NCBI RefSeq assembly: GCF_025457605.1
Contig: NZ_JAMZFY010000001.1
Location: forward strand, 1,116,001-1,180,000
Length of the DNA: 64,000 nucleotides
Direction of reading: 5' to 3'
Source: Haloarcula laminariae
Lineage (GTDB): Archaea > Halobacteriota > Halobacteria > Halobacteriales > Haloarculaceae
Positions 1 through 64,000 of this stretch are shown here, piece after piece; position 1 is the first letter of the stretch; the number at the start of each line of letters is the position of its first letter. The translations under genes were made by a program, and so were the position numbers. The notes beneath the pieces are model-generated. The model was not told where the DNA came from. It worked only from the letters and a program-made list of their open reading frames with translations, and did no database searches.

Positions 1-1929
1 TTGAACGGCTCCTCGGGCATCGCGGTCGGGATGTCGACGAACATCCCGCCCCACAACCTCGGCGAGCTGGTCGACGCGACGACCCACCTCATCGAGAACC
101 CCGACGCCACCGTCGAGGACCTGATGGAGCACGTCAAGGGGCCGGACTTCCCGACCGGCGGGAACATCGTCGGCCGGGACGCCATCTACTCGGCCTACGC
201 GACCGGCCGGGGCCGGCTCCGCGTGCGGGCCGAGTACGAGGTCGACCGCGAGGACGGTCGCATCGTCATCTCCGAGCTTCCCTACCAGGAGAACAAGGCC
301 CGCGTCGTCGAACGCATCGCCGAGGACGTGAACGAGGGGAAGATCGAGGGTATCTCGGACCTGCGCGACGAGTCCGACCGCAACGGCGTCCGCGTCGTCG
401 TCGAACTCAAGCGGGGCGCGAACGTCGACGTGGTCGAGAACCAGCTGCTCGACCACCACCTCGAATCCACCTTCGGCGTCATCAACCTCGCCCTGGTCGA
501 CGGCCAGCCGAGGGTCCTCTCACTGAAGGAAACTCTCCAGCACTACGTCGACCACCGCCGCGAGGTCGTCCGCCGGCGCTCCGAGCATGACCTCGAAGAG
601 GCCGAGGACCGCGCCCACATCCTCGAAGGCCGGCTGAAGGCCCTGCAGAACGTCGAGGACGTGGTGGAACTCATCCGGAACAGCGAGGACCGCGACGCCG
701 CCCGCACGGGACTGCACGAGCAGTTCGACTTCTCCGAGGAGCAGGCGGCCCACATCGTCCGGATGCAGCTGGGCTCGCTCACCTCGATGGAGGCGGCCGA
801 GATAGAGGCCGAGTACGAGGACGTCCAGGACACCATCGACTACCTCGAATCCGTCCTGGCGAGTTCCGCGAAGCTCGACTCGGTCATCGTCGACGAGCTC
901 CAGGAGATGAAAGCCGAGTACGACGACGACCGCCGCACGTCCATCATCGAGGACGAGGGCCAGGTCACCCACGAGGACCTCATCCCCGAGGAGGACTGCG
1001 TCGTCGTCATCACCGAAGACGACTACATCAAACGGATGCCCGTGGCGAACTTCGACCCGCAGAACCGGGGCGGGAAGGGCATCATCGGCGCCGACCCCAA
1101 GGAGGGCGACCGCGTCTCGAAGGTCTTCCGGGCCAACAGCCACGACTACCTGCTCTGTTTCACCAACCGAGGGCAGGTCTACCGGCTGAAGACCTACGAA
1201 GTGCCGGAGATGTCCCGCACCGCCCGCGGGAAGTCGGCCATCAATCTGCTCGACCTCGACGACGGCGAGGAGCTGACAGCCGTCGTCTCGACGGACGAAT
1301 TCGACGACGACGAGTGCATCACGATGGTCACCCGCCAGGGCTACGTCAAGCGGACCTGCTGTGACCAGTTCGAGAACATCCTCTCGACGGGGATTCGGGC
1401 CGCCAAGCTGGCGGACGGCGACGAACTCGTCGACGTGGACGTCACGGACGGCACCGGCGACCTCGTCATCGCCACGGAGCAGGGGATGACCATCCGCTTC
1501 GACGAGAGCGAGGTCAGCCAGATGGGTCGGTCCGCCCGCGGTGTCCACGGCATCGAGCTACAGGGCGACGACCGGGTCGCCGCGATGGTCGCGACCACCG
1601 ACGCGGACGACCGCTCGCTGCTTACGGTCACGGCGAACGGCTACGGCAAGCGCACCCGTCTCTCGGAGTACCGCCCGCAGTCCCGCTACGGCCAGGGGCT
1701 CATCGACATCAAGACCGACGAGCGAAACGGCCCCGTCTCGACGGCCAAGGCCGTCACCGACGACGACCACCTGGTCATCATGTCCGCACAGGGGCAGATA
1801 ATGCGTATCCGCGCCGGCGACATCTCGGAGGTCGGCCGCAACACGAAGGGCGTCACCATCATGGAACTGGAGGAGGGCGATGGAGTGGCCAGCGTGACGG
1901 TGGTGCCGGCGGTCGTCACCGACGAGTAG
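1..1929 (+). CDS. gyrA: DNA gyrase subunit A, C-terminal two thirds (5' end outside window)
   Basis: Breakage-reunion subunit of DNA gyrase, which with GyrB introduces negative supercoils using ATP. The window opens inside the gene: the first residues ([18 protein letters not shown]) follow the active-site tyrosine region of the family, so the N-terminal winged-helix domain and catalytic tyrosine lie upstream. Visible are the tower and coiled-coil part (to about residue 310) and then the DNA-wrapping beta-pinwheel with repeated blades. The GyrA box appears as QNRGGKG near residue 357, which separates gyrase from topoisomerase IV ParC. The gene ends with a TAG and is followed by a short T-run. 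The TTG at position 1 is not a real start. Identification is very secure. Confidence 0.97.
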
Positions 1930-1937
1930 TCGCCCGA

Positions 1938-1948
1938 ACGGTTTTTCT
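1938..1948 (+). terminator. T-run after gyrA
   Basis: A run of five T residues in a GC-rich setting sits about 12 bases after the gyrA stop codon. Archaeal transcription commonly terminates at such U-tracts without a required hairpin. The assignment is by position only. Confidence 0.4.
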
Positions 1949-2035
1949 CGCCGACGCTGTCGCTGTGTCCCAATTCAGTGCAAACCCTGTCGTTGTGTGC
2001 CAGAGACCGCGTACGCCCCGAGCGAGTGAGCGGCC

Positions 2036-2944
2036 CTAGAACACTCGCTTCCCGAACGCGCTCGCGGCGAGTTCACAGGCCAGCTCGGCGGTCCGATTGT
2101 GGTCGTCCAGAATCGGGTTCACCTCGACGAGTTCGAACGAGCGCAACTGGTCGCGGTAGTCGGCGACGGCCTCCATCGCGCTGTGGGCCTCCCGGTAGGA
2201 GACGCCGCCCCGGACCGGCGTGCCCACGCCCGGGGCCTCAGTCGGGTCGAGCCAGTCCAGGTCCAAGGAGACGTGGAGGCCGTCGGTCCCATCCGTGGCG
2301 ACTGACAGGGCCTCCCGGGAAATCTCTGGGACACCTCGGTCGTCGATGTCCGACATCGTGTACACCGAGACGTCGCTCTCGCGGAGCAGGGCCCGCTCGC
2401 CCTCGTCGACGTCCCGAAGCCCCACCAGCGCGACGTTCTCCTCGCGGACGGCCGGCACGTGGCCCCACGCCTCCCCGCCGAAGGAGGCGTGGCCGAGGAT
2501 GGCCGCGAGCCCCATCCCGTGGATGTTGCCGCTGGGCGTCGTCGCCGGCGTGTTGAAGTCCCCGTGGGCGTCGAACCACACCACCCCGAGCGATTCGTCC
2601 GGCCCCGCCGCCCCCGCCACCGTCCCCATGGCGATGGAGTGGTCGCCACCCAGGACGAGCGGCGTCACGCCGTCACCGACGGCCCGACTGACGCTATCGC
2701 TGAGTTCCGTACAGACCGCCTTCGTCTCCCGATGGAACTTCGCTCGGCCGCCGTCGAACCCGCCGGCGTCCGGGTCCCGCTCCTCGGGGCGGGGGACCGA
2801 TACGTCGCCGCCGTCGGTACAGTCGACCCCGAGTGCCTCGAGTTCCGACGCCAGGCCCGCATATCTGATGGCCGACGGGCCCATGTCGACACCGCGACGG
2901 TCAGACCCCAGGTCCATCGGTACGCCGAGTACGCGGATGTCCAT
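2036..2944 (-). CDS. rocF: arginase / ureohydrolase
   Basis: Ureohydrolase, most likely arginase (L-arginine to ornithine and urea), a cytoplasmic dimanganese enzyme. The 302-residue length is typical. The metal-binding signatures are in order: GGDHSIAMGT (about residues 100-109), DAHGDFN (about 125-131) and SLDLDWLDP (about 227-235), followed by ELVEVNP near the C-terminus. The glycine-rich N-terminus (RRGVDMGPSAIR) is the usual arginase entry motif. The spacing resembles arginase more than agmatinase, but agmatinase or formiminoglutamase cannot be fully excluded from sequence alone. The gene is convergent with gyrA and separated from the downstream epimerase gene by 39 bases on the same strand. 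Confidence 0.9.
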   Translation of the reverse strand: MDIRVLGVPMDLGSDRRGVDMGPSAIRYAGLASELEALGVDCTDGGDVSVPRPEERDPDAGGFDGGRAKFHRETKAVCTELSDSVSRAVGDGVTPLVLGGDHSIAMGTVAGAAGPDESLGVVWFDAHGDFNTPATTPSGNIHGMGLAAILGHASFGGEAWGHVPAVREENVALVGLRDVDEGERALLRESDVSVYTMSDIDDRGVPEISREALSVATDGTDGLHVSLDLDWLDPTEAPGVGTPVRGGVSYREAHSAMEAVADYRDQLRSFELVEVNPILDDHNRTAELACELAASAFGKRVF

Positions 2945-2983
2945 AGGTCCCAGAACGCGCCGAACGGAAAAAGTTCTCCCCCG

Positions 2984-3904
2984 CTATTCGTACTGCGAGC
3001 AGACCAGTCTGACGCCCTCGTCGAAGGTAATCTCGGGCTCCCAGCCGGTGGCCTCGCGCATCTTCGAGGCGTCGGCCATCGTATCGTGCACGTAGACATC
3101 GTCCGGAATCGGGTTCTCCTCGTAGACCGGTTCCACGTCGGTCCCCAGTGCGTCGTTGAGTTCCCTGACGAGCGTGTTGAGGCTGTACTGCTCTCCCGTC
3201 CCGAGGTTGTACACGCCGGTCAACTCGTGGTCGGCGGCCAGTTCGAGGCCGCGAACGATGTCGTCGACGTGGGTGAAGTCCCGGGTCTGTCTCCCGTCGC
3301 CCCAGATTTCGGGCCGGCGGCCGTTGGCGATGTCGTCGGCGAACTGCGCGATGAGGTTCGCGTAGTCGCCCTTGTGTGACTCGGCACCCTCCTCCATGCC
3401 CTGATAGACCGAGAAAAAGCGCATCCCGGCCATCGAGAGGCCGTAGTGGTTCTGGAAGTACTCGGCGTACCGCTCGCGGGCGAGCTTCGAGGCCTCGTAG
3501 CCGGTGTTTACCGTCACCGGCATGTCCTCGGGCGAGGGCTCGGTCCGGTCGCCGTAGATAGAGGAGGTAGAGGCGTAGATGACGGTGTCACAGCCGTCCT
3601 CTCTCGCCTGCTCGACCACGTTGACGAATCCCTCGACGTTGACGCGGGCGCCCTTCGTGGGGTTCTCCTCGTGCATCGCGTAGGACGACAGCGCGGCCAG
3701 GTGGAAGACGACGTCTACGTCAGTCGGCAGGTCGTCGTCGAGTACGCTCCCTTCGACGTACTCGACGCTCGGGTCCACGTTCTCCGGCGTGCCGAGATAG
3801 CCGTCGTCCAGGGCGACCACGTCGTTGTCCGCAGCGAGATGGTTTGCCAGATTGGAGCCGATAAATCCGCCGCCGCCGGTGACCAACACGCGTTCTCCGT
3901 TCAT
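2984..3904 (-). CDS. NAD-dependent sugar epimerase/dehydratase (UDP-glucose 4-epimerase-like)
   Basis: Extended short-chain dehydrogenase acting on nucleotide sugars. The N-terminal Rossmann motif GGGGFIGSNL (about residues 10-19) binds NAD, and the catalytic S-x(n)-YxxxK is present as STSS around residue 112 with YEASK near 137. The 306-residue length matches UDP-glucose 4-epimerases and related UDP-glucuronate epimerases or decarboxylases. The exact substrate cannot be read from the sequence. It may feed the surface glycosylation locus some 13 kb downstream, but it is not adjacent to it. The start is divergent from the winged-helix gene at 4030, with a symmetrical candidate operator in the 125-bp gap. 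Confidence 0.88.
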   Translation of the reverse strand: MNGERVLVTGGGGFIGSNLANHLAADNDVVALDDGYLGTPENVDPSVEYVEGSVLDDDLPTDVDVVFHLAALSSYAMHEENPTKGARVNVEGFVNVVEQAREDGCDTVIYASTSSIYGDRTEPSPEDMPVTVNTGYEASKLARERYAEYFQNHYGLSMAGMRFFSVYQGMEEGAESHKGDYANLIAQFADDIANGRRPEIWGDGRQTRDFTHVDDIVRGLELAADHELTGVYNLGTGEQYSLNTLVRELNDALGTDVEPVYEENPIPDDVYVHDTMADASKMREATGWEPEITFDEGVRLVCSQYE

Positions 3905-3960
3905 ACTGACTCACTCTCGGGCGGCCGGTGAAAATTATGTCGCTATTTCCTGCGATAGTC

Positions 3961-3978
3961 CAAACTGTCACCAGTTTG
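3961..3978. promoter_or_regulatory. inverted repeat in divergent promoter region
   Basis: A perfect dyad of two 7-base arms (CAAACTG and CAGTTTG) separated by TCAC lies between the divergent starts of the epimerase gene and the winged-helix gene. A TATA-like CTTTTAA follows at about 3998-4004, some 26 bases before the ATG at 4030, which suggests a leaderless transcript. The dyad would suit a dimeric repressor, possibly the product of the neighbouring gene; this is inference. Confidence 0.4.
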
Positions 3979-4029
3979 CCGGTCGGTACCACCGTCGCTT
4001 TTAAGGCCGGCTGTGCCGAACGGAATATC

Positions 4030-4563
4030 ATGTCTTCAATCGAGCTGACACCCAGCCAAAAGAACATCCTACAGGAGCTGGTAAATCTATACCGGGAGAG
4101 CGAGAGCGCCGTCAAAGGCGAAGATATCGCCGAAAAGGTCGACCGCAACCCCGGCACGATACGGAACCAGATGCAGAGCCTGAAAGCCCTCCAGTTGGTC
4201 GAGGGCGTCCCCGGACCGAAGGGCGGGTACAAGCCCACGGCGACCGCCTACGACACGCTCCAGATTCAGGAGATGGACCAGGCCGCCGAGGTCCCCCTGC
4301 GACACAACGGCGAGCTGGTCGAGCACGCAAACGTCGAGGAGATAGACCTCACGAGCGTCCACCACCCCGAGCAGTGTCGGGCCGAGATTCAGCTGCAGGG
4401 CTCCATCACGGGCTTTCACGAGGGCGACGACATCACCGTCGGGCCGACACCGCTCTCGAAGCTCCAGATAATCGGGACGCTACAGGGGAAAGACGACACG
4501 AGCAACAAGCTCATTCTCAAGATAGACGACATGCGAGCCCCGGCCGGCGAACCCGAACACTAG
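4030..4563 (+). CDS. winged-helix transcriptional regulator
   Basis: A 177-residue predicted DNA-binding regulator. Residues 5-75 form a winged helix: TPSQKNILQELVNLYRES, then DRNPGTIRNQMQSLKALQLV as the recognition helix region, and a GPKGGYKPT wing. The C-terminal half is a small beta-rich domain (about residues 95-170) probably for ligand binding or dimerisation. The ATG at 4030 was chosen over an earlier in-frame start because a TATA-like box precedes it at leaderless spacing and the upstream extension looks non-coding. An Rrf2-like annotation is possible, but no iron-sulphur cysteines are visible. It may autoregulate through the dyad at 3961-3978. Confidence 0.75.
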   Translation: MSSIELTPSQKNILQELVNLYRESESAVKGEDIAEKVDRNPGTIRNQMQSLKALQLVEGVPGPKGGYKPTATAYDTLQIQEMDQAAEVPLRHNGELVEHANVEEIDLTSVHHPEQCRAEIQLQGSITGFHEGDDITVGPTPLSKLQIIGTLQGKDDTSNKLILKIDDMRAPAGEPEH

Positions 4564-4663
4564 TCTCTCTCCAGGGCGGAACCCCATTCTCGCCGCCACG
4601 ATTTATCACTTTGGAAACAGCGATTCCGTAGCCTTTGTATCATCCCCGTTCGGAGTCGATAGT

Positions 4664-5827
4664 ATGACCGACAAGGTCGTCGTACTCGGCGCTGGGTATG
4701 CCGGTGCAGGCGCCATCAAGAGTCTCGAAGACGAACTGAACGGTGACGCCGACATCACCTGGATCTCCGATACGGACTATCACCTCGTCCTCCACGAGTC
4801 CCACCGCTGTATCCGGGACCCGTCCGTCCAGGACAAGATCACGATCCCCGTCCACGAAATCAAACAGCCGACGACGGAGTTCATCCAGGACACCGTCACC
4901 GGTATCGACACCGACGACCGCGTCGTCGAACTCTCCGACCGGGACGGCGTCGACTACGATTACCTGCTCGTCGGCCTGGGCTCTCAGACCGCGTTCTTCG
5001 GCATCGACGGCCTGAACGAGCACGCCCACACGCTCAAGAGCCTCGACGACGCCTTGGGCATCCACGACGCCGTCCAGGAGGCCGCCCGCGAGGCCTCCCA
5101 GAGCGACCCCGCACAGGTCGTCGTCGGCGGCGCCGGCCTCTCCGGTATCCAGGCCTGCGGCGAAATCGCCGAGTTCCGCGACGACCACCGCGCGCCCATC
5201 GACATCCATCTCGTCGAGGGGCTCGACGAAATCTTCCCGGGCAACGACTCCGAACTCCAGGGCGCCCTGCGCAAGCGACTGGAGGAGCGGGACGTGAACA
5301 TCAAGTGCGGCGAGTTCATCGGCGAGGTCGACGAGGAGACCGTCTACATCGGCGACGAGGAGGAACTCGACTACGACGTGCTCATCTGGACCGGCGGCAT
5401 CACCGGCCGTGACTGCGTGCGCGACGTCGACCTGGAGAAAGACGAGCGCAACCACCGCATCCACTCGGAAGGTAACTTCCAGACCACGAACGAGCGCGTC
5501 TTCGCCATCGGCGACTGCGCGCTCATCGAGCAGCCCGGCGAGAACCCGGCGCCGCCGACCGCCGAGGCCGCCTGGACGGCCGCCGAGGTCGCCGGGGAGA
5601 ACATCGCCCGCGCCGTGCGCGGTCAGCCCCTGAAGACCTGGACGCACAAGGACAAGGGCACAGCCATCTCCATCGGCGATAAGGCCGTCGCCCACGACGT
5701 GATGGGCGTCCCCATCGACACGTTCGGCGGGCTCCCGGCGAAGCTACTCAAGAAAGCCATCGCCGCCCGCTGGATAAACGACGTCACCGGCCCCGGTCGC
5801 GCCCTGAAGGCGTGGCCGGATATGTAA
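4664..5827 (+). CDS. ndh: type II NADH dehydrogenase (FAD-dependent NAD(P)H oxidoreductase)
   Basis: Single-subunit flavoprotein that probably passes electrons from NAD(P)H to quinone at the inner face of the membrane without pumping protons. The N-terminal FAD-binding Rossmann motif is VVLGAGYAGAGA (residues 5-16). The second, NAD-binding nucleotide fold is VVVGGAGLSGIQA (about 151-163), and the FAD-proximal IGDCA motif is at about 283-287. Length (387 residues) fits NDH-2 and the related sulfide:quinone reductases. No paired redox cysteines typical of sulfide:quinone reductase are apparent, so NADH dehydrogenase is preferred. The C-terminus contains an amphipathic, basic stretch compatible with membrane association. 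Confidence 0.88.
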   Translation: MTDKVVVLGAGYAGAGAIKSLEDELNGDADITWISDTDYHLVLHESHRCIRDPSVQDKITIPVHEIKQPTTEFIQDTVTGIDTDDRVVELSDRDGVDYDYLLVGLGSQTAFFGIDGLNEHAHTLKSLDDALGIHDAVQEAAREASQSDPAQVVVGGAGLSGIQACGEIAEFRDDHRAPIDIHLVEGLDEIFPGNDSELQGALRKRLEERDVNIKCGEFIGEVDEETVYIGDEEELDYDVLIWTGGITGRDCVRDVDLEKDERNHRIHSEGNFQTTNERVFAIGDCALIEQPGENPAPPTAEAAWTAAEVAGENIARAVRGQPLKTWTHKDKGTAISIGDKAVAHDVMGVPIDTFGGLPAKLLKKAIAARWINDVTGPGRALKAWPDM

Positions 5828-6148
5828 GACCACTTTTTGCACGCTCCGGCGGTCGAGCGCGGCGGCGCTCGACACGCCTCCGCGGCAAAAACGTGGGGAA
5901 AAATCGCGGCTTCGCCTCCCGTCGCGCACCTTCGGTGCGCGGTAGTCGGCTTGCCGCGTTAGAACCGTCGCCTTCGGCGCCGGATGCGTTCTGCGAACGA
6001 CTCCGTTTTGCGTTCCTACCGGACAGCCTGCCCTTCCCCGGGTCGTCGTCCGAAGGCCCCTCCCGGCCGTTTTTCTTCGCTCAGACGACCGGACACCGCT
6101 TGTCTGAGAACCGCACTAGCAGCCGAGGGAGTCGAACCGAGTGAACGG
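5828..6148. other. 321-bp intergenic region without a gene
   Basis: No credible coding signal. The stretch is GC-rich and contains several short inverted repeats of the GCGC-ACCTTCGGT-GCGC type (about 5922-5945) that can fold into small hairpins with a UUCG-like loop. These may act as a transcription end between ndh and the convergent small gene at 6149. No promoter is evident. Confidence 0.5.
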
Positions 6149-6337
6149 TCAGCCGTCCGACGCGCTGCCCTCGGCCGCATCGTAGGCCTCTCGTTTCGCT
6201 TCGTTCTTCCCGCGATAGTAGAGCCAGAACACAACCAGTAGCGTCAGGGGGAAGAAGACGATAGCGACGACGGCGAGCGGCGGGAAGAGCACAAAGAGCG
6301 CCAGTGTCTGCCAGGAGACGAACGTGTCGCGGGGCAT
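6149..6337 (-). CDS. small membrane protein, 62 aa
   Basis: Short protein with two closely spaced hydrophobic helices (about residues 8-43, LALFVLFPPLAVVAIVF then LTLLVVFWLYY) followed by a charged tail (RGKNEAKREAYDAAEG). Function is unknown. A clean ATG start, strong codon bias and an A/T-rich element 20-30 bases upstream support a real gene. Small two-helix proteins of this type are common in haloarchaea. Confidence 0.7.
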   Translation of the reverse strand: MPRDTFVSWQTLALFVLFPPLAVVAIVFFPLTLLVVFWLYYRGKNEAKREAYDAAEGSASDG

Positions 6338-6385
6338 AGTATCTGTCCCGATTGAGCGGAAATAAGTTTTCTGTGGAGCGAACCG

Positions 6386-7210
6386 CTACCGCTCGATAGA
6401 GAGTCCGGCGTGCCAGTGGTCGGAATCGGACTCCGCGACGGCCTCGTCCATCCGCTCCAGATACGTCACGGCGAGGCTGGCACATTTCGAAGCCTTGGCC
6501 TCCCCTTCGGTCCGAAATTCGCCGGTCTCGCGGTTGGCGTAGACGGTACACACGGCGCCCGCTCGCAGGCCGTAGATGCCCGCGAGCGTGAGGATGCTCG
6601 CCGCTTCCATCTCGAAGTTCTTGACGCCGGCCTGCCGGAGTTCCTCGATGTTGTCCTCGCTGTCTCTGGCTTCGAACCCCTCGAAGCCGGGGCGGGACTG
6701 GCCGGCGTAGAAGCTGTCGGTCGAGCAGGTGACGCCCAGATGGTAGTCATAGCCCAGCTCCTCGGCGGCGGCGACCAGCGCCGAGACGACCCGCGGGTCC
6801 GCCGCCGCAGGGTAGTCCTCGCGCACGTACTCCTTGCTGGTGCCCTCCTGGCGCACCGCTCCCGTCGTGATGACGAGGTCGCCGACGGCGGCCTCGGGGA
6901 CGATGCTCCCACAGGAGCCGACTCTGAGGAGCGTGTCGACGCCGACGCGGGCCAGCTCCTCGACGGCGATGGCCGCCGACGGCGAACCGATGCCCGTCGA
7001 AGTGACCGAGATGGGCGTCCCCTGGTGGGTGCCCGTCGCGGTGCGGTACTCGCGGTGTTCACCCCGGACCTCGTGGTCGTCCCAGTCGTCGACGACCGTC
7101 TCGACGCGGCCGGGGTCACCGGGGAGCAGGACGCTCAGGGCCACGTCGTCGGGCCCGACTTCGAGGTGGTACTGCACCTCGTCGTTCGGGTCCTCGCTGT
7201 CGCCGCTCAT
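6386..7210 (-). CDS. udp: nucleoside phosphorylase (uridine phosphorylase-like)
   Basis: Phosphorolysis of a nucleoside, most likely uridine, to base and ribose 1-phosphate. The PNP/UDP family (PNP_UDP_1) signatures are present: LLPGDPGRVE near the N-terminus, the STGIGSPSAAIAVEEL phosphate/ribose loop (about residues 70-85), RVGSCGSI (about 96-103) and FEMEAAS (about 200-206), where the MEA triad contacts ribose. The start was set at the ATG at 7210, because it gives family-typical length (274 residues) and overlaps the cytidine deaminase stop by 4 bases (ATGA), indicating translational coupling. The longer upstream extension is the antisense part of the neighbouring gene. Together they form a pyrimidine salvage operon: cytidine to uridine to uracil. 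Confidence 0.92.
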   Translation of the reverse strand: MSGDSEDPNDEVQYHLEVGPDDVALSVLLPGDPGRVETVVDDWDDHEVRGEHREYRTATGTHQGTPISVTSTGIGSPSAAIAVEELARVGVDTLLRVGSCGSIVPEAAVGDLVITTGAVRQEGTSKEYVREDYPAAADPRVVSALVAAAEELGYDYHLGVTCSTDSFYAGQSRPGFEGFEARDSEDNIEELRQAGVKNFEMEAASILTLAGIYGLRAGAVCTVYANRETGEFRTEGEAKASKCASLAVTYLERMDEAVAESDSDHWHAGLSIER

Positions 7211-7590
7211 TCGAGATGCTCCCGCGTAATCGTCTCCGGGAGCAGTTCGCCCAGCGTGTACTCGGTGCCGTCCTCGCCGTCGGTCCGGACGGGGAAGTCG
7301 TCGTCGCAGAACTCCGCGAGCGTCTGGCGACACATCCCGCAGGGCGTGACGCCGTCGCGCTCCGTCGAGGTCACCGCGAGCCGCGAGAAGGACTGGTGGC
7401 CCTCGCTCACCGCGCTCCCGATGGCGACCTCCTCGGCGTGGAGGCTGTTGGAGTAGTTCGCGTTCTCGACGTTACAGCCGGTGTAGACGGTCCCGTCCGC
7501 CGTTTCGATGGCGGCGCCGACCGCGTAGTCGGAGTAGGGAACGTAGGCCGCCTCGGCCGCGTCGCGGGCCGCGGAAAGCAGGTCGTCCAT
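7207..7590 (-). CDS. cdd: cytidine deaminase
   Basis: Zinc enzyme converting cytidine to uridine. The catalytic motif HAEE (about residues 60-63) supplies one zinc ligand and the proton-shuttling glutamate, and PCGMCRQ (about 91-97) supplies two zinc cysteines. The NVENANY motif just upstream binds ribose. The 127-residue length is typical of the tetrameric cytidine deaminase class. The ATG at 7590 (MDDLL) was preferred over an upstream ATG because the family begins there. The gene is first in a two-gene operon with the nucleoside phosphorylase, joined by a 4-base stop/start overlap. Confidence 0.94.
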   Translation of the reverse strand: MDDLLSAARDAAEAAYVPYSDYAVGAAIETADGTVYTGCNVENANYSNSLHAEEVAIGSAVSEGHQSFSRLAVTSTERDGVTPCGMCRQTLAEFCDDDFPVRTDGEDGTEYTLGELLPETITREHLE

Positions 7591-7662
7591 ATCCCCGCCC
7601 TCGCCGCGCGAGGGCAAATAGCCACCGCCGACGAGCGGGGGGACTGTCGCCCCGCGCCGACC

Positions 7663-9021
7663 TCAGCCCCCGGCCGACTCGACCGCCGACTCGACGACCT
7701 CGCGCACCTGCCCGACCAGCGCGTCCACGTCGTCGCTCTCGGCGTAGAGGCGGACGTACGGTTCGGTGCCGCTGGGCCGGACGAGGACCCAGGAGTCGTC
7801 CGGGAACGAGAGGCGGACGCCGTGTTCGGTGGCGACCTCGCTCTCGGGGAACGCGTCGGGCAGCTCGCTCTCCAGCGCTGCCATCGCGGCCGGTTTGCGG
7901 CTGTCGGGGCACTCGATGCTCACCTTCCGGTAGGGCCGTTCCGTGATTGCGGCACGTCGCTGGTCGAGCCCCCTGGCCGCGACCAGCCGCGCGAGGACCG
8001 CCGCGCTCGCCACGCCGTCTATCCACCCGCCGAAGGCCGTGTGGACGTGCTTCCACGGCTCGGCGGCGAAGACCACGTCCGTACCGCTCATCGCGTCCCG
8101 TCGCACGCGAGCGATGCCCTCGTGGAGCGCGCCCAGCCGGACCCGCTCGACGCGGCCGCCGGCGGCTTCGACCCGCTCGTCGATGCGCCCGGAGGCGTTG
8201 GGCGTCGTCACCACGACGGGGTCTTCGACGGTGGCGGCGCCGGTGTAGTGTTCGGCCAGCATCGCCACGACCGTGTCCTCGTGGACGATTTCGCCGTCTT
8301 CGCCGACGACGACGATGCGGTCGGCGTCGCCGTCGTGTGCGATGCCCAGGTCGACGGCCGCGTCGGCCACGAACCGGCTGAACGACTCCAGCGTCTCGGG
8401 CGTGGGTTTGCTCTCGCGGGCCGGGAAGTGGCCGTCGACGTTCGCCTCGGTCGAGACCACGTCGGCGCCGAGCGCGCGGAGGACCTGCGGCGTCGCCGCG
8501 CCGGCCATCCCGTTGCCGCAGTCGACGGCGACCGTGAGCCGGTCGGGGTCCGCCCCGAACCCGCGGGCGTAGTCGGCGACGGCGCTGCGGTAGGCCGACA
8601 GGATGTCCTCGGTAATCGTCTCGCCCCACTCCGTCCAGGGCGACGGCGTGACCCCGTTCTCGACCCGCCGCTCGATTGTGGCCTCCGCCTCGTCGCCGTA
8701 CTCCTGCCCGTCGACGAACAGCTTCAGCCCGTTGTCCGTCGGCGGGTTGTGGCTCGCGGTCACCATGACGCCACGCCGGCCCTGCGAGGCGTAGGCCAGC
8801 GTCGGGGTCGGGACCCGCCCGATGCGACTCACCTGCACACCGGCGCTCTCAAGCCCCGAGGCCACGGCGTCGGCGAGCGCCGGCGACGTGACTCGGCCGT
8901 CGTGACCGAGGGCGAACTCACCGCCGTCCTGCCCGGCCGCACGCCCGACCGACAGCGCCAGCTCGGGCGTGACCCGCTCCTCGACCCCACCGCGGATTCC
9001 CGCCGTCCCGAACAGTTCCAT
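7663..9021 (-). CDS. glmM: phosphohexomutase (phosphoglucosamine mutase / phosphomannomutase family)
   Basis: Alpha-D-phosphohexomutase that interconverts hexose 1- and 6-phosphates for nucleotide-sugar synthesis. The N-terminus MELFGTAGIRG is the family entry. The phosphoserine loop is TASHNPPTDNG (about residues 92-102), the magnesium loop DGDADR is at about 228-233, and the phosphate-binding RPSGTEPYVR is near the C-terminus (about 408-417). Four-domain length (452 residues) is complete. Archaeal members act on glucosamine phosphate, mannose phosphate or glucose phosphate, and sequence motifs do not settle which. The symbol is therefore tentative. It lies 72 bases upstream of the salvage operon on the same strand. 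Confidence 0.88.
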   Translation of the reverse strand: MELFGTAGIRGGVEERVTPELALSVGRAAGQDGGEFALGHDGRVTSPALADAVASGLESAGVQVSRIGRVPTPTLAYASQGRRGVMVTASHNPPTDNGLKLFVDGQEYGDEAEATIERRVENGVTPSPWTEWGETITEDILSAYRSAVADYARGFGADPDRLTVAVDCGNGMAGAATPQVLRALGADVVSTEANVDGHFPARESKPTPETLESFSRFVADAAVDLGIAHDGDADRIVVVGEDGEIVHEDTVVAMLAEHYTGAATVEDPVVVTTPNASGRIDERVEAAGGRVERVRLGALHEGIARVRRDAMSGTDVVFAAEPWKHVHTAFGGWIDGVASAAVLARLVAARGLDQRRAAITERPYRKVSIECPDSRKPAAMAALESELPDAFPESEVATEHGVRLSFPDDSWVLVRPSGTEPYVRLYAESDDVDALVGQVREVVESAVESAGG

Positions 9022-9312
9022 ACCGGTACTGCGATTTCTCGGTGTTTAGTTCCCCCGGCTCCGGTAGCTCGGCGCGCGCTGTCGCGCCCCCGTGGCGCGA
9101 CGACACTGTGCGAGGGATGAGCGAGGCGTAGCCGAGTGAATCGGCTGGGGAGGGCGTGGTTGTAGCCAGGGAGCACACGGCGCCAGTGACAGCGAGCGCC
9201 GTTTCATCGAACTCGAACGCGGTGAGAGTCCGGCCGTTTTCCCAAGTTTTTGCAAGTAGGGGTTCCCGAAGCGCCGGCGGCGCGAGGAAACCCGACGTAG
9301 TAAAAAGCGGGT

Positions 9313-10029
9313 CTACAGCAGTTCGTCGAAGTCGTAGCCGTTGATGTCCACGCCGTCGCTCGTCACGTCGGCCAGATAGATGCCGTTCCCGGAGCCGGTG
9401 TCGCGCTCGGCGGCGGCCTTGATGGAGGCGGCGGCGACTTCCTTCGCCTTCTCGTTGCTCATGTCGTCCTCGTAACGGTCCTCCAGGGTCCCGTAGGCGA
9501 CGGTCAGCCCCGAGCCCGTGACGGTGTAGTCGTCCTGCATGACGCCGCCGGCGGGGTCGATGGAGTAGACGTGGTGGCCGTCGTCGTCAACGCCCCCGAG
9601 GATGGGATTGATGGCGAAGAAGGGGCCGCCGCGGGCGAAGTTCCCGGCCAGCGTCGAGAGGGCCTGCATGCTCATGTCCTCGCCGCGGCGGGCCTCGTAG
9701 AGGTTGACCTCGGCCCGGAGCGAGCGGATGAAGGACTGGGCGCCGCCGACGCTGCCGACCAGCGTCAGCGCCGCCGTCGGGTGTATCTGCTCGACCTTCT
9801 GGACGTTCTTGTTCGAGACGAAGCGGCCGCCCAGCGAGGCCCGCATGTCGGTCGCGATGACGACGCCCTCGCTGGTGGTGATGCCGATAGTCGTCGTCCC
9901 GGTCTTGTTGACTTTCTCCGTGTCCCCGCCGGACCGCTCCGGCAGCGAGCCGACCTCCGGCTCGTAGGGGTCCGTCTGGAACCGGTCGGCTGCGGGTGAC
10001 TGGGAGAGCGGTGAGTTCGGGTCGGTCAT
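9313..10029 (-). CDS. psmB: 20S proteasome beta subunit
   Basis: Catalytic beta subunit of the archaeal 20S proteasome, an N-terminal-threonine protease. The first 44 residues form an acidic propeptide that ends in KTG and is expected to be removed autocatalytically to expose Thr45 (mature start TTTIGI). Downstream are the conserved lysine in the DMRASLGG segment and the GSGL and SGNG motifs of the Ntn-hydrolase fold. The 238-residue length matches haloarchaeal PsmB, which has a longer propeptide than methanogen relatives. It is monocistronic by spacing and lies near a small membrane protein gene (10080-10250). Confidence 0.96.
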   Translation of the reverse strand: MTDPNSPLSQSPAADRFQTDPYEPEVGSLPERSGGDTEKVNKTGTTTIGITTSEGVVIATDMRASLGGRFVSNKNVQKVEQIHPTAALTLVGSVGGAQSFIRSLRAEVNLYEARRGEDMSMQALSTLAGNFARGGPFFAINPILGGVDDDGHHVYSIDPAGGVMQDDYTVTGSGLTVAYGTLEDRYEDDMSNEKAKEVAAASIKAAAERDTGSGNGIYLADVTSDGVDINGYDFDELL

Positions 10030-10079
10030 TACCGCCCGATAGCAGACGGGCGCTGATAAAACTGTGGTGACGTGGCTGC

Positions 10080-10250
10080 TTACTCCTGTGCCTGTTCGTA
10101 GGCGCGGTTGAGCCCGTCGACGGCGCGGTCGACGGGGAGCCGGAGACCGAACCGCTCGGTGACCATCGCCACGGGGAGCAGGACGATGCCGGCGAGCAGG
10201 GTCAGTTGGTACAGTGCGAATATCGTCGCGGTTTGCAGTCGGGCAGCCAT
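10080..10250 (-). CDS. small single-helix membrane protein, 56 aa
   Basis: An ORF read directly from the minus strand: it begins MAARLQTATIFALYQLTLL and ends in TAA at 10080-10082. A single hydrophobic segment (about residues 8-30) is followed by a charged tail rich in Arg, Asp and Glu. An A/T-rich box lies about 31 bases upstream at 10281-10290, the spacing expected for a leaderless or near-leaderless haloarchaeal transcript. Short proteins of this layout are widespread in haloarchaea; no function can be assigned. Confidence 0.6.
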   Translation of the reverse strand: MAARLQTATIFALYQLTLLAGIVLLPVAMVTERFGLRLPVDRAVDGLNRAYEQAQE

Positions 10251-10280
10251 GTTCGCTTCACTCCCTCGTGGGCCAATCCG

Positions 10281-10290
10281 ATATATATAC
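10281..10290 (-). promoter_or_regulatory. TATA-like box
   Basis: ATATATATAC in a GC-rich region, roughly 31 bases upstream of the minus-strand ATG at 10250. This position is typical for a haloarchaeal TATA box serving a transcript with little or no leader. It is close to palindromic, so direction rests on gene position. Confidence 0.45.
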
Positions 10291-10515
10291 CTTGGGGCCG
10301 GTGTTGGAACGTTCGTGACGAATCGGGGCGCCGCCGTGTTGCGGTTCAGTCTGAGTTGTCGCTAGGGCAACTCGACCGGGTCTTCTCCGGGGGCGTCGCG
10401 TAACTCGGCGGCAAGGTTGGTCCCTATTTCTCATAAGTTATAGCGATAGTAACGGTGACGTGCGCGACGGCCGCGAACCGCAACTAACGAGTAGCCAGCC
10501 CCATTCGTTGAGAGT

Positions 10516-10884
10516 ATGAACTATCTCGTGGCGATGGAAGCCGCCTGGTTGGTCCGTGACGTAGAAGACATCGACGACGCCATCGGCGTGGCCGTCAGCG
10601 AGGCCGGCAAGCGCCTCAACGAGGCCGACATGGACTACGTCGAGGTGGAGGTCGGCGCGACGGGCTGTCCGGCCTGTGGCGAGCCGTTCGACTCGTCCTT
10701 TATCGCCGCAGACACCGCTCTCGTCGGCCTCGTCCTGGAGATGGACGTGTTCAACGCCGAGTCCGTCGAACACGCCCAGCGCATCGCCAAGAGCGAAATC
10801 GGCGGCGCGCTGCGGGACGTTCCCCTGAAAGTCATCGAAGTGTTCGAGACCGAAGAGGACGACGACGCCGAAGCCGAGGCCTGA
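10516..10884 (+). CDS. UPF0212 / DUF555 family protein
   Basis: Small conserved archaeal protein of unknown function. It begins [16 protein letters not shown] and is predicted to be an alpha/beta fold. A zinc-binding-type pair, GCPACG (about residues 54-59), sits in the middle, and the C-terminal tail is strongly acidic ([10 protein letters not shown]), as usual for halophile proteins. The 122-residue length and the N-terminal sequence match UPF0212. It is followed 77 bases later, on the same strand, by an XRE-CBS regulator. Confidence 0.85.
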
Positions 10885-10961
10885 GGCGGGCTATCGCGGG
10901 GTCTCCGGTCGGCAGCCGCCCCGACCGTGGGTTTTTTAATTACCCCGAGTTATGGCACGCT

Positions 10962-11504
10962 ATGGACTTGCCGACGCCCGAGGACCTGCGGGAGCGGCGA
11001 AACGAGCTGGAGCTGACACAGAGCGAACTGGCCGAACACGCCGACGTCTCCCAGCCGCTCATCGCACGCATCGAAGGCGGTGACGTGGACCCGCGGCTCT
11101 CGACGCTGCGGCGCATCGTCAACGCTCTTGACGAGGCCGAGGGCGGTATCATCCGCGCTCGGGACGTGATGAACTCGCCGGTCGTGAGCGTCGAACCCGA
11201 CGATTCGGTCCACCAGAGCAAGGAGCTGATGGACGAGAAGGGGTACTCGCAGGTCCCGGTCATCCGCGACGGCTCCCCGCAGGGGCTCATCGGCAACTCC
11301 GCCATCCGCCAGCGCTCGGAGGAGAACGTCGGCGAACTCCCCGTGGCCGAGGTGATGCACGAGTCCATCGCCACCGTCGAACCCGACGCGACCATCGACG
11401 AGGTGGACGCGTATCTCAACCACAACGCCGCGGTGATGGTCGTCGAGGGCGGCCGGACCGTCGGCGTCATCACCGAAGCCGACATCGCTCGGACGGTGAG
11501 CTGA
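10962..11504 (+). CDS. XRE-family HTH protein with two CBS domains
   Basis: Predicted cytoplasmic regulator of 180 residues. Residues 5-60 form an XRE-type helix-turn-helix (LRERRNELELTQSELAEHADVSQPLIARIEGG region) and residues 66-180 form a pair of CBS domains (VMNSPVVSVEPDDS, then VMHESIATVEPDATIDE). CBS pairs usually bind adenosine nucleotides, so the protein may couple energy or nucleotide state to transcription. The A/T-rich segment TTTTTTAATT lies about 25 bases before the start, consistent with a leaderless promoter. Target genes are unknown. Confidence 0.85.
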   Translation: MDLPTPEDLRERRNELELTQSELAEHADVSQPLIARIEGGDVDPRLSTLRRIVNALDEAEGGIIRARDVMNSPVVSVEPDDSVHQSKELMDEKGYSQVPVIRDGSPQGLIGNSAIRQRSEENVGELPVAEVMHESIATVEPDATIDEVDAYLNHNAAVMVVEGGRTVGVITEADIARTVS

Positions 11505-11612
11505 GTCCGGTAGCGACCGATACTTGTCCCGTCCGAACCGAACTCCCGACGCCCGCCGTAGGCGCTGTATGTCGGCCTTCAGGCAGTTCCTACGGGGATT
11601 AACGATGTATCC

Positions 11613-11622
11613 GGTATATATA
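11613..11622 (+). promoter_or_regulatory. TATA-like box
   Basis: GTATATATAA lies about 30-35 bases upstream of the ATG at 11652, preceded by GC-rich sequence. The position fits a haloarchaeal TATA box for the 45-aa gene downstream. Confidence 0.5.
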
Positions 11623-11651
11623 ACCGGGGCGGAACTGTGCGAGTGAAGACC

Positions 11652-11789
11652 ATGGCAGAGACAATCGACACCCACCTAGAAGCCGCACTGCAGGAGGCAA
11701 CCGACGAGACCGCGCGATACCACATCCGACAGGCGCTCCAGCTTCGCGTCGTAGAGCAGGAATCACAGAACGACGGTCTCTCAGTCTAA
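11652..11789 (+). CDS. small protein, 45 aa
   Basis: A 45-residue acidic ORF (begins MAETIDTHLEAALQEATDET, ends NDGLSV then TAA), predicted to be one or two amphipathic helices with no membrane segment. It has a well-placed TATA-like box and GC-rich third codon positions. Function is unknown. Convergent with purM. Confidence 0.65.
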   Translation: MAETIDTHLEAALQEATDETARYHIRQALQLRVVEQESQNDGLSV

Positions 11790-11856
11790 GATACGCCAGG
11801 ACGAGAATCCGCTCCGTCCGGGCACACTCTATCGAACTTGTCCCGCTTTCGGGCTT

Positions 11857-12864
11857 TCAGTCCCGCAGTTCCAGGCCGCGAACTGACACTGTTTCTTCGC
11901 CCTCCTCGACATGGCCGATAACCCGCGCGTCCTCGCTCGCCTCGACCACGGTTTCGGCGTCGTCCTCGGGCAGCGCTGCGACGAACCCGGTTCCCATGTT
12001 GAACGTCCGGTACATCTCCTCGTCGTCGACGTTCCCCTCCTCCTGGACGAACTCGAAGACCGACTGGGGCTCGAACGCGTCCGTGATCTCGTAGCGGAAC
12101 GCGCCCATCCGGGTGAGGTTCGTCCACCCGCCGCCGGTGACGTGGGCCGCGGCGTGGGTCTCGGCCCCACGGAGCGGCTCCAGCGCTTCGCTGTAGATGC
12201 GCGTCGGCGTCAGGAGCTCCTCGGCGATTGACCGGTCGGGATTCGGGGGGAACGGGTCGGTGTACGCGTGGTTCCGGGTCACGGCCTCGCGGGCCAGCGT
12301 CAGCCCGTTAGAGTGGATGCCGGAGGAGGGCCAGCCGACGATGGCGTCGCCGGCCTCGGCCTCGCCGGGGAAGACGGCGTCCTTGGGCGCGAGTCCGGCG
12401 CAGGTCCCGGCGATGTCGAGCCCCTTGATGACGTCGGGCATCACCGCCGTCTCGCCACCGACCAGCGCGACGCCGGCCCGCTTGGCCCCCTCGCGCAGTC
12501 CGGCGCCGATGTCCTCGCTCGTCGCCTCGTCCGGGGTTTCGACGGCCAGGTAGTCGACGAACGCGACGGGCTCGACGCCGGTGGCGAGCAGGTCGTTGAC
12601 GTTCATCGCCATGCAGTCGATGCCGATGGTGGAGTAGTCGTCGATGGCCTCCGCCACCAGGAGTTTGGTGCCGACGCCGTCGGTGGCCAGCGCCAGATAC
12701 TGGTCGCCGATGTCGACGAGGCCGGCGTAGTCGCCCTCGAACTCGCCGGCCGCCCCGATGAGCGCCTTCGTCGCCGCCTCGCTGGCGTCGATGTCGACGC
12801 CGGTCTCGGCGTAGGTCAGTCCCTCCGCCTCGTCTTCGTCGGGAGTCGCGTCGTCCTCGGTCAT
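11857..12864 (-). CDS. purM: phosphoribosylformylglycinamidine cyclo-ligase (AIR synthetase)
   Basis: Fifth step of de novo purine synthesis: ATP-dependent closure of the imidazole ring to give 5-aminoimidazole ribonucleotide. Family signatures are the N-terminal LTYAETGVDIDAS, DGVGTKLLVA (about residues 60-69), the GIDCMAMNVNDLLATG segment and GGETAVMPD (about 130-138). The ATG at 12864 (MTEDDATP) was selected because it gives the family length (335 residues) with a short acidic halophilic N-terminal extension; the upstream in-frame ATG would add an atypical extension. It is 59 bases from the site-2 protease gene on the same strand. Confidence 0.94.
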   Translation of the reverse strand: MTEDDATPDEDEAEGLTYAETGVDIDASEAATKALIGAAGEFEGDYAGLVDIGDQYLALATDGVGTKLLVAEAIDDYSTIGIDCMAMNVNDLLATGVEPVAFVDYLAVETPDEATSEDIGAGLREGAKRAGVALVGGETAVMPDVIKGLDIAGTCAGLAPKDAVFPGEAEAGDAIVGWPSSGIHSNGLTLAREAVTRNHAYTDPFPPNPDRSIAEELLTPTRIYSEALEPLRGAETHAAAHVTGGGWTNLTRMGAFRYEITDAFEPQSVFEFVQEEGNVDDEEMYRTFNMGTGFVAALPEDDAETVVEASEDARVIGHVEEGEETVSVRGLELRD

Positions 12865-12923
12865 ATCGAATCCGGCGCGTGGGGCGGGCAAAAGAGCATC
12901 GTTCCCCGCCGTCACCGCGACAG

Positions 12924-13562
12924 TCAGAGCACGAACAGCGCACCGACCGCCAGCACGAGCGACGGGACCGCGACGACGGCCCAGACGAGGGTGCTCCAGG
13001 CGCGAATCTTCCGGCCGTCAAGCGGGCCGAAGGGGAGCATGTTGAACCCCGCCAGCAGGAGGTTTATCTGCAGGCCGCGGGTGGCCAGGTCGGCGAGGAA
13101 CCCGCTCGTTCCGACGGTCAGGACGACGGCATACGGCACCAGGAAGACGACGGCGAGCAGGAGATTCGTCACCGGCCCGGCGAGCGCGATGAGGCCGTTC
13201 TGTTTTGCCGTGATGCGGCCCTGGTGGACGACTGCGCCGGGAGCGGCAAAGAGGAAGCCGACGAGCGCCCCGACGACGGCGAAGCCGAGCATCCGGTAGT
13301 CTGCCCGGAAGGCCGCGACCTGGCCGAACCGCACCGCGACCACCTTGTGAGCGACCTCGTGCAACAGAAAGCCTACGCCGACGGTCAGCAGGCTAACGAG
13401 GAGCGTCCCGGCGACGGCGGCGGGGCTCAGCGCGGTCAGCTGTCCGCCGAGGTCGAGCGCGGCGACTAGCTCCCGCTCCAGCAGGAGAGTGAAGGCGACG
13501 CCCAGGGCGAGCCACGCGACGGCGAGGTCACGTATCTCGCGTTGGCTGAACTCCAGGTGCAT
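12924..13562 (-). CDS. site-2 protease-like membrane zinc metalloprotease (M50 family)
   Basis: Predicted intramembrane or membrane-embedded metalloprotease of 212 residues with about five hydrophobic helices. The zinc-binding HEVAHK motif (HExxH-type, about residues 66-71) lies in an early helix, and an NMLPFGPLDGRKI segment (about 160-172) supplies the aspartate third ligand of the NxxPxxxLDG motif. The ATG at 13562 overlaps the stop codon of the upstream TraB gene by one base (TGATG), indicating coupling. Substrate is unknown. The longer upstream ORF extension is antisense-like and was rejected. Confidence 0.85.
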   Translation of the reverse strand: MHLEFSQREIRDLAVAWLALGVAFTLLLERELVAALDLGGQLTALSPAAVAGTLLVSLLTVGVGFLLHEVAHKVVAVRFGQVAAFRADYRMLGFAVVGALVGFLFAAPGAVVHQGRITAKQNGLIALAGPVTNLLLAVVFLVPYAVVLTVGTSGFLADLATRGLQINLLLAGFNMLPFGPLDGRKIRAWSTLVWAVVAVPSLVLAVGALFVL

Positions 13563-15088
13563 CACAGCACCCCGACGAGTATGTGGGCGCCCTGTTCGAT
13601 ACCGGCCCATAGTAGGCGCGTGACACCTTCGATACCGCCGATGTCAGCCGCGAGGTAGGGCAACAGGAGCGGGAAGAAGACGTAGGAGGCGACGGCGCTC
13701 CCGACGTTTGCCAGCGCGACGATGAGGATGAGCCGGAAAAGCGGGACGGCCCGCATCCGCGCCACCAGGTCGGCGATGGGGGCTTCCTCGTCGCTCAGTA
13801 TCTCGTTGAGGTCGGCGATGTCACCGACGTTGACGGAGATGTAGCGCAACTCGACGTAGCCGGCGAACCAGCCGGCCGCGAGAAGCGGGAAGAGAGAGGT
13901 CAACCAGCCAAAGAGGCCCGCCGCGGCGGCGGACGACCAGTGGGCGCCCGCCAGCTTCGCCAGCCCGCCCGCGCAGACGGCGTTGACGACGACGAGCGCG
14001 GCGAACAGCTCCAGCAGGACGGCCTGACTCGCTCCGCCCAGGATGAGCAGGCCAAAGAAGACGAGAAACGCGAGGCCGACGGCGTAGCCGACGAGCTTGT
14101 ACAAGGAGAACCGACTGCCGCTCTCGGTACCGACAAGCGACGACATCGGCGGCAGCTCCTCGGGGTGGTCGAGATAGCGCTCGATTCCCTCTCGGTGGCC
14201 CGCTCCGACGATGGCGACGACGTGATAGCCCGCCTCGCGGAGCTCGACCAGCCGGTGGGCGATGAAGGCGTCGCGCTCGTCGATGAGCGCCTCGGCCCCG
14301 CCCGGGGAGAACTGCCGGAACTCCTCCATCATCGCGCTCACCACGTCGGTGTCGGTCATCTGCTCGATGTCGAACGCCTCGACGTCCTCGGCGTCGCCGC
14401 CGAGGCGGCCGAGGGCCACCGCGAGCGGGAGCCCGACGACGAGACTCGCCACGACCACGACGAGGAGCGTGTCCAGCAGGCCGACCAGGCCGCCCGGTAT
14501 CGCGCCGCCGAGCGCGCCGGCGCCGAGTAACAGGCTGTCCGTGAACGCGCCGGCGACGATGGCGATGGCGCTGCCGAAGACGGCACCGACCGTGAGGCCA
14601 ACGGTGAGGGGCGGCCCCATCTCGGCCAGCAGGCTCCCCAGCAACGACAGCTTCTCCCGACCGGTCAGCCGGGCCCAAAACCGCTGGACGGTGGTCTGGA
14701 TGTCCCGGTCGACCAGCGCCAGGCCCAGGCCGAGTTCCTCGGCGGTGTCGATGGCGGCTTTCATGTCGGCGCCGGGTTCGACGTCGAACCGGTCGCCCAG
14801 CCGGGCCTGGATGTACGACAGCATCCAGTAGGCCAGGAACTGAAAGACCGTGTTCCCCCGGAGGAGGTCGCTCGCATCGAGGTCCTCGGGCGCCTCCCCC
14901 TGCATCTGTCGGTATCTGCCCTCGTCGAGCTCGACGGCCACGATGTCGGGCCGGCGGTCCTCGAGTGTCGATTCCACTTCCTCGACGCTCTGCTCGGAGA
15001 CGTGGGCGGTCCCCACGACTTCGACGGACCCCTCGCCTCTCGGTTCGGGAAACTCGTCGTCCGCCGATGCCGCGTGTTCGGTCATCAC
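13562..15088 (-). CDS. TraB-family membrane protein
   Basis: 508-residue protein related to the TraB/PrgY (pheromone shutdown) family. The soluble N-terminal half carries GTAHVSEQSVEEV (about residues 26-38) and the downstream ELDEGRYRQM, both conserved family motifs. The GAGHREGIERYL motif is near residue 295. The C-terminal third and a central block contain about eight transmembrane helices, so it sits in the cell membrane. Biochemical role in archaea is unknown; relatives are thought to be protease-like or to inhibit peptide signalling. It is translationally coupled to the M50 protease gene, which suggests a joint role in membrane protein processing. Confidence 0.85.
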   Translation of the reverse strand: MMTEHAASADDEFPEPRGEGSVEVVGTAHVSEQSVEEVESTLEDRRPDIVAVELDEGRYRQMQGEAPEDLDASDLLRGNTVFQFLAYWMLSYIQARLGDRFDVEPGADMKAAIDTAEELGLGLALVDRDIQTTVQRFWARLTGREKLSLLGSLLAEMGPPLTVGLTVGAVFGSAIAIVAGAFTDSLLLGAGALGGAIPGGLVGLLDTLLVVVVASLVVGLPLAVALGRLGGDAEDVEAFDIEQMTDTDVVSAMMEEFRQFSPGGAEALIDERDAFIAHRLVELREAGYHVVAIVGAGHREGIERYLDHPEELPPMSSLVGTESGSRFSLYKLVGYAVGLAFLVFFGLLILGGASQAVLLELFAALVVVNAVCAGGLAKLAGAHWSSAAAAGLFGWLTSLFPLLAAGWFAGYVELRYISVNVGDIADLNEILSDEEAPIADLVARMRAVPLFRLILIVALANVGSAVASYVFFPLLLPYLAADIGGIEGVTRLLWAGIEQGAHILVGVL

Positions 15089-15330
15089 GCCGGGTTACAC
15101 GGCGGCTTCCTTTACCGTTGTCGGGTCGGCCGACGCCGCTCGGCCCCGGGAGAGTGACAATATGAGAAGAAGTCCTGTCGAATCCCCGCTCCTTCCTCGA
15201 TAATACTTACTAAATTACAGTTCGGTGTCGAGGTAACCGCAGGATGGCGGTGACTAACTAGACGGTAGGTGCATTACCAATGGTTTAGCAACTATGATAT
15301 GTGTGGACACCAACTGAAAAAACGAGACAT

Positions 15331-15606
15331 ATGCACGACCTAACTGGATTCCAGCGAGACCTGTTGTACGTGATCGCCGGACTGGACGAGCCACACGGCC
15401 TCGCCATCAAGGATGAACTGGAGGGGTACTACGAGAGCGAGGTCAACCACGGTCGGCTCTACCCCAACCTCGATACGCTGGTCGAGAAGGGACTCGTCGA
15501 GAAGGGTCAGCGCGACCGACGGACCAATTTCTACACCCTGACACGTCGCGGTCAGCGGGAACTCGACGCGCGACAGGACTGGGAATCGCAGTACGTCGCG
15601 GCCTGA
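15331..15606 (+). CDS. PadR-family transcriptional regulator
   Basis: 91-residue winged-helix protein. The body matches PadR: FQRDLLYVIAGLDEPHGLAI, then HGRLYPNLDTLVEKGLVEKG for the recognition helix and the strongly conserved YPNLDTL core, and RRTNFYTLTRRG for the wing. It lacks the C-terminal dimerisation helix of longer PadR proteins, as is common in haloarchaea. The ATG at 15331 is preferred because the extension from 15301 reads poorly and the motif begins immediately after it. The 240-bp upstream region is comparatively A/T-rich and probably holds its promoter. Confidence 0.88.
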   Translation: MHDLTGFQRDLLYVIAGLDEPHGLAIKDELEGYYESEVNHGRLYPNLDTLVEKGLVEKGQRDRRTNFYTLTRRGQRELDARQDWESQYVAA

Positions 15607-15681
15607 GCGTCCAGACGGGTCGCTCACCGTCCCGCGAACGGGGTCGATGACGTTTATCCTTCTCGCCGCCGAAGAGTGCGT

Positions 15682-16137
15682 ATGACACTGGACGTGGCTG
15701 TCCCCGACCGACCGACGCTCTCGGCCGCGGTCGAGGCGGCGGAGTACGACGACGTGGACGTACAGGGCGACGAGTACCGACGCGGCGAGCTCTCGGAGGC
15801 CCTCGCTGACGGCGCCTGGGACGACGCCTTCCGCGAGTGGGCCGCCGACACCAGCCTCGACGAGGACACGTGGGACATCGTCACCGACCTCGACCTCATC
15901 GGCGAGTTCGACTTCTTCTGGGACTCCTTCGCCGGACGGGTCGGCTACCACGCACCCGGCTTGCCGGAGGACTGGCGCGAGCGGGAGATTCACGCCGATG
16001 TCGAGTCCTGGGAGACGGTCTCCTCGATAAACGCCGGGCTGACTGAACTCGGGCAGGTCGTCTGTGACGTGCTGGCCGACGACTATCTGGACTGGGAGGC
16101 CCAGGAAGTCGACGCCGGCGACCTCCCCGACTTCTAG
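15682..16137 (+). CDS. conserved haloarchaeal protein, function unknown
   Basis: 151-residue highly acidic soluble protein. No catalytic or metal-binding motif is evident. The composition (many Asp, Glu, Trp and aromatic residues; DEDTWDIVTDLDLIGEFDFFWDSF-type region) and the GC-rich codon use mark it as a native haloarchaeal gene. Its 3' end overlaps the 3' end of the convergent methyltransferase gene by 4 bases. It was not recognised as a named family. Confidence 0.75.
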   Translation: MTLDVAVPDRPTLSAAVEAAEYDDVDVQGDEYRRGELSEALADGAWDDAFREWAADTSLDEDTWDIVTDLDLIGEFDFFWDSFAGRVGYHAPGLPEDWREREIHADVESWETVSSINAGLTELGQVVCDVLADDYLDWEAQEVDAGDLPDF

Positions 16138-16682
16138 AGCGTCCCCGAGAGCACGAACGTCTCCCGTCGGTCCTCGGCCCGGTGGACGGTGATTCCGGCG
16201 TCTTCACACAGCTCGACGGCGTCCGCGGCCGCGTAGCGTTCCTCCAGCGGCGGACCGGCGTCCCCGGCCCCCGTCCGCGTCCAGTCGCCCAGCGCCACCC
16301 GACCGCCGGGGGCGAGCGCGTCCGCGACGGCGTCCATCGCATCCGGCGTCGCGAACTCGTGGAACGTCATCGTCGAGACGACCGCATCCAGGGCTCCGAC
16401 CGGCAGTGACTCGACGGTCGCCGTCACCGGCGTCACGTTGTCCGGCAGCCCCTTCTCGCGATACCGCTCGTGCATCTCCGGCTGGACGTCGACGGCGTAG
16501 ACGGTGCCCGCGGCCGCCGCCACGTCGTCGGTGTAGAAGCCGGTCCCGCTGCCGAGGTCTGCGACCACGTCGTCGGCCGCCGGGTCGAACAGCGCCAGCA
16601 GTTCGTCGACCGAGAGGTAGGCATAGCGGGTCGGGTCGTCTAGCTGGTCGGCGCGGGCGGGGTCGAACGTGTGAAAGCCCAT
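16134..16682 (-). CDS. class I SAM-dependent methyltransferase
   Basis: 182-residue methyltransferase with the SAM-binding motif I VADLGSGTGFYTDDVA (about residues 40-55), an acidic end of strand 2 (VYAVDVQPEM) and motif IV VVSTMTFHEF (about 104-113). Substrate cannot be predicted; the core domain stands alone without a substrate-recognition extension, like UbiE/COQ5-type small-molecule methyltransferases. The ATG at 16682 begins a family-like N-terminus (MGFHTFDPARADQLDD). The 87-residue extension read upstream is antisense to the HEWD gene and was rejected. Confidence 0.85.
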   Translation of the reverse strand: MGFHTFDPARADQLDDPTRYAYLSVDELLALFDPAADDVVADLGSGTGFYTDDVAAAAGTVYAVDVQPEMHERYREKGLPDNVTPVTATVESLPVGALDAVVSTMTFHEFATPDAMDAVADALAPGGRVALGDWTRTGAGDAGPPLEERYAAADAVELCEDAGITVHRAEDRRETFVLSGTL

Positions 16683-16760
16683 CACCGGCGCTACGGTATC
16701 GAGCGGTAAAACCCCGCGTGGACCGGCACGCTGATAATCGTCGGCGGGCTTCCCTCGAAC

Positions 16761-16940
16761 ATGGCAGTAATTACCTCTCCACGAGAACGCGAATGCGAGC
16801 GGTGCGGGCGACGCGACCTGTGGGACGACGACCACTGCACCTGGCGTATCGAGGTCGTCGACGGCGAGAAACAGTCCGGCAACCCCCACTGCCTCCACGA
16901 GTGGGACATCAACGGGACGTTCAACCCGATCGATTCCTGA
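16761..16940 (+). CDS. HEWD-type small protein, 59 aa
   Basis: A 59-residue ORF read directly: it starts MAVITSPRERECERCGRRDL and ends HEWDINGTFNPIDS before TGA. CERCGRRD plus a later HCT and PHCLHEWD provide cysteine and histidine pairs suitable for a zinc site. The HEWDINGTFNPI block is a conserved signature of small haloarchaeal HEWD proteins, whose function is unknown. Divergent from the methyltransferase gene. Confidence 0.75.
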   Translation: MAVITSPRERECERCGRRDLWDDDHCTWRIEVVDGEKQSGNPHCLHEWDINGTFNPIDS

Positions 16941-17005
16941 CAAGGCGTTTCCGGGTCGCAGTCTCGTAACTGGCTGCAGTCACGGCGAAAACCGACTCTC
17001 AGTGC

Positions 17006-20000
17006 CTACGGTAGCGGTTCGGTCGACGGTCGCACGACGGTGTTCGGCGTCGCCGTCTCGCCACCGTCAGTCGTCGACGTGTCACCGCTTGTGGACCCGT
17101 CGGTGGTCCCTCCCGACGTTTCGTTCGTACTGGTGTCGGTTGTCGTCTCGGTCGTTTGGTCGTTGTTGGGGACGGTCAGGTTTACCGTCGTAGCGGAGTC
17201 GTCCTCGCCAACCACCTGTCCTTCGGTGACCTCGGCCGTCCCGTTGAGTTGTACCGAAGCTCGCGGGTTAATCGGGATGTTGAACTCGTAGGGACCTTGC
17301 GCTCGAACGCTCACGTTCGTGTACCCTTTGTCGGTGCCCCAGTTGTCGTACCCGGTCGTCGAGTACGGGACGGTCATCTCGAACTGGCCGTCGGAGCCAA
17401 CGTCGACGCGCTGGGTGTAGGTGAACGTCTCGCCGGTGACGTTGTTTCGCATCGGGACGCTCGCCTCGATGGTGGTGTTTGCCGGGGCGGTCCCCTCGAT
17501 GGTCCCGCCGGGCACTCGCTCGAACAGCTTCGTCCAGGCCGGGTTGGTGTGGTCCATCGTCTTGGTGGCCGCGTCGTCCATGCAGTAGGTCTGATTGCCG
17601 ATCGGCATCGCCGTCTGGTTGGACGCGCAGTCACCGGTCGAAGACTGCTGACTCGGGAGCTGACCGAACGCGGACTCGATGAGTTGGAACTGGTTGTGCG
17701 CGCCGGAGCTGTACGCGCTGGTCTCGCTGGAGCCGACGAAGCGGTAGTGTTCAAGCGCCGGGACCCGTTCGCCTGGCTGGGCGCCGAAGCCGCCTATCTG
17801 TGAGGTCCCGTCAGACTCGGTGAAGTTCCGAGCCTCCTCCATCGTGCTGAACCGTTTCACCGCGGGCGAGCCGTCCGCCGGCGAGGCCCGGATGGTCTGG
17901 CCGTTACGCGTGGTCGCCGTGTCCCAGTCGACGACGTAGACGAACGGCTGGGACGCCGACTGCGGCTCCTTGGCGCTACCGTGGTACTCGTAGAGCCGGA
18001 CGACCATGCTCTCGTAGTAGTCCTGGGTCCGGTAGTTCATGTACTGCTGTGAGTTCTGTCGGCTCCGAATCGACCCGTAGTAGTCGCTCGCGGAGACGTT
18101 CGAGACGTCGTAGAACCGGGGCGGGGCGAAGAACTTCCCGCCGCCCTGGCCGTAGGTGTTTGCCATCTTCCAGTCGACGGCGACGTACCTGGTCTGGGCC
18201 GGCGTGTCGTCGTCCTCGTCGACTGTCTCGAGGACGTTGTTCGCCTGTGTCTCGTTGGGTGCAAGCAGGAAGTTCGCCGCCGTAGTCGATCCTTGTTGGA
18301 ACGGGTTCGCGTTCGGTATCCGCTCGCCCTGGACCGTGATGATGTGGCCGTAGTCCCACCACGACATCACGCCGTACGCCCCTTCCGAGTAGTCGAAGTC
18401 CTCCTGATCGGGGTAAGTACCGTAGTACTCCAGGTTCCCGTTACCGCCCGTGCCGTAGGCGCCTTCCTCCGGCGAGTGCTGGTCCAGCCACTCCATGCTC
18501 TCGCTCCAGGCGGCCGGCTCCTCGCCGGGGCCCGCACTCCCACCGATGGCCAGTGCCGTCGGTGAGACCAGCAGTAGGGTTCCGAACAGGACTAACACGA
18601 CCGAGGCGATGGTGATGACCTCGTAGGCCTCGACGCCGTCCTCGATAGAGAAGTCAGTCCACCGGACCACGTAGTCGACGGCGACCGCCGAGAGTGCAGC
18701 CACCGGGAAGACGAGATAGACGCCGAACCGAATCTGGGTGAGCGAGGCGGCCAGAATGAATGCGAACCAGATGACCATCAGGAACCGCTCCGCACTCTCT
18801 TCCCTGTCAGTGAGCTGGTTGAATAGGACGAGGACCGCACCGATGACGGCGGCGAACAGCGCGAGTCCGTGGTACTGGTACAGACGGCGGGGCTCCGTGA
18901 GCGGCGTCGCCTCGCCGACGGAGGTCTGTGTCGCGGACGGACTCGCAGTGAAGCCTAGCACTCGTAGCACTTGGTCGACAAAGTAGCTAAAGATATCCGG
19001 AGTCAGTATTGCGGTCAGTATCGCAAGTGTCGATAGAACACCTCCGACAATGACTGGATAAAGGTTCCGGCCGTAGCCGTTAGCTTCCACGTGGCGGGCC
19101 AACCAGGCCATGAAGACACAGCCACCGGCGATAGCGGCCGCAAGAATCACTTGTAACAGCGTGTGATCCGTCGCAGAGATAGTCAACCGCTGGATGACGG
19201 CCAACTGTAGCACAGCCACTGTGGTCATCATCACGGCCCCGGAGATAGCCACGTGTTCCGGGCTTTTCCCCCGGACGAACTCGAGGGTCAGCCAGAGCAG
19301 GAAGAAAACCCCGAGGATACCGAGCAGGAGGACCGCCGGCGGCCACGTCCAGAGATACATCGAGATGGCCAGGCCCGCGAGGGCGGCGTAGCCGACGCTG
19401 GCTCTGAGCGCCGGGATATCGCGGTCGAGGAACTGCTCGTAGATCGGTTTATCGCGTTCGGCGACAGAGATGGCGACCATCACGCCCAGGACCGAAGTCA
19501 CCTGCAACAGCCCTTCGGCGACTTGGTGGTCGTAGACCCCGACGACGCTCCGTTGGAGGAACAGACCCGCCGAGAGCGCGAGTATTATCGCCGCCGTCAC
19601 GCCGCCGATTCGTCCCGCCAGCCGTCGCCCCATGTAATACGTGGGAATCGCTGCGAGGGCCCCCATCACGGTCGGCGCGAAGAGCGCGACCATGCCGACG
19701 GTGTGGGCGCTGGGGTCCCCGAGGCCGACGATAATCGCTATCGTCCCGAACACCTGGTCCATCAGCGTCCCGAACTGACCCGAGCGGTTCCCATAGGGGA
19801 AGTAGGTCCAGGGATCAAAGGGCATCGTTGCCGGCCAGTTCTGTACGACGTACATCGTCGAGCGGTAGTGATACCACGGGTCGGTCCCGGTAAACAGGAC
19901 CTCCCCGTCGACGATGTACGACGCGTAGTTCCGGGCCCGGTTCCACAGCATGAACCCGAACACGAGGAGGAGGGCTGGTACGTGATACCATGATTTGACC

Positions 20001-20059
20001 CTGTCCAGCGTGGACTCAGGTTCGGGGTTTTCGGCCGATGTCCCCCGTGAGTGACTCAT
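17006..20059 (-). CDS. aglB: oligosaccharyltransferase AglB (STT3 family)
   Basis: Membrane enzyme that transfers dolichol-phosphate-linked glycans to asparagine of N-X-S/T sequons on the extracellular face. It has about a dozen N-terminal transmembrane helices (residues 25-510). The first external loop carries the GTDPWYHYR segment (about residues 58-66), holding the conserved metal-binding aspartate of the DXD-type motif. The catalytic and acceptor-binding WWDYGH motif is near residue 570. The C-terminal soluble domain ends in a Thr/Ser-rich tail, likely itself a glycosylation region. The 1017-residue length is full. It diverges from a GT2 gene by 108 bases and heads the glycosylation cluster. 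Confidence 0.96.
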   Translation of the reverse strand: MSHSRGTSAENPEPESTLDRVKSWYHVPALLLVFGFMLWNRARNYASYIVDGEVLFTGTDPWYHYRSTMYVVQNWPATMPFDPWTYFPYGNRSGQFGTLMDQVFGTIAIIVGLGDPSAHTVGMVALFAPTVMGALAAIPTYYMGRRLAGRIGGVTAAIILALSAGLFLQRSVVGVYDHQVAEGLLQVTSVLGVMVAISVAERDKPIYEQFLDRDIPALRASVGYAALAGLAISMYLWTWPPAVLLLGILGVFFLLWLTLEFVRGKSPEHVAISGAVMMTTVAVLQLAVIQRLTISATDHTLLQVILAAAIAGGCVFMAWLARHVEANGYGRNLYPVIVGGVLSTLAILTAILTPDIFSYFVDQVLRVLGFTASPSATQTSVGEATPLTEPRRLYQYHGLALFAAVIGAVLVLFNQLTDREESAERFLMVIWFAFILAASLTQIRFGVYLVFPVAALSAVAVDYVVRWTDFSIEDGVEAYEVITIASVVLVLFGTLLLVSPTALAIGGSAGPGEEPAAWSESMEWLDQHSPEEGAYGTGGNGNLEYYGTYPDQEDFDYSEGAYGVMSWWDYGHIITVQGERIPNANPFQQGSTTAANFLLAPNETQANNVLETVDEDDDTPAQTRYVAVDWKMANTYGQGGGKFFAPPRFYDVSNVSASDYYGSIRSRQNSQQYMNYRTQDYYESMVVRLYEYHGSAKEPQSASQPFVYVVDWDTATTRNGQTIRASPADGSPAVKRFSTMEEARNFTESDGTSQIGGFGAQPGERVPALEHYRFVGSSETSAYSSGAHNQFQLIESAFGQLPSQQSSTGDCASNQTAMPIGNQTYCMDDAATKTMDHTNPAWTKLFERVPGGTIEGTAPANTTIEASVPMRNNVTGETFTYTQRVDVGSDGQFEMTVPYSTTGYDNWGTDKGYTNVSVRAQGPYEFNIPINPRASVQLNGTAEVTEGQVVGEDDSATTVNLTVPNNDQTTETTTDTSTNETSGGTTDGSTSGDTSTTDGGETATPNTVVRPSTEPLP

Positions 20060-20167
20060 TGGTCTGAGACACTGCCAAGGCGCGCATAAGCCTTTTGACC
20101 TCGCCTCGCTGAGCAGTCCCGAGCGGGATGGAAACGCCTAACCGCGGCGGTGGTGCATTCCCCACCA

Positions 20168-21112
20168 ATGCGTGTTTCCGTCGTCCTCTGTACGCACACG
20201 CTGGAGCGGTACGACGACTGTATGGAGGCGGCCGAGAGTGTGCTGGGCCAGACTCACGACGACGTCGAACTGGTGCTGGTCTCGGACGGGAACGACGACG
20301 TCTACGGGCAGTTCCGGGCCGACTTCGGCGACCGCGACGACGTGGTGATTCACTGTAACGACGAGAACGTCGGCCTGCTGGAGAGCCGGAACAACGGGGC
20401 CGAGCGAGCCACCGGGGACGTGGTCGCCTTTCTCGACGACGACGCCGTCGCGGCCGACGACTGGACCGAACGGCTCGTCGCCGCCTACGAGGCAGACGAG
20501 AGCCGCCAGGCGGTCGGCGGTCGAATGGTTCCGGCGTGGGTCGCCGGCAAGCCCCGCTTTCTCCCCGAGGAGTTCTACTGGCTCGTGGGCGTGACGAATC
20601 GCGGATTCGGACCGAACGGCGACCCCGACGAGGCCGGCGAGGTCCGCAACACGTTCGGGTCGAACATCTCCTTTCGACGGGACGTGTTCCTCGACCTGGG
20701 CGGGTTCGAGGACGACATCGGGGGGCGACAGGGCGAGAAGAACCTGCAGGGCGGCGAGACGGAGCTGTGTGCCCGGCTCCGGAGCGAGTACGACGCGGGC
20801 GTCTACTACGTCCCCGAAGCGCTGGTCGCTCACAAGGTGTTCGACTACCGGACCGACCCCGGGTGGCTCGTCGACCGGGCCTTCTGGCAGGGGTACTCCA
20901 AACGCGGGATGGAAGTGTTCGTCCCCGAATCCACGGGCGAGGAGTCCGACTTCCTGGGCCGACTGCTGTTTTCCTTCGTCCCCCGACGCGTCGGCTCGCT
21001 GGTTCGGTCGCCGTCCCTGGCCGGCCTCCTCCAGTTCCTGTTTCTGTTCGTGCTGACCGGCGCCGTCGGCGCCGGCTATCTCTACGGGGTGTACGTGTGG
21101 GAGGGCGCATGA
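20168..21112 (+). CDS. GT2-family glycosyltransferase (AglG/AglI-like)
   Basis: 314-residue cytoplasmic-face glycosyltransferase with a C-terminal membrane anchor. The GT-A fold shows MRVSVVLCTHTLERYDDC at the N-terminus, the donor region LLESRNNGAERATGDVVAFLDDDA with the metal-binding DDD near residue 90, and the catalytic GGETELCAR region near 195. Two C-terminal hydrophobic helices (about residues 280-312) anchor it. The layout resembles haloarchaeal AglG, AglI and AglE, which add sugars to dolichol phosphate. Position next to aglB supports a role in N-glycan assembly. It overlaps the next gene by 4 bases (ATGA). Confidence 0.88.
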   Translation: MRVSVVLCTHTLERYDDCMEAAESVLGQTHDDVELVLVSDGNDDVYGQFRADFGDRDDVVIHCNDENVGLLESRNNGAERATGDVVAFLDDDAVAADDWTERLVAAYEADESRQAVGGRMVPAWVAGKPRFLPEEFYWLVGVTNRGFGPNGDPDEAGEVRNTFGSNISFRRDVFLDLGGFEDDIGGRQGEKNLQGGETELCARLRSEYDAGVYYVPEALVAHKVFDYRTDPGWLVDRAFWQGYSKRGMEVFVPESTGEESDFLGRLLFSFVPRRVGSLVRSPSLAGLLQFLFLFVLTGAVGAGYLYGVYVWEGA

Positions 21113-22275
21113 CGCCGACAGAGCCCGGGGACCTCCCGGACGTCTGTGTCGTCACCCATCCGCTGGCCGCGGCCGGCGAGAACGCCACCCGGAGCCTGCT
21201 TGACATACTGAGTGCGATAACCGGCGTCGCGCTCGTGACGGCGGACCTCCCGGCCGACTCGGAGATTCGCGGGAAACACGAACTCGTAGAGCTGACCCGG
21301 AAGGGGGCCGGTGACTCCGTCCTCGTGGCCGCCGTCCGGTTCCTCCTGAACCAGTTTCGGATGTGTCGCGTGCTGGCCGACCGGAACGAGGACGTGGTGC
21401 TGTTCTACGGCGCGACGTCGTATCTACTGCCAATCGTCGTGGCGCGGTTGCTCGGCAAGACCGTCCTCGTCGAGCCCCGCGGTGACGTGCCGCTGACTCT
21501 GCGACTGAACTGGGAACGGCGGTTGCCGGACCGGGTGGCGCGTGGCCTCGCCGGGCTGGTCCGGCTACTCGAACGTGCCGGCTTCGCCGTCGCCGACGGC
21601 GTGGTCACCTACACGCCGTCGATGGCCCGCCAACTCGGCTTGCATCCGGAGGCCCCAGACGTGTATCCGACCGGTGCGCGGTACGTTCGGACCGACGAGT
21701 TTCGCGTGACACGACCATACAACGAGCGTAATCGGGTGGTTGGATTTCTTGGTCGAATCGACGAAGAGAAGGGTATCCGGGAGCTAGCCCGAGTGGCAGC
21801 CGAACTCCCCAATGATATCACGTTTCGGTTTATCGGTGACGGCGAACTCCGGGAGTGGCTGGAGACTGAACTGGCCGGGGAAATCGACGCTGGTCGGGTG
21901 GAACTCACCGGGTGGGTCGACCACGACGAGGTGCCGGCCCAGCTCAATGACCTCTCCCTGCTCGTATTGCCCTCACAGCCGACTGAGGGGCTCCCGACGA
22001 CGATACTGGAAGCGTTGGCCTGTGGGACGCCGGTACTCGCGTCGCCGGTCTCAGGTGTTCCGGATGTGGTTCGGGACGGAGAGACCGGATTTCTCATTGA
22101 ATCGAGAGAGGTCGAGTGGCTCCGGAACTACATCGTCGATATCCTCGCTCGCGAGGAGCTGGCAGACGTCAGCCACTGGGGCCGGTCTCTAGTCACCGAC
22201 GAGTTCAGTTTCGAGGCTGCCTGTGAACGCTACCGCCAGATATTGTCAAGTTATAGGCCCTCAGAACGTGACTAA
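21109..22275 (+). CDS. GT4-family glycosyltransferase
   Basis: 388-residue GT-B enzyme. The N-terminal domain begins PDVCVVTHPLAAAGENAT. The GT4 (glycosyl transferase group 1) domain carries GFLGRIDEEKGI (about residues 209-220), the GDGELREWLE loop and the donor-phosphate motif PTEGLPTTILEALACG with the EX7E-type pattern (about 288-303). It adds a sugar from an NDP-sugar to a lipid-linked glycan, with specificity unknown. Translation is coupled to the GT2 gene by an ATGA overlap. GC content is lower in its 3' third than in the upstream core genes. The ORF starting at 20536 in this frame is a spurious upstream extension. Confidence 0.88.
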   Translation: MTPTEPGDLPDVCVVTHPLAAAGENATRSLLDILSAITGVALVTADLPADSEIRGKHELVELTRKGAGDSVLVAAVRFLLNQFRMCRVLADRNEDVVLFYGATSYLLPIVVARLLGKTVLVEPRGDVPLTLRLNWERRLPDRVARGLAGLVRLLERAGFAVADGVVTYTPSMARQLGLHPEAPDVYPTGARYVRTDEFRVTRPYNERNRVVGFLGRIDEEKGIRELARVAAELPNDITFRFIGDGELREWLETELAGEIDAGRVELTGWVDHDEVPAQLNDLSLLVLPSQPTEGLPTTILEALACGTPVLASPVSGVPDVVRDGETGFLIESREVEWLRNYIVDILAREELADVSHWGRSLVTDEFSFEAACERYRQILSSYRPSERD

Positions 22276-23688
22276 TCGGCACAGCTTCAAGCGAACCTCA
22301 GCGGAGATGACAACGAGGACGGCCCCGTAAATAGCTGCGCCAAGGGCGACAAGCGTGAGCGTGTATGGCAGCGACGCAGGTACGAAAGGCGTCAGCGAGT
22401 AAACGGCAGCTCCCATGACGACGCTTGCGAGGCCCTGTTTGGCGATATCGCCAGCGGGTACCGGAATCGACCCGGCTCTATCTGTGAGCATCTGCCACCC
22501 GTACCACAGGTACCCGCAACTCGACAACAGGGTCGCGACCGCAGCACCGTACCAGCCCAGGCCGTACAGACTGAACAACGACACCAGTCCGACATTGAGC
22601 ACCAGATTAAGCAGAATAAATGCCGTGTTGACCCGGAACGTTGCTCTGGGATAGTCCAGCCCGTTCAGCGTGTTGATGGCCTGTCGGCCGAATGTGTGGA
22701 CGGTCCGAGCGGCGAGGAGGATGACAAGGATATATGCGCCTTGTGCGAACTCCGGCCCGTATATACGGAGTATCCGGTCGCCAATAGCGAGCGCTCCGAA
22801 CAGTCCTGGAATGAGGAAGATACCGGTAAACAGCAGACTATCAGAGACGAGCTGTCTGGCCTCGGCGAGCCGCTCGTCACTCCCGAGCTCACTCAGTTCG
22901 GGAAAGAGAGTCGAGGAAATCGACTTCCCAGCCAGAGAGAGGAAGCCGGTGAGCGTCCAGGCGGCGGTGTATATCCCGACGAACTTGTCGGCGACGAAGA
23001 ACCCGAGCACCAACAGGTCGAGCCAGTTGATGGCGATTCCCTCAACGTTGCTGAGCCAGGAGTACTGCGTGAACCGCCGTAGGTCGGTGAAATCGGCCCG
23101 CGACGGTAGCGTGAGGTGGTCCCAAAGCAGGAACAGTCCAGTGAGTGCGATGACCGCCATCGAGACGATATGACCGTAAACAAGCCCTAGCACCAGCGCC
23201 CCGGTCAGGGCAAAGGTAACCTGTCCAACCAACCGTAGGAGGCTCTCTATACTACTCAGCCACCCTGAGAGCGCGACCTGTCGTCTCCCCTCCAGCCCAG
23301 CCCGCGTAATGTCAAGTAGCATGTTCGCCAGCACCAGGCCGACAAGGAGGACAGCAACATCAGTGCCAACGTATGATGCCACGAAGCCATCTAAGGCGAT
23401 GATAAAGAGGCTCACGACAACTCCGTAGACTAGAACCAAAAAGAGTCCGGCGGCAAAATGCCCGGTTACCAATCGGGACTCCGACATCCGCTTCGAGACG
23501 GCCGTCCTAATGCTATTTCCGGGGAGTTTGAGCCAGAACAGCAGCGCAATTATCTGTGAGTAGATACCGAGCCCGCCTGCACCGAAGTACTTTGCCGCAA
23601 ACAGCGTGGAGCCAAAGCCCGCCAGCGACCGGACGAGTTGTGAAACGAAATGTAAGACAGCGCTCCGGTCCCGTCGCATATTTGTCAT
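22261..23688 (-). CDS. polysaccharide flippase (Wzx/MATE-like, oligosaccharide exporter)
   Basis: 475-residue integral membrane protein with about 12-14 transmembrane helices. The N-terminal amphipathic start (LHFVSQLVRSLAGFGSTLFAAKYFGAGGLGIYSQI) is typical of the polysaccharide-export branch of the MOP superfamily. It is predicted to flip the lipid-linked glycan made by the neighbouring glycosyltransferases to the outside, where AglB transfers it. The 3' end overlaps the convergent GT4 gene by 15 bases. An internal start three codons later is equally possible. Confidence 0.87.
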   Translation of the reverse strand: MTNMRRDRSAVLHFVSQLVRSLAGFGSTLFAAKYFGAGGLGIYSQIIALLFWLKLPGNSIRTAVSKRMSESRLVTGHFAAGLFLVLVYGVVVSLFIIALDGFVASYVGTDVAVLLVGLVLANMLLDITRAGLEGRRQVALSGWLSSIESLLRLVGQVTFALTGALVLGLVYGHIVSMAVIALTGLFLLWDHLTLPSRADFTDLRRFTQYSWLSNVEGIAINWLDLLVLGFFVADKFVGIYTAAWTLTGFLSLAGKSISSTLFPELSELGSDERLAEARQLVSDSLLFTGIFLIPGLFGALAIGDRILRIYGPEFAQGAYILVILLAARTVHTFGRQAINTLNGLDYPRATFRVNTAFILLNLVLNVGLVSLFSLYGLGWYGAAVATLLSSCGYLWYGWQMLTDRAGSIPVPAGDIAKQGLASVVMGAAVYSLTPFVPASLPYTLTLVALGAAIYGAVLVVISAEVRLKLCRLVTF

Positions 23689-23799
23689 GGTTTGCCGAGA
23701 GGTTTTGGTCTACGGCAGGAATACCTGACTATTGCATGAGCCCTCATTTATATTACGTGGTCCCGGCGCAGCGGTCAGAGCTGAGTGAGTGTCGCCGAA

Positions 23800-24825
23800 T
23801 CAGCTGGAGAGTCGCTCGTAGACGTCTAGGTGGGTTTCAACAGCGCTGTTGAGAGTGAGCTCCATCTCGTCGAAGGCCTGGAACCCCTGCTCAACCTGGG
23901 CCTGATATCGGTCCGGGTCCGAGACGAGTTCAGTTGCAGTTCGTAACACGGCTGCCGGCGTCCGGTCGGCCCAGACGTATGTCCCGCGATTTTTGAAAAG
24001 TCGTTCGATTTTCCCGGTGGCCGTCGTTATCACCGGCGTTCCACAAGCTAGTGACTCCAACCCCACGTTCGAGGTAACATCATACTTCCGTGGGGCGACT
24101 GTGATATCAGCGACGTTGTACAGCGCCGGCATCACTTTGTTGTCGACGAACCCCTCGAACGTTAGGTTATCGTGACTTTCGAACCGCTCTTTGAGGGGGC
24201 CGGCACCGGCGACGATAAACCGATGACGTTCGTTCTCTGTTTGGCGGGCCATCTGATCGAAGATGTGTGCACCTTGGCCTTCGGTGAGCGCACCCACGTA
24301 CAGCATGACTGTCTCGTCCGCTTCAATACCGTGTTCTGTCCGAAGTTGTTGGATTCGCTTGTCCTCGTACTGATAGAACTGAGACCGATCGATGGTGGCC
24401 AGAACATTCGCCGTCTCGTAGCCGAGTCGCTCCCACTGGGTTTCGTCCGCTTCCTTCTGAATCTTGATGTCGATGCCGAGTAGTCGACCGAACAGACGGT
24501 GAAATAGGGAGTTCTGGATGCCCGGGCCCACGCCGGCGACGAGCGGACCCCAGTAGACCAACCGAGTGAAAAGCACCTGATAGATGTTGATGGGGACGTG
24601 GACGACATCGGCGTCAGCGAAAGCCCGTCGTGTCCGCAGTAGGGTCTTGAGTGGGTTGTCCAGCGACAATGTCTGGACGGTCGCTTCGGACCGGACCTTC
24701 TCGGGCTCGTTCGTCAGTACGATGACTTCGTGGTCGGTGATGTCGGCGACGCCGTTGATGATATCGGCCGCGCGAGTTCGGGGACCTGTCCCGGAGAGTC
24801 GATAACAGAAATACCCGATTTTCAT
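23800..24825 (-). CDS. GT4-family glycosyltransferase
   Basis: 341-residue GT-B enzyme beginning MKIGYFCYRLSGTGPRTRA, with the acceptor-domain GVGPGIQN loop. The donor domain carries VMLYVGALTEGQGAH (about residues 168-182), VAGAGPLKERF and NVGLESLACGTPVI (about 265-278), where the glutamate contacts the nucleotide sugar. It probably extends a surface glycan, with the sugar unknown. The ATG at 24825 gives the usual N-terminus directly at the first beta strand. A 177-bp gap separates it from the next same-strand gene. Confidence 0.86.
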   Translation of the reverse strand: MKIGYFCYRLSGTGPRTRAADIINGVADITDHEVIVLTNEPEKVRSEATVQTLSLDNPLKTLLRTRRAFADADVVHVPINIYQVLFTRLVYWGPLVAGVGPGIQNSLFHRLFGRLLGIDIKIQKEADETQWERLGYETANVLATIDRSQFYQYEDKRIQQLRTEHGIEADETVMLYVGALTEGQGAHIFDQMARQTENERHRFIVAGAGPLKERFESHDNLTFEGFVDNKVMPALYNVADITVAPRKYDVTSNVGLESLACGTPVITTATGKIERLFKNRGTYVWADRTPAAVLRTATELVSDPDRYQAQVEQGFQAFDEMELTLNSAVETHLDVYERLSS

Positions 24826-25002
24826 ACGGAAGAGATTCACAGAACGGCAAAAAGGGTTTGGATATCCGTGGTAGCACCGCTTTTTTCGGAAGCAGTGACT
24901 CCCTTATCGCCGTAGCACGTGCGAGCCGCGTTGGCTTCTACTGGGGCTCGTCCGAGCCATTAGAAGTAGATATCGATATCTGATTGAATAAATCACGGGG
25001 GA

Positions 25003-26118
25003 CTATCCGTTAGATTCGGCGAGGACTGCCTCGTAGACAGACCGATATGAACGCGCGATGGCTTCAATCGTGTAGTTCTCTGCGACAAGTTGTCGCCCGG
25101 TGGCGCCAAGCCGCTCGCGTTCGTCGGGGTCGGAAGCCAGTTCCCCCAGCTCGTCAGCCAGAGTCTCGGCGTCGGTGGGCTCGTGGAACTTCGCTACCTC
25201 GTCGTACGTCTGCCTAAACGGCTCGATATCGGCAAAGACACACGCTGTCCCACTCGCGACTGCCTCGACCGCGGCCATGCTGAACCCCTCCCACAGCGAC
25301 GGCATCGCATATATATCTATCTCGTGAAGCAGTCCGTACACCTGAGCGCGCTCGATGTCGCCGAGAAAATGGACCTTACTCACGACACCGAGATCGCTGG
25401 CGAGTGCTTCGAGACGGTCTCGCTGTGGACCGTCGCCGGCGACGACGAGTTCCACCGGAACCCCCTGTTCGCGCGCCAGCGCGACGCCCCGGACAAGCGT
25501 CTCGTGGTTTTTCTGCTCGGTAAGTGTGCTCACCGTCCCGACCAGAATCGTGTCAGCTCCAATGTCAGCGACTTGGTGGACACTCCAGTCGTTCTCGGCG
25601 GCCGCGTCGATTGCGGCGCGGTCCACACCGTTTGGAATGATGACAACATTGCCCGGGTTGAGTAGCGCGGTCTCCCACCGTTTGAACGACTCCCACACTG
25701 CTCGGGAATTACAGACCACTCTCGCCGAAATCGGGTTCGTGAGTCCGTTCGAAACACGTCCGAGCCGCGTGAACCCGTCTCTGGTGTTCCCCTCTCTGGA
25801 GACCGACGGGACGCCGTTGTACTTGGAGAGGAGCTTGGCGAACACCCCGGAGTGGTTGTGGGTAGTCTGGACGATATCCGCCTCGGCGATGACCTCGCTG
25901 GCTTGCCGGAGAGTCTCCCGATTGACACCGGTGGTCGTGTCCGGTGCGTCGAGGTTGACCACATCGACTAGCTCGTCGCGGTAGAACGGAACCGCATCGA
26001 ACCACGACAGCACGGTTACTTCGGTATCCGTGTACCGCTGGAGTGCGACAGCAATATCGACTTCCGCTACCGTCTGGTCGACGGCATTAACGACAAAACA
26101 GACACGAAGAGATACCAT
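25003..26118 (-). CDS. GT4-family glycosyltransferase
   Basis: 371-residue GT-B glycosyltransferase. The N-terminal strand is LRVCFVVNAVDQTVAEVDI. The donor domain shows VGTVSTLTEQKNHE (about residues 208-221), VVAGDGPQRDRLE and PSLWEGFSMAAVEAVASG (about 288-305), the EX7E motif of GT4. No membrane segment is evident, so it acts at the cytoplasmic face. Located in the N-glycosylation and surface glycan cluster; substrate is not inferable. A 226-bp upstream gap separates it from the divergent sulfatase-like gene. Confidence 0.86.
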   Translation of the reverse strand: MVSLRVCFVVNAVDQTVAEVDIAVALQRYTDTEVTVLSWFDAVPFYRDELVDVVNLDAPDTTTGVNRETLRQASEVIAEADIVQTTHNHSGVFAKLLSKYNGVPSVSREGNTRDGFTRLGRVSNGLTNPISARVVCNSRAVWESFKRWETALLNPGNVVIIPNGVDRAAIDAAAENDWSVHQVADIGADTILVGTVSTLTEQKNHETLVRGVALAREQGVPVELVVAGDGPQRDRLEALASDLGVVSKVHFLGDIERAQVYGLLHEIDIYAMPSLWEGFSMAAVEAVASGTACVFADIEPFRQTYDEVAKFHEPTDAETLADELGELASDPDERERLGATGRQLVAENYTIEAIARSYRSVYEAVLAESNG

Positions 26119-26344
26119 CGATATCTTTGTCTTCGACAGAGTTACTCCTTATCCTTTCGATTGTCAGGCTGTGAATCATACCTCGGACTATATTCATGAC
26201 TGACATATCTATGGTCATTATTCTCCGAGGGTCTTCCTCTTGTCGGTCTCCCCCGGTCGGGCGCAGTGAAGCCTCTGTCCGATACGTATTCTGCGGAGTA
26301 TTGAACAAAAACGATTTCAAATACTAGATTGTTATAGGGATATC

Positions 26345-27796
26345 GTGACTACTACTGTCCTGATTTCGTTTGACGCGCTCCGATATGATCACCTTTTCAG
26401 AAATCGAGATAAAAAACAGGTCACTCCGTTTCTTGATAAGATGGCGTCGAAAGGAGTAAAATTCTCAAACCACCTCTCCACTGGGTCAGGTACTTCAACA
26501 TCGTTTCCCGGGATTCACGCCAGCGCACTCCCACTTGATTACGGGTATGCCGGCGTAAACGAGAACCACACTACTCTCGCGGAGATTCTCAGCGAAAACG
26601 GCATCCAGACCATAGGCGTCACGGCCCAGACATCGTGCTCTCGAGTGTACAACTATCACAGGGGGTTTGATACGTTCGAAGACTGGGTCACTCCGGCGAA
26701 CGACGGCGGTAATTCAGGTGGAACGGGGACATACCTGAAATCGCGTCTCGCCTCGGTTATAGAGTCTCTGCCTGTGATTTCTCCTATCGCATCGGAGCTA
26801 AAATTACAGTTCGATGGCCTCAGAGACATCTATGACACACCGCCGTGTCCCTACCCGCAGGCGGATGAGGTGACAGAGACAACACTCTCGCTGATTGATG
26901 AACACGCCGACGACGACTCTGACCTGTTCCTCTGGGTTCACTATATGGAACCTCATGCCCCATACTATCCGCCAGAGAAGTACATCGAGGGATTTCATAC
27001 CGGCGATTTCGATATTGGCCGTATCCGTCGAACGGTTCGAAAGGCGCGCAGGGCACGACCGGAAATCATCGACGGTTCCATGGTCGAGGCGGTGTCCGAA
27101 GCCGAGGTTGAGGCCCTTCGAGACTTTTACGCTGCCTCAGCCTGTTACGTCGACGCTGAAGCCGAACGACTGTTCGACGGTCTTTGTGAGAGGGGTATTC
27201 TAGATGATAGCCTGTTGTTCTTTACTGCAGATCACGGTGAGGAGTTATTCGACCGAGGTACACTCGGCCACCGGACTAAGATGTACGAAGACCTCGTCCA
27301 CGTTCCTCTCATAGTCTGTGATTCGTCGGGCCAGTACTGCCAGCAGTCGGTGCACAATACCGTCACAAGTCACGTTGACCTCGCTCCGACGATAGTTGAC
27401 CACTTCGATATTTCGGCCCCAAATAAGTGGCGTGGTATTTCTTTGGTCGATTTGCTGGATGGCGAGCGAGACACGCTGGAGCGTGACTACGTCTTCTCGG
27501 AACTCTGTCATACCAGTGGACTTGGTGGGGAAATCAATCTGGACAATGTCGTCGCATCAGTCCGGTCGGACCGCTGGAAATACATTCAGAACCGCCAGCT
27601 GGGCAGGGAAGAACTGTACAACATTCGCACAGACCCAGGAGAACAGAGCAATCAGATCGATGATTGCACATACATCGCCGAAAAAATGCGGGGGAGATTG
27701 CAACGGCGGTTATCGGATGTGACTGAGACGTCACAGACTGTCGAAGTGTCGGAGGAAGTTCAAGAACAGCTAAGAGAGCTGGGATACACCGAGTAA
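26345..27796 (+). CDS. sulfatase-fold enzyme (alkaline phosphatase superfamily)
   Basis: 483-residue soluble member of the sulfatase family. The N-terminus TTTVLISFDALRYDHL places the metal-ligand aspartate at residue 9. The ADHGEELFDRG motif (about residues 297-307) gives the second Asp-His pair, and GHRTKMYEDLVHVPLI follows. At the expected nucleophile position the sequence is TGSGTSTSFPGI, lacking the CxPxR formylglycine motif of active sulfatases. A phosphotransferase-type or phosphoglycerol-transferase-like activity on glycans is therefore possible. The start is GTG. The gene is A/T-richer than the core. Its stop lies only 5 bases from the ISH8-type element, but the C-terminus (RELGYTE) looks natural. 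Confidence 0.85.
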   Translation: MTTTVLISFDALRYDHLFRNRDKKQVTPFLDKMASKGVKFSNHLSTGSGTSTSFPGIHASALPLDYGYAGVNENHTTLAEILSENGIQTIGVTAQTSCSRVYNYHRGFDTFEDWVTPANDGGNSGGTGTYLKSRLASVIESLPVISPIASELKLQFDGLRDIYDTPPCPYPQADEVTETTLSLIDEHADDDSDLFLWVHYMEPHAPYYPPEKYIEGFHTGDFDIGRIRRTVRKARRARPEIIDGSMVEAVSEAEVEALRDFYAASACYVDAEAERLFDGLCERGILDDSLLFFTADHGEELFDRGTLGHRTKMYEDLVHVPLIVCDSSGQYCQQSVHNTVTSHVDLAPTIVDHFDISAPNKWRGISLVDLLDGERDTLERDYVFSELCHTSGLGGEINLDNVVASVRSDRWKYIQNRQLGREELYNIRTDPGEQSNQIDDCTYIAEKMRGRLQRRLSDVTETSQTVEVSEEVQEQLRELGYTE

Positions 27797-27801
27797 ACAC
27801 C

Positions 27802-29204
27802 CATTCGTCTTTAGCTAAGACTCACACCTCGGTTGCGTAGCGGTAGCGAGCGTATCCTGTAAGATCGGTCGTTGCTGGTGTATTTTCTGTGCGTCTTCGA
27901 ACAGCCGCTCCAACAGCGGCGGTGGCGAGTAACCGAGATACTCACCGAGTTCGTGGAGGATGAGCTGGGCGTGCGACCGGAAGGTCGCCGCCCAGCGTTC
28001 CGGCGGAAACACGATCTCATTGTCGGCTTGCTCAGTGACCAGATCCAACAGGTCACGGCTCACCAACAGCGACAGCAACGCCGCGTACAGCAGAATTTCC
28101 ACGACAGCCGGGTTGCTCGTGTCGAACTCATCTAGTTCGTACTGCGTCTTCAGCTCACGGAACAACGTCTCTACCTCCCACCGACACCGATACAGCGTTG
28201 CTAGATCCGACGGGAGAAACTCTTCTCTCGGCAGATTCGTGATGTACAGATGGTAGTCGTCGGCGTCCGAATCGCGGACGCCGACGACGCGGAATCGCTT
28301 CGTGTCCAGCGAGCGTGTTCCCTCGTACTGCCCTCGCTTAAACTCCGCTTCGACCTCCACGTCGATGTACTTCCGCGAGAGGTCATCGACCACATCCTGG
28401 ATCTGCTCGCCTGCCAAGGGAATGGCGCGCCCGCGCCATTCCCGTAATTCCTCTGTTATCACCGGATTCGCGTTCTGCTTCAGCCGGCTGACGAAGTAGC
28501 CGTCGTTCTCGTCGATCAACGCGAAGCGGCGGTACTTGAAGTACGCTAAGTCGAACAGAACGAGCCGTCCGTGTAGCCACGAACCCGTCTTGAACAGCGT
28601 GCTGTCGTGTGTTTTCTCGTCAGTCACGTCGAAACGTTCAATCGTCCGGTCGGTGGCGTTGTGGAGCAGGTGGAGCTTCGCTCCAGCCTGCTCCTCGTGG
28701 CGTGCTTGGAACTCATCAGAGAGGAACTCGTGCAACCGCAGGACGGTTCCATCAGCGATCATTACGTCCCTGAATCGGCCGATATCAGCGTCAACAGCGT
28801 CGGGAACAGCGACCTCGTCGAGACCGTACTCGACGAGGTCGCGGAGATACTCGGCGAGTAACGGCGTTAACCGGTGGTAGAAGCCGCCGGGAGAGATCGG
28901 TTCGTCGGCTGTCGAATTATAGCTGCGTCTGAAGCCAGCAAGTGTTCGGCTTTCGCCTGCGGCGAAGCCGAACACGAGCGCCCACACGAGGGCTGGAATC
29001 TGCAACTTACCCTCTCGCTCGACCACGCCGAGTTGCTCGGCGTGCTCTTCGAGGAACTCGGAGGGAAACAGTGTAGTGAGACGACGCATAATTCGGGATG
29101 AGGAGGCGTCTTGGTGCACACTTGCCGCCTCCTCGTTCCTCTCGAAAAGTAGCCTCGATAAGCCGCCGCTGTCACGTGGTTCTTCTCTTAGCTAAAGACG
29201 GATG
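27802..29204 (-). mobile_element. ISH8-group insertion sequence (IS4 family), apparently intact
   Basis: A 1.4-kb element with near-perfect 19-base terminal inverted repeats: 27802-27820 and 29186-29204 (CATYCGTCTTTAGCTAAGA, one mismatch). It encodes one complete IS4-family transposase. The 10 bases flanking each end (GAGTAAACAC-type on the left, GTAATCGGCC on the right) do not match, so no target-site duplication is visible. That would be expected after a fresh transposition, and its absence suggests recombination between copies or decay of the duplication. Confidence 0.9.
27815..29089 (-). CDS. IS4-family (ISH8 group) transposase
   Basis: About 424 residues from the ATG at 29089 (MRRLTTLFPSEFLEEHAEQL), which matches the usual ISH8-group start; an in-frame start ten codons upstream exists. 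DDE catalytic elements are visible: RFRDVMIADGTVLRLHEFL (first Asp), the second Asp in RLVLFDLAYFKYRRFALID, and the Y-(2)-R-(3)-E-(6)-K signature YRCRWEVETLFRELKTQY of the IS4 family. No internal stop is present, so the enzyme is probably functional. Confidence 0.93.
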   Translation of the reverse strand: MRRLTTLFPSEFLEEHAEQLGVVEREGKLQIPALVWALVFGFAAGESRTLAGFRRSYNSTADEPISPGGFYHRLTPLLAEYLRDLVEYGLDEVAVPDAVDADIGRFRDVMIADGTVLRLHEFLSDEFQARHEEQAGAKLHLLHNATDRTIERFDVTDEKTHDSTLFKTGSWLHGRLVLFDLAYFKYRRFALIDENDGYFVSRLKQNANPVITEELREWRGRAIPLAGEQIQDVVDDLSRKYIDVEVEAEFKRGQYEGTRSLDTKRFRVVGVRDSDADDYHLYITNLPREEFLPSDLATLYRCRWEVETLFRELKTQYELDEFDTSNPAVVEILLYAALLSLLVSRDLLDLVTEQADNEIVFPPERWAATFRSHAQLILHELGEYLGYSPPPLLERLFEDAQKIHQQRPILQDTLATATQPRCES

Positions 29205-29268
29205 GTAATCGGCCCTAAAGGGTGGCAAAATTGTGTTTGCTGACTAATTCCTGTGGTGAAAGACGAAG

Positions 29269-30030
29269 TCAGATATAAAAATAGACACTCATCAATGATG
29301 AAATAAATCCGAAATACGGTGCATAGCGGACAAAAACCACCAGTTCATAACCAAAACGTGTTGACTCATCCAATATCATTGAACGGTTTGAAAACACATA
29401 GATCATATTCCGTAGCCCGATAATCATACTTCCAGTTGAGACTACCACAAAGAGCAACCCTGTAGTGGTGGCCGTTGTAATAAAATCAGAAAGGAACGCA
29501 ACATTTTGTATGATTGGAAAATTGGCAAGTGCTGCAAATAACTCGGATAGAAGCGGTATTTCTCCATAGACCGGTCTACCGATCAGCCCTCGCCTTCGTG
29601 GTATAACTCCAAAAAATGGCATGATATATCCGAAAAGGTAACCGAATAAAGTGAAATATAAAGCAAATCTCACAGACTTCTTAACCTCTGAAATGGTCTG
29701 TGTTTGCTCACTCCTGACTTTGGGAGTTTTGAAAGGTGGCGTGATCCACTTCCATATACTCGGAATCATATCTTTAGCCCATCGGAGGAATATTAGAGAG
29801 TAGACAGCTCCAGCACTGAGTATCATAAAATAGTGACCCGTATCAATCATAAAATAAGCATAAAATCCAAAACTTCCAAGTCCCACAGGAAATACGAAAT
29901 CGGCTAAAATCTCAGTAACAATGTAGAGAGTAGCAACGATTGAGAGTGGTCCTAAAAAACTTGAGATCAAGTCAGAAGTGGTCCGATAGTGATATGGGAA
30001 TATTTCCTTCAATCGAACCTGAAGTTTCAT
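29269..30030 (-). CDS. multi-pass membrane protein, function unknown
   Basis: 253-residue protein with about five to six hydrophobic helices (for example LISSFLGPLSIVATLYIV, FGFYAYFMIDTGHYFMIL, FALYFTLFGYLFGYIMPFF and a C-terminal FGFISSLMSVYFYI). GC content is much lower than in the core genes. It lies 13 bases downstream of a phiH-repressor-like HTH gene on the same strand, so the two probably form an operon, an arrangement seen in accessory elements. No family was recognised. Confidence 0.72.
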   Translation of the reverse strand: MKLQVRLKEIFPYHYRTTSDLISSFLGPLSIVATLYIVTEILADFVFPVGLGSFGFYAYFMIDTGHYFMILSAGAVYSLIFLRWAKDMIPSIWKWITPPFKTPKVRSEQTQTISEVKKSVRFALYFTLFGYLFGYIMPFFGVIPRRRGLIGRPVYGEIPLLSELFAALANFPIIQNVAFLSDFITTATTTGLLFVVVSTGSMIIGLRNMIYVFSNRSMILDESTRFGYELVVFVRYAPYFGFISSLMSVYFYI

Positions 30031-30043
30031 CGTTAAAACCGTA

Positions 30044-30343
30044 TTACCCGTCTGAATCAGTACGGAGTTCTTCTGGTTCTATATCTCCACTAAGATACCT
30101 ACGCCCCTTATGGGTCAACTGATAGTATCCTCGCTCCTCCGATACTTTTTCTAATAACTCCCGCTCGGTAAGTTTCCGCATTCGTCGGGCAACGGTATCC
30201 CGACTTTTATCGATAACTTCGAGCAGATCATGGAGATTATACCAGACGACAGTCGGGGGAAGAGCTACCCCTTCGTCTTGCGCCTCGAAGAATTCGAGGA
30301 CAGCATCATCTACTTCGTTCATGCCTTCGACACGCGGGCGCAT
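30044..30343 (-). CDS. winged-helix regulator, phiH-repressor-like
   Basis: 99-residue winged-helix protein resembling the haloarchaeal phiH1 repressor family. The opening MRPRVEGMNEVDDAVLEFFE matches the family's M-x(6)-M-x(3)-DD-x-(I/V)-LE pattern. Then come SRDTVARRMRKLTERELLE as recognition helix and RGYYQLTHKGRRYLSG as wing. Such proteins are common in proviruses and integrated elements. A later ATG (residue 8) is possible, but the family pattern supports 30343. Repeats in the upstream 70 bases may be its operators. Confidence 0.85.
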   Translation of the reverse strand: MRPRVEGMNEVDDAVLEFFEAQDEGVALPPTVVWYNLHDLLEVIDKSRDTVARRMRKLTERELLEKVSEERGYYQLTHKGRRYLSGDIEPEELRTDSDG

Positions 30344-30748
30344 ACCCGCAAATCTGAGCAGAACGTGTTAGTTGCACCGGTCATTCGGCATATTTGGGTA
30401 ATCATCGGCGTGTCTGAGCAGTTCTGCGCAACAAATAAGTATGGTGGGCGTAAGTGAGCAATATAGTGCGGCAGTCGGGCTCAACGGGTGTAGGTAGGGT
30501 GAGAAGGAGTCGGGAGCCGACGACCCTGCGCCGGCCGGAGTGCCGCTCTATCGAGCGAACACATGACCACGACCGATGCACGCCGCCAAAAGACAGGTGG
30601 CACGACTGACGGCCAGCGCCCCGGTTTCACTTTCACCGGCGATATCCCGCAATTTGGCGGGACGGGGCGGCGAACCGATTACTTTCACTTTCACTCCCCG
30701 CGTGTGGGTTTCCCCCTTTACCTCCCATGCCATCAGTTCCGACCGCAC
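30344..30748. promoter_or_regulatory. 405-bp regulatory region with direct repeats
   Basis: No gene is supported here. A 9-base direct repeat TCTGAGCAG occurs at 30353-30361 and 30413-30421, 60 bases apart and flanking the likely promoters of the HTH gene; it is a candidate operator pair. Further right, TTTCACTTTCAC occurs twice (about 30629 and 30682), and a CCCGC-AATTT-GGCGGG hairpin lies at about 30647-30662. Repeated motifs of this kind upstream of a zinc-finger/integrase pair suggest element-specific control, but this is inference. Confidence 0.5.
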
Positions 30749-31009
30749 ATGTCGGAGACGAAAGAGACGGTGGAGATCGAGAACCGGATGGACCGCTGGC
30801 GGTTCGTCTGTCCCCGCGGACACCGCTTGTGGGAGCCGACGAATCACCATTTCTGGTGTGCGAAGTGTGCCCGACGCGATGACGTGGACGGCGTGTTTCA
30901 TGAGCTGCGCGACCGCCGCGACGGTGGGCTGCTGAAGCGCGAGCAGGTGCGATTGGTGACGCCGGTCGGTCCCTACGACCGCGACCTAGACCGGGAGGGG
31001 TCGGTGTGA
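30749..31009 (+). CDS. small zinc-finger protein upstream of integrase
   Basis: 86-residue protein with CPRGHRLWEP and FWCAKCARR, giving a C-x2-H ... C-x2-C zinc ribbon (about residues 22-46), followed by a charged C-terminal half. Small zinc proteins of this type often precede integrase genes in haloarchaeal integrated elements. The ATG at 30749 (MSETKETVEIENRMDRW) was chosen, since the longer upstream reading covers the hairpin and repeat region. The TGA overlaps the integrase start by 4 bases. Confidence 0.75.
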   Translation: MSETKETVEIENRMDRWRFVCPRGHRLWEPTNHHFWCAKCARRDDVDGVFHELRDRRDGGLLKREQVRLVTPVGPYDRDLDREGSV

Positions 31010-32039
31010 GCGACCTGGAACCGCTCGCGCCCGACCAAACCATCGAGATGTACCTCGATGCCCGGAAGGACGAACTGACCGAGGCGACGCTGGACGGCCA
31101 GACGTACCGGCTGGACGCCTTCGAGCAGTTCTGTGCCGAGGAGGGCATCGAGAACCTGAACGACCTGTCAGGCCGCGACCTGTACGCCTATCGGGTCTGG
31201 CGGCGGGAGGGACAGGGCCGGGACCGTGAGCCCATCGAGCCCATCACGCTCCGCGGCCAGCTGGCGACGCTCCGCTCGCTGCTCCGGTTCGCCGCGGAAG
31301 TCGATGCGGTGCCCGAAGACCTGCGGACGAAAGTTCCGCTTCCCTCCGTTTCCGGTGCGGCGGGTGTGAGTGATACGACGCTGGAACCGGATCGCGTCAA
31401 CGCGATTCTCGACCACCTCCGGAAGTACGAGTACGCATCGATGAAAAACGTCATCACCCTCCTACTGTGGCACACCGGCGCGCGGATGGGCGGCATTCGT
31501 GCTCTGGATGTCGGCGATGTCAGCCTTGACAACGACAATCCGGGCCTGCAGTTCGTTCACCGGCCGGACACCGATATGTCGATGAATAACAAGGAGAACG
31601 GAGAGCGGTGGAACGCTATCAGTGAATACGTCGCCGAGGTTGTCCGGGATTATATCGACGGCCCACGCCCAGCGTTTTATACGAGAACGGCCGCCGGGTA
31701 CTCATTACGACCCGTGAGGGGCGAGCGTCCCGCTCGACGGTTCGCCAGGCGTTGTATCGGGTCACTCGGCCGTGCTAGTACGGGGAGGAATGCCCCTACG
31801 ACCGCGACCCGAAGGAGTGTGAGGTGACTTCGAACATGCAATCGTCGTCGTGTCCGTCGTCGCGGTCTCCGCACGACGTTCGTAGCGGTTGGGTGACGGC
31901 GTATCGGAGCGGGGATGTACCCCGTTGTATCGTCTCCGACCGACCCAACGCGAGCGACTAGATTCTCGACCGACACTACGACCGACGAGGCGAGCGCGAG
32001 AAGGCCGAACAGCGCCGCGATTACCTTCCAGATGCGTAA
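31006..32039 (+). pseudogene. decayed tyrosine recombinase (XerC/D-like integrase)
   Basis: The N-terminal SAM-like DNA-binding domain and the first catalytic arginine (HTGARMGGIRALDVGD, about residue 161) are intact to about 31676. A frameshift near 31676-31685 then moves the coding frame. The correct downstream reading continues as YENGRRVLITTREGRASR, but it meets TAG at about 31776 (after RPC) and again at 31959. Between and after these, family motifs persist: SPHDVRSG (second catalytic His/Arg) and DRHYDRRGEREKAEQRR (catalytic Tyr), ending in TAA at 32037-32039. A single full-length protein cannot be made. It shows the island once carried a mobile element. Confidence 0.88.
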
Positions 32040-32171
32040 CCATGCACCGGAGTCGTTTTGAAAACGGTAAGGCGAACCGCCCGGACCGGCAGTACCCAAG
32101 CTGAAACTAAAAACAATACGACTAGAATTTTCTCAGATGATGAGACACTTGGACATTAATCCAGCGGCAGG

Positions 32172-32525
32172 CTAATACTGGTCCTGCACCGTATCCATTT
32201 TACACTGGACACAGAGGTCGTCAGCGACACAGCCGACACTGTCGTGCGGACAATCATATTCTTCGATATCAACCGCGAGTCGTCGCTTTGCACGTCCCCA
32301 CTCGTTCTCCCAATCTTCGATTACCATCTCAACAGACGTGAACAAAATTTCACCTTCTTGGTTTTCGATTTTCCCAGTGATTTCAGGACCACTCTTCGCC
32401 TTAACTATTCGAATCGCTTCTTTGAAAGACGAGCATGCAATCCGCTCTCGTCGATTCGCCGGCCCCAAGATGATGACTGTAATCTCACCATCCGTCGTTT
32501 CGGTCGGCTCTAATCCACCTGTCAT
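32172..32525 (-). CDS. small haloarchaeal protein with C-terminal zinc-finger-like cysteines
   Basis: 117-residue protein. The N-terminal part (GEITVIILGPANRRERIACSSFKEAI) is alpha/beta, and the C-terminus ends in CPHDSVGCVADDLCVQCK, with a histidine and four cysteines suitable for a zinc site. The ATG at 32525 is 76 bases after the stop of the upstream endonuclease-like gene. The longer ORF reading upstream merely runs antisense to that gene's end. Function is unknown; it may regulate or accompany the neighbour. Confidence 0.7.
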   Translation of the reverse strand: MTGGLEPTETTDGEITVIILGPANRRERIACSSFKEAIRIVKAKSGPEITGKIENQEGEILFTSVEMVIEDWENEWGRAKRRLAVDIEEYDCPHDSVGCVADDLCVQCKMDTVQDQY

Positions 32526-32601
32526 GCTATATTCACATCCACACTGGAACAAAAACTGTGTGACTGATTGAACCGTCGTTGCTGCATGCACTGACGGTGA
32601 T

Positions 32602-33813
32602 TCAGTCACTTTCACGCAGCACCCACGGCTTCTCCGCGGCGTCGTACTCGCTGATTTTCCCGCTGTGACTGCGTGTCTCCACAGTGAGGATGCCGATGTG
32701 TTTGAGCTGCTGGACGAAATTGAACAGCACGTTCGTTCGAATGATGTCCTTCCAGACGGACTCTTCCTCGTAGATTCGAGACACCTCACCTGCTTCGATT
32801 AGCTCGCGGGCTCGCGTTCGCCCAGTTCTGGTGCAGAACGTATTCAGAAAGACGTTCGGGTACTCGTGGACCAGTCGGCGAAGTAAGTCCGGAAAGTGAA
32901 TCGACGGGCCCTCCTTCCGTAAGGCATCCAGCAACAACCGGAACTCCGGATGGCGCTCGTAACAGTTCCGTAGCAAAATCGCAATCGGGCGATGTTCGTC
33001 AATCACGGTCGAGCGGCCGACCTCGCTCTTCAACGAGTCGAGTTCCGGGAGCGTCGACACCCCATACCCCCGCAAGACGGTCGCTGCCAGTTCGCCCTGC
33101 TCCGTGAGCCGATGCCGGTCCTCACGGCGAAGCAATCCCAACGACAATGCGCTCTGCCGTGCACTCTTGCCGGCCCCGAACCCGTACTCTGCAGCCAGTA
33201 CGTCTTCGAGTTCATCACCAGCCAGCGGTCCGTGCGCATCGACGGCAACCACCGGCGCGAGGTAATTCAACGGTTGGGCCAGCGAGAGACTGGCAATATC
33301 GCCGCTAATATCGCTCCGTCGCAAGCGGACCGACAACTGCCCCTCAATGTCGACCACTTGCTCGTGTGATTCAGACGTTGGGGGACTCGACCACTTGGTC
33401 ACCCCGCTGTCTGTTGCTCCGATCACGCCGACGCCTTTCGAGCGCAATAGATCAGTGTGCTGAGACACCGCGTTTTCTGACGCCGCGAGATACGAGACGT
33501 GTGCGCCCTGCTGATACGTGAGTGCCTGGCCAATCCCACGAAGCAGCCCGCTGGAGCCTTTGACTTCAACCGCAAACACGCGATCCGTACTCGTGAACCC
33601 GAGCACGTCAGGATACCGCCCAGCGATCGTGATCTGATGTGACTCACATCGGTCAAGCACATCGGCGTACGTCTCTTCGTGTGCGCCGGGCACGTGCACT
33701 AACGGCTGATACCCTCGGGTATCCAGTTCATCAACGACGTGCCCAAACACAGCCGATTCATCCATCTTAGACAACTGTTTTTCGCGGGCTTGGTTTGAAT
33801 CTATGGCACTCAT
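32602..33813 (-). CDS. endonuclease-like protein with C-terminal winged-helix region
   Basis: 403-residue protein. The N-terminal domain has a PD-(D/E)xK-like pattern, GRYPDVLGF followed by VFAVEVKGSSG (about residues 69-97), with Asp, Glu and Lys at usable spacing and a following helix, as in Mrr- and Hjc-like nucleases. Residues 150-404 are largely helical with likely winged-helix repeats (GDELEDVLAAEYG, RLTEQGELAATVLRG). No transposon or phage structural link is seen. Position in an island full of nuclease genes suggests defence. A GTG four codons upstream is an alternative start. The restriction function is inference. Confidence 0.65.
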   Translation of the reverse strand: MSAIDSNQAREKQLSKMDESAVFGHVVDELDTRGYQPLVHVPGAHEETYADVLDRCESHQITIAGRYPDVLGFTSTDRVFAVEVKGSSGLLRGIGQALTYQQGAHVSYLAASENAVSQHTDLLRSKGVGVIGATDSGVTKWSSPPTSESHEQVVDIEGQLSVRLRRSDISGDIASLSLAQPLNYLAPVVAVDAHGPLAGDELEDVLAAEYGFGAGKSARQSALSLGLLRREDRHRLTEQGELAATVLRGYGVSTLPELDSLKSEVGRSTVIDEHRPIAILLRNCYERHPEFRLLLDALRKEGPSIHFPDLLRRLVHEYPNVFLNTFCTRTGRTRARELIEAGEVSRIYEEESVWKDIIRTNVLFNFVQQLKHIGILTVETRSHSGKISEYDAAEKPWVLRESD

Positions 33814-33872
33814 GCAGTTCTTCACTCAAACTCACAGCGCCCAGTTCCCTCTGACATAGCCCTGTATTCCAC

Positions 33873-34170
33873 TCACATCCACGCCAGTGCAGTATTATAT
33901 TCAACGAGATATTCCGCCTCGATGCTTTCCTCCGGGAGTATGAACCGCTCGCCAGCTGGCTCAAGAATCGTTTGCTGCAGGAGATTGGTCTGGGTCTCAA
34001 AGGACGGATTCACCCGCAGCTGGTAGTCATGGTCGATAGTGAACGGTCTCTGGTCGAATGTCGCATAATGGGTCTTGCTCAGTGGCGGGACGTTCGCTAC
34101 GTCCGCTCTGTACTCCGGGTACTCACGTGAGTACAGAACGATAACGTGATCTACATTTCGAATTATTTCG
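33873..34170 (-). pseudogene. C-terminal fragment of an unidentified protein
   Basis: About 98 codons read open with coding character (EIIRNVDHVIVLYSREYPEY near the beginning, ending EYLVEYNTALAWM then TGA at 33873). A TAG lies in frame just upstream, and no ATG, GTG or TTG gives a plausible start, so the 5' end is missing. GC and codon use resemble neighbouring accessory genes. Family not recognised. Confidence 0.5.
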
Positions 34171-34261
34171 AGTGACTACAACATCATATCCAGTATTGGA
34201 TTCGCCTACAGTCAGAACCTGATAGAATAGTGTTTTCCGAATACGGATACATAAGTCTATA

Positions 34262-34621
34262 ATGAGCTTACTGTCATGGCTTGCTATCTCATTCCTGTTG
34301 TGGCTCATAGCGGCCTTTTGGTTTAGCATAAACCGAAAACTCTCAACTGGGAGGCTTATTTTAGCTGCGTTCGTCGTCCTATTCTGGCCGATTCCCTATG
34401 ATCTCATCGCTGGGATCATTGAGTTTTTATTCGACATTACGATGGGCATCATCAGTCTCTTGATAGGGGGTATTCTCCTTGCCGTTGGGATTCCTCTTGC
34501 TATTGTCGGTTGGGTTATTTCGGCAGCAATTGTTCTTGTGGTTGGATACTTTGTATTGTGGATGTTCCTCCTTTTTCTCGCAGCAATGGGATTCCCTGAT
34601 TATTTTGGATGGGATATATAA
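34262..34621 (+). CDS. small membrane protein, 119 aa
   Basis: Protein made almost wholly of hydrophobic helices (about four): SLLSWLAISFLLWLIAAFWF, LILAAFVVLFWPIPYDLIAG, a GIISLLIGGILLAVGIPLAI block and AAIVLVVGYFVLWMFLLFL. No charged catalytic motif is visible. It is A/T-rich compared with its neighbours. CATAAGTCTATA directly precedes the ATG. It stands alone in the island; function is unknown. Pore-like or toxin-like roles are possible but unsupported. Confidence 0.65.
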   Translation: MSLLSWLAISFLLWLIAAFWFSINRKLSTGRLILAAFVVLFWPIPYDLIAGIIEFLFDITMGIISLLIGGILLAVGIPLAIVGWVISAAIVLVVGYFVLWMFLLFLAAMGFPDYFGWDI

Positions 34622-34813
34622 TAATCTCAGAATAATCGGTGCTGGAGATGTGGTTGAATCTTGCATAGACCCTTGCTAGGAATTGGATAGGCAAGCCGTG
34701 CAGAGTGCTCTATTACGGGATAATTGGAGTCCCATTGCTCACGCTAAGATATTGGTTGCAACATATGGCTCTCTGATAAACTACAAGACATTTGCACCGG
34801 TACAGAACGTAGC

Positions 34814-34990
34814 GTGACGTGCCTGTACGTTGTCCCGGTCGGTGATGAGTGGATCCAGCAATTCAACGAGACTGTTGCCTCACCAGTTTCTGTCCCAGCG
34901 GAAGCCCCTGAGGTCCTCACGAAACAACACGATGCTCGTGTTTGAGAGACGACCGACCGCAATCAGAAGCGAACGTTCCCCCGAAGCCAA
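34814..34990 (+). pseudogene. N-terminal remnant of an EVE-like/restriction-associated protein
   Basis: A GTG start gives TCLYVVPVGDEWIQQF and then TVASPVSVPAEAPEV over 43 codons to a TGA at 34943. Reading through the TGA (a likely former TGG) continues with ETTDRNQKRTFPR, keeping coding character for about 15 more codons before it decays. The pattern resembles the start of EVE-type or McrB-associated modified-base-binding proteins of haloarchaea; that family call is from memory and tentative. The rest of the gene is lost at the 3' end of the convergent PLD gene. Confidence 0.5.
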
Positions 34991-35021
34991 TCCACCTTCT
35001 CCATCGGTCGCAGATAGCGAC

Positions 35022-37943
35022 CTATCCCGCCTCGACGAAACGCAGCAGTACCTCGCTCATCTGTCGAATGGTCTCAGGACGCCGTTCGCCTGTGTTTTCG
35101 AGATAGGGGTGATAGGGTAGCTCTTCGCCAAGACGGACTCGCAGGAGCCGATCAAGATTAATCATCGGCGCTGGAGCCTGGTCGTCGTCACGGATGCCAA
35201 ATGTTGCATGCCCACCGATTGTGAGTTTGACCTGATTCTCCGTTTGGCGCTCAAGACCGACGCGATACTCGTTTGCCGACCAGGCGTACTTTGTCCCTGC
35301 CTCGGCGGGGCGAATGACAATTCGGTATGTCGCAGTCTCCTCGAACAGAGATCGGAAGAGGGGGACAGCGACGTACTCCGGTGGTTCTCGGAGCGCCCGG
35401 ATTGGCCTCGACTGTTCGAGCTGGTCCCCATTGCGCCAGCACTCAAACTCCAGATCCTCGAATACGTCATCGCCGGCATCCTCAACTACGATGTCACCGA
35501 AATCGAATCCCAACCACATGATGGCCTGTTCCGGGTCAAGCGATGCGAACGGGATGGACGCAGGAATATCAGCACTCGGCTCTATCGCCGACACTAGCCG
35601 CTTTCGCACATCAGCAGTCGCTGTGTCGGTCGACAACCAGAGCGTTCCGGAATCCGTCTCAACACCCAGTAGGCCCCGAATCTGTAGGCTGGCGTACGGT
35701 GCGGGTGGCGTCAGTGGTTCTGTACAGTCCTGTTGCTGCGGTGGGCTGTAAAAATAGCCCGCTCTGCTGTATTCGTATGCGTGTGTCTGTGCGGTGACCG
35801 CAACGTTATCCTCAGGCAGGGCAATATCGAGCGGTGAATCCTCGTGAATGAACGGGTCTACAGCGCTCTCGACGCCGGGGACATCCGGGACGGAAATCTC
35901 TGCGAGGGTGTATTGTGGGCAGACTTCACTGACTTGTTGGAGCCGCCGTTCGGTCGTCTCGGTGTCGATTTGTGTGTCTCCCCCGCCAGTCGGCAACGTA
36001 CACTCGTGGTGCTCGGCCGGATGGTGTGCCTCAAACGGCTCGTCCAGAGACACTGTTAGCGACTCTGCTGCCAACTGTGGCTCGAAGGCGTACTGGCGGC
36101 CATGTGGCGTGTCGATCCACCCAACTGGCTGGACTACGTCTGTTTCAGTCTCGAATTCGAGGCCGTCTGTCGGTGGCGTAACTCCCGGGGCGAAGGTTAG
36201 CTCAAGGCACGGGAGTTGACCAACTTCGTCGACCATCTGTGTCGTTGGCCTCACCGCAGTCAGCACCGTTTCTGGAAGGAACGGGTCTGTGAAACCAGCT
36301 GACTCGAGCTGTCCTGCCTCAAGTCGGATAGATCGACTGAGTGATCGGTCATAGCTGCGGTACAGATACCCATCGTCTGCGGCTTCGAGTACGTCCGTTG
36401 GAAGTGTTGTAGCAGTCGAATATGCGGTCTCACCAATCAGGAGCCGATCCCACTCTTCGATTGGCTCGTCGAGCTCGTCATTGGCCCACTGTGTGAGTTG
36501 GCTTCCGGAGAGTTGGTACACCGGTGTTTCAAGCGGCGTTGTGACCTGCAGCTCTACCGACTCGATATACTGATTCTCTCCGTCTATCTCGGCTGGCGCA
36601 CTGACACGCCTGCTGTCCGATGACAGTGTAGCATCCTGCGTTGTAACCTCGCCGGTGACGATGTCACGGACATACCAGTGGGCGTGCTCGATTTCGAACG
36701 GGACCGTTTCATCGGGCCAGTTGAGCACGATCTCGGTCGATGAAGCGGTGAGTGTGGCCGAGACCAGCTCTCCGATCGATTGCCGTGTATACGGCAGGAA
36801 CCCACCGCTCCCAGCTTCGATCCGCTCGTCGATATCCGTCAGTGTCTGTGCATCGGCTCGCCCGTAACATTCGGCCAGTGACTCCAGGAAGAAATTCCCG
36901 ACAGTCTCGATACGGTCCGGATTACGGAGCCAGATGCCGTACTCGACATTTTCGCCGTTTTTCTTCCAGGCATTCGACGTGAGATTGGCCGAGGTCAGTA
37001 GCACGTCCGTGAGTACCGTCTCAGCCCCATCTGTCTCAGTCACGAGTAGCACTTTGAGGTGAGCCAACCCACCCCGGATCTGACTCCCTGAGGGCAGTGT
37101 TTCACCATCATCACCGGGAAAACGTGTGTGTAGGTTGAACTCGCTGAATTCCCCAGCCAGTTCGTCTACGTCGGCCGTTCCGAGGAACGATCCAAGGCTT
37201 GGCTGTGTCGTGTCAATGACTGCCGCTGGGTCGGCGCCGTACACGTCGATACTCAGCTGGTCGTCACCCACATCTGGTGGGGCAAGTGCAGTGAGTTCTC
37301 TGATCCCTGTTTTGTTGACGTTCGGCGTAAAATACGACAGTGTCACATCCCCACTCGTCTCGCGCAGACACCGTGTGACAGAACGCCGAAGCGACTCTCC
37401 CCGTCCCGAATGCACGACAATTGGTTCACTTGGCCAGCGCCTGAGTCCATCCTCTACACTTGCCGCTGGTGTCCGCCGGACAAGCGATTGCACGGTGTCT
37501 AGGAGTTGTGTGATACGGTCGTTGTTCGTGGCGTTGGATGGAATTTTCCCCGCGAGGAGATCCTCCAGTGTGAACGCCGTTTTGACCGTGCCCTCGAACC
37601 GGCTGGCCCATTCGACGTTACTAAACAGACCGGCGTAACTCAGATTGAACGACCCAGTCCAGGCGACGATTCGGTCTGGGCCCCAAACTATGACGCACTT
37701 GCCATGCACATCGCGTTCTAAGAGTGAGAGTTCGTCGTGTGCCACGTCCTCAGACAGGCGAATCTTGTCTGCTGTGTCACTGGGCGTACAGACGAGCGTC
37801 TCGAGGTCGTCGAACCAGTCAAGATAGCCCGGTGTCACCGTGTAGGTTGTAATCAGGGCGTGCTCGAATCCAGTGTCTGATTCGTCGAGTGTCTCTTTGA
37901 GTTGGGCCCCGACATCGTCGACGGCGAACGGTTGTTTACCCAT
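35022..37943 (-). CDS. large HKD (phospholipase D-type) nuclease-like protein
   Basis: 973-residue protein. Two HKD-type half sites are visible: HGKCVIVWG followed by TGSFNLSYAG (about residues 80-105) and HLKVLLVTE followed by LTSANLTSNAW (about 297-326). Together they form a complete phospholipase D-type active site, as in the nucleases of several defence systems. The remaining 600 residues are beta-rich and have no recognised domain. The ATG at 37943 overlaps the upstream gene's stop by 8 bases (ATGGGTAA), so the two are translationally coupled. A role in phage or plasmid defence is inference from the fold and neighbourhood. Confidence 0.75.
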   Translation of the reverse strand: MGKQPFAVDDVGAQLKETLDESDTGFEHALITTYTVTPGYLDWFDDLETLVCTPSDTADKIRLSEDVAHDELSLLERDVHGKCVIVWGPDRIVAWTGSFNLSYAGLFSNVEWASRFEGTVKTAFTLEDLLAGKIPSNATNNDRITQLLDTVQSLVRRTPAASVEDGLRRWPSEPIVVHSGRGESLRRSVTRCLRETSGDVTLSYFTPNVNKTGIRELTALAPPDVGDDQLSIDVYGADPAAVIDTTQPSLGSFLGTADVDELAGEFSEFNLHTRFPGDDGETLPSGSQIRGGLAHLKVLLVTETDGAETVLTDVLLTSANLTSNAWKKNGENVEYGIWLRNPDRIETVGNFFLESLAECYGRADAQTLTDIDERIEAGSGGFLPYTRQSIGELVSATLTASSTEIVLNWPDETVPFEIEHAHWYVRDIVTGEVTTQDATLSSDSRRVSAPAEIDGENQYIESVELQVTTPLETPVYQLSGSQLTQWANDELDEPIEEWDRLLIGETAYSTATTLPTDVLEAADDGYLYRSYDRSLSRSIRLEAGQLESAGFTDPFLPETVLTAVRPTTQMVDEVGQLPCLELTFAPGVTPPTDGLEFETETDVVQPVGWIDTPHGRQYAFEPQLAAESLTVSLDEPFEAHHPAEHHECTLPTGGGDTQIDTETTERRLQQVSEVCPQYTLAEISVPDVPGVESAVDPFIHEDSPLDIALPEDNVAVTAQTHAYEYSRAGYFYSPPQQQDCTEPLTPPAPYASLQIRGLLGVETDSGTLWLSTDTATADVRKRLVSAIEPSADIPASIPFASLDPEQAIMWLGFDFGDIVVEDAGDDVFEDLEFECWRNGDQLEQSRPIRALREPPEYVAVPLFRSLFEETATYRIVIRPAEAGTKYAWSANEYRVGLERQTENQVKLTIGGHATFGIRDDDQAPAPMINLDRLLRVRLGEELPYHPYLENTGERRPETIRQMSEVLLRFVEAG

Positions 37944-39384
37944 CGGCAACTGCCTCTGTTAGCGTTTCCGTCCAATTGATGACCTCATCAACCCCATAGA
38001 AGGTTGCGGAGTCGTTCTCCTGAATCGGGGCTGTGACACGGTAGTGGTCGCTTTCGTCGACGAGTACATCGTTCCACTCCAGCAACGCAATGAAGAGCTC
38101 ACGTGGGCTGTCTCCCGCCCCAAGTTGTGCGCGGAACTGATCCAGGAAGGCTACAACATCATCCTCATGCATCGACGTGAGTATCTCGAGGAGATTCGTG
38201 AGTTCTGCTACATAGCGGTCCTGTGTCGAGAGTTCGATGAACCGTTCAAATGACTCTGCAGTCCCGTGGTCCTGAAAGAGTGCCTCGATATCATCGTCGG
38301 TGATGATACCCGCTGTGTCGGCGATGAGATACCGAGCCAGATCTTCGCCGTCTGCGAGGAAATAATTCACACTCCAAAAATAACAGAGTGGTTCGAGCAC
38401 ATCGAATACCTCTCCGGAGAGGTTAGCAGCAGGGAATTGTGCGCGGGCTTCATCGACGATGTCTGCTCGAGAGCGGTAGAGTTCGGGGAGATGTCGGAGG
38501 TCGTCCAGTATGGCGTCTCTGTCTTGGGCGGGACCGACAACGGCGATGAGGAGAATCGATCCGACGAGATACTCGCCGTGTTCACGGGCTTGGACGGCTT
38601 CAAGAAAGGCATTTGCTTCGTCAGGAGTTATAGGGAACTCTGTGTTCGCCAGTCGTGCGAGGGTCGCTGCCGGTGCTTGGTCCAGCAGTGGGCGAACGAA
38701 GTTGAGATTTGACCCGATGACGACTTCACTCAGGCGGGTGCGATGGAGGGCCGGCACCGCTGTGAAGCATCGTTCGATTGCTCGGACGAAGGCAGTCACG
38801 ATGCTGTCGTATTTTTCACGTTCATCTGCCGCTGGGTTGTACGTAACACTGCGGAGTTGGGTTTCGAACTGCGCTGCAAACGACACATCGTTTTCGGCAC
38901 ACCGCGACCGGAACCGTTGGGACATGAATCCCAGCGTCTCAGTGGTGAACTCACTTAGCGAGGGGGCTTCCCCACGAGCTACTTCTAGAAAGTGCTCGAC
39001 GAGTCCATCGTAGAGGCCACGGCCGGTGCCGGTTGCTGGCTTGAACAGCCACTCGCTGGCGGCGTTTTCGCCGACCGTGATATCAGGTACGCGTCCCTGT
39101 CGTGTCTCATAAAGCGAGCGAAGTGCGTAGTAAAGCACCCCCTCGGTGGCGACCCGTTCGTCATCGCGTTCCGCCCACAGGTAGAGGTGGTCCTGCTCGG
39201 TCAGTTCATAGCCGTTCTCGTGGAGGTAGATTGCGTACTTGTTCCAGAACATCGGGTACATGATCATCCCGACATCCGGGAAGACGATTTCAGTGACTGC
39301 CTTCGGGCGAAAGTAGTTCGCTTGTGTCCCACCCTCGGGGCGGGCCGAGAGGAAGAACTCGTCTTCCATGGTGGATTGTGGCAT
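37936..39384 (-). CDS. unknown protein coupled to the HKD nuclease
   Basis: 482-residue acidic protein, predicted mainly helical, with no membrane segment and no metal or nucleotide-binding motif that I can see. The N-terminus contains QANYFRPKAVTEIVFPDVGMIM, which might be a small winged or DNA-contacting region. The start was set at the ATG at 39384; an in-frame ATG at 39369 is also possible, while the track reading 26 codons further upstream lacks support. It is the first gene of a two-gene operon with the HKD nuclease. Co-conservation with that gene would define a two-component system. Confidence 0.65.
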   Translation of the reverse strand: MPQSTMEDEFFLSARPEGGTQANYFRPKAVTEIVFPDVGMIMYPMFWNKYAIYLHENGYELTEQDHLYLWAERDDERVATEGVLYYALRSLYETRQGRVPDITVGENAASEWLFKPATGTGRGLYDGLVEHFLEVARGEAPSLSEFTTETLGFMSQRFRSRCAENDVSFAAQFETQLRSVTYNPAADEREKYDSIVTAFVRAIERCFTAVPALHRTRLSEVVIGSNLNFVRPLLDQAPAATLARLANTEFPITPDEANAFLEAVQAREHGEYLVGSILLIAVVGPAQDRDAILDDLRHLPELYRSRADIVDEARAQFPAANLSGEVFDVLEPLCYFWSVNYFLADGEDLARYLIADTAGIITDDDIEALFQDHGTAESFERFIELSTQDRYVAELTNLLEILTSMHEDDVVAFLDQFRAQLGAGDSPRELFIALLEWNDVLVDESDHYRVTAPIQENDSATFYGVDEVINWTETLTEAVADG

Positions 39385-40075
39385 AATTTGTTGAGTTGCG
39401 CCGGCTACAAGAGTATTGGTACGTAGTTGGTGGAGACTTAGGAAGCACCCTGACGAGGGCATGGTATGCAGAACGACTGCTTTCTGGTATCAATCACGAC
39501 TCCTGTAAAAAGAACCAGAATGGTCTTCATTGGCGAGATAATCACGACCAAAGATATGTACTGTGTTATCCACGACTACAAGAAAGTGAAGAGACCTATG
39601 ACTGCAGTGGTCCTGTATTTAACAGGTAAAAGATGAATAAAGGGGTTTGTCCATGGCCGTGGATTACATAGGGCCTGGTCAGATCGGTATTCTGCACCAT
39701 GACCACGACTCGGAGAATCAGGCTACAGTTCCGTTGCAGCAGGCATATCGCCCCTCGCAGGATCTACCTATTGAAGAACAAGAATAATTTATGAATTAGA
39801 TACAAACAAAAGAGAAGGAGAAGAACAACAGGTATTGTCGTCTGCACTTGATTATGGGAATGCGAGATGAGAAGATAGCTGAGCCCTGAGGAAGCACGGA
39901 AACCAGTGCTGCAGGATGGTGTTCTTCGCGGGCGACAGCCATATCAAACTCAGTAGGAGGATTGGTTGACGGCAAGTTTGAAATCGTGGAAGAAGAGGAA
40001 TCAAGGCCCTGAGTCCGTCATTTTGAAACCCACTAAGTCCGGTTATTCCCGTTGAGAAAGACCACCGCAGGTTCT
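39385..40075. other. 691-bp low-GC region between divergent operons
   Basis: Probably holds the promoters of two divergent cassettes. A 44-codon ORF at 39653-39787 (MAVDYIGPGQIGILHHDHD, ending IEEQE) has a clean ATG and TAA but no independent support. No repeat array or tRNA was found. Purine-rich stretches (about 39790-39830 and 39985-40015) interrupt any longer reading frame. Confidence 0.4.
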
Positions 40076-41083
40076 ATGTTACAGAGCTTTCAACGGTGCT
40101 TTATGGTAGAGTGTAACGGAGTTGCAATCTATCGATGTATCAAGGAAGACGATGAGTTGGTGGAATTAGCTGTTCTTGACTCTACTGAGATTGGGGAAGA
40201 GGAGAATGAAACTGTCAAAGAGGTTTCGCAGAGTCTAATTAAGGATTTGATCGGAGACCATAGTATCGGAAGTCGAAGAAGCACCCCTGATTACGGCGAT
40301 AGTAAATCGGCACGGATCCACGAATACACAGAGAGTGCTGAAGTGGAAAGAGAAAACGGCTACGTCACTAAAGAAGTGCTTGAGCAATTGCGTCACAGCA
40401 CGAACTTGGGGGAAAACTCTCGTGCATTAGCTGAGTGGTATCTTGAGGAGACTCAGTCAAGGTCTGATCTCATTCTGGTTATTCCTTACACTTACGACGA
40501 GGAGAACTTCGTTGGAATAATCAAGACACCTTACCTTGATGACGCATACCAAACGAATCCGTCAGATATTTTAAAGGAAGCTCAGCAAGTTATCCGGGAA
40601 GACACTCACAAAGGGATCATCCATCCGCGATATGATCTCTCTGTCGGAGAAATTGATACTGGAGAAGCTAAAGTCTATCAGAGCGGAGGGGGGCCAAGGT
40701 ACGCGGACTACTGGATAGGGTTCGTAAACTTAGCTGACACCAAGGTAGAGGATGAGGAACTGGTTGAATCAGTAGCAAATGGTAGTGGACCAGTCGCTGC
40801 CGTCCAATCGTCTTCAGAGTTTTCGAATCTGCCTGACCGCGTTGATGACGAGAGTGTTTTAGATGGGAGGTTAAACGTTGAGATATCAGGTATCTCATTA
40901 GATGTTGATGTCAGTGATTTAGCCGAGGAAAGAGTCCGCCTCGCAAAAAAAGATGGAACCTACTTCGTGATTTTCACTGGTGGAGACTTAGATGTTGAAG
41001 CTAGCGATGGTAGCACCAGTCAAGAGCTCACAGACCTAAATGAGTTTGAGGACTTGGAAGATGCCCTCGCCGACTATCTATGA
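40076..41083 (+). CDS. soluble protein of unknown function, first gene of a membrane-linked pair
   Basis: 335-residue acidic protein from the ATG at 40076 (MLQSFQRCFMVECNG); an ATG at 40103 is also possible. It is predicted alpha/beta in the first 200 residues (RSDLILVIPYTYDEENFVGI and KTPYLDDAYQTNPSDI stretches) with a beta-rich acidic C-terminus. The middle part faintly recalls nucleoid-associated NdpA-type or DUF4868 (KwaB)-type proteins, but I cannot establish homology. Codon use is markedly A/T-rich. The stop overlaps the next start by ATGA, so both proteins are made together. Confidence 0.65.
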   Translation: MLQSFQRCFMVECNGVAIYRCIKEDDELVELAVLDSTEIGEEENETVKEVSQSLIKDLIGDHSIGSRRSTPDYGDSKSARIHEYTESAEVERENGYVTKEVLEQLRHSTNLGENSRALAEWYLEETQSRSDLILVIPYTYDEENFVGIIKTPYLDDAYQTNPSDILKEAQQVIREDTHKGIIHPRYDLSVGEIDTGEAKVYQSGGGPRYADYWIGFVNLADTKVEDEELVESVANGSGPVAAVQSSSEFSNLPDRVDDESVLDGRLNVEISGISLDVDVSDLAEERVRLAKKDGTYFVIFTGGDLDVEASDGSTSQELTDLNEFEDLEDALADYL

Positions 41084-43008
41084 ATCTTGAGGAAGTTGAT
41101 TACTTCCTCCACCACTTACAGCCTCTTCAGCAGAAAGGCTGTATCGAAGAGGGTCTCCGTAATATAACTGCAGTGTTTGATCTAGATAGGCTTACACGGG
41201 GTGAAACTGGCGCAGTCCTTTCGAATATCTTGAACTATACCTCCGTGATTCAGGACTGCAGCATTGACGTAAATGCGGATGGTTTCAGCGAACATCTCTT
41301 CCGCATCACAAGTACTGGAGTGAGCCTGCAGGGAGATGCTATTAAGTTTTTAGACGAAGAGACAGATGTCAATGCTTCCAGGTATCGTCGTGATATAAAC
41401 TCGCACGCTAATAGCGGAAGAGAAGGTAACGTTGTATACGAGTTGGTTAATCTGCTTCAAGAAATATCGAATACATCCTACACGCTGGATTCCACGATTC
41501 TAATTAGTAAGTTCGAGATCCTGGATATCTGGATTTCGAGCACATCAAGTTGGTCCGTGGATCCTGAAAGATTGTATATCCAGTTCTGGTTCGAGATTGA
41601 GAACTTCGTCGATTGGGTGGACAGCAGAGACCTCGTTGAGTACGCTTCTGAGATGTTCTCAGCTGAGGAAATGCCGATTCTGGTTTACTACAGCAATAGC
41701 ACTGAGATGGATTTGAATGGAAGTGAGTATTTCCCTGTGTTTGAGCTCTCTGACTCCCCGCAATATCTCTCAAGCCAATATGATTCCTACAGGAACAAGA
41801 TGTCTTCAACCCGAGAGAACACATCCTACTTCCATCAGGCACCTGCTATCACGCCATCTCTTTTCGCAGAATCTCCTTCGCTACGGACTGTATTCAAACC
41901 AGCTTTTGTCTACTCTATCTTCGCAATCTTCTCCGATAGAGTTGCTGTATCAAATTCCTTTTTCTTATTCTCAGCTGAATATGGCCCTAACACAATCGGT
42001 AGAGACGAGGTCAATATTGAGAAGTTCTCTTCAAACCTTTCAGAAGAACATCTGGCAGATCTAGCTGATTTGTACCAGGATTTTGCCCGGAGAGAGGACC
42101 GGGCGAAGTTTGTGGAGTTCTGGCGACGAAGTATGCTACGGAACTGTGATGGAATCACTGATATAATAGACGAGATCGCAGATATACGGAAGAGCTACCA
42201 GTTCATCGAAAGCGAAGTGATTGAGAAGAATTTTGATGAACTGAGTGATGCGGTCCGTGATACTAATACATTCATGACAGAGATTACTTCACAGGTTTCG
42301 GATACTACGACCGCTCTTTCTGACGAAATCCAACGGTTAGTGTTTGCTCTTCTGGGAGCTATTATAGCGAATCTTTTCTTGATTCTTCGCTGGAGTAACT
42401 TTGACACTGTCATCCCTTTCTCGCTATTCGTTGTGAGTGCGATACTGCTGTTCTATTTCCCACTTATTGATCGAAGGATCGAGGAACTGGAGGAGATGAA
42501 ATCCAAGGGTCAGGAAGACTATGAGACGTATAAAGACCTGATTTCGGATTTCACAGGCCAGGCCTTTGATTTCGATGATCTGGAGGCCCGGAAGGATGAG
42601 TATCTCTCGTACGCCGATCAGAGGCTGCAGTGGTCAAGGCGGAAAATCAGACAGATACACGCAGTTTTGCTGCTTACAGGGTTACTGTTTGTATTCTTCG
42701 CTAATCTCCAGTACGAGGTCTTCACGATTCAAGTTGCGTTCTCAGGGGTGTTTTTCGTCTCAAGCTCGTATATCACCTACCAAACTCATACGCAGACCGA
42801 CGAGTACAGTTACCATCGACTTGATTTGAATCCCTTTGGACAGAGCTCTTCTGATTCCAGCGATAGCGATGGCGGAGACGTTGATGAAGTCGGTGAGGAC
42901 GATGAGAATGATGATGAAGCTGATCCAACATCAACGAACTACCTACCATTAATTGTCTCAGCCCTGTCTTTAGCAGCTATTATTGTCCACATCGCGGTAG
43001 CTTATTGA
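41080..43008 (+). CDS. large membrane protein with coiled-coil and C-terminal TM helices
   Basis: 642-residue protein. The soluble N-terminal 400 residues have no recognised motif. Residues about 360-415 form a likely coiled coil (IRKSYQFIESEVIEKNFDEL, then FMTEITSQVSDTTTALSDEI). Then come four to five transmembrane helices in two hairpins and a final one (VFALLGAIIANLFLIL, FSLFVVSAILLFYFPL, AVLLLTGLLFVFFANL, VAFSGVFFVSSSYITY, LIVSALSLAAIIVHIAV), with a second helical linker and an acidic Ser/Asp loop between them. The architecture resembles sensor or effector membrane proteins of defence pairs. Coupled to the upstream gene by a 4-base overlap. Function is unknown. Confidence 0.68.
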   Translation: MNLEEVDYFLHHLQPLQQKGCIEEGLRNITAVFDLDRLTRGETGAVLSNILNYTSVIQDCSIDVNADGFSEHLFRITSTGVSLQGDAIKFLDEETDVNASRYRRDINSHANSGREGNVVYELVNLLQEISNTSYTLDSTILISKFEILDIWISSTSSWSVDPERLYIQFWFEIENFVDWVDSRDLVEYASEMFSAEEMPILVYYSNSTEMDLNGSEYFPVFELSDSPQYLSSQYDSYRNKMSSTRENTSYFHQAPAITPSLFAESPSLRTVFKPAFVYSIFAIFSDRVAVSNSFFLFSAEYGPNTIGRDEVNIEKFSSNLSEEHLADLADLYQDFARREDRAKFVEFWRRSMLRNCDGITDIIDEIADIRKSYQFIESEVIEKNFDELSDAVRDTNTFMTEITSQVSDTTTALSDEIQRLVFALLGAIIANLFLILRWSNFDTVIPFSLFVVSAILLFYFPLIDRRIEELEEMKSKGQEDYETYKDLISDFTGQAFDFDDLEARKDEYLSYADQRLQWSRRKIRQIHAVLLLTGLLFVFFANLQYEVFTIQVAFSGVFFVSSSYITYQTHTQTDEYSYHRLDLNPFGQSSSDSSDSDGGDVDEVGEDDENDDEADPTSTNYLPLIVSALSLAAIIVHIAVAY

Positions 43009-43050
43009 TTTGGACCACAGGGTAGAAGCGTGTTTCAATACCCCTTGTAG

Positions 43051-43845
43051 CTATATGTTTCGCCAGAGTCGGAGTAAAACTTGAGAAGCATGTTGGGCCT
43101 GCTCCCGGTAGTCCTGCATCTCACTTGCGGTAATGTTGGTCTCGATGGAGTGAGCTCCTGAGTTGGCGTCTTTCCGGAAGGCGTTCAGTTCGTCTATGAA
43201 GTCACTGTCAAGGCCTCCGGACAGGTGCTGAAAGTCGTCGAGATTGTCCTCGAAGTTGTTGATGAGTGTGCTGAAGTTCTTGAACCGGTGGTTACTGGGA
43301 AGGTAGTACAAGTCTATCTCTTGCTTCCCGTACTGTTCTCGGAGAATGTCGATCAACAGGTTCTCAAGAAGTTTTCGTGTCAATACGAGTGTGGCGTCGT
43401 TTACCCCGATACTATAACAGCGGTTGATATCTTCGACAAGGTCTGGGTAGAACGTGCCGGGCACGTTGTCGATGTCGAGAAACTGTTCTGAGCGGAACGT
43501 AGAATGTAGCACTCCTGTACCCGGGCCCTTGTTTTCCAAGATTTCTAGGGCCGGGTACTTTTCCAGTGTATCTGTGTCGGTGTCGGCCAAGGTGTAGATC
43601 CGCTTCATTACGCCGACTGCTTGCTCCTCGTCTTCCTCGGCTACCTCTGTGAGGAACTGGGTTGTATTAGCTTGCTGGTCGTTGTCGCTGTGGTCCCAAC
43701 TGGCGTGGAATCGGTCTATGTTTCTCAGGGTGTCGTTGACGCCGAGCTCTGTGGCGGCCATTGCCCAGTCATTTGTTTCCAAGTCTTTCTGAACGGCAAA
43801 GCGAGAAAACTGGCCGATAAGAGTCTCCATAGGTTCCTGAGACAT
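43051..43845 (-). CDS. HEPN/DUF4145-like protein, third gene of the methylase-helicase operon
   Basis: 264-residue helical protein. The C-terminal half has the pattern of DUF4145-like and HEPN-like helical bundles: VLTRKLLENLLIDILREQYG, then FIDELNAFRKDANSGAHSIE, where R and H could form an RNase-like pair, although the spacing is longer than the standard R-x4-H. The N-terminal half is unrecognised. It sits 11 bases after the helicase gene and is expressed with it, so it may be the accessory or effector subunit of that system. Confidence 0.6.
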   Translation of the reverse strand: MSQEPMETLIGQFSRFAVQKDLETNDWAMAATELGVNDTLRNIDRFHASWDHSDNDQQANTTQFLTEVAEEDEEQAVGVMKRIYTLADTDTDTLEKYPALEILENKGPGTGVLHSTFRSEQFLDIDNVPGTFYPDLVEDINRCYSIGVNDATLVLTRKLLENLLIDILREQYGKQEIDLYYLPSNHRFKNFSTLINNFEDNLDDFQHLSGGLDSDFIDELNAFRKDANSGAHSIETNITASEMQDYREQAQHASQVLLRLWRNI

Positions 43846-43856
43846 GGACGAATTGT

Positions 43857-46800
43857 TCAGATTTCAGATGTGTCGTCGTCTAATTGTCCAGCGAGTGCAA
43901 TATCTGCTTCCGTAACGGTTTCTGGATCAACTAGCTCAATCTCCTCTGTGAGTTTATGATGCATCCTTCGAATCGTACCATTAGTCCCATATCTACGGCG
44001 TCTCCGATGTATCGTGCGCAACTGACCCTCTGCCCAGTCGCTCATCTCGTGATCGTCCAGGAGTTCTAGGATTTCTTCCGCTTCTCCGCTTACGTCCTCG
44101 TCGCTGTTCGCAATCTGGCGACATAACTGTTTGATGTCAGTAACCACATCACTATCGCCGCTCTGCCGGCTCAAAATATCGTTTTGCCATGTACTTGGCG
44201 TCCCTAACTCACCCACGAAGGATTTCAGCTCCTCAAAATCATCTTCGGGAATCGCGTGACGAGTGGTATCAGGGGAAGATACCGTCTCAAACACTCGAAC
44301 TTCATCTGTCTCCAGACGTGGGAACTGAGTGAAGACCGTTTGTCCTCCGATTGTGGTGCTTTGTACTCGATCCGAATCGAAGATGGTGGTTCGCCATTCA
44401 GTGCGTCCACTACTGTGTTCTAAGTGTGCGAGTGAGACGTATCCTTCTTGGCCAGGGGAGACGAAATACTGCGGTTCAGACCTGTCTGCGACGGCATCGT
44501 AGGTTTCCTGAAGCTCCTCGATATCGACATCATTTTCCTCACAGAACGCTCGAACGATGTTTCTGAGATCGTCGTACTTCGACCCAATACCCTCTAACCG
44601 TTCATCACCAAACTCTGCACCGCCTTCTTCTAATCGCTCGTAGGTCATGAGCGTCTTGTGTACTTGCTCTTCAGCAGTATCCAAGATGGGGGCGGCATGA
44701 CCGAAGGTGTTTGCGATGTCTTGGATTTTCTCTTGAATTCGTTCAACAAGCCCGAGCTGCTTCCGCAGATCGCCTGTCGGAGCAAAGTTGTAAATACACA
44801 GTTCATCATGCCGCGTTGTGATGCGGTCAATACGCCCAATTCTCTGCTCCATCTTCATCGGGTTCCAGTGGAGGTCGTAGTTCACGATGACTCGTGCATC
44901 CTGGAGATTCTGTCCGACCCCTAGCACGTCGGTTGCAAACAGGATATCGATTTCTTCACCGGGGGTAACATCGGCTTCTTGAGCTTCTGGAGCGAACCGC
45001 TCAACAATTCTCTCATCGAACCCGCTACCTCCGTGGACAAATCCGACGGTAGGATTGCTCGGATTTTGACCGAGCGTAGCAACGTTGGTGTGAGCTGGGT
45101 TCTCGCCGGTTAGTTGCTCGAAGAGATGAGTGATAGTGGGTACGTACTGACTGAATATGAGGACCTTCTCGTCCGATAGCTCTCGATCAATTAATCCACG
45201 AAGGCGTTCCGCCTTAGCGTCTTTAGTGCGCCCGTCTTCTTTGGTCTGAAGTGCATTCTGTGCTTGCCGTTTTATACGTTCAAGTTCTCGAAGGTCTTCG
45301 TCAATGTCTGCTACGATTTCATCCCTTTTCGATGGGCTAACTCTATTGAGGGCTTCTGCGACATCCTCAAAGTCAACATCCTTGGCGAAATCATCCTCGA
45401 ATGTATCTCGTATCTGTTCGACGGCGTCACTCCGGTTTTGCGCATCATCCAGGTCACCAGTAGCGATGTGACGTGTGATGCGCTCTCGTTCCATAAGCCG
45501 TTCAACAGAACTCTCGAACGCAGCTAAGCTACTCTCAAGACGTTTGAGGAGATTAATGAGCATCAGAATGCTCGCGTTCTGGTACTCAATGATTAGCTCC
45601 TCCTCCTCATCTCCATCAGCGTCATACCGATCAGCGCTAACGTAGGGGATGTTCAGCCCAGAGTTCTCGGAGTCATCTGAACCGATGACGGTATCGACGA
45701 TATCGCTATAGAGTTCGTCAAGGCGAGGGTCATCAGGAGTGATAAGACGCGGCTTTCGATCGGGAACGCTGATGGCCCGGTCTCCGATGGTGATGTCCCC
45801 GTAATTGTCGAGGATGTATTTGCGGTCCCTCGAAATAATGACCTCCCTCATAATTGACTCAATGAGTTCTTCAAGGTCTGAAAGCCGACTCTGAGTGCTC
45901 GCGGATTTGTCTTCCTCGCTGGAGAGGCGGTCGTACTGTTTAAAAATCTCGCTTGGTGACAGGCCCTTCAGTTCAATGTCGAAGTCGTCGTCGTCAGCAA
46001 ACACCTTGATCAGATTGTCCACGTCTCGAACGGAGTTGTGGATCGGCGTTGCAGTGAGCATCACGAACTTCTTGCCCTTCCGACCGATTGACTGGAGTTT
46101 ATCATAGCGCTGTGTTCCAGTATTTCGGAGGTTATGAGATTCGTCGACGAGAATCAAATCAACTCCACGTAGTCGTTGGATTTCTTTCTCAGACAGCCGA
46201 GAGAGTTTGTTGAAGCTCATGAACGTCTTCTCAGCAGTCGTCGGAAATTCACCAGTATCCGCATCAAGGAGGTCCTGCATCCACATCCGCTTCAGTCGCT
46301 TCGGAGCGATGACGAGAACGTCGTCTCGGGAACTCGTATACTCCTGTACAAGCGGAGCACCGATGTATGACTTACCGAGACCGACGCTGTCTGCTAAAAC
46401 GACACCATTGTATTTTTCGAGTGGGCGACGGGCTGCTCTGAACGCGTCCTGCTGGAATGCTGTGAGTTGCTCTTCGTAATCGCCCGTGATGTCCTGAAGT
46501 AGGGTTCCCTCTCGAACATCTCGGGAAAATTGCTCCACAATAAACCGCTTCGTCGCTTCGTACGGTGAAATCGTTTCCACCTCGGCGACCGATGTTTCGC
46601 CTTCTCCTGTAGAGATGTCCGGTAGGTCATCTTCGAACTGCGACTTCTCTATCGCGGCAGTCATCAGGTCCTTGTCGAATTCGCTTGCCTCCTCCCAAAT
46701 CTCCTCGAACCACTCGCCGAGATACCGGATGGTGTTGTTGTCCTTCTTTTCCACATTCAATTCGACGTTTCCGCGGAGGCCGCTAGCAGAGAGGTTTGAA

Positions 46801-47240
46801 GAGCCGATAATTGCCCGACCAAGGTCCGGGGAACCGGCAGGATGCTCGAAGAGATAGAGTTTTGGGTGGAATCGACTGTCGTCGTACACACGAACATCTA
46901 CTTTGTCCTCCTGAATGAGCTCATACAGTCGATTGATACCCTCTTGTGCTTCAGATAGGTCGTACTCTTCAAGGTCGTTAGCGAATCCGCGTTCGAGTTC
47001 GTCGATAGTGCGCTGGTCGGTATCGGTCCCGATGAGGATCTCGACACGTTCAGCCCTTCGGAGATTTTCTTTCAGGAGGTCGAAACCACCAAGATAGAAA
47101 TAACCGACGGCGATGCGGACAGTCTCGGCTTCAGGCGCAATCGTGTTCGCACGCTCGGCAACATTATATTCCCGATTGTCAAGGACATCGGAGTACTCGC
47201 TCCAGTCGGGGTCATTTTGACTTCGGTTGTTATTACTCAT
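43857..47240 (-). CDS. SNF2/DEAH-type helicase with N-terminal phospholipase D-like domain
   Basis: 1127-residue protein. Residues about 20-200 form a PLD-like domain with FHPKLYLFEHPAGS and IGSSNLSASGL (HxK and the trailing Ser/Asn). A superfamily 2 ATPase follows: Walker A ADSVGLGKSYIG (about 286-297), DESH box in LILVDESHNLRN (about 370) and motif III TATPIHN. The C-terminal helicase half has DVLGVGQNLQDA and the motif VI region MEQRIGRIDRI (about 810-820). It probably translocates on DNA and may cut it, working with the coupled methylase (ATGA overlap) as a restriction-type system. The layout partly recalls DrmD- and type ISP-like architectures without matching either. Confidence 0.82.
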   Translation of the reverse strand: MSNNNRSQNDPDWSEYSDVLDNREYNVAERANTIAPEAETVRIAVGYFYLGGFDLLKENLRRAERVEILIGTDTDQRTIDELERGFANDLEEYDLSEAQEGINRLYELIQEDKVDVRVYDDSRFHPKLYLFEHPAGSPDLGRAIIGSSNLSASGLRGNVELNVEKKDNNTIRYLGEWFEEIWEEASEFDKDLMTAAIEKSQFEDDLPDISTGEGETSVAEVETISPYEATKRFIVEQFSRDVREGTLLQDITGDYEEQLTAFQQDAFRAARRPLEKYNGVVLADSVGLGKSYIGAPLVQEYTSSRDDVLVIAPKRLKRMWMQDLLDADTGEFPTTAEKTFMSFNKLSRLSEKEIQRLRGVDLILVDESHNLRNTGTQRYDKLQSIGRKGKKFVMLTATPIHNSVRDVDNLIKVFADDDDFDIELKGLSPSEIFKQYDRLSSEEDKSASTQSRLSDLEELIESIMREVIISRDRKYILDNYGDITIGDRAISVPDRKPRLITPDDPRLDELYSDIVDTVIGSDDSENSGLNIPYVSADRYDADGDEEEELIIEYQNASILMLINLLKRLESSLAAFESSVERLMERERITRHIATGDLDDAQNRSDAVEQIRDTFEDDFAKDVDFEDVAEALNRVSPSKRDEIVADIDEDLRELERIKRQAQNALQTKEDGRTKDAKAERLRGLIDRELSDEKVLIFSQYVPTITHLFEQLTGENPAHTNVATLGQNPSNPTVGFVHGGSGFDERIVERFAPEAQEADVTPGEEIDILFATDVLGVGQNLQDARVIVNYDLHWNPMKMEQRIGRIDRITTRHDELCIYNFAPTGDLRKQLGLVERIQEKIQDIANTFGHAAPILDTAEEQVHKTLMTYERLEEGGAEFGDERLEGIGSKYDDLRNIVRAFCEENDVDIEELQETYDAVADRSEPQYFVSPGQEGYVSLAHLEHSSGRTEWRTTIFDSDRVQSTTIGGQTVFTQFPRLETDEVRVFETVSSPDTTRHAIPEDDFEELKSFVGELGTPSTWQNDILSRQSGDSDVVTDIKQLCRQIANSDEDVSGEAEEILELLDDHEMSDWAEGQLRTIHRRRRRYGTNGTIRRMHHKLTEEIELVDPETVTEADIALAGQLDDDTSEI

Positions 47241-50200
47241 TGAACAGCCACGTAACTCGCTTTGATACCGTATATCTCCTGTACTTGTTCGTCTATTTTT
47301 TTCTGTATTTTGTCAAAGGGGGTTTCTTTCTCCCCTCTTTTGACCTGGATTGCTTCATCGACCAGTGAGACAAGTGCGTCTTGCTCGCTCTTTTCTGGTA
47401 TCGGGATCGGGAGATTTCTCATATCACTTGCCTGTACATTAACGGTGTGATTGATGAAGTTGTCTAAGATGTACTTACAAAAGTTTGAATTTAAGATTCC
47501 TAAGAGATATTTTGGGCTTATTTTCTCGTCTATGGGGAGCATCAAGACTCCGCTCGTGTCGACAACAGAGTCATTCACATATCGTGCCTTTACTTTGTAT
47601 TCCCCAGTACCACCACGTGAGGCGAATATTCCCTCACGGAAGTAATATTCAGGATCTCGGAGGCGTCCATTCCGGTTATTTTTAATTCGTTTAAGTGCTT
47701 CCTTTGTCCAACGAAGGTAGATAATGATGTCTTTATGATATATGTCTTTTTTGTCTGACCCCTTCTCGTATGGGACCCAGACCTTATTTCCGTACTCGTT
47801 AGAGTTGACTCCATTAAGTCGTTCTTCTTCGTTTAGTTTGTCAGGATCCAAAATATGATCTTGTTTGATAACTCGGCTCATCCATTTGTACTGTTCCTCA
47901 TTCTTTTCCACATATTCAAATGAATCGCTGTTCCTCTCTTTCACTCGCTCTGCGGCATCACTCCCCTCAATATAGGCCAGGAACTCATCGTTATTTCCAG
48001 TTACAAGCCCGACTCCACCATAGGTGAGAAGGCCCATAATAGAGGTATCTCCTGGGTCAAGAGCAGTAATATGCTTTTTTCGAATGGTATCGAGACTGTC
48101 CTCTAAGGCATCTGTATCATATATTTCTTCTCTCCATTCTTCGACGAGAGCCGTGACCTCAGACATGAACCGTGAATGAATCTCCAGATTAGTTTCGTTC
48201 GGGAAGAAAAGGGATTTCTTGAGAGTGTTCTTATATATTTCACTCGTCACGGCATACCCCTGGATAGATGAGGACAAGTTGATTGGAATAACCTGCTTTT
48301 TCGAGACTTCCTCAGAATCAGACCGCAACAATGTACTTTTCACCAGACTCCGATACTGTTCAATCCCTGTCTCAGATGCGTCTATGTATTCAAACGTGGG
48401 GTCGTTTTCCGATGGCACTTTAGTACAGGTAAATATCGCAGGGTTCACTGCGGCGTCAAATGTATCGGGATTCGCCAGCACCAGGTTTTCTAAGTCATTA
48501 GACAATAGGAGATCTCGCGTAGGCTGCTTAGATCCGATTGTCCGGAACGTATCGCTAGTTATATACGATAGAACACCGCCTTCTCGCGTTAATTCCCACC
48601 CCCGAATAATGAATTTCTGATATAGGTCATAGCGCATCCCATCAATTCTATTGTAGAAGTCGTACTTTGAATCATAGAATTTCGCTAATTCAGTCAGGTA
48701 TCCCTGTTGGGACTGTCCCTCATAGGGTGGGTTTCCAATCACGATATCAAATCCTCCGTTCAGGATGACCTCTGGGATGTTTGAAGTCCACGCAAATGTG
48801 GTATCTACCTCTGCGGCGACATCGGTCATCCAACCTCCCTTATCTTTTACCGCTAGTTGGGTTTCAAGATTATTGATCAGATCGTTGAGTTGGTCGGTGA
48901 GACGGTCCTTTTTATCCCCATGGGCGGTTTGATACACTGCTCGCGTGGTGTGGATTTCCTCCAACGTGGCTTCCAGGCCCCCAGCTAGCGTCTCTTGGTA
49001 AGTGCCAACGTCCACCCGCGTCGGATCATGTTCGCCGACCAAACTATTCCCGACGAAGAATTTGAATCCGAGATTTGGTAGCGCAAACTCTTCGTTTGAA
49101 TCGAGGAACTCCTCGTGGTCCACATCAAGATCTTGCATCAAGTGGAGCCACACACGGAACTTACACAGTTCGATGCCGCCAGCGTCGATATCAACACCGT
49201 AGAGCGTGTCCGCAATGAACTCTTCTTTCAACTGGAACCGGCTTCGGGCGTCATCAGTATTCTCGTCGAGCGCTTCTGAGACGGCGACGAGTTCCTCCAA
49301 CATGCCAATTATGAATGCGCCACTGCCCACTGCTGGGTCCAGTACTGTCGCAGATCGAAGAGCATTATTGACGGCCGTGATTTGGTCCTGTGAAAGAGAC
49401 TTAGGTGCAGTGTGATCACTGACCAGTGAAACAGCTTCTTCATGGGAGATGTCGGTTTGGCCCAGCAGATGTTGCCTGAGCGCGTTCTTCGTCATATAGG
49501 CGGTGATAGGCTTCGGAGTGTAGAACGCGCCCACCTCTGAACGTTCGTCCTCCTGCATGAACATCTCGAAGATACGCCCAATGAACTCTGGGTCGACGAC
49601 GAGTTCCTGTTCACTGGGGTTCGACTCACGTAATGAGATCTTGTACTTCCGGAGGAACCCTTCCGGTTCGCCATCGTCGCCATCCTCCGGACTGAGGAGC
49701 TTGTCGAAGAATGTCTCGTCAATTTCAACGTCCTTCTCTATGTCCTTGCACTCGAACAGACCGCCGTTGAGGAAGGGAATCTGACCAAGGCGGTCCGATT
49801 CCGTTGTCCCCTCCTCTGAGAGCGCTTCGAAGAACAGTGGCTCGAATAAGTCGTCGTAAACGTGGAGATTGTCCTCTTCGGCCACTTCCTCGTACCTGTT
49901 TTCGACGTAGTCGATATCCCCATCGAGCCAACCCTTTTCCTCAATAAACAGTAGGAACAGCACTCGGTTGACGACAGTTCTCGTGTAGGCGTTGAGGTTC
50001 TCTTCTGGATCTTCCAGACCGTGAATTGCGTCTTGAAGATCTTCACGGAATATTTCTCCGAAATCTTGGTAGAAGCTCCGCGTGACCTCCCGGATAGAGA
50101 AGACATCCTCGACATCGCCTTCGAGGCTCGTTCGGCCTTGTCCGGATTCCACCGTGAGGTCGTTAAGATAGTCGAGATAAGCTGGTTCGACGCCGAATCG

Positions 50201-50629
50201 CTTGACTGTGAAGTAGTTTAGATCGAATGTGACTTCCACATCTTCAGAGGAGAACTGCTCTTCGATGTAGAGAAAAGTGAGATCATCGTTCAGAGGGCTT
50301 GTCAGTGGGCCCTCGTCGGATTTCCTATATGCAATGACAGTGAAGAGTTCGTTAACCGGGCTTCCGTGTCGTTTCAGTTGTCGCTTCAGGTCGCTAAATG
50401 CGGGACTATCTCCAGATCCTTCGAGTTCGATGTATCGTATGACTCCGTCACCACTCTCATCAACTAAGTGCGCCTCGTACCAATCGTTCCTACCTTGGTT
50501 TCGCTTTATCCCGCTCGGCACTTCAACGAACGAACTGTAATTTAACCCCTCTGAATCGAGTAGATAATCAATCACGTCGCCGCCATTTTCGATTGATTCA
50601 AGATCTTCGATGGTAGTCCGGACAGACAT
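47237..50629 (-). CDS. Eco57I-type adenine methylase (type IIG-like)
   Basis: About 1130-residue protein. The N6-adenine methyltransferase core has motif I VLDPAVGSGAFIIGM (about residues 432-446 from this start) and catalytic motif IV IGNPPYEGQSQQGY (NPPY, about 640-653). The N-terminal 250 residues could be a nuclease or recognition region, and the C-terminal 300 residues are a target-recognition-type domain (ILNSNFCKYI, NLPIPIPEKSE as in type I and IIG specificity parts). It probably marks host DNA while the downstream helicase attacks unmarked DNA. Start chosen at the ATG at 50629; the ATG at 50647 is also possible. An A/T box lies near 50661-50669. Confidence 0.85.
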   Translation of the reverse strand: MSVRTTIEDLESIENGGDVIDYLLDSEGLNYSSFVEVPSGIKRNQGRNDWYEAHLVDESGDGVIRYIELEGSGDSPAFSDLKRQLKRHGSPVNELFTVIAYRKSDEGPLTSPLNDDLTFLYIEEQFSSEDVEVTFDLNYFTVKRFGVEPAYLDYLNDLTVESGQGRTSLEGDVEDVFSIREVTRSFYQDFGEIFREDLQDAIHGLEDPEENLNAYTRTVVNRVLFLLFIEEKGWLDGDIDYVENRYEEVAEEDNLHVYDDLFEPLFFEALSEEGTTESDRLGQIPFLNGGLFECKDIEKDVEIDETFFDKLLSPEDGDDGEPEGFLRKYKISLRESNPSEQELVVDPEFIGRIFEMFMQEDERSEVGAFYTPKPITAYMTKNALRQHLLGQTDISHEEAVSLVSDHTAPKSLSQDQITAVNNALRSATVLDPAVGSGAFIIGMLEELVAVSEALDENTDDARSRFQLKEEFIADTLYGVDIDAGGIELCKFRVWLHLMQDLDVDHEEFLDSNEEFALPNLGFKFFVGNSLVGEHDPTRVDVGTYQETLAGGLEATLEEIHTTRAVYQTAHGDKKDRLTDQLNDLINNLETQLAVKDKGGWMTDVAAEVDTTFAWTSNIPEVILNGGFDIVIGNPPYEGQSQQGYLTELAKFYDSKYDFYNRIDGMRYDLYQKFIIRGWELTREGGVLSYITSDTFRTIGSKQPTRDLLLSNDLENLVLANPDTFDAAVNPAIFTCTKVPSENDPTFEYIDASETGIEQYRSLVKSTLLRSDSEEVSKKQVIPINLSSSIQGYAVTSEIYKNTLKKSLFFPNETNLEIHSRFMSEVTALVEEWREEIYDTDALEDSLDTIRKKHITALDPGDTSIMGLLTYGGVGLVTGNNDEFLAYIEGSDAAERVKERNSDSFEYVEKNEEQYKWMSRVIKQDHILDPDKLNEEERLNGVNSNEYGNKVWVPYEKGSDKKDIYHKDIIIYLRWTKEALKRIKNNRNGRLRDPEYYFREGIFASRGGTGEYKVKARYVNDSVVDTSGVLMLPIDEKISPKYLLGILNSNFCKYILDNFINHTVNVQASDMRNLPIPIPEKSEQDALVSLVDEAIQVKRGEKETPFDKIQKKIDEQVQEIYGIKASYVAVQ

Positions 50630-51187
50630 ATTTCGCTTGTCGGGCATTCTCTCTATCATCATATATACTCTTGGCAAACACTCGTGGGCTGTCGGTGAAG
50701 CATCTGAACGTAGCTCCCTTCGTTACCGTATATGAACCTGCGCTTCCTCTGGCCAACTGTGAGTCTACCGAACGACTGATCGGTTGAATAAACATGAATG
50801 AGTTCTGACTCCCCCGGGGTCAGACGTAGATTATTCACAATCCATAATCTATGCATATTCTGGGAGAGTAATCATCAGGACTATGTATACATTCTGTGCT
50901 ATCGGCGGGATGAGCCGCACCAATGGGCTCGGACGAATCAACCAGTTATTACCAATCTTATCTTGAGTTAGCCGAGTAGGACAGCCTTCAGAACAATTGT
51001 ATACATCAGTGTATCAAATCAGAATTGGGAATTGAGATTTCTTCCTGAAGCAATTGGCTGCGCGGCATATTATGAGAGACAGTGCTGCTCATGGAAGATT
51101 ATATATTGCGCTGACTGTCGTTCTAACCGATTTCTATCACAATTGGCGTGCTAGACTTAGAGAGTGAGTTCAGTGCGACGGCTTCGT
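50630..51187. other. about 560-bp intergenic region, promoter of the methylase operon
   Basis: No gene supported. A TATATATGATG-type box on the minus strand (about 50658-50669) probably serves the methylase operon. A hairpin of nine base pairs with a three-base loop is at 50804-50824 (TCTGACTCCC... GGGGTCAGA). The rest is A/T-rich and without long frames. Confidence 0.45.
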
Positions 51188-51418
51188 TTATTCCGATAGT
51201 TGCCAAAGCTTTGCATTGCCGACTTTCCGCGAAGTTACTTTTTGCTTTTTTTCAAGCTCGCTTAGTTTAGCATGAGCCGTTCGATATGCACAACCGACCT
51301 CACCGGCAATTTCGCTCGTCCCCGCCGAACCATCTAATGCTTCCAGTGCAGAAATGAAGTCCTCGGAAGGATAATTCTGAGTATATTTCCCAGTCTCCTC
51401 ATCTCGGTCCCGTGGCAT
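51188..51418 (-). CDS. small HTH protein divergent from the HRAMP-like operon
   Basis: 76-residue winged-helix protein. The core is EDFISALEALDGSAGTSEIA, then CAYRTAHAKLSELEKKQKV as recognition helix and KLWQL at the end. This domain type is frequent in haloarchaeal accessory regions. It starts 196 bases before the first gene of the Cas7/Cas5-like operon, on the opposite strand, so it may control that operon and itself. The palindrome at 51504-51517 between them is a candidate binding site. Confidence 0.75.
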   Translation of the reverse strand: MPRDRDEETGKYTQNYPSEDFISALEALDGSAGTSEIAGEVGCAYRTAHAKLSELEKKQKVTSRKVGNAKLWQLSE

Positions 51419-51503
51419 CAGTGCCCAATCGCACCTACCTGCAGAAGACTCTTAGTTTTATTCTTCCAATGCAGCCTTCTGCAATGGGAACATTTTTACC
51501 CAA

Positions 51504-51517
51504 TGCATTATAATGCA
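51504..51517. promoter_or_regulatory. 14-bp perfect palindrome and CCAATGCA-type repeats
   Basis: TGCATTATAATGCA is a perfect 14-base palindrome in the divergent region between the HTH gene and the HRAMP-like operon. Related short motifs cluster around it: CCAATGCA at about 51466, 51500 and 51608 and TGCAATGG at about 51479 and 51514. Its centre, TTATAA, could serve as a TATA box, so a bound regulator would block transcription. Interpretation is inference. Confidence 0.5.
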
Positions 51518-51560
51518 ATGGCACGGGAAGTTCAGCCATCTTGGCATCAGATAATAGGAT

Positions 51561-51584
51561 GCCCGCGTGGTGGTGCACGCGGGC
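51561..51584 (+). other. strong GC hairpin in operon leader
   Basis: GCCCGCGTG and CACGCGGGC form a perfect 9-base-pair stem around the six-base loop GTGGTG, between the candidate promoter and the first ATG of the HRAMP-like operon (51615). It could be a leader structure, an attenuator or part of a small RNA. It occurs once, so it is not a CRISPR array. Confidence 0.55.
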
Positions 51585-51614
51585 TGGGCTTCCCAATAGA
51601 CTGGAGCAAGCCCA

Positions 51615-52001
51615 ATGCAATACACAGAGCCTTATGCTAAAGAAGGCACGGATAGTGGACCTATTGAAGAGATAATCCAGGTACAGTCGAATGCGCACGA
51701 GGCGGGGCACGTAACCTGTCAAGCGTGCGCACAACCATTGCCGGACGGCACCGAGGTGACCGCGTATGCCGTCCGACCTGGCCGACACGCGCCATGGATG
51801 GTCGCCCAAACCCGTTGCGTGGACCATCCCCTCACCCTATCGAACCAGACCACCTTAGGCGTCGACGAACGCCTGCTCACGGGCCGCCTCGCCCGCATCG
51901 TCGACCAGGCCCACCAACGGTCGTGGCCGATCACCATTGCCGAAACCGTTGTCGCCACCTCCCCAGCAGAGACAACCGATACCCAGGAGGCCCAGGCGTG
52001 A
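51615..52001 (+). CDS. HRAMP-operon first protein, small zinc-binding type
   Basis: 128-residue protein. The centre has CQACAQPLPDG and, about 35 residues later, TRCVDHP, which provide three cysteines and a histidine for a zinc site (about residues 36-72). The ends are charged and probably disordered. The start codon is ATG at 51615, just after the leader hairpin. The stop overlaps the Cas7-like gene start by 4 bases (GTGA), so it belongs to the same translational unit. No homologous family is known to me; it may stabilise or regulate the complex. Confidence 0.65.
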   Translation: MQYTEPYAKEGTDSGPIEEIIQVQSNAHEAGHVTCQACAQPLPDGTEVTAYAVRPGRHAPWMVAQTRCVDHPLTLSNQTTLGVDERLLTGRLARIVDQAHQRSWPITIAETVVATSPAETTDTQEAQA

Positions 52002-52918
52002 CGGACCTCGTCGACACGCTCCCGGTAGACCTCGAAGACACCCACTTGCCCGACCTGTACGTTGGCCTCGAGATTCCCCTACTGGCGCCGGGCGATGGCA
52101 TCGTCACCGACCGCCATCATGCCTCGGCCGATCGCTACGAAGCCGATGACCCGATGAACCAGATCGAGGGCCAGATCTCGCCGTTCACGCTCTCTGGCTG
52201 GGCTCGCCATGGCTGTGAGAACGTCCTCCAGCAAGCTGGCCTGACGGCCTGTCACCCGGGCGAAGCCAACGGCGACTATATGCGCGCCGAAACCTACCAG
52301 CGAGACCTCGAGTCAGGCTACCACGAGAAAGGCACCTGCACGGATGCCCACGATGCGGGCTGTGTCATCTACGACCTCTTCGGCGGCTTCGGGTCCCAGC
52401 CGGGCAAACTCCTGCGTCGCCCGGTGTCCTTCTCGCCGATTCGCCGCCAGGTCGACGTACTCGAAGGCGAAGCCGAAGCCCACTACCGACAGGTGTCCTC
52501 ACACGTCCGCTCGCGCAATGACGAGGACGGCGGCCAGCCACTCCGGCATGCCCAGCGTGACGTACTCGGCAACATCGAGGGGACGTGGAAACTCACCCTG
52601 CGCGAGCCCAAACCGGAATTCGTCGGGCTCCTCTGTGAGGCCATCGAGTTCCTCGATGACAACAGCGACGAGTTTGCGTTCCAGCTGGGCGGCGCTCGAA
52701 ACTTCGGCGCCGGCATCGCCGACACGTGGCTGATCAACCCGCTGTACTCCGACCGGGAAATCCGGCGTATCTTCAATCGCGCCCAATCGACGACAGCGGC
52801 GATGGAGGAAAAAGACGACCTCTGGGCCACGGAGTGTCGGCCGGCCGTCCAGGCGGCGTTGCAGGAACGCATGGCCAGCCGTGACGACACCGCGGAGCTG
52901 GGAGGTGTCCAGACGTGA
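51998..52918 (+). CDS. Cas7-like RAMP protein (HRAMP system)
   Basis: 306-residue protein (GTG start) with features of the Cas7/Csm3/Csf2 group of RNA-backbone-binding RAMPs: DLYVGLEIPLLAPGDG at the N-terminus, an ISPFTLSGWARHGCENVL helix (the usual PGSSLKGxLRH-like position), a CVIYDLFGGFGSQPGKL segment and the glycine-rich LGGARNFGAGIAD loop (about residues 229-241). The last is the hallmark RAMP loop. In class 1 CRISPR complexes, Cas7 coats the guide RNA. Here no CRISPR array is near, as expected for the haloarchaeal HRAMP systems. It overlaps its neighbours on both sides by 4 bases. Confidence 0.8.
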   Translation: MTDLVDTLPVDLEDTHLPDLYVGLEIPLLAPGDGIVTDRHHASADRYEADDPMNQIEGQISPFTLSGWARHGCENVLQQAGLTACHPGEANGDYMRAETYQRDLESGYHEKGTCTDAHDAGCVIYDLFGGFGSQPGKLLRRPVSFSPIRRQVDVLEGEAEAHYRQVSSHVRSRNDEDGGQPLRHAQRDVLGNIEGTWKLTLREPKPEFVGLLCEAIEFLDDNSDEFAFQLGGARNFGAGIADTWLINPLYSDREIRRIFNRAQSTTAAMEEKDDLWATECRPAVQAALQERMASRDDTAELGGVQT

Positions 52919-53693
52919 GCAACGCCCAGACGCCAGCAACCGACACTGACGCCGATCCACTGGTGGCGGCCTACCGCCATGACACACACACAAACTCTGC
53001 CTGCGCTCACACGCGGCGGCCCGCGAGGAGTTTGCGGGCGTCCCTGTCAACGAACAGGTGCCACTGGGTGCCGACCAGGACGCCGCATTGCTCAGTCGCC
53101 CCCGCGGCGAGCCCACCCAGACCGTCGAGAATCATCAGTCGCCGTACCGACTGTCGCTACTGACCGGCGAGGTGACAGTCCCGGCGGGCCAGACCGACGC
53201 CGACAGGACCGACGCCATCCGCGAACTCGTCCAAATTGACGACCCCGACGAGTTGCACCAGGCGTGGCTTGCAGCCGTGGTCCCCACCCAGTTCGCCGAA
53301 TCGATGTACTACCCCTACACATCGCTGAAGTACCACACCCTGCTGACGGCGACCCTGTACGCAACGTACAGCGAGGGCGCGGATTTTGGGGACCTGTTCC
53401 TCGTCGTCGAACCCGATGACGAGCTCGTCCCACAGCGGACCATCATCGACACCGACGCGGTCACACTCTCGCTGACGACCACGCCCGGCGACCGGCCGGC
53501 CGCGTGGCTGGGCCCGGCGCCGGCTCGCTCGTGGGCGGATGTCTGGCAGCGCCTGCCCGCCCATTTACTCCCGGACACCAGACGCGCTCGCATGCTGGAT
53601 GCCCAACTCCGGCGCATCCGCAGCTGGTCGACGGCCCTGCAGTATATCGAGGCGTTTCAGCAGTACGTCGGCGCGCTGGAGGGGAGCCGATGA
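52915..53693 (+). pseudogene. HRAMP conserved third gene, split by a frameshift at an (AC)5 tract
   Basis: The GTG at 52915 overlaps the Cas7-like stop and reads SNAQTPATDTDADPLVAAYRHD, then loses frame at the tract 52982-52991. The open frame resumes two bases offset with LCLRSHAAAREEFAGVPV and continues intact to TGA at 53691-53693 (about 259 residues if joined). One AC unit fewer would restore a single frame. The joined product has no recognised domain; it is helical, with PYTSLKYHTLLTATLYATY near residue 133, and holds the place of the uncharacterised conserved protein of HRAMP loci. It may be a phase-variable, recently broken or miscalled gene, so the pseudogene label is provisional. Confidence 0.75.
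52982..52991 (+). repeat. (AC)5 simple repeat at the frameshift
   Basis: Five AC units between CATG and AAACTC inside the third HRAMP gene. With four units the two halves of the gene are in one frame. Dinucleotide tracts slip during replication, so this is a possible on/off switch, though the tract is short. Confidence 0.7.
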
Positions 53694-53782
53694 GCACGCA
53701 TAATGTGGGGTGGGCGCCAGTGACAGCTACTCGCAGTGCAAGCCACCCACAACCCCAGAACCACATGGAGGCATGCCGATGA
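53690..53782 (+). CDS. 30-aa bridging ORF between HRAMP genes
   Basis: MSTHNVGWAPVTATRSASHP begins in an ATGA overlap with the upstream stop and ends at a TGA (53780-53782) that overlaps the next gene's ATG at 53779. Both junctions are 4-base overlaps, so ribosomes could be handed from the third gene to the Cas5-like gene through it. Protein function is doubtful; a coupling role is plausible. Confidence 0.4.
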   Translation: MSTHNVGWAPVTATRSASHPQPQNHMEACR

Positions 53783-54702
53783 CGCCCATCCAGGAAATCC
53801 TCTGGGAGGTCGAGTGGGCCTACGCGGGCAACCCCTACTACGTCCCGGGCCATGCCATCTACACGGCCCTGGCCCGCCGGCTGCCCGACGACGTAGCCCA
53901 AGACCTGTATGTCAGTCCTGGGCTCTTTGTCCCCGGGGAGTACGGCAGCTTTCCACCCACACACTCCCGGTCCGGTGGCGTCCCGTACCTGGGCACTGGC
54001 TTGCGAACAGTCGCGGCCTACGATGACCTGTTCCTCTTTCGGGACAGCAGCCAGCGTTGGCTTGCGACCACGCGGCCCCGGGATGCCCACAACACCCACA
54101 CTATCGATCAGTACGGTGACCGACTCAGCTACGCGGGGACGCGGGTCTTCGGCAAGCAGCCCGACAAACGCGCCTCGAAACGGACGATGTCGTGGTACAT
54201 CTACGCCTACTGTGACTTCGACGGCCAGGGCCAGCTCCCACTGGCGGAAGACATGCTGGATGGCCTCCAGTTGGGTGGCGGGCGCAACTACGGCTTTGGC
54301 GAGGTGACCTGTGTCGAGACCCGCACCGTAGATCTCGACGACCTCTCGTATGCACGTCTGGAAGCAGCTGAGTCGTATCAGGTGGAACTGCACACCCCCT
54401 ACGTCCTCGAGAGTGAGTATCCCGGCGCGCATGACAATCGCATCCCGTGGTGGTGGGGCGATACCGACCTCCGCGAACGCGAGGTGCTGTTGCACAAGGG
54501 CAGTGACACCTACCGGCTGCGGACGATCGACCACGGCCAGATTGTCGAATATACCGGCTCGGACCCGATCGGGACGGCCAAACGCGGCGTGCTCGGCGTC
54601 GGCACGCACAAGCAGTATGGCTTTGGCCAATTCAGGGTGCGCCCGGCCAGTGATGATCGGGTGCCAGAACGGCAGGCCGGACACACGGGAGGGTCGGCCT
54701 AA
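53779..54702 (+). CDS. Cas5-like RAMP protein (HRAMP system)
   Basis: 307-residue protein with two glycine-rich RAMP loops: LGGGRNYGFGEV (about residues 169-180) and, near the C-terminus, LGVGTHKQYGFGQFRV (about 272-287). These fit a two-domain RRM/RAMP fold as in Cas5 or Cas6, with a WEVEWAYAGNPYYVPGHAI N-terminus. In class 1 complexes, Cas5 caps the 5' handle of the guide RNA; a Cas6-type processing role is an alternative, as histidines are present near HAIYTALARR. The ATG at 53773, two codons upstream, is an equal alternative start. The stop overlaps the exonuclease ATG by one base (TAATG). Confidence 0.75.
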   Translation: MTPIQEILWEVEWAYAGNPYYVPGHAIYTALARRLPDDVAQDLYVSPGLFVPGEYGSFPPTHSRSGGVPYLGTGLRTVAAYDDLFLFRDSSQRWLATTRPRDAHNTHTIDQYGDRLSYAGTRVFGKQPDKRASKRTMSWYIYAYCDFDGQGQLPLAEDMLDGLQLGGGRNYGFGEVTCVETRTVDLDDLSYARLEAAESYQVELHTPYVLESEYPGAHDNRIPWWWGDTDLREREVLLHKGSDTYRLRTIDHGQIVEYTGSDPIGTAKRGVLGVGTHKQYGFGQFRVRPASDDRVPERQAGHTGGSA

Positions 54703-55385
54703 TGCCCGACCTCGAACTGGTGGCGTTCGATATCGAGACGACGGGCTTCGACGTGGAGGATGAGGTAACGGTCATCGGCCTCGAGTTCGACTTGGGCAGT
54801 CGGGTGGCCTACCAGACCGGTGGCCGGCCCGTCGAGGAGATTCAGGCGGAGATCCGGGAGAAGTGTGACCATCAGGTCACGGTTGAGGGCCACGACAACG
54901 AGGAAGTCATGTTGCGCGGGATGAGTGCGTACATCCGCCATCGACTCATGAAGGAGGACGTGTTGCTCGTCGCCTACAACGGCGAGACCTGGCAGGGCGG
55001 GTTCGACGTGCCCTTCCTGCGGACCAGGTTTGCGATTCACGATATCCCATGGCCGTTTATCGACATTCCGTATGCGGACCTGTTGCCGATCGTCAAGAAG
55101 CTGTTCAACACCACGAGCGGCGGTGAGTCGAACAACGACCTCCCAACCGCACACGAGCTGTTGTGTACGAACGTCGTTCAGGCGGCGCCGGCCGATCCCT
55201 TCGAGGATAGTAGTGAGGCGGTGACGGCCTTCGAAGAGGGCCGGTACGAAGAGTTGGTCCAGCACAATGTGGCTGACATCGTTCGGACGAGACAGTTGGG
55301 CCGGGTCGCACAGTGGTACTGTAGCAAGTCGGATTTCAGCCTGAAATCGATGACGCCGGTCGACGCAGTGGATTCGCGGGAGTAG
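54702..55385 (+). CDS. DEDD-type 3'-5' exonuclease of the HRAMP operon
   Basis: 227-residue RNase H-fold exonuclease. Exo I is AFDIETTGFD (residues 8-17) with the catalytic Asp and Glu. Exo II is in the YNGETWQGGFDVPFLRTRF segment (about 94-112) with an FD pair, and Exo III-type HNVADIVRTRQL (about 187-198) gives the last Asp. This pattern is like the YprB/PolB-type exonucleases. It follows the Cas5-like gene with a one-base overlap, so it is probably the nucleolytic arm of the complex, acting on DNA or RNA. The HRAMP literature predicts alternative nucleases in place of Cas3 or Cas10. Confidence 0.82.
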   Translation: MPDLELVAFDIETTGFDVEDEVTVIGLEFDLGSRVAYQTGGRPVEEIQAEIREKCDHQVTVEGHDNEEVMLRGMSAYIRHRLMKEDVLLVAYNGETWQGGFDVPFLRTRFAIHDIPWPFIDIPYADLLPIVKKLFNTTSGGESNNDLPTAHELLCTNVVQAAPADPFEDSSEAVTAFEEGRYEELVQHNVADIVRTRQLGRVAQWYCSKSDFSLKSMTPVDAVDSRE

Positions 55386-55567
55386 GCCGCGGCTCCTGGC
55401 CGGTTCGAATGCAGCTATTGAAGCGATATCCCAGACCGATACACTGCAATCAGGCGAGAGGCAGACAGACACCAGCAGCTACCTACACAAATGCAAACCA
55501 GAGCAACACAGCGACACGACGTACTGAGCGATCGATCAGCCACGGCACGAGGGGCGGTGACCGGGCG

Positions 55568-56530
55568 ATGAGTGACCACCCAGACCACGAGGCCGTCCCG
55601 CCAGCCAAACGCGAGAAAAGACTCAAGCGCGACAATCATCGGTGTCAGTACTGCAACGCCAAGGGGACCGCGATCGGTGGCTTCGCCACGTTGGAGATCC
55701 ACCACAAGACCCGCGAGCCCGAAGACATGGATGTCCATGACCTCGAGAATCTCCTCACTGCGTGTCGCTCATGCCACAGCTGGCACCACCTCCAGACGAC
55801 CGACGAGGAGGTGCCCGTCGACCTAAGTGAGGCCGATCTGAGTGAGCTTCTGCCCCACGACTTGGAGATCATCAAGGTGCTAGCTGAGATGGGGCCCGCC
55901 TCAACTGGCGAGATCGTCGAGGCGATCACGGCCGATATCTCCGTGATGGCTGTGCGTGAGCGACTGTACGTCCTGATGGGGCTCGACAATGTCGTCGAGG
56001 ACCGGGAGCAACAGCTCATTGACCAGGAGACCGACACCGGTCAGTGGGGCTTGCCAGACCAGATCGTTCACTCCGAGCGAGGTCGGATTCCTGAGGACAC
56101 ACAGACGTTGCTACAGCGGACTGAGGACGAACAGGTCCGCCAGGCACTGGCTCGGGGGTGTGATCGGGAGATGATTGCGGAGGTCTTCGGGATTGTCTCC
56201 CGGACGACGTGGCACAAGGAAAAGCGGGCGAATGCGTATGACTTCCCGCTGGAGGCGGTGAGTCGCGCCGGCGAGGCTGGAGACGAGGCTGGGAGTGGGT
56301 CGCCGCCGCCGCCGGCCGATGCGCCCCAAGAATCTGATCAGCAACAGTTGGAAACGGTAGCAGCGATGGATGATAGCGATCACGTAACCGATGCCACGTC
56401 ATCGACAACAGACGGTGGAACACCTGAGGCTACTGCCCCGTCCGGTGGCGAGACAGCGCCCGTTCAAGAGCAGCTCGTGACCGCAATCGAAGCGCTCCAA
56501 GCGGTCAAGGAATCGCTGGCGAGAGCCTAA
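55568..56530 (+). CDS. HNH endonuclease associated with the HRAMP operon
   Basis: 320-residue protein. The N-terminal HNH domain (residues 15-75) has the zinc pairs CQYCNAKG and CRSCH, with LEIHHKTREP as the catalytic histidines and LENLLTAC for the N position. A helical middle follows (possible winged helix SVMAVRERLYVLMGLDNV, about 120-137, and an HTH-like REMIAEVFGIVSRTTWHKE, about 197-215). The tail is low-complexity acidic, Ser/Thr/Pro-rich. The ATG at 55568 follows a 182-base gap from the exonuclease; the longer upstream reading lacks support. It is the second nuclease of the locus. A degraded copy of its tail lies at 58796-58957. Confidence 0.8.
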   Translation: MSDHPDHEAVPPAKREKRLKRDNHRCQYCNAKGTAIGGFATLEIHHKTREPEDMDVHDLENLLTACRSCHSWHHLQTTDEEVPVDLSEADLSELLPHDLEIIKVLAEMGPASTGEIVEAITADISVMAVRERLYVLMGLDNVVEDREQQLIDQETDTGQWGLPDQIVHSERGRIPEDTQTLLQRTEDEQVRQALARGCDREMIAEVFGIVSRTTWHKEKRANAYDFPLEAVSRAGEAGDEAGSGSPPPPADAPQESDQQQLETVAAMDDSDHVTDATSSTTDGGTPEATAPSGGETAPVQEQLVTAIEALQAVKESLARA

Positions 56531-57021
56531 TCAGGACGGCCTGGGGCTGCTCCTTCAGGCGTGACACTCCACTCTGGACTGACTAGCAGTGCATGTGGAG
56601 ATTTCACACACCACTGTTTCCGCTGAAATATCCAGTGACGGTGCGAGGGAGCCAGTATATGATTTCCAGTTGCAGTACTGGTGTCCAAACGGGGGCAAGG
56701 ATTGACCGACATATTGGGTCATAGCGCGGGTTGCAGACTCACGAATATTATTACAAGAACTGAAGTATTACTAAGATATGACTACGGCGTGTCCACGGGA
56801 GAAAAGGGACCAAGCACCTCATCAAACGCTTCCGAGACCACCCTGTCTGATGCGACCCTGACTGTTATTCTAGCCGAACTCTGACTGGAGAACTCGTAGT
56901 ACGAACTACTGTTCTTGATTGATACATACTGATTTAGATTGACACTTAATTTAGTCGTTGGACATCAAAAATCCATAGATTATAGTTATTAGCTATTCAC
57001 CCGATAGGCAAGGCCATAGAC
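56531..57021. other. 491-bp region with a repeat copy and no supported gene
   Basis: Contains the first copy of the 89-base repeat (56578-56666). A short open stretch (GTG at 56589 to TGA at 56703) reads HVEISHTTVSAEISSDGARE and shares its first part with the antitoxin-like ORF at 59022; it may be a real small gene or a remnant. The rest (56710-57021) is A/T-rich and probably holds the promoter of the exported protein gene. Confidence 0.45.
56578..56666 (+). repeat. 89-bp direct repeat, copy 1
   Basis: Matches 59005-59093 over 89 bases with about 13 differences, mostly clustered in one short segment (about 85 percent identity). It begins ACTGACTAGCAGT and ends GGCC/GCC-AGTATATG-TTTC. It follows the HNH stop codon by 47 bases, the same spacing as copy 2 after the HNH tail remnant. 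Confidence 0.85.
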
Positions 57022-58758
57022 ATGACAAATCAGGCTTATCTAAACCGTAGAACCGTTCTGAAACTCGCTAGTGGATCCGTTTTTGCAACCGCCGGGTTCG
57101 AACATACCGGAAGTGCAAGCGCCCAGACTGCTGCTTCAGTGACACTAAATGATCAGGAGTCAAGCGGTGACTCGATCGTCATCGAATCACTGCAGACTGA
57201 TACAGCCGCGCGGCTATATATCTCGCCGGTTGATGGCGACACCGATACTCGCCTGTATAAAGAGTTGGAGTTGGATGCGGGTGCATCGTTTACCGACCGA
57301 ACTATCGAACCAGACGTACCAATAGAGCAATCCGCAACCGTCTCTGCGGTAATACAAGCCGGCGAGAACTACGATGAGGTGGTTGCTGACGATACAGCGC
57401 TCATTGGAGTTGGGGAGAGTGGTGCAGCGGCACGTGCGAGCCAAGTCCGGGGTGGCGAATTAGAGATAGTGGACCCTGATCCTGACGCAGGCTTCCACCA
57501 TCCATACGCTCTGTACAGACCAGACACACAGCAGGACACCGCACGACCATTATTTGTCGAACCGCACAATAGCAGGCCGGCCGCATCTCCTGGGGAGCTC
57601 ACTGATCAACTCAGTCAAGAGGCTGAAGGGTCGTTACAGCCGGCAATAGAGCTGTCGCTGCCAGGGATCGTCGCGGGCTTCCCACGTACGCCCGACGACG
57701 GAGGCGACTACGTACAATCGCTGGCACTCGAGATGCTCGATACCGAGACGAAGCGTGAAGATATCGCTACTGATGCCTTCCCCGCGGACACGTTACACCG
57801 GGTTGATCGCCAACTCATGCGTATGGTTGAGGACGCAAAGGAGCGCCTCAGCGACGAATCATATGCTGTCACTGACGGAATCCATATGAACGGGTTCTCC
57901 GCATCGGGATCGTTCAGCTCCCGGTTTGCCTTCTTACACCCAAACCAGGTCCAATCGATATCGGTTGGCGGGGGCGGAGCCCGGCCGTTGCCGCTGAATT
58001 CGATGGATGGGACCACCCTCCCATATCCGCTTGGTACTGCAGACTACCAAGAGTGGACCGGCGGGTCGTTCGATCGTGACGCATGGACGGCGATCGACCA
58101 GTATATCCATGTCGGGCAGGAGGACCAGCCACTCCCCGAGACAGACCAGCGAAGCTACTATCCGATTTCACCACGCTATCAGGACCGTGCTGAAGAAATA
58201 TATGGGCAAAACCGGGTCACAGAACGGTTCCCAGTGACCCAGTCTAGGTATGAAGAGGCTGGGGCAAACGCGACGTTCAACATCTACCAAGGAGTTGGCC
58301 ATACCATTACGAGCGAGATCATCCGCGATATTACAGCGTTCCATCGACGAACATCAAACGCGCAGCACGCGTTGTTCGAAATGACGTTGCAGCGCTCTGC
58401 AGACCGGGCTACAGTTGGCAATCCGGTCACAGTTACCGTTGAAGTGCAAAATCGCGTCGCAACGACCGCAACGGTCACTCCGACCTTCGCCGTCGACGGA
58501 ACAGAAATGGATACAGCTGAGCGCGATATCGCCCCGAACGGCACAGCTGAACTCACATTCGATCATACCTTCGACGAACCGGGTTCGTACACGCTTAGCA
58601 TCAACGGTCGTACAGTCGGTGCTGGGCCAGTCACGGTAACTGAATCAACGCCCACTGAGAGGGCAACCAGCGAAAGCGGCCCTGGGTTCGGGGTTGGAAC
58701 AGCACTCGCTGGTATTGCTGGACTGAGTTATTCGCTCATAAACCAACGAGAGAACTGA
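57022..58758 (+). CDS. Tat-exported alpha/beta-hydrolase (esterase-like), membrane-anchored
   Basis: 578-residue exported protein. The N-terminus has a twin-arginine signal (NRRTVLKLASGSVFATAGF) with a likely cut after ASAQ near residue 35. A carboxylesterase or PHB-depolymerase-like domain follows: nucleophile elbow GFSASGSF (about residues 294-301), a possible acid in HVGQEDQPLP and the catalytic His in GVGHTITSE. A CARDB-like beta domain (VEVQNRVATTATVTPTF) comes next, then a C-terminal hydrophobic helix (FGVGTALAGIAGLSYSL) that may anchor it, as in haloarchaeal C-terminal sorting. It stands between two copies of a duplicated segment, so it may have moved in. Substrate is unknown. Confidence 0.8.
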   Translation: MTNQAYLNRRTVLKLASGSVFATAGFEHTGSASAQTAASVTLNDQESSGDSIVIESLQTDTAARLYISPVDGDTDTRLYKELELDAGASFTDRTIEPDVPIEQSATVSAVIQAGENYDEVVADDTALIGVGESGAAARASQVRGGELEIVDPDPDAGFHHPYALYRPDTQQDTARPLFVEPHNSRPAASPGELTDQLSQEAEGSLQPAIELSLPGIVAGFPRTPDDGGDYVQSLALEMLDTETKREDIATDAFPADTLHRVDRQLMRMVEDAKERLSDESYAVTDGIHMNGFSASGSFSSRFAFLHPNQVQSISVGGGGARPLPLNSMDGTTLPYPLGTADYQEWTGGSFDRDAWTAIDQYIHVGQEDQPLPETDQRSYYPISPRYQDRAEEIYGQNRVTERFPVTQSRYEEAGANATFNIYQGVGHTITSEIIRDITAFHRRTSNAQHALFEMTLQRSADRATVGNPVTVTVEVQNRVATTATVTPTFAVDGTEMDTAERDIAPNGTAELTFDHTFDEPGSYTLSINGRTVGAGPVTVTESTPTERATSESGPGFGVGTALAGIAGLSYSLINQREN

Positions 58759-58795
58759 GTTGACCACTGGGGTTTCGAGTTGACCTGCTGTCACC

Positions 58796-58957
58796 GACGA
58801 GGGAGCACTGGGCGCAGACGGTAGTCCCGAAACCGACCAGACGCAACTTGAGGACGTTGCTGCACCGCTCGGTGGCGACTCATCGGCTGTTCAGGCCGAA
58901 CTGATGACCACAATTGAGGCGCTGCAGGCGGCCAAGGAGCCACTGCCGACGACCTGA
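58796..58957 (+). pseudogene. truncated copy of the HNH protein tail
   Basis: Reads DEGALGADGSPETDQTQLED and then AELMTTIEALQAAKEPLP before TGA. This aligns with the end of the HNH protein at 55568-56530 (SDQQQLETVAAM and VTAIEALQAVKESLARA). Only the C-terminal tail survives; the HNH domain is gone. It is followed after 47 bases by the second copy of the 89-base repeat. Confidence 0.7.
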
Positions 58958-59004
58958 CTGGGACAGCCTGATGCCCTGTCAAGTGTGACCGTCTGCTCGC
59001 CTGT

Positions 59005-59093
59005 ACTGACTAGCAGTACATGTGGGGGTTTCACACACCACTGTTTCCGCTGAAAATCCACCTGACGGGACGAGGGGGCCAGTATATGGTTTC
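59005..59093 (+). repeat. 89-bp direct repeat, copy 2
   Basis: Second copy of the repeat at 56578-56666. It contains the 5' end of the antitoxin-like ORF at 59022. Both copies carry the internal block TTTCACACACCACTGTTTCC without change. Confidence 0.85.
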
Positions 59094-59312
59094 AAGCTCC
59101 ATATCTCGACGACAGGCCGAGTCCGGTTTGTCGAGAATGAGGACGGAGAGATTGTGATTCGGCCAGTCAAACGACCATCCCAGCTTCGAGGTACACTCAC
59201 ATCGTGGAGAGCGGTAGATGAAACATTGGCCACAGAACTCCTCCGTAAAGAGCGAACCCGAGACAAAGCCAAGACCGATGAGAAGCATGAGCCGTCAGAG
59301 CTGGATAAATGA
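59022..59312 (+). pseudogene. chimeric AbrB/VapB-type antitoxin remnant
   Basis: 96 codons from a GTG. The first about 27 residues (SHTTVSAENPPDGTRGPVYG) come from the duplicated repeat. From GRVRFVENEDGEIVIRPVKR onward it reads as the C-terminal half of an AbrB-type (SpoVT/VapB) antitoxin, ending RERTRDK-like then SELDK. The usual TIPKEIREALGI-type core strand is missing, so the DNA-binding swapped-hairpin domain is incomplete. No toxin gene follows. It looks like a recombination product; function is unlikely but not excluded. Confidence 0.6.
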
Positions 59313-59327
59313 CAGTTTTCTTCGACG

Positions 59328-60021
59328 GGTAGTGTTTAGTTTGGAGCATTGTGCCAGCGAGCGAAACTCCGGAACCACTTTTCAGCTGTACTCAGTTCGA
59401 CGTGGCTAAAACAGTTTGAAAACAAAAAGGTTCGTCGTTTTACTTCCCGAAAGACACATTCGATAGCAATCCGATTTCCGTGGCGTTCTGTCTGAGAGCG
59501 GAGCCCTGCTCGGTGCAGTGCAGCTTGGAGGTGTTTCGTGCCATCAACGAGAAAGACGGCGGTTTCGACATCGTGATTTTGCCGCAGTTCTTTGAGAAAA
59601 GTTCCGGTAAGAACAGTTGTAATGGTCGAAAATACCCGCAGATAGGGGAAATCGTTTGTCTGTAGATTCGCGACAGCGTACAGCCAGAACTGCTAGTCAT
59701 TGATTCGAATCACTGCTCCGTCAACCGCGACCTGATTCGGTGTTTTGTCACTGACTGGCTGTAAATCGGCCTTCTGTACCCAATCGTGGACGGCTTTTCG
59801 GGAGCGTTTGACACCCGACCTATCATAAATAGAGATAGTATTCAAAGATGATAGTCTAGCCATACACATCTGAATACCGAGCTTCATTGCTCGCTCGGGT
59901 GTCCGCTCACGGTCACAAAATCCAAATCAGTCTGTCACTCCTCCCGCTGAAGTGTGTTATTTCAGCCATTTATCGCAGAAGTTACATTTGTCTGTCCTTT
60001 CATCGATAACTAAACACTGCC
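59328..60021 (-). mobile_element. decayed IS6-family insertion sequence
   Basis: About 694 bases bounded by inverted repeats of 14 bases, GGTAGTGTTTAGTT (59328-59341) and AACTAAACACTGCC (60008-60021), with one mismatch between arms. The size and single transposase frame fit IS6-type elements of haloarchaea. No 8-base target duplication is visible. The transposase is broken, so the copy is inactive. Confidence 0.75.
59336..59969 (-). pseudogene. IS6-family transposase, broken
   Basis: The ATG at 59969 reads MAEITHFSGRSDRL, matching the IS6-type N-terminus. A one-base shift near 59925 moves it to the frame starting MKLGIQMCMARLSSLN. That frame has VHDWVQKADLQP and VAVDGAVIRIND, then an in-frame TAG at about 59697 where glutamine is expected. 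After it, the DDE domain continues as QFWLYAVANLQTNDFPYLRV, AVFLVDGTKHLQ (second Asp) and ERHGNRIAIECVFREVKRRT (Glu) to TAA at 59336. Confidence 0.82.
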
Positions 60022-60070
60022 GAGTCAAGATGACACATATCTTTATTCATTGGCCAATATTCCTTGGTAT

Positions 60071-60715
60071 ATGCAACACTGCTGCAAGGTCGGCCGGTTG
60101 ACGGCAACGTATGACCTCCAGCATGCCGCCCGAGACGGGGACGTAGACGGGTATCTACGGGCTCGCTGGCTGGGTCAGGATGAGTACACGGAGACTGGAC
60201 TCCGACCGCTCAAAGAGTGGTTCAACAAACAGCTGTTGAAGTCCGTCTACACCGACCATAACCGGAGTACACTGGCGACACGTGTTGATGCCGACTATGA
60301 AGCACTGTCAGGTGAGGAGCCGGATATTTCTCTTCTTGGTGAGCTTGAGGCCGACGGAATTGACGGTAACCAGCTCCGCTCTGACTTTCTCTCAACATCT
60401 ACGCTGTACCGACATCTTACAGATTGCCTCAGTGAAAGTAAGTCGAACAACGCTGCCGAAGGAGACTCAGACTGGGAGGCCGACAAGGTTGACTACGCAA
60501 AAGAGGTGGTCGAGCGAAGCGTTAGGGAAAGCCTCCAGTCACTAGAGAATAAATCGATGATACCTGAAGCGACACGGTCAACGATCAAAACGGAGGTCAT
60601 CCTTGGCTGTCCTGAGTGTGCAACGCAGGTACGCTTCGAGCGTGCTCTCGAACGGGGGTATATCTGCCAGGACCACATGGCATCCGAGATTACAGGACCA
60701 TCCGACGGGGGTTAG
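60071..60715 (+). CDS. rdfA: RdfA-like protein (rod-determining factor family)
   Basis: 214-residue protein. The N-terminus CCKVGRLTATYDL followed by LRARWLGQDEYTETGLRPLKEWFN matches the RdfA family, named from Haloferax volcanii, where it affects rod shape. The C-terminus has CPECATQVRFERALERGYICQDH, a zinc-ribbon-type C-x2-C...C-x2-H. The ATG at 60071 was taken because the family starts there. The next gene encodes an SMC-related protein, the usual partner in haloarchaea. This is one of possibly several paralogues, so a role in shape is inferred, not shown. Confidence 0.8.
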   Translation: MQHCCKVGRLTATYDLQHAARDGDVDGYLRARWLGQDEYTETGLRPLKEWFNKQLLKSVYTDHNRSTLATRVDADYEALSGEEPDISLLGELEADGIDGNQLRSDFLSTSTLYRHLTDCLSESKSNNAAEGDSDWEADKVDYAKEVVERSVRESLQSLENKSMIPEATRSTIKTEVILGCPECATQVRFERALERGYICQDHMASEITGPSDGG

Positions 60716-60820
60716 TGGCAGTTCGGCCCCGAAGTAATTACAGTAGGCCTCGAAGTCTGTTCTTTCAGGCCCCAATTTACGACAGTGGTTTCATAATCCT
60801 GCTGGACCTGTATATGAACA

Positions 60821-62668
60821 ATGTGGGATGTAAGAATCAGAAATATTGGTGGTATCCGGGCCGCTGAGGCCAGCCTCGATGAGGGACTCAACGTGGTTCA
60901 AGCATCGAATTTCATGGGGAAATCGAGCTTCGTGCGTGCGATTCAGACCGTGATGGGGACCACGGGCATGTACGGAGAATCACACCCACTCAGGGAAGGC
61001 ACAAATGAGGGGTCAGTTCACCTCGATACGCCGGACGGCTCCTACGAGATCACACTTGAAAGCTCGGAACCGGGTACAGTCAGTCGACACGGCAAGACGT
61101 TTCTTGGAGATGAGACCGACCAGACCTGTGCACGCTTGTTCGCGTTTCTGGGGGAAAACAATCCGATTCGGGCCCGAGTTCGGGAACAGTCCGACCTCAC
61201 TGAGCTGTTACAGGCCCCGCTTGGTCTTGAGGACATCGAGAATAAAGTAGCGGCCCGCAAACGGGAACGCGAGTCGAAGCGAAAAGAGCTCGAGCAGGCT
61301 GAACGTGCGGCGGAGAATCTCCCGTCGGTGCAGGAGGCGATAGGAACGTTAGAGGACGATATTGAGTCGCTGCGAGAGCGTCGGGACGAACTGTCGGAGA
61401 GTGTCGGGGATGCCACCGACGCAGACTCCCGAAGTGATGAATTGGCTGAAAAGCGAAGCAACCTCCAGTCGTTGGACCAGCGGATTAACGGACTGCAGGA
61501 CAAAATCGAGCGCACCGAAACAAAACTGGATGAGAAACGCGGGACACTTGAGAGCCTGACTGTGCCCGACGAGCCCGAGCCTACTGCCGACATCGAGGCT
61601 AAGGAATCACGCATCGCGGAGTGTGAACAGCAGATTGACCTCCTAGAGGGGCTTCATCGCGCAAACAAACGCGTCATCGAGGAAGATGCGATCGACCTTG
61701 TCAGTTCGGTTGAGCGTAGCGTCGTGGGTGATGAGTTCGACTGCTGGGTGTGTGGAGAACCAACGACAAGCGATACTATCGAGTCCAGACTGGCAGCGAT
61801 ACAGGACAAAATAATCGACCTTCGTGAGGAGAAAGAGAACCTGACCGAAGAAATCGAGGAAATCGAGAAACGGCAGCGTCGCTACCGAGAGAAACAGCGG
61901 GAGAAAGAGTCACTCGAAGAAGAGATTGGGCGCCTCAAAGCAACGCTTGACGATCGGAGCGGCGACCTTGCACAGGCTGAGGAGCGGAGAGCCGGGTTAG
62001 CATCAGAGATCGAAGAATTGGAAGTATCTGTCGCTGCTGCCGAGGAAGAACTGAGCGAAGAGCTCACCGACATCAAAGCAACGCTTCAAACGAAAGAACG
62101 AGAGCTAGACGCTCAGCGGTCCCGGCTGCAGGAACTACAGGAGTTACATGCAGATGCAGCGACACTACGAGAGGATATTGAGGCACTCGATGACGAGATT
62201 GCACGGCTCCGAAACCGGAAGACAAAGAAACAGTGGGAACTGAAAGAAGAGTTCGATACGGCTATGGCGGCAGCTATCGACCGCTTTGCCCCTGGATTCG
62301 ATGGTGCACGTCTCGATGTAAAGACAACCCCAGAAAACGAGATAGACTCGTTCGAACTGGTTATCGCTCGCGACGGTCGCGAGACGACTATCCAGAACCT
62401 GAGTGAGGGGGAGCGAGAACTAGTGGGCATCGTCGTCGCGGTGGCTGGATACCGGACGTTTGACGTGGCCGATCGCGTTCCGCTTATACTGCTCGATGGC
62501 ATCAGTCAGCTGTCTGCGGCTAATCTCCGCTCGTTAATAGAGTATCTCAGCGACGCAAGCGAGCTCCTTGTGACGACAGCATATCCCGAGGCCGGGACGT
62601 TCGATGGCCACCACATCTCACCGAACCAGTGGGACACCGTTTCCGACGAGGAGACACCGACCGCCTGA
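60821..62668 (+). CDS. archaea-specific SMC-related protein (Sph-like)
   Basis: 615-residue coiled-coil ATPase. The N-terminal ATP-binding half has ASNFMGKSSF (residues 29-38), a Walker A with alanine in place of the first glycine, typical of the archaea-specific SMC-related group. Long coiled coils (about 140-270 and 325-480) flank a zinc-hook-like CWVCGEP (about 307-313). The C-terminal half has the signature LSEGERELVGI (about 527-537) and Walker B VPLILLDGISQL (about 554-565). It forms an arm-shaped dimer by analogy with Rad50. It pairs with RdfA; the Haloferax relative Sph3 is implicated in cell shape. The 105-base gap suggests an operon. Confidence 0.85.
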   Translation: MWDVRIRNIGGIRAAEASLDEGLNVVQASNFMGKSSFVRAIQTVMGTTGMYGESHPLREGTNEGSVHLDTPDGSYEITLESSEPGTVSRHGKTFLGDETDQTCARLFAFLGENNPIRARVREQSDLTELLQAPLGLEDIENKVAARKRERESKRKELEQAERAAENLPSVQEAIGTLEDDIESLRERRDELSESVGDATDADSRSDELAEKRSNLQSLDQRINGLQDKIERTETKLDEKRGTLESLTVPDEPEPTADIEAKESRIAECEQQIDLLEGLHRANKRVIEEDAIDLVSSVERSVVGDEFDCWVCGEPTTSDTIESRLAAIQDKIIDLREEKENLTEEIEEIEKRQRRYREKQREKESLEEEIGRLKATLDDRSGDLAQAEERRAGLASEIEELEVSVAAAEEELSEELTDIKATLQTKERELDAQRSRLQELQELHADAATLREDIEALDDEIARLRNRKTKKQWELKEEFDTAMAAAIDRFAPGFDGARLDVKTTPENEIDSFELVIARDGRETTIQNLSEGERELVGIVVAVAGYRTFDVADRVPLILLDGISQLSAANLRSLIEYLSDASELLVTTAYPEAGTFDGHHISPNQWDTVSDEETPTA

Positions 62669-63278
62669 GGGGGCACATCTGGACAGTTTCGACTTCCGCG
62701 AACGTTTTGGTGCTCGTACTCCGGACATAGGTGCCGACAAGAGATGCCGTCTCAAGGTGCTTGTTATCTTACCACGTCCTATGGAAAATTCAACCGCTCA
62801 CCCGTCACCTTAGACTGCTGCCGCTCGCTTATGTTCGGCAGAGAACGACAGTAATCGTCCCACGCAACCACTCTTGTTGACCACGCCAGCGTTCACTGAT
62901 AGTCACCTAGAAGCAAAACACGAGAAAATGACCGTAAAGCCTACAAAATTAGCTAGATGGGAAGAAACATAACACGTTCTGCGCGAGTCAGCATGCTTTT
63001 AATGATACATGCGTAAAATCCAAATGGCAACACGAGGGGACATCTATCGGGAGTGGTACGACTACCGTTGTACATCCCAGAGAGCCGTCTCACCGATGTC
63101 GCCCCGTGATCTTAGTTGCCCTCACCGGGAACTCCGGACCAACTAACTATGAACACAACGAGCCAAGTCACAAACCGTACCGTATCAGCCACCAATCAAC
63201 CCTCACATACCTTCGGCCTCTCATCAACCCCTGACTGGGAGATGTCCTGTCTAAGCCGAGCCAACGCGGAGGATACCG
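62669..63278. other. 610-bp intergenic region
   Basis: No strong gene. A 45-codon ORF at 63149-63286 (MNTTSQVTNRTVSATNQPSH, ending AEDTDD) overlaps the dehydrogenase start by 8 bases and might be a small coupled protein; evidence is weak. The remainder has many stops in all frames. A GGAGGA motif 7 bases before the ATG at 63279 can act as a ribosome-binding site. Confidence 0.45.
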
Positions 63279-64000
63279 ATGACTGATGTCGTCGTGCTCC
63301 GGCACAAGATACACGGATTATCGGTCGAGGATTACGCGGAGACGCTGCAGGCGGCCCTTCCAGAACTGGAGGTCACGCTGGCAAAGACAGCTGCCGAAGA
63401 GACGGAACTGCTTGCCGAGGCAACGGTGGCGACGGGATACAATATCTCGGCCGAACAGGTCGAAGCCGCTGACGGACTCGAGCTGTTCGTCTGTACGTTC
63501 GCCGGCACCGGCCACCTCCCCACCGAGACACTCGAAGCGAACGATGTGGCACTTGAGAGCGCGTCCGGTGTTCACGGCCCCAACATTGCCGAACAGGTAC
63601 TCGGCTATCTCCTCAGTTTCGTCTGTCGCTTGGACCGGGCGTGGGAACAAAAAGGGCGCAGCGAGTGGAACCACTTCCAGACCGGTGAACTCAGCGGATC
63701 GACGGCTACTGTCGTCGGCATGGGCCCCATCGGCCAGACTATTATTGACCGACTGAATGCTTTCGATGTCCACACTATCGGTGTCAGGTATACCCCATCG
63801 AAGGGGGGGCCTGCCGACGAGGTCATCGGCTTCGACGACGCCGATATGGATGACGCGTTCTCTCGATCCGACTCCCTCATTCTCGCCTGTCCGCTGACGG
63901 ACCTCACCGAAGGACTCGTCGACGAGGACACGCTGCTCTCGCTTCCGATAGATGCGATTGTCGTCAACATCGCTCGCGGGCAAGTCATCGAAACCGATGC
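63279..64000 (+). CDS. D-isomer-specific 2-hydroxyacid dehydrogenase, N-terminal part (runs off window)
   Basis: The first 240 codons of an NAD-dependent dehydrogenase. They include the N-terminal flavodoxin-like half (TDVVVLRHKIHGLSVEDY), the substrate-domain ASGVHGPNIAEQVLGYLLSF helix, the GMGPIGQTI nucleotide-binding motif (G-x-G-x2-G, about residues 147-155) and the VVNIARGQ motif (about 229-236) with the catalytic arginine. The histidine/glutamate part lies beyond the window. Substrate is not inferable; such enzymes reduce 2-keto acids. The start follows a purine-rich ribosome-binding site. The antisense ORF covering this region is a shadow. Confidence 0.9.
   Translation, partial: MTDVVVLRHKIHGLSVEDYAETLQAALPELEVTLAKTAAEETELLAEATVATGYNISAEQVEAADGLELFVCTFAGTGHLPTETLEANDVALESASGVHGPNIAEQVLGYLLSFVCRLDRAWEQKGRSEWNHFQTGELSGSTATVVGMGPIGQTIIDRLNAFDVHTIGVRYTPSKGGPADEVIGFDDADMDDAFSRSDSLILACPLTDLTEGLVDEDTLLSLPIDAIVVNIARGQVIETD

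What the first reader, a model, noticed from the sequence alone, without database searches (positions are those of the whole stretch)
51188..56530. HRAMP-type, array-less CRISPR-derived operon with two different nucleases
Seen: two proteins with RAMP glycine-rich loops (LGGARNFGAGIAD; LGGGRNYGFGEV and LGVGTHKQYGFGQ), a third conserved gene between them, a DEDD exonuclease and an HNH nuclease. The first five genes overlap by 1 to 4 bases in sequence; the HNH gene follows after a 182-base gap. No CRISPR array, Cas1, Cas3 or Cas10 was found. Known: Halobacteria carry a predicted derived class 1 system (HRAMP) with diverged Cas5 and Cas7, an uncharacterised protein and variable nucleases; as far as I know it has no experimental demonstration. 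Inference: this copy has an exonuclease-plus-endonuclease pair and a divergent HTH regulator. The small zinc protein at 51615 may be an extra subunit.
Basis: partly seen in the sequence, partly recalled or inferred. Interest (0 to 1): 0.9.

Follow-up and report, generated by a model that had tools for sequence, protein, structure and literature searches.

The report
HRAMP operon with hidden RNA elements
This is one copy of a known but, as far as I know, never tested CRISPR-derived gene set of salt-loving archaea (HRAMP); a core gene is frameshifted here, and comparing relatives reveals two conserved non-coding elements, one resembling the tag of a CRISPR guide RNA, that may show how an array-less system gets or controls its RNA.

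Summary
The operon is real and is HRAMP. The gene at 51998 is Csm3/Cas7-like, the gene at 53779 is Cmr3/Csm4/Cas5-like, and the gene between them matches no family. The DEDD and HNH nucleases keep their catalytic residues. Cas1 is absent from the whole genome. The nuclease pair is not special to this copy: it marks one of two well-separated HRAMP clades.

(1) The middle gene is not one ORF: an (AC)5 tract at 52982-52991 shifts the frame inside a motif (YRHDxHK) that is in frame in 39 of 44 other loci; an intact paralogous operon lies 0.86 Mb away. (2) The operon starts with a structured RNA leader (51518-51617), strongly supported by covariation and absent from Rfam. It recurs in other haloarchaeal operons, usually opposite a small HTH gene, so it is probably a cis-regulator. 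(3) Between DEDD and HNH lies a sharply bounded 17-nt element, ATTGAAGCGATANNCCA (55417-55433), found in 29 HNH-type HRAMP loci of at least four families and almost nowhere else. Its first 8 nt equal the crRNA 5' tag of haloarchaeal CRISPR. It could mark the missing guide RNA or be a control site for the nuclease; sequence alone cannot decide.

The parts
51188..51418 (-). Divergent small winged-HTH regulator
   Evidence: Weak HTH matches (CasR/Csa3-type HTH 1e-3, FaeA 0.003); a divergent small HTH gene stands at the same place in most HRAMP loci
51466..51521 (.). Two inverted repeats CCAATGCA-N6-TGCAATGG (51466-51487 and 51500-51521), the second around TTATAA: likely operators of the HTH over the promoter
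   Evidence: Read directly from the sequence; function inferred
51518..51617 (+). Structured 5' leader RNA: P1 51525-51537/51582-51594, P2 51543-51548/51558-51563, P3 51564-51569/51576-51581, possible anti-start pairing 51586-51591/51608-51613
   Evidence: Covariance model hit 59.4 bits; window fold -44 kcal/mol, z -3.05; covariation in 26 leaders; anti-start pairing only weakly supported
51615..52001 (+). Small zinc-ribbon-like protein (CxxC...C)
   Evidence: Conserved first gene of the HNH/DEDD clade, invariant cysteines
51998..52918 (+). R1, Cas7-like (Csm3 group)
   Evidence: PADLOC Csm3 hit by 16 of 27 family members, best 7e-8; the window copy alone has no hit
52915..53693 (+). Middle protein of HRAMP, frameshifted here at the (AC)5 tract 52982-52991
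   Evidence: no family match
53779..54702 (+). R2, Cas5-like (Cmr3/Csm4 group)
   Evidence: PADLOC Cmr3 1.3e-7; weak Csm4 alignment over the glycine-rich loop (not significant)
54702..55385 (+). DEDD exonuclease, D10, E12, D102, D192 present
   Evidence: Pfam RNase_H_2 4.9e-7; acidic residues conserved in 20 relatives
55417..55433 (+). 17-nt HRAMP element ATTGAAGCGATATCCCA; first 8 nt equal the I-B crRNA 5' tag
55568..56530 (+). HNH nuclease with a C-terminal region that looks HTH-like
   Evidence: Pfam HNH 5.4e-7; H45/H46, N61, H70 and two CxxC pairs conserved in 18 relatives; HTH-like reading of the C-terminus is by eye

Best explanation
It is a member of HRAMP, of the clade that carries a zinc protein, a DEDD exonuclease and an HNH nuclease (about 0.95). 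R1 (Cas7-like) and R2 (Cas5-like) most likely form an RNA-binding complex, and HNH and DEDD are its effector nucleases in antiviral or anti-plasmid defence (about 0.65, inferred). Transcription is controlled by the divergent HTH, and the structured leader next to the first ATG probably controls expression (about 0.75, inferred). The copy in this window probably makes no full-length middle protein because of a dinucleotide slip (about 0.7); an intact paralogous operon exists in the same genome. The RNA partner is most likely transcribed from the operon itself; the only HRAMP-specific candidate found is the 17-nt AUUGAAGC-containing element before HNH (about 0.3 that it is the 5' part of a crRNA-like RNA). 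Shown: gene content, sequence affinities, covariation, element conservation, frameshift. Inferred: complex formation, RNA binding, defence role, regulation.
For: R2-Cmr3 and R1-Csm3 profile matches; conserved gene order in 45 loci; catalytic residues of both nucleases conserved; no Cas1 in the genome; leader covariation 95.7% paired, 12 pairs changed on both sides, 0 of 500 shuffles; 17-nt element 14 of 15 genome hits at HRAMP, validated in other families; middle gene frameshift; neighbouring PLD-helicase and type IIG-like methylase genes fit a defence island.
Against: No expression, binding or defence data exist. The window R1 alone has no significant family match, PDB profile searches found nothing significant, and structure models were too poor to use, so the RAMP folds rest on sequence profiles. 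The 17-nt element goes with HNH, not with the RAMP core (type B loci lack it), which weakens the guide reading.
Confidence: 0.6

Rival explanations
1. The 17-nt element is not part of a guide: it is a DNA or mRNA control or processing site for the HNH nuclease, bound for instance by the HNH protein's own C-terminal domain or by the RAMP complex, keeping a dangerous nuclease low until needed. The match to the crRNA tag is then coincidence, or shows that the Cas5-like protein recognises its own message.
For: It occurs only where HNH occurs, 28-160 nt before its start codon in most loci; loci with another gene in place of HNH lack it, and one HNH locus has a degraded version; bases after it drift slowly instead of turning over like spacers; no target found.
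Against: Not palindromic, and no conserved promoter sequence around it; the 8-base identity with the crRNA tag and the frequent TGCGG before it need coincidence.
Confidence: 0.45
2. HRAMP uses no guide at all: the Cas7/Cas5-like proteins bind generic or structured invader RNA and switch on the nucleases.
For: Array-less; the HNH-lacking clade has no shared short non-coding element other than the leader at the sensitivity used; [quoted passage not shown]
Against: The HNH clade keeps a tag-like element under strong constraint.
Confidence: 0.3
3. The copy in this window is a decaying remnant without function, covered by the intact paralogue.
For: Frameshift in a core gene; an intact paralogous operon in the same genome; the window's 85-nt gap lacks the conserved GAAAC...GGGTGTG motif before R2 seen in relatives; other loci also show broken copies, e.g. 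L040, L063.
Against: All other genes, the leader RNA and the 17-nt element are intact, so the break is recent, reversible by slippage in the AC tract, or a sequencing error.
Confidence: 0.45

Closest known systems
HRAMP (haloarchaeal RAMP; Makarova et al. 2019, doi 10.1093/femsle/fnz079, not held here; described in PMC8730458 and PMC12669027)
   Same: Diverged Cas5 and Cas7 homologues close to type III, an additional uncharacterised protein, nucleases (HNH named as common), no array, haloarchaeal
   Different: A DEDD partner nuclease, zinc protein, leader RNA and 17-nt element are not mentioned in the passages available; this copy has a frameshifted middle gene
ARAMP of Asgard archaea (PMC8730458)
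   Same: Array-less RAMP derivative with nucleases
   Different: Most ARAMPs carry a Cas1; here Cas1 is absent from the genome
Type III CRISPR-Cas (Csm/Cmr)
   Same: Csm3-like Cas7, Cmr3/Csm4-like Cas5
   Different: No array or Cas1; no Cas10 in the operon
CreA guide RNAs of haloarchaeal I-B systems (PMC8501985)
   Same: A solitary element keeping the 8-nt 5' tag while the rest of the repeat has decayed
   Different: No partner Cascade genes, no target or PAM found, no repeat hairpin, no RNA shown
Riboswitch-like translational leaders
   Same: Three-helix structure directly before the start codon with a possible competing pairing beside it
   Different: No Rfam match; no ligand known; competing pairing weakly supported

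Membership tests
HRAMP | Cas7 homologue | tested here: met
   Csm3 profiles match 16 of 27 family members, best 7e-8
HRAMP | Cas5 homologue | tested here: met
   Cmr3 profile 1.3e-7 in the window protein
HRAMP | Conserved uncharacterised third protein | tested here: met
   Conserved in all complete loci, no Pfam or PADLOC family; frameshifted in the window
HRAMP | Associated nucleases | tested here: met
   HNH and DEDD
HRAMP | No CRISPR array and no Cas1 in the locus | tested here: met
   No Cas1 in the genome; I-B-type repeats only on another contig
HRAMP | Found in Halobacteria | tested here: met
   Same genus as Haloarcula halobia (G011 contig C2 has the length and position of NZ_CP119788.1)
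HRAMP | Same gene family as the published HRAMP loci | not testable with these tools
   The 2019 paper is not held, so sequences could not be compared with its named loci
crRNA/CreA-like guide | 8-nt 5' tag of the I-B type | tested here: met
   ATTGAAGC at 55417 and in relatives
crRNA/CreA-like guide | Repeat hairpin before the tag | tested here: not met
   The region folds no better than shuffles
crRNA/CreA-like guide | Matching target | tested here: not met
   No excess matches within 20-kb loci; no convincing phage match
crRNA/CreA-like guide | Expressed, processed small RNA | not testable with these tools
   Needs RNA sequencing
Structured cis-regulatory RNA | Covarying helices | tested here: met
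Structured cis-regulatory RNA | Alternative pairing that hides the start | tested here: inconclusive
   92.3% paired against 20-68% when slid, but only marginally above shuffles

The most novel reading that the evidence does not exclude
HNH-type HRAMP is not guide-less: its operon makes a solitary crRNA-like RNA starting at the AUUGAAGC tag before the HNH gene, loaded by the Cas5-like subunit, with a fixed, vertically inherited guide. It would be an array-independent guided system that aims at a constant target or regulates its own nuclease.
Probability: 0.27. Interest if true: 0.9.

Novelty: new variant of a known kind. Interest (0 to 1): 0.6.

Why it matters
How an array-less CRISPR derivative finds its RNA and target is an open question, and the two held papers report no experiment on HRAMP. 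A 17-nt element that is nearly invariant across families and sits once per HNH-type operon gives a precise place to look. The leader is a candidate new structured RNA family that may control defence and mobile-element operons across haloarchaea, where many messages have no leader at all. The second, intact copy in the same genome offers a natural test system.

Tried and rejected
Leader as an HRAMP-specific guide RNA: rejected, because the covariance model finds it in 73 of 146 genomes, often before unrelated operons. Repeats between the middle gene and R2 as a CRISPR array: rejected for lack of regular spacing; only a minority of loci have extra copies. 17-nt element as coding: rejected, because no frame is open across loci and the invariance ignores codon positions. 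17-nt element as structured RNA: folds worse than shuffles. Self-targets: none in excess. Profile searches of R1, R2 and the middle protein against PDB: nothing significant; the middle protein's thymidine kinase hit at 0.03 and one member's tail-protein Pfam hit at 2.5e-4 were judged chance. Viral contigs: no relatives. The original HRAMP paper is not held.

Full report
Observation. The third gene begins at 52915 in one frame, but the conserved body lies in another frame and ends at 53693. The break falls in G(AC)5AAA at 52982-52991, inside a motif (YRHD-x-HK) that is readable in frame in 39 of 44 other loci. Genes 3 and 4 are separated by 85 nt. The paralogous operon at 2.03 Mb of the same genome has an intact middle gene of 279 aa.

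Identity. The protein at 53779 matches Cmr3 (1.3e-7). Relatives of the protein at 51998 match Csm3 (16 of 27 members, best 7e-8); the window copy alone does not. Both are therefore type III-like Cas5 and Cas7, in line with the published statement that HRAMP derives from type III (PMC12669027). The middle protein matches no family. The DEDD and HNH enzymes keep their catalytic positions. The whole genome lacks Cas1 but has degenerate I-B-type repeats on another contig.

Spread. 42 of 146 genomes of the family carry an R2 relative, counting fragments. Neighbourhoods of 45 loci show two architectures. A: HTH / zinc protein / R1 / middle / R2 / DEDD / HNH. B: HTH / short genes / R1 / middle / R2 without a conserved nuclease. 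An R1 tree separates A and B at 100/100 support; the single exception, L038, is a locus with both copies, whose type B R1 was the one entered. Type B copies sit on plasmids of Halobacterium and others.

Leader RNA. The gap between the HTH and the first gene contains a three-helix RNA in both architectures. On 26 sequences 95.7% of cells pair, against 18-45% when slid, and 12 of 20 pairs have changes on both sides (5.9 in shuffles, 0 of 500 as high). The structure was derived from this same alignment, so the slide control flatters it; the both-sided changes are the firmer evidence. The window copy scores 59.4 bits and folds at -44 kcal/mol, z -3.05. Rfam has no match. A second, shorter class occurs in type B loci. 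The 3' strand of P1 can pair with the bases just before the start codon, with marginal covariation support. The model also finds the RNA in 73 of 146 genomes, including a third copy in this genome before ParB-like genes, usually opposite a small HTH gene. It is best read as a widespread cis-regulatory leader, not an HRAMP guide.

The 17-nt element. The DEDD-HNH gap is otherwise unalignable but holds ATTGAAGCGATANNCCA, once, on the coding strand. Information content jumps from near zero to near maximum and back at its ends. In 146 genomes the strict pattern occurs 15 times, 14 of them in HRAMP; the reversed pattern occurs twice. In a wider set with a relaxed pattern, 17 of the 30 hits inspected lie at HRAMP loci, each between the R2/DEDD genes and the HNH position, in at least four families; the other 13 have no HRAMP genes nearby. 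In 29 loci 11 of the 17 positions are invariant. The element is absent where HNH is replaced by another gene, and one HNH locus, L037, has only a degraded version. It is neither coding nor structured.

Interpretation of the element. Its first eight bases equal the 5' tag of haloarchaeal I-B crRNAs, and many copies are preceded by TGCGG, as the repeats are by TGCGGG. Allowing for several known tags and offsets, I estimate an eight-base match by chance at the order of 1 in 300 to 1 in 1000; the TGCGG test (p 0.002) was post hoc. Haloarchaeal CreA RNAs are a precedent for solitary elements that keep the tag while the repeat decays (PMC8501985). Against a guide: linkage to HNH only, no hairpin, no detectable target, slow drift of the following bases among close relatives. 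I hold guide and control site both open, the latter somewhat likelier.

Mechanism committed to. R1 and R2 form an RNA-binding complex; HNH and DEDD cut nucleic acid on its signal; HTH and leader keep the operon low. Only the gene content, sequence affinities, RNA covariation, element conservation and frameshift are shown; everything about activity is inferred.

Noticed in passing
L055, L062, L068-L072, gap between the middle gene and R2: Two or more copies of a hairpin-forming unit near GACACTGGAAACGGGGTGTGTC with irregular spacing (33 to about 140 nt); a single related copy (GAAAC...GGGTGTG) abuts the R2 start codon in most type A loci but not in the window. Meaning unknown.
   Followed up: partly
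L106 (own genome C1:50000-61000), L110-L125: The same leader RNA stands before non-HRAMP operons, often opposite a small HTH gene: ParB-like genes, small 90-aa plus 67-aa modules and others. A candidate new haloarchaeal RNA family.
   Followed up: partly
window 30344-30565: A second divergent small-HTH arrangement before an integrase-containing pair of genes, with a weak full-length match to the leader model ending at the start codon (5.8 bits, E 0.3 in 1 kb; not significant).
   Followed up: partly
window 43857-50677: PLD-domain/SNF2-type helicase overlapping a type IIG/PglX-like methylase on the minus strand, beside the HRAMP operon; a further PLD-domain gene at 35022-37943. Looks like a defence island of lower G+C.
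   Followed up: partly
G000 contig C5, 20638-20864 and 28787-30962: Decayed CRISPR arrays with many different degenerate repeats in a genome without Cas1.
   Followed up: no
window 60071-62668: RdfA (rod-determining factor A) gene followed by an SMC/RecF-like ATPase gene.
   Followed up: no
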